From the NCBI RefSeq assembly GCF_001724815.1, contig NZ_MEDO01000021.1:1-39985 (forward strand): a stretch of 39,985 bases of DNA, given 5' to 3'. Below, piece by piece: positions 1 to 39,985 of the stretch; the stretch's first letter is position 1, and each line of letters opens with the position of its first letter. Source of the stretch: Arenimonas sp. SCN 70-307 (GTDB lineage Bacteria; Pseudomonadota; Gammaproteobacteria; Xanthomonadales; Xanthomonadaceae). Under the pieces are notes generated by a model. That model had not been told where the DNA came from. It searched no databases and saw only the letters and a program-made list of their open reading frames with translations. Both the position numbers and the translations under genes were made by a program.

Positions 1-1
1 C

Positions 2-304
2 GCCCACGCGGCGTTACAGCAGTCCACACCGGCAGCAAATGCGGTCGTGGCCTCCCCAAGCCAGATCGATCTCGTGTTCAACGAGACGCTGATTCCGCGA
101 GCGTCGCGGCTCAAGCTGGTCATGAAGCACGGCAGCTCCACCATGCCGATCGAGAATTTCACGACCGAGATCGTCAACAACGGCAAGACCCTGCGTGCCA
201 AGTTGCCCCAGCCGCTGGCTCCAGGCGTCTATACGGTGGAATACCGCGCCGTCGGTGGTGACAATCACCCCATGCCGGGCAGCTTCAGCTTCACGGTGCG
301 CTGA
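2..304 (+). CDS. copC: Copper resistance protein CopC (5' end outside window)
   Basis: Periplasmic copper-binding protein of the CopC/PcoC family. The visible part is about 100 residues and starts with AHAAL, which looks like the end of a signal peptide (Ala-His-Ala) followed by the mature N-terminal His that binds Cu(II) in this family. The core pattern SPSQIDLVFNE and the C-terminal GDNHPMPGSFSFTV, with its conserved His, match the beta-barrel CopC fold. A GTG inside the gene at 47 could be mistaken for a start, but the reading frame is open to the window edge and the family needs the upstream part, so the gene is partial. copD follows 10 bp downstream, the usual copCD pair. Identity is firm; the true start is not visible. 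Confidence 0.9.
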   Translation, partial: AHAALQQSTPAANAVVASPSQIDLVFNETLIPRASRLKLVMKHGSSTMPIENFTTEIVNNGKTLRAKLPQPLAPGVYTVEYRAVGGDNHPMPGSFSFTVR

Positions 305-314
305 GGAGTCGCGA

Positions 315-1244
315 ATGTTCGACCTGTCGGCTTACGCACTGAGATTCCTGGAGTACCTGGTTCTCATGCTTCTTTTCGGCGTCCCACTGTTCGGTTGGTA
401 CGGTTTGCGTCGACCGGCACTCGCCCACGCCCTGGCCGGGTGGCCATTCATGGGCGTTCTGTTGGTGAGTGCCGCCGTCGGTCTCGTGCTCACCGGGGCC
501 GATGTCGTCTTCAAGACCGCGGGCATCATGGGAATGCCGATTGCCGACGTTGATCGCGAATCGCTCGGCTGGTATCTGTTTGATACGTCCGCAGGCCGCG
601 CAGCCATGGCGAGAGGCGCGCTGCTGATCGCCATGGCGTTTGTACTCGGATGGCATCGTCGTCGCGGGAAGGTGGAGGCCGCCTTCCCGTTCGCGGCGAC
701 GCTGGCGGGCGGCGCCCTCGCCTCGCTGGCATGGAACGGCCACGCCGCCGCTGGCGAGGGCGTGGCAGGCGCGGTCCGGCTCTCTGTGGGCCTCGTCCAT
801 CTTCTCGCTGCAGGCGGCTGGATCGCAGCGGTCCTGATGTTCCTGGGAATGCTCCTGCGCGGCAAGGGCGCTGCGGGCAACGGGCGTCTGCGATCAACGC
901 ATGACTTCCTGCGTGGATTCTCGACGCTTGGAACGATTTTCGTTGCTGCGCTCATTGTGTCCGGCATCGCGCATTACGGTGATCTCACCGCGTGGTCATT
1001 GTCGACGCTGGTCCAGAGCACCTACGGAAACCTGTTGCTGTTCAAACTTGCCCTGTTCGGCGGAATGCTGGGCCTGGGAGCAATGCACCGATGGACGCTG
1101 GTGCCGCGCCTTGAACGGGCGCTGGCCGGCGGAGATCCCTCGCAGGAGGTGCGAGCCTTGCGGCAGAGCGTTGCGGCCGAGGCTGCGCTGGCGATCCTGA
1201 TCCTCATTGTCGTTTCAGTGCTCGGGACGCTCAGCCCCGCTTGA
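315..1244 (+). CDS. copD: Copper resistance protein CopD, inner-membrane
   Basis: Polytopic inner-membrane protein of 309 residues, with about eight hydrophobic segments and the usual length for CopD/PcoD. The family partners CopC in moving copper across the inner membrane. ATG at 315 is chosen because GAGGAG lies six bases upstream and the protein then begins MFDLSAYALRFLEYL, a membrane start. The same frame runs further upstream but only through copC in another frame. Membrane His and Met residues (for example NGHAAAGEG, IAHYGDLT, GAMHRWTLV) fit copper handling. It lies 10 bp after copC, so the two are almost certainly cotranscribed. About 180 bp without a recognisable element follow. Confidence 0.88.
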   Translation: MFDLSAYALRFLEYLVLMLLFGVPLFGWYGLRRPALAHALAGWPFMGVLLVSAAVGLVLTGADVVFKTAGIMGMPIADVDRESLGWYLFDTSAGRAAMARGALLIAMAFVLGWHRRRGKVEAAFPFAATLAGGALASLAWNGHAAAGEGVAGAVRLSVGLVHLLAAGGWIAAVLMFLGMLLRGKGAAGNGRLRSTHDFLRGFSTLGTIFVAALIVSGIAHYGDLTAWSLSTLVQSTYGNLLLFKLALFGGMLGLGAMHRWTLVPRLERALAGGDPSQEVRALRQSVAAEAALAILILIVVSVLGTLSPA

Positions 1245-1420
1245 CCATACCTTTCAACGACACACACGCTGGCAGGCCTAACTGGTGCCGCCTGTACGTC
1301 TCCGACGCACCCGAGAACCAGGTGCGACCGCACACGTTGCCGTAACTGTCGCGGTGCAACGCTTTCCAGGATGGTTGACGTCGGGTGGGACACTGTTCCG
1401 GAAACACTAGGAGAAGCAAC

Positions 1421-1786
1421 ATGGCACACGCTGTTCAAGGGACAGATCACAAGCACGCCGAGGGCAGCGGGCGTCCCTATCTGCTGTTCTGGATCAACAT
1501 GGTGCTCGGTCTCGCGGTGATGTACATCGTCATGTTTTCGATGATCGATGGTGTCCGCGACTTCCGGAACAACCTGAACATGTTCTACATGGCACTGACC
1601 ATGTGGGCTCCGATGGGGATCTTCATGCTCGCCACAATGCCTGGCATGTTCCCCAAGAAGGGCCTGAACATGGCGCTTTACGCAATCTTCGCCGCAGTGA
1701 CGCTCGGCTCGTTCGGCGCCACGCGCGCGCAGGACATCCGCTCGGGTTGGCAATCCAGCCCGCCCACCCTCGATAATGGTCCCTAA
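1421..1786 (+). CDS. Truncated DUF305-type membrane protein
   Basis: A 121-residue protein with three predicted membrane segments (about residues 20-40, 52-73 and 80-97). The layout YLLFWINMVLGLAVMY, then YMALTMWAPMGIFML, then GMFPKKGLNMAL resembles the N-terminal membrane part of DUF305 proteins found in copper and silver clusters. In that family the last segment is followed by an Asp and an MIPHHS-type metal-binding stretch. Here the frame ends TRAQDIRSGWQSSPPTLDNGP and no HHS motif follows in any frame, so the His-rich domain is missing. ATG at 1421 has AGGAGA just upstream. It is probably a decayed member of the copCD cluster; function of the remainder is unknown. Confidence 0.6.
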   Translation: MAHAVQGTDHKHAEGSGRPYLLFWINMVLGLAVMYIVMFSMIDGVRDFRNNLNMFYMALTMWAPMGIFMLATMPGMFPKKGLNMALYAIFAAVTLGSFGATRAQDIRSGWQSSPPTLDNGP

Positions 1787-1916
1787 TCCGTAGGCCTCGC
1801 CCCCCTACCCCGGTACCGGTCGTCGGGACTACCTCGACGATACTCCTGCCACTGGAGCCTGGGACTCCAGGTCGATACGAAAAATTCCCAAAGCTAGCCC
1901 TGGACGCGAGCCGGGA

Positions 1917-2666
1917 CTACTCCAGGATGCTGGTGAGCTCCACCTCCCCGATCAGGTAGCGCCCCCGTGCTCGGAGATTGTCGAGGATGGTCCGCAACTC
2001 ATCGTGGTACCGCGGCGGCGCGACGACTTCCTGCAGGCACGAGGCCAACTCGAGGTTTCCGAACTTGCGCCACTCCCGCTCCATATAGAAGTTCTCGGGG
2101 TGATCCTCCGGGAGATCGACATCCCAGAACTTGAGGAAGGCCTGGAGATCACGGGTGATTAGACTACTCGCCTCGTCCACGGCCTCCTGTGCGTCTTGGG
2201 CGGGAGCGCCGGCAGCTTTGGACCTGACGGCGGGCGTATCGGGGAAGAAGCGGTCTAGCCCCTCCAGCACCGACTTCACCTCGCCTGGGAATCGCGCACC
2301 CCAATTTCCGTACGCTCTCTTGGAGAACGGAATATAGATGACGGGCCGACCGCCCCATTGGGCCACCACCGACCGGCATATTCCGATTCCGAATCGGCCG
2401 TAGCGCCGGGCGTGGAATGGCAAGTCTTCCCTCGGGATGTCGCACAAGCAGACCACGGATTGCTGGATCGGTTCTCCATTGGTCACCGGGCGCGCCGGGT
2501 CACGGACAGTTCGCATCCCCCCGCGCTCGCCCGCGACCTCGCAGGCCCTCAACTCCATTGAACGCAAGATCGCGCACAACGTTTCGAAGTTCTCCTGATC
2601 TGCGCCTGGCCGACGCGCGCCCACCAAGTGATACAGCCTTTGACCAACAAATCGCTGCATGGACAT
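1917..2666 (-). CDS. AbiGi-like abortive infection protein
   Basis: Soluble 249-residue protein. The pattern RLYHLVG near the start, a CLCDIP motif about 60 residues later, then RRYGRFGIGICRS and RPVIYIPFSK, resembles the AbiGi family. AbiGi is described as the antitoxin-like partner in an abortive-infection pair. The ATG at 2666 is preferred over longer in-frame starts because GAGGG sits eight bases before it. No AbiGii-like toxin partner is visible on either side: upstream is roughly 480 bp with no clear gene and downstream is the DUF305 fragment. It may be an orphan, or act in a different way. The family call is from motif recall and is moderate. Confidence 0.55.
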   Translation of the reverse strand: MSMQRFVGQRLYHLVGARRPGADQENFETLCAILRSMELRACEVAGERGGMRTVRDPARPVTNGEPIQQSVVCLCDIPREDLPFHARRYGRFGIGICRSVVAQWGGRPVIYIPFSKRAYGNWGARFPGEVKSVLEGLDRFFPDTPAVRSKAAGAPAQDAQEAVDEASSLITRDLQAFLKFWDVDLPEDHPENFYMEREWRKFGNLELASCLQEVVAPPRYHDELRTILDNLRARGRYLIGEVELTSILE

Positions 2667-3151
2667 CGACGTTTCCCTCAGGCGCCTAGGCAGCGGATCA
2701 AGCGGATTTTTCCGCTTCCCGGCTAATGGCATCTCTCACGCAGTTCAGTACTTCTCCCTCCTCCCGCTCTGCCGTCCAAAGGGGGGGCTTAGGAGGTGCA
2801 GTCTGGCCAAGCAGCGCTTGGCATTACCTTTTACTTGATCATGGACTAGGTGCCAATCCGGTGGTCCCAGCGTTGGCCATTGGGCTTGATCTCACCGTCC
2901 TTGTAAGCTTTCTCTAGGTCAAAATAGTCTCCGATCCTGTGATCCTCATCGTGGCTCTGGTCATCATGACGGCGATGCTGGTCACAGAGTTCAACTTTCT
3001 CAGGCGGCAAGCGTCCGATGGCCAGCCTAGACACCGTCATGCCGACTGAGTCCTCCCAACGCAGACACTGACTTTCTTGGCAGTCGGCGCGGGAGCTTTG
3101 AAATACATGTCAACGAAATGAATGCAGAGCGCTGCCCCCCCCTTCGTGCAC
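2667..3151. other. Gap with little coding signal
   Basis: About 485 bp between the AbiGi-like gene and the ATP-grasp gene. It is less GC-rich than its neighbours. The only reading frame that does not look like pure GC shadow is the short minus-strand frame listed at 2846-3040. No tRNA, terminator with a T-run or recognisable insertion-sequence end is seen. Confidence 0.5.
2846..3040 (-). CDS. Possible small hydrophilic protein or gene remnant
   Basis: A 64-residue frame, unusually rich in Asp, His and Lys (LCDQHRRHDDQSHDEDHRIG, then DYFDLEKAYKDGE). Its composition differs from the Arg/Ala/Pro-rich shadow frames of this window, which is the only reason to list it. No family is recognised and there is no convincing ribosome binding site. 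It could equally be a fragment of a lost gene. Confidence 0.2.
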   Translation of the reverse strand: MTVSRLAIGRLPPEKVELCDQHRRHDDQSHDEDHRIGDYFDLEKAYKDGEIKPNGQRWDHRIGT

Positions 3152-4465
3152 TCAGGTGCGCGCAAGGGTTAGAACGGGTGCGAAACCGCCCCCGGGCGTG
3201 CGGAAGTTGGTGGTTTGCCCGTGATAGAGGCGGGCCGCGAAGAAGAGCACTTGCCCCTGATAGGCATAGCCGCGCAGATCGACCTTCAAAGGGGTTGATT
3301 CGGGTCCTGTGTGTCGCACACTGGGTGGAATCAGGGCCTGTGCCACGTAGTCCTGATCGGCCATCTGCGCCCAAGTCTTGTGGGTGAGCTTGTCGCCCCG
3401 GTAGCTGGCGCGGCTGCCGAAGCCCGCGGCCGGCTTGAAGAACCATTCTCGTCGTGTGGCCCACAGCTGCTCGCGATTGTCCGCGCTCACCAGCACCGTT
3501 CGCGGGACTATCTCGGTGAGCAGGGTCTGCCGATCCGGCGACAGGCCTGCTTTGGCCAAGAATGAGCGGTCTCCCAACAAAGTCAGGTTGCGCTTGTCGG
3601 CCCACAGGGCGTGGGCGCGCGGATGGGGACTCAGCGCCACCGCACCCGCGAGATACGCCAGGCGCAGGGCCTGCGAGGTGGGAGCCGTCAACGCGAAGTC
3701 AGTGAGGCGGTTGTACACGCAGCCGATGCGCTCCTCGCCCAGCCGCAGCGCCCCGTCGACAAACCGCAGGTCGCCCGGGTCGCAGATCGCCGTCCTATAG
3801 CCCCGCGCTTCGAGCGCTCGTTTGAACAGCAGGAACTCGGCATACAGATACTGCTGCTCTGGCGCGTGATCCAGGATGGCCACCAGCGAGTCATCGGCGC
3901 GTCCGCCCTGCGCCTGCCATTCATCGAGCAGGACGTCGATGGCGGCCTGCTCGGCCTCGCCGGAAGCGGCCGGCGTGCTCAGCGACGGCAGGCAAAGACG
4001 CTGTGCCTTGGCCAAGAGGGCGTTGAGCAGCAGGCCACCGGGATTGGTGTTGATCTCGATGAGCCGGGGTCCTTCGGACCCCAAATGAAAGTCAAAGCCC
4101 AGCAGTCCGCCGGGCGAGCCAGGCTCGTACCGGGCGATGACGGGTGCCCAGGCCAACGCGGCTTCGACAAAGGCAGGGGTCGCGACGGCCGCGCTCAATG
4201 CCTGCACGGCCGCCTCCATCTGCTGAACGGTGTGCTCGGGCACGAAGATCGGGAGTGCGGCGAACAAGTGCGCGTGGGCATCGGTCAAGCGACTGGATGC
4301 GCCCTCCGACGCCAGCAGGCCGTTGACTTGCTCACGCACGGCATCCGGATCCACGGCGACGCAGAAACAATCGCGATGCAGGGCCTCGGCGGTCACGGCT
4401 TCCACGCAGGGCGCACCGCACCCCTCCAGGACGCGGCGAATGACGGGCTGGGTCACAACGGTCAC
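3152..4465 (-). CDS. Putative circularly permuted ATP-grasp protein
   Basis: Soluble protein of 437 residues of unknown substrate. An EINTNPGG motif lies at about residues 137-144 and matches the metal/ADP-binding Glu/Asn strand that normally sits near the C-terminus of ATP-grasp enzymes. A Lys-containing strand EWFFKPAAGFGS lies much later (Lys about 344), followed by YVAQ and a C-terminal VDLRGYAYQGQVL and TTNFRTPGGGF. This order (acidic strand first, nucleotide Lys last) suggests the permuted ATP-grasp topology of glutathionylspermidine-synthase-like proteins, which ligate a carboxylate to an amine or thiol. GTG at 4465 is chosen because GAGG lies about 11 bases upstream; a longer GTG start at 4534 has none. 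It diverges from the small Cys/His gene at 4646. Confidence 0.5.
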   Translation of the reverse strand: MTVVTQPVIRRVLEGCGAPCVEAVTAEALHRDCFCVAVDPDAVREQVNGLLASEGASSRLTDAHAHLFAALPIFVPEHTVQQMEAAVQALSAAVATPAFVEAALAWAPVIARYEPGSPGGLLGFDFHLGSEGPRLIEINTNPGGLLLNALLAKAQRLCLPSLSTPAASGEAEQAAIDVLLDEWQAQGGRADDSLVAILDHAPEQQYLYAEFLLFKRALEARGYRTAICDPGDLRFVDGALRLGEERIGCVYNRLTDFALTAPTSQALRLAYLAGAVALSPHPRAHALWADKRNLTLLGDRSFLAKAGLSPDRQTLLTEIVPRTVLVSADNREQLWATRREWFFKPAAGFGSRASYRGDKLTHKTWAQMADQDYVAQALIPPSVRHTGPESTPLKVDLRGYAYQGQVLFFAARLYHGQTTNFRTPGGGFAPVLTLART

Positions 4466-4593
4466 GGGACTTGGATCCTCATCAGGAGGGAGTGCTTGTC
4501 GGACGGTGGACGGATCCGATGCTACGCTTGTCACGGGGTTGCGGCGCCGGAACTTTCCGGACCGAAGCCTGTCCGATGCCCGGAGCCGGTGAG

Positions 4594-4635
4594 TTGACGC
4601 AGGTCAAGCCGCCAAGACACCAGAACAGGTACCGT
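4594..4635 (+). promoter_or_regulatory. FNR/ANR-like palindrome and -10 box before the cus operon
   Basis: TTGACGCAGGTCAA (4594-4607) is a TTGAC-N4-GTCAA dyad, the shape of FNR/ANR/FixK-type CRP-family sites. A TAnnnT box (TACCGT, 4630-4635) lies 22 bases after it, the spacing of a class II FNR promoter, and the start codon of the next gene follows at 4646. The same architecture recurs at 11306, which supports function. Which regulator binds is inference. Confidence 0.5.
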
Positions 4636-4645
4636 GCCGCCCAGG

Positions 4646-5056
4646 ATGAAGACATTTCGCCGCCACCGCTTGCGTACCCGCCTTTCGCTTCTGGCGATGG
4701 TGGCGCTGCTGTGGTCGCAATTGGTCCTGGCTGCCCACCCGGCCTGTACCTTGGCCAGCATGGCAATGGACCATGCCCACGACGTGTCGACAGGGCACGT
4801 GGACCCCGAGCCGGCCCCCTGCCATCCGTCGCCGTCCCCGGAGAATTCTCCCGTTTGCGATACCCATTGCAGTCGCAGTGACCTGAGCCCGGATGTGGCT
4901 CGCGTGCTGGCCGTTCCTGCCTTGGGCGCCTGCTCTGTAGTCCCGGTCATGAGGGTGCAGCGCCTGCCTCATGAGGCTGATGCCGCCCAAACCCCGGGGC
5001 CATTGCGCTCCTGGCATCGACCGACTGCCCACCCCGCCAGTCTCCTGTTGATTTGA
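4646..5056 (+). CDS. Small exported Cys/His-rich protein (copy 1)
   Basis: Protein of 136 residues with a signal peptide (RRHRLRTRLSLLAMVALLWS then cleavage near LAAH). After it come HPAC, a Met/His stretch (MAMDHAHD), PCH and a CDTHC motif, all possible soft-metal ligands, and a conserved C-terminus WHRPTAHPASLLLI. A clear paralogue lies at 11357. ATG at 4646 is used because the paralogue starts at the matching Met (FRRHR follows in both). It resembles CopL/DUF2946-like small copper-linked proteins in size and composition, but I cannot assign a named family. It is the first gene before the CusCBA-type efflux operon and shares its promoter, so a periplasmic metal-binding or sensing role is plausible. 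Confidence 0.65.
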   Translation: MKTFRRHRLRTRLSLLAMVALLWSQLVLAAHPACTLASMAMDHAHDVSTGHVDPEPAPCHPSPSPENSPVCDTHCSRSDLSPDVARVLAVPALGACSVVPVMRVQRLPHEADAAQTPGPLRSWHRPTAHPASLLLI

Positions 5057-5188
5057 TCCCACACCGATGACCGGCCGGCGCCGCTGTGCGCCGTCGCCCG
5101 AAACATCGGTTCGGCCACGTCCTACGGCCGGCGCCGACCGAGCCACCCCTGCGGCCCCCGTGGCCAGCAGCCGTGCAAGGCGAACATC

Positions 5189-6496
5189 ATGGGATCCACG
5201 CTCACCCGTACCACCCCGGGGCCCCGCCCTACCCACCCGCGCCGTGGCGCGCTCCACGCTTTGGCCTTGGCGACACTGCTTGTGTTCGCGCCGGCGACCT
5301 TTGCCGACACACCGCTTCCCGGCGCCGATGTCGCGTCCGTGCGGGCCTGGCTGTTGGCCAACAACCCGGACTTGCAGGCAATGCAGGCCGAGGCAGAAGC
5401 AGCCGAGGCACGCATCTACCCCGCTGGCGCCCTGCCCGACCCGATGGTCGGCATCTCATTGCAGGGGATCAACCCTGATCGCCCGAACTTACTGCCCGGT
5501 AACGTCGGGTCGGCGACCTACAGCGTGAAACAGCCTATCCCGCTATGGGGCAAGCGCGGGTTGGCCCGCGACGTGGCGCGACAGCAGGCTGACGCCGTCC
5601 AGCTGGAGCGGGAAGCCGCGGCGCTGAGGTTGCTGGCGCAGGCGGAGCAGGCCTATGTGCGCTACTGGCATGCCCGCGAGGGTGTGGCCGTGGTTGACCG
5701 GCTGATCGAACTGTTGGCGCAGATGGAAGAGGTTGCCCGGGTACGGTACGCCTTGGGCGTCGCGGCCCAGCAGGATTCCATCCGCGCGCAGGTGGCCCGC
5801 ACCGCGATGCAGCGCGAACGTATCGAGCGCCTGGCTATCCGTGAAGAGGCCGTGGCCATGTTGAACGCCACCCTCGGCCGGCCGGCCGACGCCCCCTTGG
5901 CCGAGCCGACCGGCGAGCCCGTGCTGGCCGTGCCGGCCGCTTCGCTCGGCGAAGCGCTCGGCCTGCTGGCGGAGGCCCGGCATCCTGCCTTGCGGGCCAG
6001 TACGGCACTGGCTGGGGCGGCCGATACGGCGGCGCAGCTCCAGCGCCGCCGCCGTTTGCCTGATCTCACGCTCGGCGTGGGCGTCATGCAGCGCGATGAT
6101 CGCGTCGACGCCTACGAGGTGATGCTCGAAGTGGAGATCCCGCTACAGCGGCGTGCGCTGCGTGAGCGAGAGCGTGAGGCCCTGCTGATGAGGGACGCCG
6201 CAACGGCGCGTGCCGAGGCGATCGGTACCGAGCTGCAGGGCCAACTGGGCCAGGCGTGGGCCCAGACCCGGAGTGCACGCGAGCAGCGCCGCCTGATCGA
6301 GCAGACATTGTTGCCGCAGGCGCAGGCCAACTTCGAATCCGCCCTCGCCAGCTACCGGGTCGGCGACGTCGACTTCGGCACCTTGTTGGAGGCCTTGGAG
6401 GCCTGGCAAGGCGCTGATCTGTCGCGCGTGGATGTCCGTCGTAATGAACTCGTTGGCGCCGCTACGGTGCGCGCCCTGATTGGGAGTGTCGAATGA
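5189..6496 (+). CDS. cusC: Outer-membrane efflux channel (TolC/CusC-CzcC family)
   Basis: 435-residue outer-membrane factor of a tripartite RND heavy-metal pump. A signal peptide occupies roughly residues 18-39 (ALHALALATLLVFAPATFAD). The mature part has the two-repeat coiled-coil pattern of TolC-type channels: NPDLQAMQAEAEAAEARI with LPDPMVGISL in the first half and RHPALRAS...LPDLTLGVG in the second. VKQPIPLWGKRGLARD is typical of the CzcC/CusC group. Start ATG 5189 gives a normal leader. The stop overlaps the ATG of the adaptor gene (ATGA), so the three pump genes are translationally coupled. Symbol assigned from the CusA type of the pump gene; CzcC-like is an alternative name. Confidence 0.85.
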   Translation: MGSTLTRTTPGPRPTHPRRGALHALALATLLVFAPATFADTPLPGADVASVRAWLLANNPDLQAMQAEAEAAEARIYPAGALPDPMVGISLQGINPDRPNLLPGNVGSATYSVKQPIPLWGKRGLARDVARQQADAVQLEREAAALRLLAQAEQAYVRYWHAREGVAVVDRLIELLAQMEEVARVRYALGVAAQQDSIRAQVARTAMQRERIERLAIREEAVAMLNATLGRPADAPLAEPTGEPVLAVPAASLGEALGLLAEARHPALRASTALAGAADTAAQLQRRRRLPDLTLGVGVMQRDDRVDAYEVMLEVEIPLQRRALREREREALLMRDAATARAEAIGTELQGQLGQAWAQTRSAREQRRLIEQTLLPQAQANFESALASYRVGDVDFGTLLEALEAWQGADLSRVDVRRNELVGAATVRALIGSVE

Positions 6497-7845
6497 ATCG
6501 GTTCAATTGGAGTGTCCTGGCCCTCGCTGTTGGAGCGGCGCTGGCCCTGGGGTGGTGGTCGGGACGCGCCTCGGCGCCGGACGCCGGGTCGCTGAACGTC
6601 CAAGAGACCTCGGCCGAATCGGGCGAGCGCAAGATCTTGTACTACCGCAACCCCATGGGTCTGCCCGACACTTCGCCCGTGCCCAAGAAGGACGCCATGG
6701 GCATGGACTACATCCCGGTATTTGAGGGCGGAGAGCCGGCCGCGGAGCCGGGAACGGTCGTGTTGCCGCCCGACAAGGTCCAGAAATTGGGCGTGCGCAC
6801 CGAGGTGGCCGTTCGAGAGGCCTTGGTCGCCAACGTCCGTGCGAGCGCCTCGGTGCAGGTGGACGAGACTCGGCAATTTGTAGTTGCCCCGCGCTTTGAG
6901 GGCTGGATAGAGACCCTGTACGCGAACGAGACCGGCATGACAGTGCGGCGCGGCGAGCCGCTGATGGCGATCTACAGCCCGGAGCTGATCGCGGCCCAAG
7001 GCGAGTACGCGGTGGCCGATGCGGCGGCGAAGCGTCTGGCCGACAGCGATCCGGCCAGCGCGGCCACCATGCGCCAGTTGCGCGACGCGGCGCAAACGCG
7101 CCTACGCAACTGGGAGGTGGCCGGGGCACAGGTCGCTCGCCAGGGTCGAGAGGCCCGCCTGGTGCTGTCGGCACCCGCCGATGCCGTCGTGGTAGATAAG
7201 CCCGTCGTCCAGGGCGACCGATTCACCCCGGGCCAGACCATCCTGCGGCTCGCCGACCTCTCCACGGTCTGGGTGATCGCCGAGGTGCCGACATCGGCGT
7301 CGGCCGATCTGGCGATCGGCAGCCAGGCCAGCTTCGAGACGCCCAGTCTGCCCGGGCAGCGTTTCGAAGGTGAGGTGAGCTTCCTGCAGCCGGTGGTCAA
7401 CCTGGCCAGCCGCACGGTCGGCGTGCGAATTGAACTGCCCAATCCCGATGGGGTCCTGCGCCCCGGGCTCTTTGGCGATGTGGAACTGCAGGGCCGCAGC
7501 GGGGAGCCTACCGTCGTGGTGCCACGTTCGTCCGTCATCGACTCCGGGACGCGCCAAGTGGTTCTGGTGCAAACGGCGCCGGGCCGCTTCGCGCCACGCG
7601 AGGTTCGATTGGGTGCTCGCGCCGGCGACCGGGTCGCCGTGCTGTCAGGCGTCGAGGCCGGGGAGATGGTCGTGGTCTCAGCGAACTTCCTGATCGATGC
7701 TGAGAGCAACCTGCGATCGGCCATGCAGGGCATGGAGCACGGCTCGACACCACCGGCCGAGGACCACAGCGCCCATGACGCGTCCGCGGAGCCGACGGCG
7801 CCCCCGGTCGATGACCCGCACGCTGCCCATTCGGGAGGGCAGTGA
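6493..7845 (+). CDS. cusB: RND periplasmic adaptor with heavy-metal-binding domain (CusB-like)
   Basis: 450-residue membrane-fusion protein linking the inner-membrane pump to the outer-membrane channel. Order: N-terminal anchor (residues 5-22); heavy-metal-binding domain at about 49-77 (YYRNPMGLPDTSP and KKDAMGMDYIPV, as in CusB-type adaptors); barrel-sandwich and helical hairpin (VAPRFEGWIETLYANETG, YSPELIAAQGEYA); beta-barrel and membrane-proximal domain (VPRSSVIDSGTRQVV). The C-terminus is unusual: a 35-residue His-rich tail (MEHG, EDHSAHD, DPHAAHSGG) that could bind metal. Met and His ligands in the N-terminal domain favour Cu(I)/Ag(I). The gene overlaps cusC by ATGA and ends one base before cusA. 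Confidence 0.88.
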   Translation: MNRFNWSVLALAVGAALALGWWSGRASAPDAGSLNVQETSAESGERKILYYRNPMGLPDTSPVPKKDAMGMDYIPVFEGGEPAAEPGTVVLPPDKVQKLGVRTEVAVREALVANVRASASVQVDETRQFVVAPRFEGWIETLYANETGMTVRRGEPLMAIYSPELIAAQGEYAVADAAAKRLADSDPASAATMRQLRDAAQTRLRNWEVAGAQVARQGREARLVLSAPADAVVVDKPVVQGDRFTPGQTILRLADLSTVWVIAEVPTSASADLAIGSQASFETPSLPGQRFEGEVSFLQPVVNLASRTVGVRIELPNPDGVLRPGLFGDVELQGRSGEPTVVVPRSSVIDSGTRQVVLVQTAPGRFAPREVRLGARAGDRVAVLSGVEAGEMVVVSANFLIDAESNLRSAMQGMEHGSTPPAEDHSAHDASAEPTAPPVDDPHAAHSGGQ

Positions 7846-7846
7846 C

Positions 7847-10800
7847 ATGCTTGCCCGCCTGATCGAATGGTCGGTCCGCAACGTCTTCCTGATTCTGGTG
7901 ATGGCGATCGCAGTCACTGCCGCCGGCATTTACGCCGTCGCCAAAACCCCGCTCGATGCCCTGCCCGACCTGTCGGACGTGCAGGTCATCGTATTCACCG
8001 AAGTGCCTGGTCAGGCGCCGCAGGTGGTCGAGGACCAGGTCACCTACCCGCTGACCACGGCCATGCTGGCGGTGCCCAAGTCCAAGGTCGTGCGTGGCTT
8101 CTCGTTCTTCGGGGCCTCCTTCGTCTACGTGATCTTCGAGGACGGCACCGACATCTACTGGGCGCGCTCACGCGTACTCGAGTATCTGAACTTCGCCTCC
8201 AAGAAGCTGCCCGAGGGCGTGACCCCCACGCTGGGACCGGACGCCACGGGCGTGGGCTGGGTCTATCAATATGTGCTTGAGGGCGAACAGTGGTCGCTCG
8301 ACCAACTGCGCGCCATCCAGGACTGGTATGTGCGCTACCAGCTGACCAAGGCCCCGGGCGTGGCCGAGGTCGCTAGTGTGGGCGGCTTCGTGCGCCAGTA
8401 TTCGGTCACCGTCGACCCCGGCCGACTGCGCCAGTACGGCATCCCCCTCTCGAGGGTCTCGGAGGTGATCGCCAGCAGCAACCGGGACGTCGGCGGGCGC
8501 GTCCTGGAGATGGCGGAGACCGAGTACATGATCCGCGGCCGCGGCTACCTGCGCGGCATCGAGGACATTGAACAGCTGGTCGTCAAGGCCGAGGACGGCA
8601 CCCCGGTGCTGGTGGGCGACCTGGCCCGGGTCGAGCTGGTGCCGGATGAGCGCCGTGGCGTCACCGAGCTCAACGGGGAAGGAGAAGCGGTGGGCGGCAT
8701 TGCGGTGGCGCGCTACGGCGAGAACGCCTTGTCGGTGATCGAGGGACTCAAAGAGAAGATCGCGGAGATCGGTCCGGGCCTGCCTGAGGGAGTGTCAATC
8801 CGCGCCGTGTATGACCGCTCCGACCTGATCCACCGGGCCATCGCCACCCTGCGCTGGACCCTGTTCGAAGAGAGCCTGATCGTCGCACTGGTGTGCATCG
8901 TGTTTCTCTTCCACGTGCGCAGCGCCTTGGTGGCCATCATCATGCTGCCCGTAGGCGTGCTGATCGCGTTCCTGGCGATGCGCCTGCTGGGCATGAACTC
9001 CAACATCATGAGCTTGGGCGGCATCGCCATCGCCATTGGCGCGATGGTGGACGCGGCGATTGTGATGATCGAGAACGCGCACAAGCACATCGAGCGCGAT
9101 GATGGAACCAAGCCCCGCATACAACTGATCATCGATGCCTGCCGGGAAGTGGGGCCGGCACTCTTCTTCAGTCTGCTGATCATCACCGTATCGTTCCTGC
9201 CAGTGTTCGCCCTGGAAGCGCAAGAGGGCCGTCTGTTTCACCCGCTGGCCTTCACCAAGACCTTTGCCATGGCAGGCGGCGCCCTGCTGTCGGTGACCTT
9301 GGTGCCGGTGCTGATGCTGCTGTTCGTGCGCGGCAAGATCCTGCCTGAAGCCAAGAACCCGGTGAACCGGTTCCTGATCGCGATCTATCGGCCGGTGATT
9401 GCCGTTGTGCTTCGGCACAAGGCGGCCACCTTGGTGCTGGCGCTGGTTGCCTTGCTCGGAACGGCTTGGCCTGCTGCGCGCTTGGGCAGTGAGTTCATGC
9501 CCACGCTCAACGAAGGCACCCTGCTCTACATGCCTGCGTCGCTGCCCGGCATGTCGGTCACCAAGGCCGCGGAGCTGCTCCAACAGCAGGACCGGATCAT
9601 CAAGACCTTCCCGGAAGTCGAGTCCGTGTTCGGCAAGGCCGGCCGGGCCCTCACCGCCACGGACCCGGCACCGCTGGAGATGTTCGAGACGGTCATTAAC
9701 CTCAAACCCGAGGAGCAGTGGCGGGAAGGCATGACCATCGACAAGCTTATCGCCGAGATGGATACGGCGCTGCAGTTCCCGGGCGTGGCCAACTCCTGGA
9801 CCATGCCGATCAAAGCTCGCACCGACATGCTGGCCACCGGCATCCGCACGCCGATTGGCATCAAGGTGTTCGGGACGGACCTGGGCGAGATGGAGCGACT
9901 CGCCAAGGAAATCGAGGCTGCCGTGCGCACGGTTCCGGGCACCACCAGTGCCTACGCCGAGCGTCTCACCGGTGGGTTCTACCTCGACATCGAACCCGAC
10001 CGTCGCCAGCTGGCGCGCTACAACCTGCCGGTCGGAGAACTGCAGGACGTCATCGCTGCCGCGCTAGGTGGCGAGATGGTCACCACGACGGTGGAAGGGC
10101 GTGAGCGTTTTGGCGTGATCGTGCGCTATCCCCGTGAATTGCGCGACAGCCCGCAATCCATCGCGCAGCAAGTGCTGGTGCCGACCATGGACGGTGCCCA
10201 GATCCCCTTGGGCGAACTGGCGGATGTGACGGTTCGCAAGGGCGCGCCGTCGATCCGTACCGAGAATGCCCTGCTCTCGGCTTACATCTACGTCGATACG
10301 CGCGATCCGGACATGGGCGCCTACGTCCGCGCCGCGCAAGAGGCCGTGGCCAATTCGGTCACTTTCCCGCCGGGCTACTACGCGACCTGGAGCGGCCAGT
10401 ACGAGTACATGCAGCGGGCGATCGCCAAGATGAAGATCGTGGTCCCGGTGACGCTGTCGCTGATCTTCCTGCTGCTGTACCTGAACTTCCGCCGGGTCAC
10501 CGAGTCGCTGATCGTGATGCTGTCGGTGCCCTTTGCGCTGGTGGGCGGTGTGTGGCTGATGTGGGCACTGGATTACAACTTGAGTGTCGCGGTCGCCGTG
10601 GGCTTCATCGCGTTGGCCGGTGTCGCTGCCGAAACCGGCGTGGTGATGCTGATCTACCTCGACCACGCCCTGGAGGCTCGGGCCCAGGCCCGCCGTGCCA
10701 AGGGCGAGGCGCTGACGCTGGCAGATATCACCGATGCCATCGTCGAAGGCGCGGTCGAACGCGTCCGACCCAAGATGATGACGGTCGTTGCGATCATGGC

Positions 10801-11008
10801 GGGCCTGCTGCCGATCATGTGGAGCACGGGCACCGGCTCGGAGGTCATGCGGCGCATTGCCGCGCCGATGGTCGGCGGCATGGTCTCGTCCACGATCCTG
10901 ACCCTGGTCGTGATCCCGGCGATCTATGCGCTGGTCAAGCGTCGCGAGTTGCTGGGCCCCCGCGCCCAGCCCCTGCCGGTCGCTGATATGTCGGAGACGG
11001 CGCGATGA
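7847..11008 (+). CDS. cusA: Heavy-metal RND efflux pump, CusA type
   Basis: 1053-residue inner-membrane proton/metal antiporter of the HME-RND family. It has the normal twelve-helix, two-large-loop layout: first helix WSVRNVFLILVMAI, loop with GVGWVYQYVL and DLRAIQDWY-like signature, then TM4 AIGAMVDAAIVMIENAHKH with the charged Asp at 402, and the C-terminal AETGVVMLIYLDHA and STGTGSEVMRRIAAPMVGG. The ENAHK signature in TM4 is that of monovalent-cation (Cu/Ag) pumps. ATG 7847 is taken because GGGAGGG lies just upstream and the protein then starts MLARLIEWSVRN as in the family. It is the last gene of the cus operon; a GC hairpin follows at 11128. Confidence 0.93.
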   Translation: MLARLIEWSVRNVFLILVMAIAVTAAGIYAVAKTPLDALPDLSDVQVIVFTEVPGQAPQVVEDQVTYPLTTAMLAVPKSKVVRGFSFFGASFVYVIFEDGTDIYWARSRVLEYLNFASKKLPEGVTPTLGPDATGVGWVYQYVLEGEQWSLDQLRAIQDWYVRYQLTKAPGVAEVASVGGFVRQYSVTVDPGRLRQYGIPLSRVSEVIASSNRDVGGRVLEMAETEYMIRGRGYLRGIEDIEQLVVKAEDGTPVLVGDLARVELVPDERRGVTELNGEGEAVGGIAVARYGENALSVIEGLKEKIAEIGPGLPEGVSIRAVYDRSDLIHRAIATLRWTLFEESLIVALVCIVFLFHVRSALVAIIMLPVGVLIAFLAMRLLGMNSNIMSLGGIAIAIGAMVDAAIVMIENAHKHIERDDGTKPRIQLIIDACREVGPALFFSLLIITVSFLPVFALEAQEGRLFHPLAFTKTFAMAGGALLSVTLVPVLMLLFVRGKILPEAKNPVNRFLIAIYRPVIAVVLRHKAATLVLALVALLGTAWPAARLGSEFMPTLNEGTLLYMPASLPGMSVTKAAELLQQQDRIIKTFPEVESVFGKAGRALTATDPAPLEMFETVINLKPEEQWREGMTIDKLIAEMDTALQFPGVANSWTMPIKARTDMLATGIRTPIGIKVFGTDLGEMERLAKEIEAAVRTVPGTTSAYAERLTGGFYLDIEPDRRQLARYNLPVGELQDVIAAALGGEMVTTTVEGRERFGVIVRYPRELRDSPQSIAQQVLVPTMDGAQIPLGELADVTVRKGAPSIRTENALLSAYIYVDTRDPDMGAYVRAAQEAVANSVTFPPGYYATWSGQYEYMQRAIAKMKIVVPVTLSLIFLLLYLNFRRVTESLIVMLSVPFALVGGVWLMWALDYNLSVAVAVGFIALAGVAAETGVVMLIYLDHALEARAQARRAKGEALTLADITDAIVEGAVERVRPKMMTVVAIMAGLLPIMWSTGTGSEVMRRIAAPMVGGMVSSTILTLVVIPAIYALVKRRELLGPRAQPLPVADMSETAR

Positions 11009-11305
11009 TCGGCCCCGCCCAGGCCATTGACTTGCGTGCGACACCCAGCTTTAGGGTCCGCATACCGCGCCGGCGCCGTGCGGCGAACCGACGCCGGGTC
11101 CGGCGCCCAGGCTAGGGGGCGGCCGTGCGGCCCGGGCGTGTCGCCCGGGCCGACGCGCCGCTCCCGGAGTCTGCGGTCCGCTTGCCTCCCACTCTTGCCT
11201 CAGGCGTTTGTCATGACTCATCACGACTCGCATCCACTTCCTTCGGGTGTTGCGTGCACCTGCATGTTGGTAGTTCCTGACGCAAGGACGGTGCGGGTCG
11301 GTCAA
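11009..11305. other. Intergenic stretch after cusA
   Basis: About 300 bp with no credible gene; frames here are Arg/Ala/Gly-rich noise. It contains the GC hairpin at 11128-11152 and ends at the palindromic promoter at 11306. Confidence 0.6.
11128..11152 (+). terminator. Perfect GC hairpin downstream of cusA
   Basis: CGGCCCGGGCG and CGCCCGGGCCG form an 11-bp perfect stem with a TGT loop, 120 bp after the cusA stop. No T-run follows, so it is not a standard intrinsic terminator; it may stabilise the mRNA 3' end or slow polymerase. Confidence 0.35.
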
Positions 11306-11346
11306 TTGACCTAGGTCAAAGCCAGGGATCACGAGAGGTGTAGGGT
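11306..11346 (+). promoter_or_regulatory. Perfect FNR/ANR-like palindrome and -10 box, second copy
   Basis: TTGACCTAGGTCAA (11306-11319) is a perfect 14-bp palindrome of the TTGAC-N4-GTCAA type. TAGGGT (11341-11346) lies 21 bases downstream and the start codon at 11357. Spacing matches the copy at 4594 within one base, in an otherwise diverged leader. A GTCAATTGAC palindrome (11301-11310) overlaps the left half. Confidence 0.55.
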
Positions 11347-11356
11347 ACTAACCAAG

Positions 11357-11779
11357 ATGAACAGCTTCCGCCGCCACCGCTGGCGCACCCCAATCTCGCT
11401 GCTGGCGATGCTGGCGCTGGTTTGGGCACAACTGGTTCTGGCGAGTCATCCGGCGTGCGCAGTTTCGGCGATGGCATCGATGCCCGCCCACGCCGAACAT
11501 GCCGATCATGCCCAGCCCGCGGCAGCCGACCCGCCCCCGCCGTGCCATGGGGCCTCGCTGAGTGAGGACGCGCCACTGTGCGCTTCCCACTGCAGCCAAG
11601 GCGACCTGAGCAAGGAGGCACCGCGCTTGGCGTCTGTCCCCGCCTTGGGCCCACTGCCGACTCTGCCAGTCGTAGCCGTTCAGCGACTGCCGGATGCGGC
11701 GGGTCACGCGGTGGCCGCTCGTCCGCATAGCGCTTGGCATCGACCTACGCCGCACCCGGCGAGCCTCCTGCTGATCTGA
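11357..11779 (+). CDS. Small exported Cys/His-rich protein (copy 2)
   Basis: 140-residue paralogue of the protein at 4646. Signal peptide: RRHRWRTPISLLAMLALVWA with cleavage near LASH. The mature part has HPAC, a His/Met run (MPAHAEHADHAQ), PCHG and CASHC, and ends WHRPTPHPASLLLI. Conserved between the two copies are the leader, HPAC, PCH, CxxHC, DLS, VPALG, QRLP and the tail; the His-rich middle is variable. This pattern suggests selection for metal ligands and termini rather than for one catalytic site. It stands alone between cusA and the merR-headed array and has its own palindromic promoter. Family name not recognised; periplasmic copper/silver binding is inference. Confidence 0.65.
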   Translation: MNSFRRHRWRTPISLLAMLALVWAQLVLASHPACAVSAMASMPAHAEHADHAQPAAADPPPPCHGASLSEDAPLCASHCSQGDLSKEAPRLASVPALGPLPTLPVVAVQRLPDAAGHAVAARPHSAWHRPTPHPASLLLI

Positions 11780-11966
11780 TCCCGCGCCGATGACCGGCCG
11801 GTGCCCGTCCGGGCTCCGGTCGCTTCGGTGCAGCCGCCGTGTCCACGGCCTGCCCCGCCGACTCCTACCGCATCGCCCCTGGGCAGCGGTTCGTGCGAGG
11901 CCAAGACGATGGGATCGTCCCACTCCAAGCGTGTTGTCACTGCCGCTCTGCGCCGGCCGGCGTGCC

Positions 11967-11997
11967 TTGACCTGTGTTCGACACACAGGTTTACGGT
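11967..11997 (+). promoter_or_regulatory. MerR-type promoter with 19-bp spacer dyad
   Basis: -35 TTGACC (11967-11972), a 19-bp spacer and -10 TACGGT (11992-11997). The spacer carries a perfect dyad, ACCTGTGT (11970-11977) and ACACAGGT (11983-11990) around TCGAC. The overlong 19-bp spacer is the hallmark of MerR-activated promoters. It lies 28 bp before the merR-family gene at 12025 and reads in the same direction, so the regulator controls itself and the genes behind it. Confidence 0.75.
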
Positions 11998-12024
11998 CTC
12001 CGGACGGTTCTGCGGGAGCATGCA

Positions 12025-12540
12025 ATGACGGCCGACCTTCGCAAATCCGATCCGCCGATGACGGTGCGCCGTCTGGCGCACTTGGGAGGCGTGACCGTGC
12101 ACGTGGTGCGCAACTACCTGCGCCGCGGCCTGCTTCGCGCCGCCAGCCACACCGAGGCCGGCTACCAGTTGTTCTCGACCGCGGAACTGCATCGCCTGCA
12201 TTTCATCCGCACGGCGCAGCGTCTCGGCTTCACCCTCGCCGAGATCGAGGAAATCCTACGGCGCAGCCGCCAGCGCAAGAGCCCATGTCCGCTGGTACGC
12301 GACATCATCAGCCGTCGGCTGACGGAAACCCGCGACCAGCTCGAGCAACTCCTGGCGCTGCAGACGCGAATGGAGCAAGCCGTTGCCCAGTGGTCTCGCC
12401 TGCCCGACGCCGTGCCGACGGGCAGTGACGTCTGCGCGCTGATCGAGGCCGTCGCGGCCAGCGAGGCCGCCGCCGTTCCCAAATCCACCTCGCGGCGCCT
12501 CTTGGGCCGTCGCGCCTCTGCAGAGGAAAAGACCTCATGA
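12025..12540 (+). CDS. MerR-family metal-responsive regulator (first gene of array)
   Basis: 171-residue MerR-type protein: winged-helix N-terminus (TVRRLAHLGGVTVHVVRNY, LRRGLLR, GYQLF), then HFIRTAQRLGFTLAEIEEIL, a dimerisation helix (about 89-122) and a metal-binding end. Only two cysteines are present, C88 before the long helix and C137 near the end. The position that carries a Cys in mercury MerR is a Trp (W123), so it is not a standard three-Cys mercury sensor. ATG 12025 has GGGAG six bases upstream. It is codirectional with the operon, behind the dyad promoter at 11967, and its stop overlaps the next ATG. Likely inducer Cu, Ag or another soft metal, undetermined. Confidence 0.8.
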   Translation: MTADLRKSDPPMTVRRLAHLGGVTVHVVRNYLRRGLLRAASHTEAGYQLFSTAELHRLHFIRTAQRLGFTLAEIEEILRRSRQRKSPCPLVRDIISRRLTETRDQLEQLLALQTRMEQAVAQWSRLPDAVPTGSDVCALIEAVAASEAAAVPKSTSRRLLGRRASAEEKTS

Positions 12541-12821
12541 CGCGGCCCCGTCAATCCCCCTTGTCTTGCGGGCTGTCGCTGTCGGTAACGGCGGTCCTGC
12601 TGTACCTGGCCTGCACGCTGATCGTGGCGTGGTCCCCCGGCGCCCTGGTCGCCGGCCTGGGCCTGGTCGTGCACGGACTGAGCCTGTCCGGCCTCACGCC
12701 GGCGGTCGGTGAACTGCGCTGGAGCGCGGTGCTGATCGGTTCGCTCGCGATCGCCGGTTACGCCTTCGTGGCGGGCGCCTTGTTCACCATTGTCAATCGC
12801 TTGATTGGAGGTAACCGATGA
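12537..12821 (+). CDS. DUF5676-like small membrane protein
   Basis: 94-residue protein with two membrane segments (about residues 12-48 as a long hydrophobic stretch, and 60-86). LSLSVTAVLLYLACTLIV, the middle LSGLTPAVGELRWSA and GYAFVAGALFTIVNRL resemble DUF5676 proteins found beside metal P-type ATPases and mer genes. Role unknown. It overlaps merR by ATGA at the start and the next gene by ATGA at the end, so it is firmly part of the operon. Confidence 0.6.
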   Translation: MTRPRQSPLSCGLSLSVTAVLLYLACTLIVAWSPGALVAGLGLVVHGLSLSGLTPAVGELRWSAVLIGSLAIAGYAFVAGALFTIVNRLIGGNR

Positions 12822-13063
12822 ACCGCTCTAACGTTTCCCTGCTGCTCGCGAGCCTGTTCGCGGCCCCGTTGGCCGTCGCCGCACCGCCGGAGACCGACGA
12901 GCCGACCGACGACACCCCGGTGATGCTGATCACCTATGTGCGCCTGGCGATCAACGAGGAGCACGAAACCCGGGCACGCTTTGGCACGGCGTATGAGCAG
13001 TACGCGGACGCGGTGCCGCGGTTCTTCCCACGCCGTCGCCGGCCGCTGGCGGTGGCGTCATGA
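12818..13063 (+). CDS. Signal peptide joined to the tail of an isoprenylcysteine-methyltransferase-like protein
   Basis: 81 residues: a signal peptide ([20 protein letters not shown]), a short acidic linker ([10 protein letters not shown]) and a C-terminal piece, [20 protein letters not shown] then [11 protein letters not shown]. That last piece matches the cytoplasmic tail of ICMT/PEMT-type membrane methyltransferases (pattern EE...FG..Y..Y...VPRF.PR), which are often neighbours of metal ATPases. The catalytic membrane body is absent, so it is probably a deletion fusion of two genes. GGAGG seven bases before ATG 12818 and ATGA overlaps on both sides show that translation coupling has been kept. 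Any function of the chimera is unknown. Confidence 0.5.
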
Positions 13064-15486
13064 GCACCGCCATGAACACTCAGGCGGTAAGGGTCTGGCC
13101 GATCGGCGACATGCTGACCGAGGGCTGCGCCCGCACGCTGGCCGCCACGGTTCGCGGGTTGCCGGGCGTGCAGGCCGCCGAAGCCAATTTTGCGGTCGGC
13201 ACGCTTCAGGTGCGCTATACCCGCGGCGCTGCGGAGCCGACGGCGATTACGGCGGCGATTCGCGCTTGCGGCTTCACCTGCCGCGCCCCGTCCGCCGAGT
13301 TTGTCCCGCCAGGCGCCTCCGCCGGGTCGGCCGCCAGTCACTCTGCACATGCCGGCCATGCCCCGTCGCCCTCCCCCGCAGCGTCGGCCCTCCCTGAGGA
13401 CGCGACGCCGTCGATGCAAGGGCACGCGGGCCATGCGCCCGTCGCGCCGGACAAGCGCGGCGCGGACCCGCACGAGGGCATGCACCACGGGGGCGATTTG
13501 CACGCGGCGGCGGCGGACATGCGCCGGCGCTTCATAGTCGCCTTGGCGTTCTCCATCCCGCTGTTTATCTGGTCCCCGATGGGGCTGATGAGCGCGCCGG
13601 CGACGCCATTCGGCCTAACTGAGAACGTCTGGCTATGGCTGCTGGCCAGCGGTGCGCTGCTCTACCCGGGCTGGCCCTTCTTCACGGCCGCGATCCGCTC
13701 GCTGCGCCGTGGCGTCCTCGACATGGCGGTGCTGGTGTTGCTCAGTGTCGGCACGGGCTATGTCTTCAGTCTGGGCGCGACGTTTGTGTTCGATGGCCCC
13801 AACTTCTACGAGGCTTCCTCGGTCCTGCTGACCTTCATCCTGCTGGGCCACTGGCTTGAGATGCGGGCCCGCGCCGGTGCCTCGGATGCCATGAAGGCCC
13901 TGCTCAAACTCTCGCCGCCGCGGGCGATCGTGCGTCGCGACAATGTCGACGTGGAGATCGCCACTGACGACGTGCAGGTGGGCGATGTGGTGGTCGTGCG
14001 TCCCGGCGCCAAGGTGCCGGTCGACGGCGAGGTGCTCGAGGGCCAGTCCCAAGTGGACGAGTCGATGCTCACCGGCGAGTCGATGCCGGTGAAGAAGGCG
14101 CCGGGCGCTCTGGTGGTTGGCGGCACCATCAATCGCAGCGGCGCCTTCACTTACCGCGCCACCAAAGTCGGCGCCGACACCGCGCTTGCCCAGATCATCC
14201 AGTTGGTCCAGGCCGCCCAGAATTCCAAGGCCCCGGCCCAGCTGCTGGCCGACCGCGCCTCGCAATGGCTGGTGCTGGCGGCGATCGTGATCGGCTTGCT
14301 GACGTTCGCCGTCTGGTTCTGGTGGCTCGGTCAGACGCTGCTGTTTGCGCTCACCCTGACGATTACGGTGTTCGTGATTGCCTGCCCGGATGCGCTGGGC
14401 CTGGCAACGCCCATGGCGATCATGATTGGTACGGGCCTTGGGGCCCGCCACGGCATCTTGTTCAAACATGCCGAGGCCATCGAGCAATGCGCCCGGCTCA
14501 ACGTGGTGATTTTCGACAAGACTGGCACCTTGACGGTGGGACAACCCGACGTGGTGGATACCGTGGCGGCGGCGGACTGGGACCAGGCGCGCTTGATCGA
14601 GGTTGCGGCCGCCGTGGAGGCGCATTCCGAGCACCCGCTGGCACAGGCGATTCTCAAGCACGCCGGGCCGGTCACGGATCGCGCCACCGATTACACCAAT
14701 ATCGACGGCCAAGGCGCGATGGGTCGGGTGGGCGGGCGCTGGGTGCATCTGGGCAACCGCTTGCTGATGGCCGCGCAAGGCGTGGCCGTGGACGAACTGG
14801 AGGCCCAGGCCGACGGACTCAAGGGCGCCGGCCGCACCGTCATCTACGTGGCGGTCGATCGGCGCTTGGCAGGCGTCATCGCGATTGCAGACGCCATTCG
14901 GCCAACCTCGCGGGCCACCATCGAAGAGCTGCATCGCCGCAATATCCGGGTCGCCATGATCACCGGCGACAACCGCCCGACGGCCGAGCGTGTGGCGGCC
15001 GACCTGGGGATCGACATCGTGCTCGCGGACGTGTTGCCGGGCGACAAGGCCGCCGAGGTCAAGAAGCTCCAGGCCCAGGGCCTGAAGGTCGGCATGGTGG
15101 GCGATGGCGTCAACGATGCCCCAGCCCTGACCCAAGCCGAGGTCGGCTTCGCGATCGGCGCCGGTACCGACGTGGCGATCGACAGCGCCGACACGGTGCT
15201 GATGCGCAGCGACCCCTATGACGTCGTGCGGGCGATCACGATCGCCCGCGGGACGCTGCGCAAGATGCACCAGAACCTGGCGTGGGCGGTGGGCTACAAC
15301 GTCCTGGCGTTCCCGCTGGCCGCCGGTGTGCTCTTCCCGTTCGTGCTCTCGCCCGAAATCGCCGCGCTGTCGATGTCCGGCAGCTCGGTGATCGTGGCGG
15401 TCAATGCGCTGTTGCTCAAGCGTCTCCCCTTGGCCGCGGCTGCGGCCGAGTCGTCCCCCGAGTCCCTCAAGGAGTCCCTGTCATGA
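13060..15486 (+). CDS. P1B-type metal-exporting ATPase with CPD motif
   Basis: 808-residue heavy-metal P-type ATPase. Order: a degenerate HMA domain (residues 8-72) whose CxxC is replaced by MLTEGC (only C23 left); a His/Met-rich linker (about 90-150, [23 protein letters not shown]); membrane pairs; actuator TGES; the transport helix motif C442-P-D444 ([11 protein letters not shown]), where Cu(I) pumps have CPC; phosphorylation site DKTGT with D486; SEHPLA with the nucleotide His; TGDN; GDGVND; and final helices with YN and MSGSS. The last two match Cu(I) pumps, but CPD is unusual. Export from the cytoplasm is expected; the metal is open (Cu, Ag or other). ATGA overlaps tie it to the genes before and after. 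Confidence 0.9.
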
Positions 15487-15881
15487 ATACCGTCCCTGTT
15501 TCCTCCCGTACCCCGATCCTGCGCGGCCGAGCCCGTCGCTGGCTGGGTCTGGGCGTGTTGATGCTGGCCTTGGCCGGCACCGCCCACGCCGAAGAAAGCG
15601 GCTTCCGGCATGAGGTCCTGATGCGCGGTCAGATACTCGAGGCCCGCTCGGGCGCGTTGGTCGTCTGCGTGGGCGAGGCCGATGGCGCCCAGGTCGGGCA
15701 GGTGCTCGACGTCGTGCGCCACAAGCGGGTCTCCCGCAGTCCCAAGGCGGCCGGTGCCCGGTTCCGTCGCGAGCCGGTCGGCCAAGTGCGGATCACGGAG
15801 CTGTTCGATACGCACTACGCCCAGGCCCAGGTGGTCACCGGCAAGCCCAAGGTCAACGACACCGTTGAACTGATCCGCTGA
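15483..15881 (+). CDS. Exported small beta-rich protein of unknown function
   Basis: 132 residues with a signal peptide ([20 protein letters not shown]). The mature domain ([30 protein letters not shown], then [22 protein letters not shown] and [10 protein letters not shown]) has the alternating beta pattern of the small barrel at the C-terminus of FlgT-like and related envelope proteins. I do not recognise a specific family. It overlaps the ATPase gene by ATGA and its own stop overlaps a downstream ATG as TGATG, so it belongs to the same mRNA. A periplasmic partner for exported metal is possible but only inferred from position. Confidence 0.55.
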
Positions 15882-16000
15882 TGAACGAACGGCGCCTGCG
15901 GCAGCGTTGGCCGGCCCTGGGGGCTGGCGATGCAGCCGCAGGGGCCTGGCCGCGGAACCGCCTGCCCCGGGCGGCCCCTTACCCCACAAGGATTCCCCTC

Positions 16001-17392
16001 ATGTCTTCCCCTGCGTCCCGCTCCCTGCATTTCCTCGGCGCCGCCGGCACCGTCACCGGCTCTCGCTATCTGGTCCAGGCGGCGGGTCAACGCATCCTGG
16101 TCGATTGCGGCCTGTTCCAGGGCTACAAGCAGCTGCGCGAGCGCAACTGGGCGGATTTTCCGGTCGCGCCCGCGTCCATCGACACGGTGCTGCTGACCCA
16201 TGCCCACCTGGATCACGCAGGCTATCTGCCGGCCCTGGTCAAGCAAGGCTTCGCTGGACGGATCCTTTGCACCGAGGCCACGCGCGATCTGAGCCAACTG
16301 CTGCTGCCCGACAGCGGCCATCTGCTGGAGGAAGAAGCGCGCTACGCGAAGAAGAAGGGCTACTCCAAGCACGCCAATCCGCTGCCGCTGTACACCCAGG
16401 AAGATGCGATGACGTGCCTGACCCGATTCGATGGCCGCCCGTTCCTGGAGCCGCAGGCCCTCGCGCCGGGCGTCAGTGCCCGGTTCATCCCGGCCGGCCA
16501 TATCCTGGGCGCCGCCCAGATTGCGCTGACCATTGACGGTCGCCGCCTGCATTTCACCGGCGACCTCGGCCGCGCCAGTGACGCGCTGATGAAAGCCCCG
16601 GCGCCGTTCGAGGGTGCGGACGTGCTGGTGTGCGAGTCCACCTACGGCAACCGCCGACATCCCACCGCCGACGCCGAGGCGGAGCTCGCGCCCGTGATCA
16701 AGCGGGTCGCCGCCCGCGGCGGCGTCATTGTCATTCCCGCCTTCGCCGTCGGCCGGGCCCAGGCCCTGATGCTGCATATCGCCCGGCTGCGTCAGCGCGG
16801 CGAGATCCCGCGCGTGCCGGTCTATCTCAATAGCCCGATGGCAATCAATGCCACAGACCTCTACCACCGCCACCATGACGAGCACCACGTGACCGACGCC
16901 GAGTGCCGGGACATGTTTGAGCTGGCCACCATGGTGCGGACCGTGGAGGAGTCCAAGGCGCTCAATATGCAGCGCGGGCCGATGATTATCATCTCCGCCA
17001 GCGGCATGCTCTCCGGTGGGCGCGTCCTGCATCACCTGGTGGCGTTTGGCCAGGACTCGCGCAACGCAATCCTGCTGGCCGGCTACCAGGCCGGCGGCAC
17101 CCGGGGCGCGGCGCTGGTGCGCGGCGAGAAATCGTTGCGCATCTTCGGGCAGGAGGTGCCGATCCAGGCCGAGGTCGTGGCCATGGAGAGTTTCTCTGGC
17201 CACGCCGACAGCGAGGAACTGCTTGCCTGGCTGCGCCCGGCCCCGGTCACGCCCAAGATGACCTACATCACCCATGGCGAACCCGACGCCGCCGATGCCC
17301 TGCGCGGCCGGATCGAGCGCGAGCTCGGCTGGCACTGCCGCGTCCCTGAGCATCTGGAACGGGTGCCGCTCGGCGGCGAGGCGGCGGCATGA
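16001..17392 (+). CDS. MBL-fold beta-CASP RNA exonuclease-like protein
   Basis: 463-residue metallo-beta-lactamase protein of the beta-CASP (CPSF73/Ysh1-like) group, which cut RNA with two zinc ions. Motifs: VDCGLFQG; HAHLDH at 67-72 (motif 2); GHILGAAQI; TGDLGR; ESTYGNR; then the beta-CASP insert, SASGMLSGGRVLHH and SGHADSEELLAW. Length is normal for bacterial members. ATG 16001 has AAGGA eight bases upstream and gives the family N-terminus (LHFLGAAGTVTGS). A longer start at 15881 overlaps the previous stop as TGATG and cannot be excluded. The stop overlaps the phosphorylase ATG. In this operon it may feed nucleotides to the phosphorylase; RNA as substrate is from the family, not shown here. 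Confidence 0.85.
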   Translation: MSSPASRSLHFLGAAGTVTGSRYLVQAAGQRILVDCGLFQGYKQLRERNWADFPVAPASIDTVLLTHAHLDHAGYLPALVKQGFAGRILCTEATRDLSQLLLPDSGHLLEEEARYAKKKGYSKHANPLPLYTQEDAMTCLTRFDGRPFLEPQALAPGVSARFIPAGHILGAAQIALTIDGRRLHFTGDLGRASDALMKAPAPFEGADVLVCESTYGNRRHPTADAEAELAPVIKRVAARGGVIVIPAFAVGRAQALMLHIARLRQRGEIPRVPVYLNSPMAINATDLYHRHHDEHHVTDAECRDMFELATMVRTVEESKALNMQRGPMIIISASGMLSGGRVLHHLVAFGQDSRNAILLAGYQAGGTRGAALVRGEKSLRIFGQEVPIQAEVVAMESFSGHADSEELLAWLRPAPVTPKMTYITHGEPDAADALRGRIERELGWHCRVPEHLERVPLGGEAAA

Positions 17393-18900
17393 CCGAGCAC
17401 GCCCACACCCGCCTGCGCGTGGTGCGCGCCGGCATCGATACCTACCAGCAGCCGGTGGTCTATATGCACCGCGACTGCCCCGTCTGCCGCTCGGAGGGCT
17501 TTGCGGCCCTGACCCGGGTCCAGATGCGGGTCGGGACACGCGAGGTCATCGCCACCCTGAACGTCGTCACGGGCGATCACCTGGCGGTCGATGAGGTGGC
17601 GCTGTCGGACGCGGCTTGGCAGGCCGTAACGCCCGAGGCCGGCGCCTACGCGACGTTCCAGCATCCCGAGCAGGCCGCTTCGGCCGGCGCCCTGCGCGCC
17701 AAGGTGTTCGGGGCGCGGCTCGACGACGCCGACTGTCTCGCCCTGATGCGCGACACCGCCGCCAACCGGCTCTCCGACATTGAGCTGGCGGCGTTTGTGA
17801 CCGCCTGCGCTGGCGAGCGCTTGGACCACGGCGAAACGATCGCCCTGACCCGGGCCATGGTGGCGGTCGGTGAGCGCCTGGACTGGGGCGGCGGTCCGGT
17901 GCTGGACAAGCACTGCGTGGGGGGGCTGCCAGGCAATCGCACCACCCCGATCGTGGTCGCGATCATCGCGGCGCTGGGGCATCGCATCCCCAAGACCTCG
18001 TCGCGGGCGATCACCTCCCCGGCCGGCACCGCCGACACGATGGAGGTGATGGCCCCGGTGGCGCTGGATTTGGCGGCGATGCGGCGGGTGGTCGAACGCG
18101 AGGGCGGCTGCATCGTCTGGGGCGGCAATGTGCGCCTGAGTCCGGCCGACGACGTGCTGATCCGGGTCGAGCGACCGCTGGACTTCGACAGCGACGGCCA
18201 ACTGGTCGCCAGTGTGCTGTCCAAGAAGGTGGCCGCCGGCGCGAGCCAAGTGCTGATCGACATGCCCGTTGGGCCCACCGCCAAGGTGCGCTCGGACGCG
18301 GCGGCGCAGGCGCTGGCAGCACGACTGACCGTCACCGGATCCGCGATGGGCCTGAACCTGGCGGTCTTGCACACCGATGGTCGCCAGCCGGTCGGCATGG
18401 GCATCGGCCCGGCGCTGGAGGCCCGCGACGTGCTGGCCGTGCTGCGCGGCGCGCCCGGGGCCCCGGCCGACCTGCGCACGCGGGCTTTGGCCGTCGCCGG
18501 CGCTTTGCTCGAGCTCGCGCCCGGCACGCCGCCCGGTCAGGGACCGGCCCTGGCCACGCAGGCATTGGACTCGGGTCGCGCCTGGGCCAAGTTCCTGGCC
18601 ATCTGTGAGGCGCAAGGCGGCTTCAGCGAGCCGGGCGAAGCACCCTTCCAGGCGCCGGTAGTGGCCCCCCGTGCCGGGCGCATCGCCGCGATCGACAACC
18701 GACGCCTGGCCAAGGTGGCCAAGTTGGCCGGCGCACCCGGCGCGGCCTTGGCCGGCGTCGTCTGCACGTTGCGCATCGGGGATCCGGTCGTAGCCGGGCA
18801 ACCGCTGTACACCGTGCACGCCCAGTCCCCCGGCGAGCGCGACTACGCCTTGGCCTACGCCCAGACCCACACCGACATCCTGTCCCTGGAGGCCCCATGA
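17389..18900 (+). CDS. Type-2 thymidine phosphorylase / AMP phosphorylase-like
   Basis: 503-residue nucleoside (or NMP) phosphorylase. The extra N-terminal domain (about 1-85) and total length match archaeal AMP phosphorylase and bacterial type-2 thymidine phosphorylase rather than short DeoA. The phosphate-binding region reads KHCVGGLPGNRTT (174-186), instead of the KHSTGG of E. coli DeoA, followed by TSSRAITSPAGTADTMEV, IVWGGNVRLSPADD and SKKVAAGA. Archaeal relatives split AMP with phosphate into adenine and ribose-1,5-bisphosphate; bacterial ones are annotated as thymidine phosphorylase without firm proof. It sits between the RNA nuclease and PRPP synthetase, overlapping both by ATGA, a context that favours ribonucleotide degradation. 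Substrate unproven. Confidence 0.85.
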   Translation: MTEHAHTRLRVVRAGIDTYQQPVVYMHRDCPVCRSEGFAALTRVQMRVGTREVIATLNVVTGDHLAVDEVALSDAAWQAVTPEAGAYATFQHPEQAASAGALRAKVFGARLDDADCLALMRDTAANRLSDIELAAFVTACAGERLDHGETIALTRAMVAVGERLDWGGGPVLDKHCVGGLPGNRTTPIVVAIIAALGHRIPKTSSRAITSPAGTADTMEVMAPVALDLAAMRRVVEREGGCIVWGGNVRLSPADDVLIRVERPLDFDSDGQLVASVLSKKVAAGASQVLIDMPVGPTAKVRSDAAAQALAARLTVTGSAMGLNLAVLHTDGRQPVGMGIGPALEARDVLAVLRGAPGAPADLRTRALAVAGALLELAPGTPPGQGPALATQALDSGRAWAKFLAICEAQGGFSEPGEAPFQAPVVAPRAGRIAAIDNRRLAKVAKLAGAPGAALAGVVCTLRIGDPVVAGQPLYTVHAQSPGERDYALAYAQTHTDILSLEAP

Positions 18901-19814
18901 GCCGCGTGCTGATCCCCTTTCCCGATTTGCAGCCGCTGGCGGTGGATTTGGCGGCGCGTTTGAACGCCCGCGTGGCACCCGTGGGCTGGCGCCGGTTCCC
19001 CGACGGGGAATCGCTGGTGACGCTCGACCGCCAACTCAGCGGAGTCGACGTGGTGGTGGTGGCCGGCCTGAGGAACGTGGACTCGGTGGCGCTGGCGCTG
19101 CGCTTTGTCGCCGAGACCGCCCGCGAGCTGGGCGCCCGTTCGGTCGGCCTGGTCGCCCCGTACCTGCCCTACATGCGCCAGGACACGCGCTTTCATCCCG
19201 GCGAAGCGATCAGCGCGCCGATCTTTGCCCGGTTCCTGGAGCAAAGCGTCGACTGGCTGGTGACGGTGGATCCGCACCTGCACCGCAATCCGCGCCTGGA
19301 CGGGTTGTTCTCGATCCCGACCCGCCATGTCGCCGCGGCGGCGGCGATGGCGGCCTGGGTGCAGGCCAACGTCCCCGACGCGATCTTGATCGGTCCCGAC
19401 AGCGAATCGGCGCAGTGGGTTGGCGATATCGCCGCGCGGGCGCAGGTGCCGTTCCAGGTGCTGGCCAAGATCCGGGAGGGCGATCGCTCCGTCCGGGTGA
19501 GCCTGCCCGATCCCGTCGCCGCTCGCGGCCGCACGCCCGTGGTGGTCGATGACATCGTCTCCTCGGGCCATACGATGATCGAAACCCTCAAGCATCTGGC
19601 CACGCTGGGGTTGCCCCCGGCGACGTGCCTGGTCACCCACGCGGTCTTTTCCGAGGACGCCTACGAGCGCCTGCTCGCCGCCGGCGCCCGGCGCGTCGTC
19701 AGCACCGACACCATTCCCCACCCGGCCTGCAATGCCATTGCGATGGCGCCGGCGCTGGCGGTGGCCTGCGAGGCCCTGCTCGCCGAGCGCACCCCGTCCC
19801 TGGCCGCCCCGTGA
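18897..19814 (+). CDS. prs: Ribose-phosphate pyrophosphokinase (PRPP synthetase)
   Basis: 305-residue PRPP synthetase-like protein joining ribose-5-phosphate and ATP to give PRPP and AMP, or the reverse. Motifs: FPDGES (34-39), YMRQDTRFHPGEAIS (ATP/ribose-5-P region, 92-106), VDPHLHR (124-130, metal and catalytic His) and the PRPP loop VVVDDIVSSGHT (215-226). It is shorter and more divergent than housekeeping Prs, lacking the classical regulatory flag residues, so it is probably a specialised second copy. ATG overlaps the phosphorylase stop (ATGA). Pairing with a nucleotide phosphorylase suggests pentose phosphate recovery rather than nucleotide biosynthesis, which is inference. A 40-bp gap follows before phosphoketolase. 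Confidence 0.85.
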   Translation: MSRVLIPFPDLQPLAVDLAARLNARVAPVGWRRFPDGESLVTLDRQLSGVDVVVVAGLRNVDSVALALRFVAETARELGARSVGLVAPYLPYMRQDTRFHPGEAISAPIFARFLEQSVDWLVTVDPHLHRNPRLDGLFSIPTRHVAAAAAMAAWVQANVPDAILIGPDSESAQWVGDIAARAQVPFQVLAKIREGDRSVRVSLPDPVAARGRTPVVVDDIVSSGHTMIETLKHLATLGLPPATCLVTHAVFSEDAYERLLAAGARRVVSTDTIPHPACNAIAMAPALAVACEALLAERTPSLAAP

Positions 19815-19854
19815 GCCGCGCCGTCCACCGCCCCATCTGTGCCCTGGAGTTTCG

Positions 19855-22317
19855 ATGAACGACCTAACCTGCCCCGCCAGCGCCATCAGCGCCATTGACC
19901 AGCACCGGATTGACCAGTTGGCCCGGCGCTACGCCCAGGCCGAGCCGGCCTTCGCCGCGTGGGCCGCCGGCTATGGCGTCATCACGCACACGCCGCTCAC
20001 CCAGCTGCGCGTGCGCGCCATGCTCGAAGAGTTGGTCGCCACTGGCGCGCTGCCGGATGCAGAGACCGGCTATAGGCGCCTGAGCGCGGCCGATCGCATT
20101 GCCAGCGCGGGCATGTGGCTGGTGGCGCATATGACCTACGCCCAGCGTGTCCGGCTCGATGGCAGTCCGATGGCCGCCGAGGACTTCAAGCCGCAGCCCG
20201 AAGGCCATACCGGCGGCGCGTTGAACATGGTGCCGGCCTACACCGGTTACCTGGCGATGAATGCGCTCGATGGCCGGACCCGCGCCTGGATGATGGGCCA
20301 GGGCCACTGCGTGGCGGCGATCGATGCGCTCAACGTGATCGTCGACAACATGAGCCCGGCGCATGCGGCCCGCTATGGCCTGGATGAGCCGCGGCTGGCG
20401 CGATTCGTGGGCGACTTCTACTCCTATGCGCTCACGCCCGAGGGGCGGCCGGCCTCGCCGCTGGGCTCGCACGTCAACGCCCACACCGCCGGCGGCCTGC
20501 AGGAAGGCGGCTATCTGGGCTTTGCCGAGCTGCACTACGTGCACGCGCCGCTGCCCGGTGAGCGGCTGGTCGCGTTCGTCAGCGATGGCGCCTTCGAGGA
20601 GCAGCGTGGCGGCGACTGGGCGCCGCGCTGGTGGCGCCCGGACGATTCGGGCTTGGTCGCGCCCATCATGATCCTCAACGGCCGGCGCATCGAGCAGCGC
20701 AGCCAGATCGAACAGCAGGGCGGCGAGGACTGGCTGTATCGCCACCTGCGGCTCAATGGATTCGAACCCATCGGCCTGGACGGGCGCGATCCGGCCAGCA
20801 TCGCCTGGGGCATCCATGTCATCGAGTCGCGGCTGCAGGCCTGCACCGAGGCGGCCGCGCTGCATCCCGAGGGCGATTTCCGAATCCCGCTGCGCTACGG
20901 TGTCGCCGAGGCGCCCAAGGGCTTTGGGTTTCCCGGCGCCGGCACCAACGCCGCCCACAACTTGCCGCTATCGGGTAATCCCCACCGCGATGCGGCCGCC
21001 CGCGAGCAGTTCAATGCCGGCTGTGCGCCGCTCTACGTGCCGCCGGCGGATCTGCAGGCGGCGATTGCGGCTCTCAATACACACGCGACTCAGGGTCGGC
21101 CGCGCGAGCGCGACCACGCGCTCGCGACCCGCCAGGTGGCGCTGCCGACCGTGCCCGAGCCGGCCTGGGCGGAGCCCGGCACGATTGGCTCGCCGATGGC
21201 CGCTCTGGATGGTCAGTTTGTTCGCTTGGTGCAGGCCAACCCGCAGCTGCGCCCGCGCGTGGGTAATCCCGATGAGTTGCGCAGCAACAAACTCGACGCG
21301 ACCCTGGACCTGCTCAAACACCGGGTGCAGGAGCCGGAAGCCGGCGTCGCAGAATCGCGCACCGGCGCTGTAGTCACCGCGCTCAACGAGGAGGCGGTCG
21401 TTTGCGCGGCGCTGGCGAACAAGGGCGGACTCAACCTGGTGGTGACGTACGAGGCCTTCGCCCCGAAGATGCTGGGCGCCTTGCGCCAGGAACTCATTTT
21501 CTCCCGGCATCTGCGCGAGGCCGGGCGGCCGCCGGGCTGGCTGGGCGTACCGGTGGTGCTGACGTCGCACACCTGGGAGAACGCCAAGAACGAACAGTCC
21601 CACCAGGACCCGACCCTGGCCGAGGCGCTGCTGGGCGAAATGGCGGACGGCGCCCGCGTGTGTTTCCCGCCGGACGGCAACAGCGCCATGGTGGCCCTGA
21701 CCCATAGCCTGCGGGCCCAGGGCACGATCACGGCGCTGGTGGTGCCCAAGCGCGAGGTGCCCAATCGTTTGACGCCGGCGCAGGCGCGCCTGCTCGCCGA
21801 GGAGGGCCTGCTCTTGCTGCACGGCGACCCCGACACCGCCGCGGTGCTGCTGGCCGCCACCGGCAGCTACCAGCTGGGGGAAGTGTTACGGGCGCATCAG
21901 CGACTTCAATCGTCGGGGATCGCCACGGCCGTCATCTATATCGGCGAGCCAGGGCGGCTGCGGGCCGGACGCGATGCACGGGAAACCGCCTACGTGCTTT
22001 CTGATGCCTTGGTGCTGCGCCATTTCCCGGTCGGCACCCCACGCGTGTTCGTGACCCATACCCGGCCCGAACCCTACCTGGGCGCGCTTCGGCGGATCGA
22101 TACCGGGCCCGCCACGACGCGGGCACTGGGCTTCGTCAACCAGGGCGGCACGCTGGACGTGCCAGGGCTGCTGTTCGCCAACGGCTGCACCTGGGCGCAT
22201 ACGGTCGCGGCGGCGCTGGCAGTGCTGGGTCGCCCCCTCAATGACGGATTGCGGGCCGACGAGCAAGCCGCCCTGGCCGGCCGCGGCGACCCGACCCTGA
22301 TCACGCGCCCGGCATGA
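19855..22317 (+). CDS. xfp: Divergent phosphoketolase (XFP family)
   Basis: 820-residue thiamine-diphosphate enzyme of the phosphoketolase family, which splits xylulose-5-P or fructose-6-P with phosphate into acetyl phosphate and a shorter sugar phosphate. Recognisable: EGHTGG (116-121), GQGH (148-151), SHVNAHTAGGLQEGG (205-219), PIMILNG, VGNPDELRSNKL, and SHTW...SHQDP (571-586). It departs from classical enzymes where GDGEAETGP would stand: here SDGAFEEQRGGD (243-254). The normal SH-x-APETPG is also altered. It is therefore a separate subfamily that may use a different substrate. ATG 19855 has GGAG seven bases upstream. The stop overlaps the UbiB-like gene (ATGA). Acetyl phosphate would be used by acetate kinase two genes downstream. 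Confidence 0.8.
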   Translation: MNDLTCPASAISAIDQHRIDQLARRYAQAEPAFAAWAAGYGVITHTPLTQLRVRAMLEELVATGALPDAETGYRRLSAADRIASAGMWLVAHMTYAQRVRLDGSPMAAEDFKPQPEGHTGGALNMVPAYTGYLAMNALDGRTRAWMMGQGHCVAAIDALNVIVDNMSPAHAARYGLDEPRLARFVGDFYSYALTPEGRPASPLGSHVNAHTAGGLQEGGYLGFAELHYVHAPLPGERLVAFVSDGAFEEQRGGDWAPRWWRPDDSGLVAPIMILNGRRIEQRSQIEQQGGEDWLYRHLRLNGFEPIGLDGRDPASIAWGIHVIESRLQACTEAAALHPEGDFRIPLRYGVAEAPKGFGFPGAGTNAAHNLPLSGNPHRDAAAREQFNAGCAPLYVPPADLQAAIAALNTHATQGRPRERDHALATRQVALPTVPEPAWAEPGTIGSPMAALDGQFVRLVQANPQLRPRVGNPDELRSNKLDATLDLLKHRVQEPEAGVAESRTGAVVTALNEEAVVCAALANKGGLNLVVTYEAFAPKMLGALRQELIFSRHLREAGRPPGWLGVPVVLTSHTWENAKNEQSHQDPTLAEALLGEMADGARVCFPPDGNSAMVALTHSLRAQGTITALVVPKREVPNRLTPAQARLLAEEGLLLLHGDPDTAAVLLAATGSYQLGEVLRAHQRLQSSGIATAVIYIGEPGRLRAGRDARETAYVLSDALVLRHFPVGTPRVFVTHTRPEPYLGALRRIDTGPATTRALGFVNQGGTLDVPGLLFANGCTWAHTVAAALAVLGRPLNDGLRADEQAALAGRGDPTLITRPA

Positions 22318-23921
22318 ACACCTCTCAACCAAAGCCTGCCTCGCGCCTGCCCCGCAGCCTGCAGATCGCCGTTGCCTTGGGCGGCTTCGGCTGGACTTGG
22401 TGGCGGCGCCATCGGCGCGCCCCGGAAAGCCTGCCGGCGCGCCTGCGCGAAACCCTGGAAGGCTTGGGGACGACCTTCGTCAAGCTGGGCCAGGGATTGA
22501 GCCTGCGCCGGGACCTCTTGCCGGCCCCGTACCTGGTCGAGCTGGAGGCCTTGCACGCCCACGTGCCGCCGTTCGAGTCGGCGTTGGCGGTGGCGGCGAT
22601 CGAGTCCGCGTTCGGCCAGCCCGTGGACCAGCTGTTCGCCGAGTTCGAGCCCGTCCCCTTCGCCGCCGCGTCGGTCGCCCAGGTGCACCGGGCCCAACTG
22701 CCGGACGGGCGCACGGTCGCGGTCAAGGTACGCCGGCCCGGCATCGTGGCCCAGGTGCATGCCGACCTGCGGCTGCTGCGGCGCTTCGTGCGGGTTTGCC
22801 AATGGCTGCTCCCCGGCCTGCGGCGCTACCAGCCCCTGGACCTGATCGAGGAGTTGGGGCAGTTCCTGCACCAGGAAATCGACATGGTCCAGGAGGCACG
22901 CAACATGCGGCGTCTGGCCAGCACGCTCGATCCCCTGCCCTACCTGACCTTGCCGCACGTGGTGGAGCCGCTGGTCGCCCCGGCGGTGATCGTGCAGGAG
23001 TTCAGCCACGGCGCGCCGCTGGCGACGCGCAATCGCACGCCGCGCGGCCGCGACCTGGCCGGCCTGCTGCTCGATGCCTACGTCCACCAGCTGATGGGGG
23101 CCGGCGTGTTTCATGCCGATCCGCATCCGGGCAACTTGTTTGAACTCCCGGACGGTCGCCTCTGCTTTCACGACTTTGGCTCCATCGGCTACTTGGACCC
23201 GGCAGCGCGCACCGCGTTCGCGCAACTGATCGAGGGCCTGGTGGTGGACGATGCCTCGGCGGTGCTCGATGCCGTGGTGGCGATGGGGTTCATTCAGGGC
23301 GCGATCGATCGACGGGCCTATGTGCGCGCCATCAGTGAAATCCTCAGCAGCCTGGCCACCCTGCCCCTCAACGAATGGTCCATGGCTGATGCGATCTGGC
23401 GGGTGGCGCGGATCGGGGCGGGCGCGAACTTCCGGCTGCCCCGTCATCTGCTGGTCCTGATGCGCACGCTGTTCCTGGCCGAGAACACGCTGCGGGGCCT
23501 GGACCCGGATCTGGACCTGATGCAGGCCCTGGGCGCCCGCGCCCAACGCATGGTCCAGACTTTGCAGCAGCAGGCGGGCGGGCGGCCGATGCATGAGCAA
23601 CTGCTCAAGAGCGCCGAGCAGCTGCCGGTCGTGGCGATGCAGATGCTTCGGCAGCTGCAACTGGACGAAGGGCGGCCCGCGCTGTCGCTGCACCATCGCG
23701 GCCTGGAGCCGCTGGAAACGACGCTGGCGCGCACCGGCAATCGCCTGGCCTTGGCGCTGGTGACGCTGGGCCTGTACCTGGCCGGGTCGGTGATGATGCT
23801 GCACGGCGCCGGGCCGCGCCTGTGGGGCCATCTGCCGGTGCTCTCGGGGCTGGCGTTCGCGGCCGCGCTCGTGCTGTCCTGGCGGCTGGTGCGCGCCATC
23901 TCGCGCTCGGGGCACCTATGA
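22314..23921 (+). CDS. UbiB/ABC1/ADCK family atypical kinase
   Basis: 535-residue membrane-linked kinase-like protein. Motifs: KLGQ (57-60) with LSLRRDLLP, the family's KxGQ; Ala-rich nucleotide loop FAAASVAQVHRA (117-128); VAVKV with Lys 139; catalytic-loop HADPHPGN (267-274); DFG (287-289). Two C-terminal membrane helices (about 475-525) complete the UbiB layout. Family members support ubiquinone biosynthesis or lipid/quinone handling, usually next to ubi genes; none are here. It lies between phosphoketolase and acetate kinase with ATGA overlaps on both sides, so it is an integral part of the array. Start at 22314 is set by the overlap. What it phosphorylates or hydrolyses here is unknown. 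Confidence 0.85.
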   Translation: MNTSQPKPASRLPRSLQIAVALGGFGWTWWRRHRRAPESLPARLRETLEGLGTTFVKLGQGLSLRRDLLPAPYLVELEALHAHVPPFESALAVAAIESAFGQPVDQLFAEFEPVPFAAASVAQVHRAQLPDGRTVAVKVRRPGIVAQVHADLRLLRRFVRVCQWLLPGLRRYQPLDLIEELGQFLHQEIDMVQEARNMRRLASTLDPLPYLTLPHVVEPLVAPAVIVQEFSHGAPLATRNRTPRGRDLAGLLLDAYVHQLMGAGVFHADPHPGNLFELPDGRLCFHDFGSIGYLDPAARTAFAQLIEGLVVDDASAVLDAVVAMGFIQGAIDRRAYVRAISEILSSLATLPLNEWSMADAIWRVARIGAGANFRLPRHLLVLMRTLFLAENTLRGLDPDLDLMQALGARAQRMVQTLQQQAGGRPMHEQLLKSAEQLPVVAMQMLRQLQLDEGRPALSLHHRGLEPLETTLARTGNRLALALVTLGLYLAGSVMMLHGAGPRLWGHLPVLSGLAFAAALVLSWRLVRAISRSGHL

Positions 23922-25045
23922 GCGCGCCGCGCGATGTCCTGACGATCAACGTCGGCTCGGCCACCGTCAAGGCGGCGTACTACGCGATGGATGCGCAGGG
24001 CGTCCTGATCACGCCGGCGGCCCGCGCCAAGATCGCCGTGCTGCCCGAGGATGCGCATGACGCCCGCAGTGCGGACCGCTGGCTGTCGCAGTTGCTGGTG
24101 CAGCTGCCGGCCAGGGCCGGGCAGCCTTCGCGCGTGGCGCACCGGGTCGTGCACGGCGCGGCCCGCCCGGGTCCGGCCCGCGTCACCGAGGCATTGATGA
24201 CCGAGCTGACGGCGCTCACGCCGTTGGCGCCCCTGCATCAAGGCCCGGCCCTGCGGCTGATCGATGCCGCCCGGCACCGCTGGCCGGGGGTGCCGCAGGT
24301 GGCCGCTTTCGACACCAGTTGGCATGCGACCCTCGCGCCGTGGGCCCGGCGCCTGCCGGTACCGGCGAGCCTGCATGCGGCTGGCGTGATGCGCTACGGC
24401 TTCCACGGCCTCGCCTTCGCCTCGGCCGTGCGCCAACTCTCGGCGCTGGCCCCGGCGCTGGCGCAGGCGCGGCTGGTGCTGGTGCACCTGGGCGGTGGTT
24501 CCAGCCTGTGCGCGGTGGCCAACGGCCGCAGCGTCGATACCACCATGGGCATGACGCCCCTGGACGGGGTGCCGATGGCGACCCGGTCGGGCAGCCTCGA
24601 CCCCGGCGTCGTGCTGTACCTCGCGCAGACACGGCACATGCCGCTGCCCCAGATCGAACACCTGCTCTGGCGCGAGTCCGGCCTGCGGGGGCTGTCGGGC
24701 GGCAGTGGCGACATGCGCGAACTGCTGGCCGATACCAGTGAGTCGGCCGGCCACGCCCGGGCGCACTACGCCCTTCGAATCGCGCAGGCCGTCGCGGCCA
24801 TGGCGACCAGCCTCGGCGGGGTGGACGCGATCGTGTTCTCGGGTGGCATTGGCGATGGCGCCGCGCCGATCCGGGCCGCCGTGGCCGAACGTCTGGCCTG
24901 GATGGGCCTGCGCCTGGACCCGGAGGCCAATGCAGCCGGGGTGGCGCAGATCCACGCGGCCGGCGCGGCGATCTCGGTCTTCGTTGTCCGGGCCGACGAA
25001 GAGCAGGAGCTGGCGTTGGCGGCGCTGGCGGAGCCAACGCCATGA
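23918..25045 (+). CDS. ackA: Acetate kinase
   Basis: 375-residue ASKHA-fold kinase converting acetyl phosphate and ADP to acetate and ATP. Active-site elements: N11 (TINVGS), HRVVHG (75-80), APLHQ (usually APLHN), FDTSWH with D132, YGFHG with H163, HLGGGSS, MTPLDG and TRSGSLDPG with R223. The magnesium-binding GGIGE is GGIGD (D313), a conservative change. Slightly shorter than the typical 395-400 residues. ATG 23918 overlaps the UbiB stop and the gene's own stop overlaps the next ATG. Together with phosphoketolase it forms the phosphoketolase-acetate kinase pair that yields one ATP per pentose cleaved. Confidence 0.88.
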   Translation: MSAPRDVLTINVGSATVKAAYYAMDAQGVLITPAARAKIAVLPEDAHDARSADRWLSQLLVQLPARAGQPSRVAHRVVHGAARPGPARVTEALMTELTALTPLAPLHQGPALRLIDAARHRWPGVPQVAAFDTSWHATLAPWARRLPVPASLHAAGVMRYGFHGLAFASAVRQLSALAPALAQARLVLVHLGGGSSLCAVANGRSVDTTMGMTPLDGVPMATRSGSLDPGVVLYLAQTRHMPLPQIEHLLWRESGLRGLSGGSGDMRELLADTSESAGHARAHYALRIAQAVAAMATSLGGVDAIVFSGGIGDGAAPIRAAVAERLAWMGLRLDPEANAAGVAQIHAAGAAISVFVVRADEEQELALAALAEPTP

Positions 25046-25380
25046 GCCGGGCGAGCGCGCCGCAGCGGACGTTGTCCCGGGGTGACCGCGCGCTTCGCGA
25101 TCGGGTCGCGGCGCTGTTGGCGCGGGCCGAGGTGACGCTCGATGGCGATCAGCCGTGGGACCTGCAGGTGCATGACCCGCGCTTCTTCGCCCGGGTGCTG
25201 GCGCAGGGCTCGCTGGGGCTGGGGGAGTCCTACATGGACGGAGACTGGGACGCACCCGCCCTCGACGCCTTGCTGGCGCGCCTGTTGCGCGCCCGGTTGA
25301 ATCACCAGGTGGTGGGGTGGGCCGATCGTTGGGCCGCCGTGCGGGCGCGGCTGATCAACGCCCAAACGCGGCGTCGCGCC
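25042..25380 (+). pseudogene. Cyclopropane-fatty-acid synthase, N-terminal stump
   Basis: About 113 residues match the start of CFA/mycolic-acid cyclopropane synthases: LARAEVTLDGDQPWDLQVHD, FFARVLAQGSLGLGESYMDG, DWDAPALDALL, and RLINAQTRRRA. In intact enzymes RRRA leads directly into the SAM-binding domain with its HYD motif. Here the match stops at 25380 and the frame runs into unrelated sequence that belongs to a TonB receptor in another frame. The ATG overlaps the ackA stop, so the original gene was the last (or not last) member of the same operon. The catalytic domain is missing, so no activity is expected. Confidence 0.75.
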
Positions 25381-25381
25381 G

Positions 25382-25699
25382 GAGGGTACGGAGCTGGCCC
25401 AGTCCCCCAAGCACATGGCCGGGCTCTGGAACCGCTTCGAACTCTCGGAACGCTGGGGGCTCGGGTTGGGTGCGATTTACCGAAGCCGGTCCTTTGCTTC
25501 GACCAGCAACCAGGTGACGCTGCGGAGCTACAGTCGCTTCGACGGCGCCGTGTACTACGCCGTCAACGAGAATGTCGACCTGCAGCTGAATGTCGAAAAC
25601 CTCTTCGACAAGACCTACTTCCCGTCCGCGCACAGCGATAGCAACATTACGCCCGGCGCGCCGCGCAGCTACTATCTCAGTGCGCGATTCGCGTTCTAG
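25382..25699 (+). pseudogene. TonB-dependent siderophore receptor, C-terminal fragment
   Basis: The frame from 25382 reads EGTELAQSPKHMAGLWNRFE, then GLGLGAIYRSRSF, YSRFDGAVYYAVNENVDLQL, NVENLFDKTYFPSAHSDSN and ends PRSYYLSARFAF with a terminal aromatic residue. This is the last hundred residues of an outer-membrane TonB-dependent receptor (final beta strands and C-terminal Phe). There is no plug, no TonB box and no start of its own. It begins exactly where the CFA synthase match ends, so 25380/25381 is a deletion or recombination junction. Confidence 0.8.
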
Positions 25700-25789
25700 C
25701 CGATGCATGGGTCAGGCAGGGATTGCGACGCCGACCCACAGCCCGCGGGCGCAGGCCACGCAGGCTCCGGAAGGGTTAGCGTTCTGACA

Positions 25790-26983
25790 CTAGCCGGCGG
25801 GGCCCAGGCCGGGAAGGCGAACAGGAATGCTCTCCTGCTCGCACCCTGCCCGGGTGCCCGCAGCGCGAATTCCGTTGGCAACGGCGTTCCAACCTAATCG
25901 CAGCGCGTTTCGAGACATGGCCGCGCACGCGGCCGGCGAGACCTCGATCCGTCTTCCACCGCACGCGATGGGGTCCATCAACCACGGGTGCAGTCCCGCA
26001 GTTGCCGGGTCCGCCTGCTGTATGACCAAGGCGATCCGGAACCCGCCTTCATCGATGTCGCCCCAGTGATAGGCCGTGGCCCGCGGCGGCAAGGCCGCTC
26101 GGATCCGGGCATAGGCGCGGCACCACGCCGGCGATGGCATGCCGCCGGTGTAGAGGATGAGTCCGTCGGTGCGGGCCCCAAGCGCCATTGCCGCGACGTG
26201 GAAGGTGGTCAGGTTCTCGATGGTGAGGATCCACGCGGGCGCGCCGGCGTAGCCGATAACCGCCGACGGTGAGACGCCCACATAGGGCCGCACGATCCGG
26301 CACGCCTCGCCTGGGAGCAGGATCTTGCCGTGCCCTGAGACGAGGAACGGTTGTGGCTCTTTGCGCAAACCGATGCGTGCGAAGACTTCTTCGGCGTGGC
26401 GCGCGGGGGCCTGCACGTCCTCGGCGGTCAGCACGTCGACGTGCCGCTGCAATGCCTCGATCCGCTTGCTGTGGGCGAACAGCTCGACGCTGACCTGCCG
26501 CAGGACGCGGTCCTCCGCCGGCTGCCCGCGAAGGTGGCAGACCAGCCGCGCGGCGTCCGCGAAGTCCGGCGCGGCGTCAGGCCCCATTCCGCGCACCGTG
26601 CGCAGGGCCCGCCAGGTGGCCAGCAGGGTCGGGATCGGCAGTTCCGACGCCGCCCAGGGGGCCAACACACGTTCGGCAGTGTCCACCTGATCGGCGACGG
26701 TGGGACGGCCCAGGTGCGCGGCCAGGTGCCGCAGGCTGACCAATACCACGCCATCGAGGGGGCGTTCGTCGCCGCCCAGTTTCGACCACTCCAGGCGCAC
26801 CGCCCCAGCCGTCTCGGCCGCGCGCATGCGCTCATGCAGGAGGACCCGGTCATCCAGCGTGAGCGCCCAGTACGGACTTTGGGTGTCCTTAAACGAGATC
26901 CGAATCGTCCGCGTGCTCGCCGCGTGCAGCGCCCGCTCGCCGCGCGCCAGCAACTGCTCAAGCGTCGCCTGGCTGAGATCCAT
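25790..26983 (-). CDS. jetD: Wadjet nuclease subunit JetD
   Basis: 397-residue DNA-cleaving subunit of the Wadjet plasmid-defence system. The N-terminal half matches the DUF3322-type region; the C-terminal half is a Toprim domain (DUF2220/JetD_C) with the Glu of TIENLTTF (E256) and the Asp pair of HWGDIDEGG (D309, D311), the metal-binding triad shared with topoisomerase VI and Spo11. CEQESIPV near the end is also conserved. ATG 26983 lies 26 bases inside the end of jetC. The complex is known to recognise and cut closed circular DNA such as plasmids. All catalytic residues I can check are present, so the nuclease should be active. Confidence 0.9.
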   Translation of the reverse strand: MDLSQATLEQLLARGERALHAASTRTIRISFKDTQSPYWALTLDDRVLLHERMRAAETAGAVRLEWSKLGGDERPLDGVVLVSLRHLAAHLGRPTVADQVDTAERVLAPWAASELPIPTLLATWRALRTVRGMGPDAAPDFADAARLVCHLRGQPAEDRVLRQVSVELFAHSKRIEALQRHVDVLTAEDVQAPARHAEEVFARIGLRKEPQPFLVSGHGKILLPGEACRIVRPYVGVSPSAVIGYAGAPAWILTIENLTTFHVAAMALGARTDGLILYTGGMPSPAWCRAYARIRAALPPRATAYHWGDIDEGGFRIALVIQQADPATAGLHPWLMDPIACGGRRIEVSPAACAAMSRNALRLGWNAVANGIRAAGTRAGCEQESIPVRLPGLGPAG

Positions 26984-29900
26984 CGCCTCGCTCCCTGGCC
27001 AGCCTCGCCATCTCTTGCTCGATCAGTTCCGGGTGGTACAACGGGTTGTCGCTGGCCAGCAGCTCACGGGTCGCGTCCGTGAGCACGGTGCGGTCCATCT
27101 GGATCGTCTTTCCGCCGTAGCGGCCCATGTCGTAGTAAACGCTCAGGAACGAGGAGAGTTTCGGCTGGTCGGTCTCGGGGCCGGCCATGATCAGCTGCAG
27201 GCCGAGGGAGTTGAGGTACTGCGCGGCCGCACGGACATTCTGCGTATCCATCTTGTCGAACGCCTCGTCGAGCAGCATGATCCCGCCGCCGCCGTTCTGA
27301 CCCTGTACCTTGCCGTATGCAGCCGCCAGTGCCGCGCCGAAGATCACGTACAAGGGCGTGCGATGCTCGCCACCGGACCCGGGGCCGAAACGCTTGCTCA
27401 GCAGGCCAATGACTTTGCCCTCGCGACTGATCTCGACATCAAAGCTGAAAAAGCGCCGGTAGTCGGCCAACGGACTGCCGTCCTGCAGCAATACCGAGCT
27501 GGCGTCGCCCTCCATCAGCTCCCTAAACGCCTCCGGCACCTGGCCGGCCTCGCCAAACAGTCCGTCGTCGCCTCCGACCTCCCGGACCCGCTGCAGGAAG
27601 TCGTACAAGGGGCGGTGCAGGTCGACTACCCGGGAGCGGAACTGATAGCGCTCGTTGTTGGAGAACGGCGGTGCGTTCTTCAGCACCAGGTTCAGACCGC
27701 GCATTTGCTCGTCCACGCGGTCGAAACCCGACAGCAGTGCTTGTGCGACGTCGGTCCGGAAGATCTCCAGGGCCCGCTGGTAAGCCTCCTCGGATTCCTC
27801 CAGTCGCGCAGCCAGTTCGGTCTCCTCCAGCCGCTGGCGCTCGCGCTGGATAAAGCGCTGGGCCGGAATCCACTGGCCGTCCAGGCCCTCGGCGGCCAGG
27901 TGGTATTGGGCCACATAGGCCGCCAGCAAAGACCAGGCCTCTCGATCCGCGCTGGCGGCGCTCGAGCGCGCCCGCTGGATGGCCGCCTCGCAGGCCTGCA
28001 TCCGGGCGTCCATGACCGGGTGGCGCTCGTCCAGGCGCGCCCGATGGCGATCTACCTCCTGCGCGTCGTACAGCGCATCCTGCCGGGCCGTGCGCTCGGT
28101 GCCGGCGGCCAGCGCGAGCTGCCCGGCTAGCTCGTTGACGGTCCGCTGCGACGTCTCCAGTCGCTGTTTGAGGGTGGTCACCCGTTCGAGCCCCTGGCTT
28201 TCCTGGCGCTTGGCCTCGACGGCGGCCAGGCGCGCCGCGGTGACGGCGTCCTGCAATGACCGGGTTCCCGGCGTGGCGGTGGTGGCGAGGCGCTCGGTCA
28301 AGTCCTGAACCACGGCCTGCCCGGCGGCGATCTCGGCCAGCCGCTGTTCGATATCGTGCTGCGTAACCTGGAGGTTGCCGAACGGCGTGAGTTGCAGCAG
28401 CGCACCCTGCAGGGCCTGCTCCTCGGCCTTGCGGGCAGTGGCCAGCCGCGTGCTCTCCTCGAGTTCGGCCTGTGCCTTGCGCCGCTGCGCGTGCGAGTCG
28501 GTTCGCCCGATCCGAAGATGCTCGGCACTGGCCAGCCGCCGGCGCTCCACGCCGCTGCCGGTCGCGATCATGCCGGTGCGGGTGAATCCCTTCTGACCTG
28601 CCACCAGGTCCGGGAGGGACTCCACGCACATCACCGACCCGAGCTCGCCGCGCAGGTAGGTCACCGCATCCGCATTCTCGCCATCGACCAGAAGGGCGGC
28701 GGGCTGACCTCCCGCCGGGGCCCGGTAAGGCCGCAGGCGCGACGGCAGGGCCAGCTTGACGCCATACACCGCCTGGGTGCCGCGCAGGCCCTCATAGGCC
28801 CGTACGGCGGCGATTTCCTTCCCCCTGGGCACCAGCAGCGCCTGCACGTGCGGCCCCAGATACGCCTCGATCACCGGCTGCCACGCCGGCGCCGAGATCC
28901 GCACCAGATCGCAAACCGGTGTGCAGTCAATTCCCGCCTCGGTGAGCTCGCGCTGGAGGCGAGCGACCTCCGGGTTGAGCTCAGCCAAGCCCCGGTTTGA
29001 GCGCTCCAGGGCCAAGGCCGCGTCTTTGCGCCGGGCCTCGGCCTCCTTGTATTCGGCCTCGGCCGCGGCCAAGGCACGCCGGACGGCCTGGTACGCCAGC
29101 TCGACCTGCCGCAGGGCGCTGGCCACGCTCACGGCGTCCGGGGCCGTGCCGGCGTCCGGCGCCAACCTGCTGTCCAGGTCAGCCAACTGCGTGAGGGCGG
29201 CCTCGAACAGGCCTCGCCTCTCGAGAAGCACCGGCAACCCGCCGGCCGTGCGCACCGCCGCCGTCATCGCCTGGACACTGGCGCGCAGCGCTCGCTGCTG
29301 CTGCGCCAGGTCCTTCTGGCGGTCACTGAGGTGCTGCGCGCTGCCGGCCTGGCGGGCGTAGTCAGGATCCTGGTTAAGCGTTGCAATCGCCCGCTCCTTC
29401 GCCGCGTCGGCCGCCTCAAAAGCAGCCTGCGCTCGGCGGTGCTCGGTTTGGGCGCGATCGAGTTCGCCGGCCAGCGTGGTGACGGTATCGCTCGCCTCCG
29501 CCATCGACTCGCCCAGCCGCTCGCTTTCGTACACGGCCCGCAGGCACGCATAGTTCGCTTCCGCAATCCGTTCGCGGCGCACCACGTCGTACTTGCCGCA
29601 GACCACGCTGGCCTGGTCAATCTTCTCCTTGGTGAGTCGCACCACGTCGCGCACCTGGCGGAACTGGTCGAGCCTGAGCCGGAACTCGCGCACATTCGTG
29701 GGCCGTGCCTCGATCAGGTGGTCGCGCAGCGCCACGCTCAGATCGTCCATGCCCTTGAGCTGCAGCGAGCGCTGGAAGGCATTTCGGAACGCCTGCGGGT
29801 TCGGGCGATCGCCAGGCGCCGCCAGGTGTTCGACCAGCAAGCGCCGGGTGAAGTCTTCCCGGTTCGTGGTGAACACGGCGGTGCCGATCGAGCCTGCCTG

Positions 29901-30395
29901 TCGGCACGCATCGGCCGCCTGTGCCTGGAATCGTTTCCAAGGCAATACCTGCGAGCCACCGCTCCCCTGCTCCAGGAACGAGGCGCTGTCGACGGCCACG
30001 CCGGGGAGGATGAACAGCCCCTGGACGATGACTTCCGGACTGTGCGCGCTCGCCGACAGCGCGATGCCCGCGGTGACGACCTGGCCTGACGTCTCGTCGC
30101 GAAAGCCCAAGGCCACGTACGTGTTGGCCACATCGCGGCACCGGCCTTCCTCGGACTGGTCAAAGACCCCCAGGCAGTAGTCGCGCAGCGTCCGCGCCCG
30201 CTTCTTGCCGTCCGCCTGCGAGTTGAAATGGGTCCGGTGCGCATCCGCCGCCAGCATCACTGCCTGAATGGCGTCGAGCAACGCGGTCTTGCCGGTGCCG
30301 TTGGGGCCCAGGAAGGCCGTATTGCGACCCATGGTCAGATCCTGCCGCTCGTACAGGAAGAACTGCACCAACGTCACCGACTCAAGCAGCTTCAT
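26958..30395 (-). CDS. jetC: Wadjet SMC-like ATPase JetC
   Basis: 1145-residue MukB/SbcC-type SMC protein, the motor of Wadjet. Walker A GPNGTGKT is at 30-37 and Walker B LLDEAFDKMD at 1041-1050, with a signature-like SGGEHRTPLYV just before it. Between them lie long coiled-coil arms rich in Ala/Glu/Arg/Gln on each side of a hinge-like middle (RISAPAWQPVIEAYLGPHVQ). ATG 30395 is used because GAGGAGGG precedes it by six bases and the protein then starts MKLLESVTLVQFFLYE; a longer frame upstream only overlaps jetB. It overlaps jetB by 14 bp and jetD by 26 bp. ATP-driven loop extrusion on DNA is the known role of this family. Confidence 0.92.
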   Translation of the reverse strand: MKLLESVTLVQFFLYERQDLTMGRNTAFLGPNGTGKTALLDAIQAVMLAADAHRTHFNSQADGKKRARTLRDYCLGVFDQSEEGRCRDVANTYVALGFRDETSGQVVTAGIALSASAHSPEVIVQGLFILPGVAVDSASFLEQGSGGSQVLPWKRFQAQAADACRQAGSIGTAVFTTNREDFTRRLLVEHLAAPGDRPNPQAFRNAFQRSLQLKGMDDLSVALRDHLIEARPTNVREFRLRLDQFRQVRDVVRLTKEKIDQASVVCGKYDVVRRERIAEANYACLRAVYESERLGESMAEASDTVTTLAGELDRAQTEHRRAQAAFEAADAAKERAIATLNQDPDYARQAGSAQHLSDRQKDLAQQQRALRASVQAMTAAVRTAGGLPVLLERRGLFEAALTQLADLDSRLAPDAGTAPDAVSVASALRQVELAYQAVRRALAAAEAEYKEAEARRKDAALALERSNRGLAELNPEVARLQRELTEAGIDCTPVCDLVRISAPAWQPVIEAYLGPHVQALLVPRGKEIAAVRAYEGLRGTQAVYGVKLALPSRLRPYRAPAGGQPAALLVDGENADAVTYLRGELGSVMCVESLPDLVAGQKGFTRTGMIATGSGVERRRLASAEHLRIGRTDSHAQRRKAQAELEESTRLATARKAEEQALQGALLQLTPFGNLQVTQHDIEQRLAEIAAGQAVVQDLTERLATTATPGTRSLQDAVTAARLAAVEAKRQESQGLERVTTLKQRLETSQRTVNELAGQLALAAGTERTARQDALYDAQEVDRHRARLDERHPVMDARMQACEAAIQRARSSAASADREAWSLLAAYVAQYHLAAEGLDGQWIPAQRFIQRERQRLEETELAARLEESEEAYQRALEIFRTDVAQALLSGFDRVDEQMRGLNLVLKNAPPFSNNERYQFRSRVVDLHRPLYDFLQRVREVGGDDGLFGEAGQVPEAFRELMEGDASSVLLQDGSPLADYRRFFSFDVEISREGKVIGLLSKRFGPGSGGEHRTPLYVIFGAALAAAYGKVQGQNGGGGIMLLDEAFDKMDTQNVRAAAQYLNSLGLQLIMAGPETDQPKLSSFLSVYYDMGRYGGKTIQMDRTVLTDATRELLASDNPLYHPELIEQEMARLARERGDGSQPGDA

Positions 30396-30987
30396 CGCTG
30401 CCCTCCTCGGGATCAACGCCGTGCGCCGCCAGCTGTAGCAGCGCGGACTCGCCCAGGACATCGACGATGCCGGCGCGAATCACCACGTGGTAGGGTTGCA
30501 GCGGGTCCTCCGCACCCTCGATCTTCGCGATGCCGTAGCGACGCAGGGCCTGCAACAGGTCGTCCAGTTCGCCTTTGGACGGAAAGGGACGACCGAGCAA
30601 TTCACCGTAGGCGCGCTCCAGATCCTCCAACCCGACCAAGGCCTCCCCGTCGGTCACGTCCGCCCGGTGGATGGCATCGTCGTAGAGTCGACGAAGCACC
30701 AGTGCCAGGCGCGTCTCTGACAGGCGCATGCGTGGACCCACCCGGTGCCTCGCCAGCGCGACCACGTAGTTGTGGTGGTGATTGTGCTGCATCGTGACGC
30801 CAAGCCGGTCGAGCACGTCCTTAAACGCGGCGGCGTAGGTCACCAGCAGGTGATACGGGGTCGCGCTGCCGCGATCAGCGGCGTAGACCACCTGTTCGAC
30901 CAGCAATTGGTAGGCCGCCCGCTCGAAATCGGCGCCGGTGTAACGTCCGTCGGTGGCCTCGGCCAGCCGCTCCCATGAGGCGGTCAT
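30382..30987 (-). CDS. jetB: Wadjet subunit JetB (MukE-like)
   Basis: 201-residue winged-helix protein equivalent to MukE/KITE subunits. Seen: FERAAYQLLVEQVVYAADRG, HNHHHNYVVALARHRVGPRM, TRLALVLRRLYDD, and a C-terminal winged helix (DDLLQALRRYGIAKI, LQPYHVVIRAGIVDVLG). Fits the DUF4194-like JetB family by length and layout, although assignment rests mainly on its place between jetA and jetC. ATG 30987 overlaps the jetA stop as ATGA. It should bridge JetA and JetC and bind DNA in the complex. Confidence 0.82.
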   Translation of the reverse strand: MTASWERLAEATDGRYTGADFERAAYQLLVEQVVYAADRGSATPYHLLVTYAAAFKDVLDRLGVTMQHNHHHNYVVALARHRVGPRMRLSETRLALVLRRLYDDAIHRADVTDGEALVGLEDLERAYGELLGRPFPSKGELDDLLQALRRYGIAKIEGAEDPLQPYHVVIRAGIVDVLGESALLQLAAHGVDPEEGSDEAA

Positions 30988-32420
30988 GCGGCTTTCTCCC
31001 GTTGGATGACAAAACGCCGGTGTTCCACGTAGGGGTTGAGGGTGCGCGGGCCGTCGACGAACTGGATGCGGACCGCCGGCAGCATCTGTACGAACGGATC
31101 CTGGCGCGCCGCCGCGAGCGGGGCCTCGTTGCGCGAGGCGATCAGCAGCAAGCGCTGATAGCAACACAAGTCGCTGACGGTCTCAATTTGCAACTGGTCA
31201 GAAAACACGGGGGTGGCCCGCTGTAGGTGTCTCGCGACGTAGGCCGCCAGCTTGTCGGGGCGCACCAAGCGAGCGTCCGCCATGCGTTTGCGCAATGACT
31301 GCAGGGCCAGTTCCTCGAGCGTAGGGACCCGCGTTTGCACCCGGGTGGCGTCGGGCTCGCGGGTGACCTGCCGAGCCTTGCCCAGCCAACCCTCGCCCGC
31401 CAGCTCGCCCGCGGTCCCGGCCGGCAAGGCGCGATCGCCGTCGCGCAGCGACGCCACGCCGGCAATCGCCCGGGCGATCAGTTTGTCAAAATGCCTGGGA
31501 GCACGAAGGCGGTAATCCAGATACGCCAAGGCCCGCTGGTTGGCGGCGCGAATCTCGTCATCCAGTCGGCGAAGTTCGTCCTCCACGCTTTCCAGGCGCA
31601 TCAAACGGCGGGTGTCGCGCTCGAAATAGGCTTCGGCCCGATCCGCGTCGCCCCCGGCGGTGTTGTGTTGGTACCAAGCGACGATGTCTTTCCGCCGCTC
31701 CGGGTCGTGTTGAATCTGGAGCGTCAAAGTGACGATGGCGGTCCGATGCTGCAGGGGGTGCGCCTTTGTTCGGAGCTCGTGGTAGTCACCGATGAAATGC
31801 CGACGGATGAAGTCATCGAAATAGCCCGCCACGAATTCCCGGGTGCTGGCCACCGATTGCAGCGACGCCATCAGGTCGTACACCGCCACGCCCGTGCTCG
31901 CCAGATGCGTCATGCAGTGCTTGGCTTCACGGGCCGCCTTGGCGTAGGCGTCCCCCTTCCCGCCCGCGGCCTCCTGGAGGTTGAGGAATACGGAGCGGAC
32001 CTCGCTACCGAGGAACTCAGGCTCTTTGGTTCCGAATTCACGCAGCAGCGTATGAAACTGGGCCAGCACCGGGCGAATGGTGGCCATGTCGCGTACGCCG
32101 CGTTTGCGCTGGCTCAACCAGCCGCTGTCCCGAAACACGCTGTAGATGCCATGGGCCCGGATGTTGGCTGGGGTATCGGGCGCCGCGCCGTCCTCGGCTT
32201 CCCAGGGGTCGCTTACGACCAGGTACGACTCCAGGGCCGCAATCAACTCGCTTTTGGGAACGTCTTCACCGGGCGTACGCGCCCCGTCGCCCCAGAACTC
32301 GTCGACCAGGCGACCGAGCAGATCCCAGTAGCGTGTGTTGTTGGCGGCCGCCAAGGGCCGGAACACGGTCCGGGGCAGGCGGTCGAACAGCGTGTTGGCG
32401 TTGGGATCAGTCACGGGCAT
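30984..32420 (-). CDS. jetA: Wadjet kleisin subunit JetA (MukF-like)
   Basis: 478-residue MukF-like kleisin that links the heads of JetC. It begins NTLFDRLPRTVFRPLAAANN with a winged-helix region (SVFRDSGWLSQRKRGVRDM), has a central helical part with ERDTRRLMRLESVEDELRRL, and a C-terminal winged helix ending PYVEHRRFVIQREKAA, as in JetA proteins. ATG 32420 is chosen; a GTG three bases upstream is also possible and neither has a strong ribosome site. It is the first gene of the jetABCD operon and diverges from the WYL regulator; a half-site of the shared operator sits nine bases before the start. Subtype of Wadjet is not assigned. Confidence 0.85.
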   Translation of the reverse strand: MPVTDPNANTLFDRLPRTVFRPLAAANNTRYWDLLGRLVDEFWGDGARTPGEDVPKSELIAALESYLVVSDPWEAEDGAAPDTPANIRAHGIYSVFRDSGWLSQRKRGVRDMATIRPVLAQFHTLLREFGTKEPEFLGSEVRSVFLNLQEAAGGKGDAYAKAAREAKHCMTHLASTGVAVYDLMASLQSVASTREFVAGYFDDFIRRHFIGDYHELRTKAHPLQHRTAIVTLTLQIQHDPERRKDIVAWYQHNTAGGDADRAEAYFERDTRRLMRLESVEDELRRLDDEIRAANQRALAYLDYRLRAPRHFDKLIARAIAGVASLRDGDRALPAGTAGELAGEGWLGKARQVTREPDATRVQTRVPTLEELALQSLRKRMADARLVRPDKLAAYVARHLQRATPVFSDQLQIETVSDLCCYQRLLLIASRNEAPLAAARQDPFVQMLPAVRIQFVDGPRTLNPYVEHRRFVIQREKAA

Positions 32421-32428
32421 CACAAACG

Positions 32429-32477
32429 TAACATGAAGTTAAACATAACATGGTGTTTAGTTAAACGCCATGTTATG
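32429..32477. promoter_or_regulatory. 34-bp near-perfect palindrome plus extra half-site between jetA and WYL gene
   Basis: CATAACATGGTGTTTA (32444-32459), a GT spacer, and TAAACGCCATGTTATG (32462-32477) form a 34-bp inverted repeat with one mismatch per arm. A third half-site, TAACATGAAGTTAAAC (32429-32444), lies just before jetA in direct orientation with the left arm. The AT-rich block stands out in a GC-rich window and covers both start regions. It is the probable operator of the WYL protein. Confidence 0.8.
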
Positions 32478-32511
32478 GTTTTCCCACCTTTCCGCGGGCC
32501 TCCCCTTCCCC

Positions 32512-33378
32512 ATGCCGCGCCGCCAAGCCCCTCTGGACCGCCTCAAAGCGATCGAAACCCTGCTGCTTTGGGAGGGTCGGGTCACCAACAGCCGTTTGCG
32601 AGAATTTTTCCCAGTGCACGCGGTCCAGGCCAGTCGGGACCTGACCGCGTACCGCGAGCAGGCCGAGCATAACTGCCACCCGGTTCCGGGGGAGCGGGGG
32701 TATCGCGCGACCGACTGGGTCAAACCGGTTCTCACCGAAGGATCGTTTCGGGAGTACCAGCAGCTGGTTGGCGCCGCCGGCAGCGAAGGCGGCCTGCAAA
32801 CGGGCGTCCCGTCGGAATCGGTGCTCGAAGATGCCACGCACACGTCACTTCGAATTTTCCCCGTCGTGCATGCGGCGATTCGCACCGGCCAAGGCGTGGA
32901 CATCGAGTATCAGTCGCTGCGCCATCCTGAGGGCACGCGTCGGCGCATCTTTCCCCATGCCCTGATCCAGGCCGGGGTGCGCTGGCACGTCCGGGCCTAT
33001 TGCGAGCGGGCTCAGGCCTTCCGGGATTTCAATCTGGGGCGAGTGCGCAGCGCGACGGCGGTACCGGTCAGCGCCCCGGCTACCGGCGCGGAGGACGTGG
33101 AGTGGAACACGCCGGCCACCCTGCGCTTGCGACCGCATCAAGCGCTCACGGCTGCGCAGAGCCAGATGATTCGCCTGGAGTACTTCGAAGGTACGGTGGG
33201 GTTGGCGTTGACGCGGCGCGCTCCCTTGGTCCCCTACCTCATCCAGGCCTATCGCGCGGCGCTGGATCCGGACCGCGAGTTGCCGCCGGCGTTTTTGCTG
33301 CAGGTTCACGAGCCCGAGCAATTGCCACCCTGTGCCCGGTGGGCGGAGACGTCGGACGGCGGGGTGCTCGGGAGCTAA
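32512..33378 (+). CDS. WYL-domain transcriptional regulator of the Wadjet operon
   Basis: 288-residue BrxR/CapW-like repressor. N-terminal winged helix: RLKAIETLLLWEGRVTNSRL, REFFPVHAVQASRDLTAYRE. Middle WYL domain: VDIEYQSLRHPEGTRR, IFPHALIQAGVRWHVRAYCE, DFNLGRVRSA. The C-terminal part follows the usual WCX-like extension. Proteins of this kind repress defence operons and release them on sensing a ligand, possibly nucleic acid. ATG 32512 is preferred because an upstream in-frame ATG (32470) lies inside the palindrome and behind a likely -10 (TATGGT, 32474); neither start has a clear ribosome site. Divergent from jetA with the shared operator between them. Confidence 0.8.
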   Translation: MPRRQAPLDRLKAIETLLLWEGRVTNSRLREFFPVHAVQASRDLTAYREQAEHNCHPVPGERGYRATDWVKPVLTEGSFREYQQLVGAAGSEGGLQTGVPSESVLEDATHTSLRIFPVVHAAIRTGQGVDIEYQSLRHPEGTRRRIFPHALIQAGVRWHVRAYCERAQAFRDFNLGRVRSATAVPVSAPATGAEDVEWNTPATLRLRPHQALTAAQSQMIRLEYFEGTVGLALTRRAPLVPYLIQAYRAALDPDRELPPAFLLQVHEPEQLPPCARWAETSDGGVLGS

Positions 33379-33385
33379 TGGCGTG

Positions 33386-33448
33386 GGGACAGAACCTTCC
33401 GACGCCGTCCGGTATCTGTCCCGGGACCAAAGGAGGCGGAGTTTGGTC
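33386..33448. repeat. Two inverted repeats in the convergent gap after the WYL gene
   Basis: GGGACAGA (33386-33393) pairs with TCTGTCCC (33415-33422) across 21 bases, and GACCAAA (33425-33431) pairs with TTTGGTC (33442-33448) across 10. The gap separates the convergent WYL gene and merA. No T-run follows, so they may be weak terminators or the remnant of a mobile element; the rest of 33379-33640 holds nothing I recognise. Confidence 0.35.
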
Positions 33449-33640
33449 TGACATTCCAGATCAGGGGCTGCCGTTGCAGTCGATTCCAGAGACGAACACC
33501 AGATGCCAGAATCTAGGTCGCTCATGCATGGAACCTGAGTATGTGGGTGTGTTTACCCGCCCTGATACGTGGTCGCCCCAACTTAGGCGGTTGCCTCAGC
33601 GATGACAGCGCGGTTTTGGCTTTGAACGCTCATCACGTCG

Positions 33641-35612
<1,972 letters not shown>

Positions 35613-35624
35613 GGGTATCTCCTT

Positions 35625-35975
35625 TCAGTAGAACAGGGGCATGGCATAGGGAAACACGAGGGCCATCAGCACCAGGCCAGCGACGATCCAGAACATCACC
35701 TTGTAGGCCAGCCGCACCCGAGGCACGGCGCATGCGTCGCCCGGCGCGCAGGCGGCTACAGGCCGGAAGATTCGGCGCCATGCGAAGAAAAGCGCCACGA
35801 GCGCTGCGACAATGAAGACCGGTCGGTAGGGTTCCAACACGGCCAAGTTGCCGATCCAGGCACCGGAGAAGCCCAGCGTGATCAGCACCAGCGGACCGAG
35901 GCAGCAAGTAGAGGCAAGAAGCGCGGCGATGCCGCCGGCGGCCAGCGCGCCACGACCGGTGCGGAGGTCTGCCAT
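35625..35975 (-). CDS. merT: Mercuric ion transporter MerT
   Basis: 116-residue inner-membrane protein with three helices, the same length as classical MerT. The first helix carries the Cys pair in LLASTCCLGPLVLITLG and the cytoplasmic loop a second pair (ACAPGDACAVPR). It imports Hg(II) to MerA. ATG 35975 has AAGGAG upstream and gives the family N-terminus; a longer in-frame start would run into the operator. First gene of merTPA. Confidence 0.96.
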   Translation of the reverse strand: MADLRTGRGALAAGGIAALLASTCCLGPLVLITLGFSGAWIGNLAVLEPYRPVFIVAALVALFFAWRRIFRPVAACAPGDACAVPRVRLAYKVMFWIVAGLVLMALVFPYAMPLFY

Positions 35976-36010
35976 GGGATTCTCCTTCCGAGACTTCGCG
36001 TGATGCGCTA

Positions 36011-36041
36011 ACGTTACTTCCGTAGTCAGGTACGGAGTCAA
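36011..36041 (-). promoter_or_regulatory. mer operator-promoter (PmerT)
   Basis: On the minus strand: -35 TTGACT (36041-36036), a 19-bp spacer holding the dyad CCGTA...TACGG, and -10 TAACGT (36016-36011). Almost the same as the Tn501/Tn21 mer operator. It drives merTPA; merR starts six bases to its right on the other strand, giving the usual divergent control by one MerR dimer. Confidence 0.9.
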
Positions 36042-36046
36042 GCGCT

Positions 36047-36466
36047 ATGGCCGACACACCAGACACCCTGACCATTGGAGCCTTTGCCAAGGCCGCCGAG
36101 GTCAACGTGGAAACGATCCGCTTCTATCAGCGCAAGGGGCTGCTGCCGGAGCCGGATCGCCCTATCGGTGGTATCCGTCGCTATGGGCCAGCGGACGTGG
36201 ACCGCGTGAGGTTCGTGAAGTCCGCCCAACGACTGGGATTCAATCTGGACGAGGTCGCCCAGCTGCTCAGACTCGAGGACGGCACCCATTGCCACGAAGC
36301 GGCCGACCTGGCAGCAGCGCGCCTGAAAGACGTTCGCTTGCGGTTGGCCGACCTCAAGCGCATGGAATCAGCGCTGTCCCGACTGGTAACGGCGTGCAGT
36401 TCAAGCCAAGGCCACGTGACTTGCCCTTTGATCGCCTCCCTTCACCGACGTACCGCCGCTGACTAA
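36047..36466 (+). CDS. merR: Mercury-responsive regulator MerR
   Basis: 139-residue MerR with winged helix ([20 protein letters not shown]) and the three Hg(II)-binding cysteines at C82, C117 and C126 (THCHEA, TACSSS, VTCPLIA), identical in position to Tn501 MerR. It represses merTPA without mercury and activates it with mercury, through the operator just upstream. The 140 bp after its stop hold no gene; they contain a CCCTTGCAAGGG palindrome of unknown meaning. Confidence 0.96.
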
Positions 36467-36606
36467 TACTGCCTTTAAGGCACGCCAGGCGAGAAAACAC
36501 GAAGTTGATACGGGACCCTTGCAAGGGGTCGCGGTCTGTCCAGACGGAGTTGGGCGTCGTTTCCACGCTGTTTCCGGATAGCGCTGAAAAGGCCGCGTGA
36601 CGGCTG

Positions 36607-37677
36607 CTAGAGCCAACGCCGCGCCCACCAGCCGATCAGCTCCAGGGCCGGCGCGTACCAAGGTCGCTGTCTCCAAGCCGCCTTCAGCACCTCTCGGGAC
36701 TCGGCCAGATCAAGCACGAAGTGTTCCGCCAACGTGGCGTTGAGGGCTGGCGCCTGCCCGAGCAGGTTGATCTCGTCGTTGAGGAAGAAGCTGCGGTAGT
36801 CGAAATTGGCGGTGCCGACCGTCGCCCAGTCCCGGTCGACCAGGGCGGTTTTGGCGTGCAGCACCCGTGGTTGGTACTCCCAGATGCGCACCCCCGCGTC
36901 GAGCATGTGTGCATAGGCCGCCCGTGCCGCCCATTGCGCCAACGGAACATCACTTTTGCCTGGCACCAGCACGCGGACATCCACGCCGCGGCGAGCGGCG
37001 CCGCACAAGGCCCGCTGGCTGCGCCGGTCCGGTGCGAAGTACGGCGTCGTCAGCCAGAGCCGCTCCCGGGCCTGGTCGAACGCCTCGGTGAACGCGCAGC
37101 GCAGGCGATGCCGGCAACGACGCGAACGGTTCGACAGCAGTGCCAAAGGCGACCGCGCCGTGGGCGCCGGGACGCGTGGCGCCCGGGGGTAGTCGTCGAA
37201 CAACCGGATGGCCTCGGCCACCCGAGGGCCGGTTAGACGGACATGGGTGTCGCGCCAGCGAGCCGCCCCCACCGCCCGCTGGGAATTGCGCCGGTCGAGG
37301 TTGAATCCGCCCAGGTACGCGACCGCGTCGTCGATAACCAGGAGCTTGCGGTGATTGCGGACGTGGAATTGCCCCGGCTGGCGCCACGACCACGGCCGGC
37401 TCCAGTGCCACTGCACGCCGGCCGCGATCAGGGCACGGACCCGCTCGGGTGGAATCAGACGCCAAGAGCCCACGGCATCGATACGAACCTGGACCCGCCG
37501 GCCGGCCTGTGCCAGATCGGCCAAGGCGGTGAGCATCGGCCCGCCGACGTCATCATCCGCCACGATGTAACACTCCAGACGCGCGTCTCGCGTGGCGCCG
37601 GCGAGGTCCGCGTGCATCGCCTCGTAGAGGGCGTCCCCCTCCACGAAGACCGTGGTCGTTTCCGTTATGGATGGCAT
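36607..37677 (-). CDS. Phospholipase D / cardiolipin synthase-like protein
   Basis: 356-residue protein with two HKD (PLD) motifs: HVRNHRKLLVIDD with H109, K111, D116 and LHAKTALVDRD with H274, K276, D281, each followed by the expected Gly/Asn strand (YLGGFN, VGTANFD). Spacing and the DEINLL and WARRWL ends resemble ClsB/YbhO-type cardiolipin synthases without N-terminal membrane helices. The family joins phosphatidylglycerol units, but some members are nucleases or transfer other head groups. ATG 37677 is the first Met. It stands alone between merR and an empty stretch; membrane repair under metal stress is possible but only a guess. Confidence 0.75.
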   Translation of the reverse strand: MPSITETTTVFVEGDALYEAMHADLAGATRDARLECYIVADDDVGGPMLTALADLAQAGRRVQVRIDAVGSWRLIPPERVRALIAAGVQWHWSRPWSWRQPGQFHVRNHRKLLVIDDAVAYLGGFNLDRRNSQRAVGAARWRDTHVRLTGPRVAEAIRLFDDYPRAPRVPAPTARSPLALLSNRSRRCRHRLRCAFTEAFDQARERLWLTTPYFAPDRRSQRALCGAARRGVDVRVLVPGKSDVPLAQWAARAAYAHMLDAGVRIWEYQPRVLHAKTALVDRDWATVGTANFDYRSFFLNDEINLLGQAPALNATLAEHFVLDLAESREVLKAAWRQRPWYAPALELIGWWARRWL

Positions 37678-38169
37678 GGCAATGGCGGGTCAGCGTAGTT
37701 CCGGGGATCAGCCTAGCAGCGCGGCCGGGGCCCTGGGCCGCTAGCCCGGAAAGCGGGCGCGTACCTCGGCATCCCGGCCGGCGACCAGCGCCTTGAGCAT
37801 GCTGCCGCCGCAGCAGGTCCCGTGGTCGCAACCTTCAGCGCCCTGAGGCGCTTTCCCCTGCGCTTGCAGCCGGTCCGTGGTCGGTTTGCATTGACGGCCG
37901 GCGCAGCATGGGCCTTATGATTAGGTAATGACCGTGGCGTCACCCAAAAACTAAAGGGGAAAGGAGCGCGGGCTTGGGCTGGTTCCCGCTGCGAATTCCG
38001 CCCCACTTCTCCAGCGGTCCGCTCCGGCGGGCCGTTTTCTTTGGGAAGGCCCGGCTCGGACAGCGCGGCGTAGGCCCCGATCCGGATCAGGCAGGGCTCT
38101 GCGAGCCCCCGTCATCCCACTGCCCAGGCGACAGCAGCCTGCTTCAGGGGCACGCCGCACGCGATCGGG
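37678..38169. other. Long gap with a Cys-rich frame lacking a start
   Basis: About 490 bp without a standard gene. On the minus strand, 37741-37911 is an open frame between TAA and TAG encoding about 56 residues with six cysteines (GPCCAGRQC, then GCDHGTCCGG and a normal-looking tail DAEVRARFPG). It has no ATG, GTG or TTG ahead of the Cys part, so it is either a remnant or frameshifted. The rest, 37920-38169, shows nothing I recognise. Confidence 0.4.
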
Positions 38170-38745
38170 TCACCGCAGAACCGTTCCCGTCGGCAGGTCA
38201 AAATCGACGTCTGCGGAATGCAAGAGGGTGTCTAGTTGTGATTCGGACAGGGCGCCGCGCTGCAAGGCCGCCTCGGCGACCCGCTCAATGGCTTGCCACA
38301 CCCCGGGTTGCGCGAGATAGCTCCGCGCCTTGTCACAAACCTCAAACCACCGGAGCGGACCCAAGGCCGCACGCACGGCCAGTACATCGCCGTGTGCGTC
38401 TCGAAACAACTCATCCTCCGAGACCGTTGCGCCAACGCACTGTCGATACCGTTCCTGCGCGACGTACCCAGCCGCCGCGATGATGGCTTCCTCCAGCGCG
38501 TAGTCGATCTCTACATTTCCCGCACCTCGCGCTCGGGCGGCGGCCAGATCGTGGTGACGGTCGTAAATTGCAGCGGCTTGGGTGGCGGTGTGTTCACCGG
38601 TCAGTTTCACCGCAATGCAAATGCCGGTCAGGTGGGCGAAGACAATGTGTCCCGCCTCGTGGTACGCCGTGTCGGGGGTCAAGGCAGGGTTCCGATAGGG
38701 CCGTTGGGCCCCGATTGGACCATGCGGGAAGATGAAAATCTTCAT
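38170..38745 (-). CDS. HEAGH-type M41-like peptidase domain protein
   Basis: 191-residue protein with a zinc-peptidase HExxH motif, AYHEAGHIVFAHLTG (H29, E30, H33), as in the FtsH (M41) protease domain. A further acidic/helical part (ALEEAIIAAAGYVAQERYR, DELFRDAHGDVLAVRAALG) resembles the rest of that fold. No AAA+ ATPase or membrane helix precedes it. The start is uncertain: ATG 38745 is used because longer frames give Arg/Gly/Pro-rich sequence typical of noncoding GC DNA. Such stand-alone M41-like proteins are often hypothetical and linked to mobile regions. Substrate and role unknown. Confidence 0.5.
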   Translation of the reverse strand: MKIFIFPHGPIGAQRPYRNPALTPDTAYHEAGHIVFAHLTGICIAVKLTGEHTATQAAAIYDRHHDLAAARARGAGNVEIDYALEEAIIAAAGYVAQERYRQCVGATVSEDELFRDAHGDVLAVRAALGPLRWFEVCDKARSYLAQPGVWQAIERVAEAALQRGALSESQLDTLLHSADVDFDLPTGTVLR

Positions 38746-39029
38746 CCATGGTCGCGCCCAATTCCCCAAAGGGGGTTCTGCTCCGCTCATTCTGACGGCC
38801 CGCTTCGGTAGGCCGGCATTCTTTGGGCGCCCCTTTCGTTCCCGACTCCCGCCGCTGAAGCTTCGCACTGGAGCATGCCATAGTCCCAAATTGGGACGAC
38901 GCATTGCATCATCGCCATCCGCGCCCTGAAACGCTTCTTGGAGCGCCATCCGGAGACCGAGCAGCTGCTCCGGGGACCCTGATCCTGTCGTCATCGCCTC
39001 CCCGGCCCTCGAATGTCCAGTGGATGGGA

Positions 39030-39431
39030 TCACACTGGCTTCGCCGGCGTCTGCAATCCGCCCAAGATGGCGCAGGTGCCCCGGCGGCCGCCGCAGCAAT
39101 CGGCAATGGTGCGTTCCAACTCTTGCGCCATTCGTTGCAGTTCGGCCTGCCGCTCGCGGATCTCGGCGAGGTGGTGGCGCGCGAGCCGGTCCACGTCGTC
39201 GCAGGACAGGTCCGGATCCTCCGCCAATCGCATCAGGTCGCGAATCTCGCTCAGGCTAAAGCCCAGTTCCCGGCCGCGGGTGATAAAACGCAACCGTGCC
39301 ACGTCGTGGTGGCCATAGACCCGATAGCCGTTCCCCGTTCGGACCGGCCCAGGAAGCAGTCCGATCCTCTCGTAATAGCGGATGGTCTCCAAGTGACAGC
39401 CACTGGCGGTGGCGGCTTCACTGATTTTCAT
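39030..39431 (-). CDS. PbrR/CadR-like MerR-family regulator
   Basis: 133-residue MerR protein (KISEAATASGCHLETIRYYE, GNGYRVYG, LGFSLSEIRDLM). Counting from ATG 39431, cysteines are at 12, 77, 112, 113 and 120; this fits the Pb/Cd/Zn sensors (CadR and PbrR, C77/C112/C119-like), which also carry an early Cys in the DNA-binding domain and end in CxILxGL as here (CAILGGL). A start six bases upstream (39437) is possible. It faces an FTR1-type gene with a 19-bp-spacer promoter between them, the arrangement of pbrR and pbrT. Inducer probably Pb(II) or Cd(II), inferred. Confidence 0.8.
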   Translation of the reverse strand: MKISEAATASGCHLETIRYYERIGLLPGPVRTGNGYRVYGHHDVARLRFITRGRELGFSLSEIRDLMRLAEDPDLSCDDVDRLARHHLAEIRERQAELQRMAQELERTIADCCGGRRGTCAILGGLQTPAKPV

Positions 39432-39442
39432 TCGCATCCCGC

Positions 39443-39473
39443 TTGACTCTGTAGTGGCTACGGACTTTACGCT
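39443..39473 (+). promoter_or_regulatory. MerR-type promoter of the FTR1/PbrT-like gene
   Basis: -35 TTGACT (39443-39448), 19-bp spacer with a GTAG...CTAC dyad, -10 TACGCT (39468-39473). Reads right toward the gene at 39508 and lies between it and the divergent MerR-family gene. Confidence 0.75.
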
Positions 39474-39507
39474 ACCCCTCTCCCGCTGCCAACGAAGTGC
39501 CCCTGCC

Positions 39508-39888
39508 ATGCCTCAGATCCGCCCTCTGCTCGTACTGCTGAGGCAGCAATGGATCGCAGCGCTCGTGATGGGTCTGGTGCTGCTGCCGGTTCACGCCCAG
39601 ACACCCCCCGTTGAGCCGCGACAAACGTGGCAAATGCTCGACTACATCGCGGTGGACTATGCCGCTGCCGTCCACGGTGGCCGCATCCTGTCGCCTGGCG
39701 AGTATGCGGAGATGCAGGAGTTTGCCAGCGCGGTTCGCACGCAACTCCAAACCCTGCCGGCGAGTCCTCAACAGCCGCGGCTGCTGGCCCGAGCCGACCA
39801 GTTGGTCGCGGCGGTGGACCTCAAGGCCGACTCCACCCAGGTCGCCACGCTGGCTCGCGGGATGGCCGACGATTTGTTGGCCGACTAG
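39508..39888 (+). CDS. FTR1/PbrT-family permease, N-terminal domain only
   Basis: 126 residues: signal peptide (LRQQWIAALVMGLVLLPVHA) and an N-terminal domain WQMLDYIAVDYAAAVHGG, then EYAEMQEFASAVRTQL and LARGMADDLLAD. This is the periplasmic domain that precedes the iron/lead permease in FTR1-type proteins such as PbrT. In the family it continues into seven membrane helices with REGLE motifs; here a stop follows at 39886 and the next bases are AT-richer and unrelated. So the permease is lost or interrupted by an insertion at the window edge. ATG 39508 gives a normal leader and lies 35 bp after the -10 box. Confidence 0.7.
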   Translation: MPQIRPLLVLLRQQWIAALVMGLVLLPVHAQTPPVEPRQTWQMLDYIAVDYAAAVHGGRILSPGEYAEMQEFASAVRTQLQTLPASPQQPRLLARADQLVAAVDLKADSTQVATLARGMADDLLAD

Positions 39889-39985
39889 GGGTTCAGCCGA
39901 GATACGTGTAAAAATGCCCCATACAATCTGTTTTCCCTTGTAGATTCATTTGGTTGCCGGATTTTTTTGGGCGCTAGTTCCGTCA
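39889..39985. other. AT-richer right edge, possible insertion boundary
   Basis: The last 97 bp contain runs such as TTTTTTT and AAAAA and no frame, in contrast to the GC-rich DNA before. It starts exactly where the FTR1 gene breaks off, so it may be the end of an inserted element continuing outside the window. Confidence 0.35.

Follow-up and report, generated by a model that had tools for sequence, protein, structure and literature searches.

A metal-resistance block of Arenimonas sp. SCN 70-307 with a putative low-oxygen nucleic-acid salvage module behind a MerR-type promoter

In the window, meaning the whole 39,985-nucleotide stretch of Arenimonas sp. SCN 70-307 DNA that was analysed, we found by sequence comparison that five metabolic genes, encoding an RNase, a nucleotide phosphorylase, a PRPP synthetase paralogue (PRS), a phosphoketolase (XFP) and an acetate kinase (AckA), are tightly packed behind a conserved MerR-type dyad promoter, and that several family members without metal genes carry FNR-type boxes in the promoter's place. 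In the published tables and operon predictions covered here, the five products form a known low-oxygen set. The explanation that we favour, tentatively and with slightly less than even confidence, is that a metal-resistance block acquired a low-oxygen nucleic-acid salvage module, so that a thiophilic metal, on binding MerR, would turn on both metal export and an emergency energy route. Such a route might serve under metal because thiophilic metals damage iron-sulphur enzymes and those of respiration, and would thus mimic oxygen loss. We infer both the flow from RNA to ATP and its induction by metal; the literature searched, which takes in little of the subscription journals, yielded no account of these genes as one pathway or of a metal-linked phosphorylase module. 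If true, metal resistance would consist of export plus a power supply for cells with poisoned respiration, a single module would have passed from the control of an oxygen sensor to that of a metal sensor, the widespread phosphorylase-PRS gene pair would have a function, and there would be a reason why a low-oxygen regulon includes a nucleotide phosphorylase together with an RNase-like protein.

Gene array and its promoter

The preliminary description, made from the letters alone, had proposed one colinear array from a MerR promoter to the stump of a CFA synthase gene, and the array was confirmed: every gene named lies in the window on the + strand, and their order is as claimed. Specifically, a MerR-family regulator (12025..12540) is followed by a two-TM protein with a DUF5676 domain match (12537..12821), an 81-aa protein without a family match (12818..13063), a CopA-type P1B ATPase with an HMA domain (13060..15486; TIGR01511, 605 bits, cut-off 397), a 132-aa protein without a family match (15483..15881), a TTHA0252-like beta-CASP MBL RNase (15881..17392, starting at either 15881 or 16001), a type-2 thymidine/AMP phosphorylase (17389..18900), a predicted divergent second PRPP synthetase (18897..19814), a distant-branch phosphoketolase (19855..22317), a UbiB/ABC1 atypical kinase (22314..23921), an acetate/propionate-type kinase (23918..25045) and the 5' stump of the CFA synthase gene (25042..25379). 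Nine of the 11 junctions from MerR to the stump are ATGA stop/start overlaps, and the tightly packed genes are predicted to form a single operon. The other two junctions are a 40-bp gap between PRS and XFP, and the boundary between the 132-aa protein and the MBL gene, which is a TGATG overlap with an MBL start at 15881 but a gap of 119 bp with a start at 16001, the point at which homology sets in. A pattern scan of positions 11000-26000 returned one sigma-70-like site, at 19549 (chance mean 0.8), and, on both strands, three terminator-like sites (chance mean 5.4); an internal sigma-70 promoter was set aside, the single site being weak and its number no higher than chance.

The stump also proved real: DNA similarity to a relative, L215, ends at 25379, the frame continues into the tail of a TonB receptor, and the L215 counterpart aligns with a full CFA synthase over 363 residues. 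The same metal block contains CusCBA-type RND efflux genes (5189..11008, + strand) and MerA, and in its CusCBA, CopA-type ATPase, MerR and MerA it resembles known Cus/Cop/mer metal-resistance islands; we know of no textbook island of this kind that is coupled to an RNA-salvage and acetyl-phosphate module.

As had been claimed, a MerR-type promoter heads the array (11967..11997, + strand), consisting of TTGACC, a 19-nt spacer with a perfect 8-bp dyad, ACCTGTGT-N5-ACACAGGT, and TACGGT. Among 16 loci with a MerR at least 50% identical, at least two pairs of which are one contig counted twice, the promoter spacing is conserved in 15 and the dyad arms ACCT..AGGT in 14; L040, with a MerR match of only 69 aa, has neither. 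The HTH domains (PF13411, PF09278), together with the TTGAC, spacer and -10 elements, place the protein in the MerR family with a dyad promoter, but it passed none of the MerR/CueR/ZntR/CadR metal-sensor profiles (best 74.6, cut-off 150.85). Across 16 aligned proteins only two cysteines are conserved, and one of the usual metal cysteines is absent.

Low-oxygen control of the same gene set

In Bradyrhizobium diazoefficiens, the published FixK2 data contain the same five products as the window under common regulation, with a phosphorylase-PRS-MBL predicted operon (bll3117-bll3116-bll3115) and a phosphoketolase-acetate kinase predicted operon (bll2518-bll2517), both with FixK2 motifs (PMC6515984, PMC9104804). 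Deletion of fixK2 lowers bll3117, bll3115, bll2518 and bll2517, and bll3117, bll3116, bll3115 and bll2518 appear in the differential-expression table (PMC6515984, PMC9104804). Unlike the window, this regulon has two predicted operons and a CRP/FNR-type regulator, and the portions of these reports covered here name no metal genes in the operons (PMC6515984, PMC9104804). The preliminary description had taken metal as the natural trigger of the array, but evidence from beyond the window links these genes to low oxygen. We doubt that metal was the original trigger, because FNR boxes precede the same genes in several of the family loci that lack metal genes, and the published tables place the gene set in a low-oxygen regulon.

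The MBL protein BCAM0300 of Burkholderia cenocepacia presumably sits within the lxa locus. It is shared with the window, lies there beside USPs and an SDR, and is listed in a low-oxygen table, as are PA3613 (phosphoketolase) and PA3614 (MBL), also shared with the window, in anaerobic/Anr tables of P. aeruginosa (PMC6127331, PMC8575079). As given in these tables, both systems differ from the window in having neither the phosphorylase-PRS pair nor a metal promoter (PMC6127331, PMC8575079).

An FNR-type box was located within 205 bp before the MBL or phosphorylase gene, counted from the tblastn start rather than the true start codon, in 7 of 11 family loci without metal genes and in none of the 14 with metal genes, one of the 26 loci being left out of the comparison. 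Beyond the family such boxes were scarce, which counts against the favoured explanation: a strict box within 400 bp was present for one MBL or phosphorylase gene among 39 non-metal phylum loci and for seven among 40 non-metal named loci (within the best 80 of 569); this pattern would miss both FixK2 motifs printed for Bradyrhizobium (PMC6515984, PMC9104804). Taken as a whole, the low-oxygen evidence suggests that the metal promoter took the place of oxygen control of the gene set.

A quite improbable reading is that the array is still under oxygen control: an FNR protein at 11306 would drive a long transcript running through MerR as far as AckA, and the metal genes would themselves belong to the anoxia response, Cu(I) having greater toxicity in the absence of oxygen. 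The genome encodes two FNR-type proteins with CX2CX5C, two of its nine FNR-like sites are inside the metal block, each preceding a small paralogous gene, and in the metal loci L109-L111 FNR-like boxes lie 56-75 bp before MerR, all of which would fit such control. However, the palindrome in question, TTGACCTAGGTCAA (11306..11319, no strand assigned), precedes a small secreted-protein gene rather than the metabolic genes. As the window's nearest box, about 4.6 kb before the MBL gene, it does not place the array among FNR/Anr/FixK2-controlled loci, and the lack of boxes before the MBL or phosphorylase gene in the metal family loci and the conservation of the MerR dyad also argue against persisting oxygen control.

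Enzyme families and a putative route from RNA to ATP

Under the salvage reading that we favour, the beta-CASP RNase would release 5'-NMPs, which the phosphorylase would then cleave phosphorolytically to the base and ribose-1,5-bisphosphate (R15P). The MBL gene was also considered as a type VII CRISPR Cas14, but its score was 381 bits (cut-off 800) and PADLOC gave no match. The phosphorylase had been described as a type-2 thymidine/AMP enzyme; the family assignment held (TIGR02645, 550.3 bits, cut-off 434.6), but in the AMP phosphorylase equivalog TIGR03327 it fell below the cut-off (431.5 against 535 bits). The stretch SSRAITSxAGTAD is common to the window phosphorylase and 4ga4 and invariant in all 14 aligned relatives. 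A homologous phosphorylase acts in the archaeal NMP/pentose bisphosphate pathway (AMP phosphorylase, R15P isomerase, Rubisco), by which nucleotide ribose enters central metabolism according to the part of that literature covered here (PMC9700705). The window differs in that no R15P isomerase above cut-off was found in the genome and ribose would exit via phosphoketolase.

Since the product of an NMP phosphorylase is R15P and not ribose-5-phosphate (R5P), the route has a hole. The sole genome match to R15P isomerase (TIGR00511) scored 187 against a cut-off of 314 and is, we would guess, probably an MtnA paralogue; the best match to PhnN scored 54 against 156 and is probably, again as a guess, a guanylate kinase. 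The preliminary interpretation, which passed over this hole, was supported in part: the sequence bears out the tight array, the MerR-type promoter at its head and the recurrent gene grouping, while the flow from RNA to ATP and its induction by metal are proposals. The operon PRS, which may fill this hole, is by its sequence a second, divergent copy that has invariant residues of its own. H129, R130 and E170 are present in 105/105 operon-linked copies and W174 in 104/105, whereas the housekeeping PRS on contig C26 of the same genome has D, Q, G and R at these positions. It would act in reverse, converting R15P and AMP into R5P and ADP or, alternatively, PRPP and AMP into R5P and ATP; this step is the least certain of the proposed route.

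RpiA and Rpe would then convert R5P into xylulose-5-phosphate; as had been stated, the pentose isomerase and epimerase genes are outside the window, and we located both elsewhere in this genome, on contig C14, with scores above cut-off. Phosphoketolase would yield acetyl phosphate and acetate kinase ATP. XFP matches PF03894 (136.6) and PF09364 (48.4) but passes no NCBIfam phosphoketolase subfamily cut-off (best 128 bits against 962). Its positions aligned to H64, H97, H142, H320, Y501, N549, H553 and K605 of 3ai7, which we take to be the catalytic residues of phosphoketolase, are retained and invariant in 13/13 sequences. The acetate kinase is well above the cut-off of PF00871 (264.7 against 22) and below that of TIGR00016 (258.4 against 293.4), and the positions that we presume to be catalytic are retained in its aligned parts.

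Phosphorylases above the family cut-off occur in 43 of 398 phylum genomes. In the proposed co-occurrence survey, which bore out the grouping, PRS lies no more than 3 kb away, in the same orientation, at 38 of the 45 phylum places and MBL at 19, whereas XFP is present in only five and AckA in four of these stretches, several of which are short because contigs end; the core pair therefore often occurs without XFP and AckA. The phosphorylase-PRS(-MBL) grouping recurs across phyla. This frequent pairing, together with a PRS that is above PRPP synthetase cut-offs (TIGR01251, 194 against 113; PRK07199, 367 against 322) and retains the catalytic motifs K-x-R, FPDGE, RQD and DD, is what would be expected from nucleotide/PRPP recycling, in which the phosphorylase releases bases from NMPs present in excess, PRS working forward makes PRPP for salvage and repair, and XFP-AckA is a separate carbon/acetyl-phosphate route, with no net ATP from RNA. 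We regard recycling as unlikely, though with a real chance, since PRPP synthesis spends ATP when ATP is short, the genome already has a housekeeping PRS, the operon PRS has its own invariant residues, and both gene groups are under one low-oxygen regulator in the Bradyrhizobium data covered here.

A bolder version of the salvage reading, which we consider rather unlikely, is a phosphorolytic RNA-to-ATP fermentation with the PRS paralogue as a reverse R15P (or PRPP):AMP phosphotransferase, rewired to a metal sensor in mobile islands. The reverse reaction would save the bond formed by phosphorolysis and feed R5P to phosphoketolase and acetate kinase; the route would be a low-oxygen response in some lineages and under metal-sensor control in mobile resistance islands, where metal-poisoned cells would consume their own RNA for ATP.

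Metal linkage and transfer

CopA was found within 9 kb in six of the 45 phylum places, compared with 0.50 expected if ATPase positions are taken as random and genome sizes rounded (p about 9e-6); of the six, two lie in the opposite orientation, and one is co-oriented and no more than 3 kb away. Among the named loci (the best 80 of 569 confirmed), PRS was present in 70, MBL in 60, CopA in 42, XFP in 29, UbiB in 20 and AckA in 15, counted anywhere in the stretch and biased because these 80 resemble the window most. The locus sets overlap: the family and named sets have at least five contigs in common, the phylum and named sets at least one. On a quickly built 143-row tree with long branches flagged, the metal label changed at least 12 times (range 12-19) and was strongly clustered (19 changes against 44 when shuffled). 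Several gene orders preserve the link to metal genes. In L042, L044 and L046 the module comes after CusA, with no MerR between, which counts against the favoured explanation.

These data bear on a further alternative, in which the module is cargo without a role in metal defence: islands would have gained the low-oxygen set by chance or because metal-rich sites are often low in oxygen, and the MerR promoter would drive the ATPase, the rest being read through. The 39 of 45 phylum places holding the module without metal genes and the clustering of the metal label fit this view, but the repeated label changes, the excess of CopA neighbours, the several orders that keep the link and the coupled junctions in the window make it improbable.

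The metal-resistance block (CusCBA, MerR, CopA-type ATPase) is, judging from protein identities, in part horizontally spread. In L215, which belongs to another family, the proteins from MerR to UbiB are 84-93% identical to those of the window, compared with 58% for the chromosomal hemN; in L031 and L037, of the same family, the block proteins are no closer than hemN, so that transfer is clear for L215 only. In addition, the phosphorylase was found in 113 of 72,556 plasmid records, 46 of them typed as conjugative.

Array, gene junctions and MerR promoter

The window, of 39,985 bp, is one entire contig of a genome that totals 2.93 Mb over 35 contigs. Downstream of CusCBA genes, the plus-strand array (11967-25379) comprises, in order, genes for MerR, DUF5676, an 81-aa protein, a copper-type P1B ATPase, a 132-aa protein, a beta-CASP MBL protein, a type-2 thymidine/AMP phosphorylase, a PRPP synthetase (PRS), a phosphoketolase (XFP), a UbiB/ABC1 kinase and an acetate kinase (AckA), and the 5' part of a CFA synthase gene. 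This single series, with ATGA overlaps at 9 of the 11 junctions, bears out the array of named genes in the preliminary description. PRS and XFP are separated by 40 bp, and the junction before MBL is an overlap with the start at 15881 or a 119-bp gap with that at 16001. Such overlaps and short gaps provide strong sequence evidence for one predicted operon.

The promoter at 11967 (+) consists of TTGACC, a 19-nt spacer containing ACCTGTGT-N5-ACACAGGT, and TACGGT, a geometry typical of MerR-family targets. Among 16 loci with a MerR match at least 50% identical, at least two pairs of which are the same contig counted twice, TTGAC and TA occurred at the window's spacing in 15 and the ACCT..AGGT arms in 14; L040, with a MerR match of just 69 aa, had neither. 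The array MerR reached none of the metal-specific profile cut-offs. Two cysteines, in SPCP and VCALIE or near variants, are kept in 16 aligned MerR proteins (window's included), and this alignment contains no third cysteine column; MerR or CueR has a fuller cysteine set. The array regulator is a thiol-bearing MerR.

Enzymes and the proposed ribose phosphate route

The best match of the MBL protein among solved structures was the ribonuclease TTHA0252 (252 bits). The phosphorylase contains the active-site stretch of Thermococcus AMP phosphorylase and did not reach the AMP-phosphorylase cut-off. XFP belongs to a distant branch, above the Pfam and far below the NCBIfam cut-offs, and the residues that align with the catalytic ones of the Bifidobacterium phosphoketolase were invariant in all 13 sequences; AckA retains the known positions within the aligned part. 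Pentose isomerase and epimerase, which the preliminary description had placed elsewhere in the genome, are indeed encoded there as RpiA and Rpe. Because the product of an NMP phosphorylase is ribose-1,5-bisphosphate (R15P), and neither of the two kinds of R15P enzyme sought exceeded its cut-off in the host genome, the predicted route from RNA to ATP would have a hole at the R15P step, as judged from these two enzymes.

Besides the array PRS, the genome encodes a housekeeping PRS, on contig C26. In 105 aligned operon-linked PRSs, H129, R130 and E170 were invariant and W174 was present in 104; at those positions the housekeeping PRS carries D, Q, G and R, with the K-x-R and substrate motifs unchanged. 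This differing set suggests that the array PRS has an altered substrate or direction. On chemical grounds, AMP would attack the C1 phosphate of R15P to yield ADP and R5P, a one-phosphate analogue of the PRS back reaction, and the array PRS may perform this step.

Low-oxygen regulons and FNR-type boxes

The interpretation of the array as a metal-induced pathway from RNA to ATP is borne out by half: outside evidence backs the gene set as a unit but ties that unit to low oxygen, and here it stands behind a MerR promoter in a metal block. In Bradyrhizobium diazoefficiens, the differential-expression table of a microoxia study includes bll3117 (thymidine phosphorylase family), bll3116 (ribose-phosphate pyrophosphokinase), bll3115 (MBL hydrolase) and bll2518 (phosphoketolase) (PMC6515984), and fixK2 deletion lowers bll3117, bll3115, bll2518 and bll2517 (acetate/propionate kinase), with predicted operons bll3117-3116-3115 and bll2518-2517 having one motif each (PMC9104804). 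Pseudomonas aeruginosa PA3613 (phosphoketolase) and PA3614 (MBL) appear in a denitrification/anaerobiosis table (PMC8575079), and BCAM0300 (MBL protein) in tables of a Burkholderia cenocepacia lxa locus study (PMC6127331). The passages on the low-oxygen tables in these four papers contain no pathway discussion for these genes. In addition, fixK2 deletion lowers an oleate hydratase in Bradyrhizobium (PMC9104804), and an oleate hydratase lies within the metal/phosphorylase cluster of a Variovorax plasmid (L231, 11770-13353), suggesting that several low-oxygen genes may have entered metal blocks.

The family sample comprised 26 further loci, 11 without CopA or CusA nearby, 14 with metal genes, and L056, left out of the box count because its phosphorylase match was too short. 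TTGAYnnnnRTCAA was found within 205 bp upstream of MBL or phosphorylase in 7 of the 11 non-metal loci versus none of the 14 metal loci, a contrast that suggests a promoter swap in which the MerR promoter replaced an FNR-type one. The motif was enriched over whole stretches: the 26 family loci had 45 sites, against an average of 0.7 (largest 17) across 59 permuted palindromes; corresponding values were 63 versus 3.0 (largest 32) in the named set (the best 80 of 569 loci) and 22 versus 1.7 (largest 13) in the 45 phylum loci. Strict boxes within 400 bp before MBL or phosphorylase preceded 7 genes in 40 non-metal loci versus 0 in 40 metal loci of this best-80-of-569 set, whose boxes are owed partly to the family loci it contains, and 1 gene in 39 non-metal versus 0 in 6 metal loci of the phylum set. 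Strict boxes directly before these genes are thus uncommon outside the family, which counts against a promoter-swap reading.

Some non-metal family loci also contain genes for USPs, an SDR, a Crp/FNR-type regulator, a two-component system and a cation ATPase. The UbiB/ABC1 kinase (22314-23921) accompanies many window-like blocks, and a distant relative occurs in some non-metal loci (L034, L052, L080), with FNR boxes 269-319 bp upstream. In the host genome, the FNR-like pattern occurs nine times and its reverse twice. This genome also encodes two FNR-type proteins that contain CX2CX5C, one of which comes after hemN; the hemN frame begins 232 bp downstream of an FNR-like site. The window contains two of the nine sites (4594-4607 and 11306-11319), each before one of two paralogous small metal-block genes.

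Spread, metal linkage and transfer

In 398 phylum genomes, the window's own among them, the TIGR02645 cut-off was exceeded in 43. Besides the window, the set had 45 phosphorylase places in 42 genomes. PRS was a same-strand neighbour no more than 3 kb away at 38 of these places, and MBL at 19; whole stretches contained XFP at 5, AckA at 4 and CopA at 6, two of these CopA genes being on the opposite strand and one on the same strand within 3 kb. The six CopA neighbours compare with 0.50 expected from each genome's ATPases (74 matches in 42 genomes; p about 9e-6). On a 143-phosphorylase tree in which 56 rows have metal neighbours, the metal label required 19 changes (well-supported branches call for at least 12), versus 44 when shuffled, indicating that metal linkage is partly inherited but recurrent. 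The XFP-neighbour label (43 of 143 rows) likewise required 19 changes. The nearest rows to the window's phosphorylase include Lysobacteraceae and Rhodanobacteraceae.

Three phylum genomes, G404, G447 and G299, have two phosphorylase copies (L204/L206, L203/L209 and L210/L215, respectively); in G299, L215 is inside a metal block and L210 outside. Highly alike long blocks in Burkholderiales and one Pseudomonas (L107, L114, L115, L117, L119, L121, L122) contain a CopA-type ATPase, MBL-phosphorylase-PRS and UbiB, with phosphoketolase on the opposite strand, and representatives also have MFS, D-2-hydroxyacid dehydrogenase and GAPDH-like genes.

The phosphorylase was found on 113 of 72,556 plasmid records (E 1e-60 or better), 46 of them typed conjugative. 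Gene neighbours were inspected on two: in pSinB (conjugative, from a gold-mine Sinorhizobium), phosphorylase-PRS adjoins DUF5676, DUF2933 and multicopper oxidase genes, and a Variovorax plasmid (typed non-mobilizable) has MBL-phosphorylase-PRS with MerR and a heavy-metal ATPase.

L215, from another family of the same order, matches the window with 84-93% protein identity from MerR to UbiB, 78% for AckA and 73% for CFA synthase, versus 58% for hemN between the two genomes, which points to horizontal transfer. Other members of the window's own family differ from the window in the block about as much as in hemN (for example, L031 has 75% identity in phosphorylase, 51% in AckA and 70% in hemN), so vertical descent is possible there. 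The phosphorylase occurs in two of six same-genus genomes listed, the window's own and G147; their proteins are identical from MerR through PRS save one at 99%, AckA is 81% identical, DNA identity is 96.6% over 23 kb, and hemN is 95% identical.

DNA similarity to L215 stops at 25379, the point at which the CFA gene of the window is cut short and runs into a TonB-receptor tail. Right after this break lies a complete Wadjet type I system, JetD, JetC, JetB and JetA with a WYL-domain gene alongside (25790-32423, minus strand; 32470-33378, plus strand). Within 33641-36466 are a mercuric reductase MerA with an HMA domain (986 bits versus a cut-off of 600) and, on the opposite strand, a mercury-type MerR (168.7 versus 150.85).
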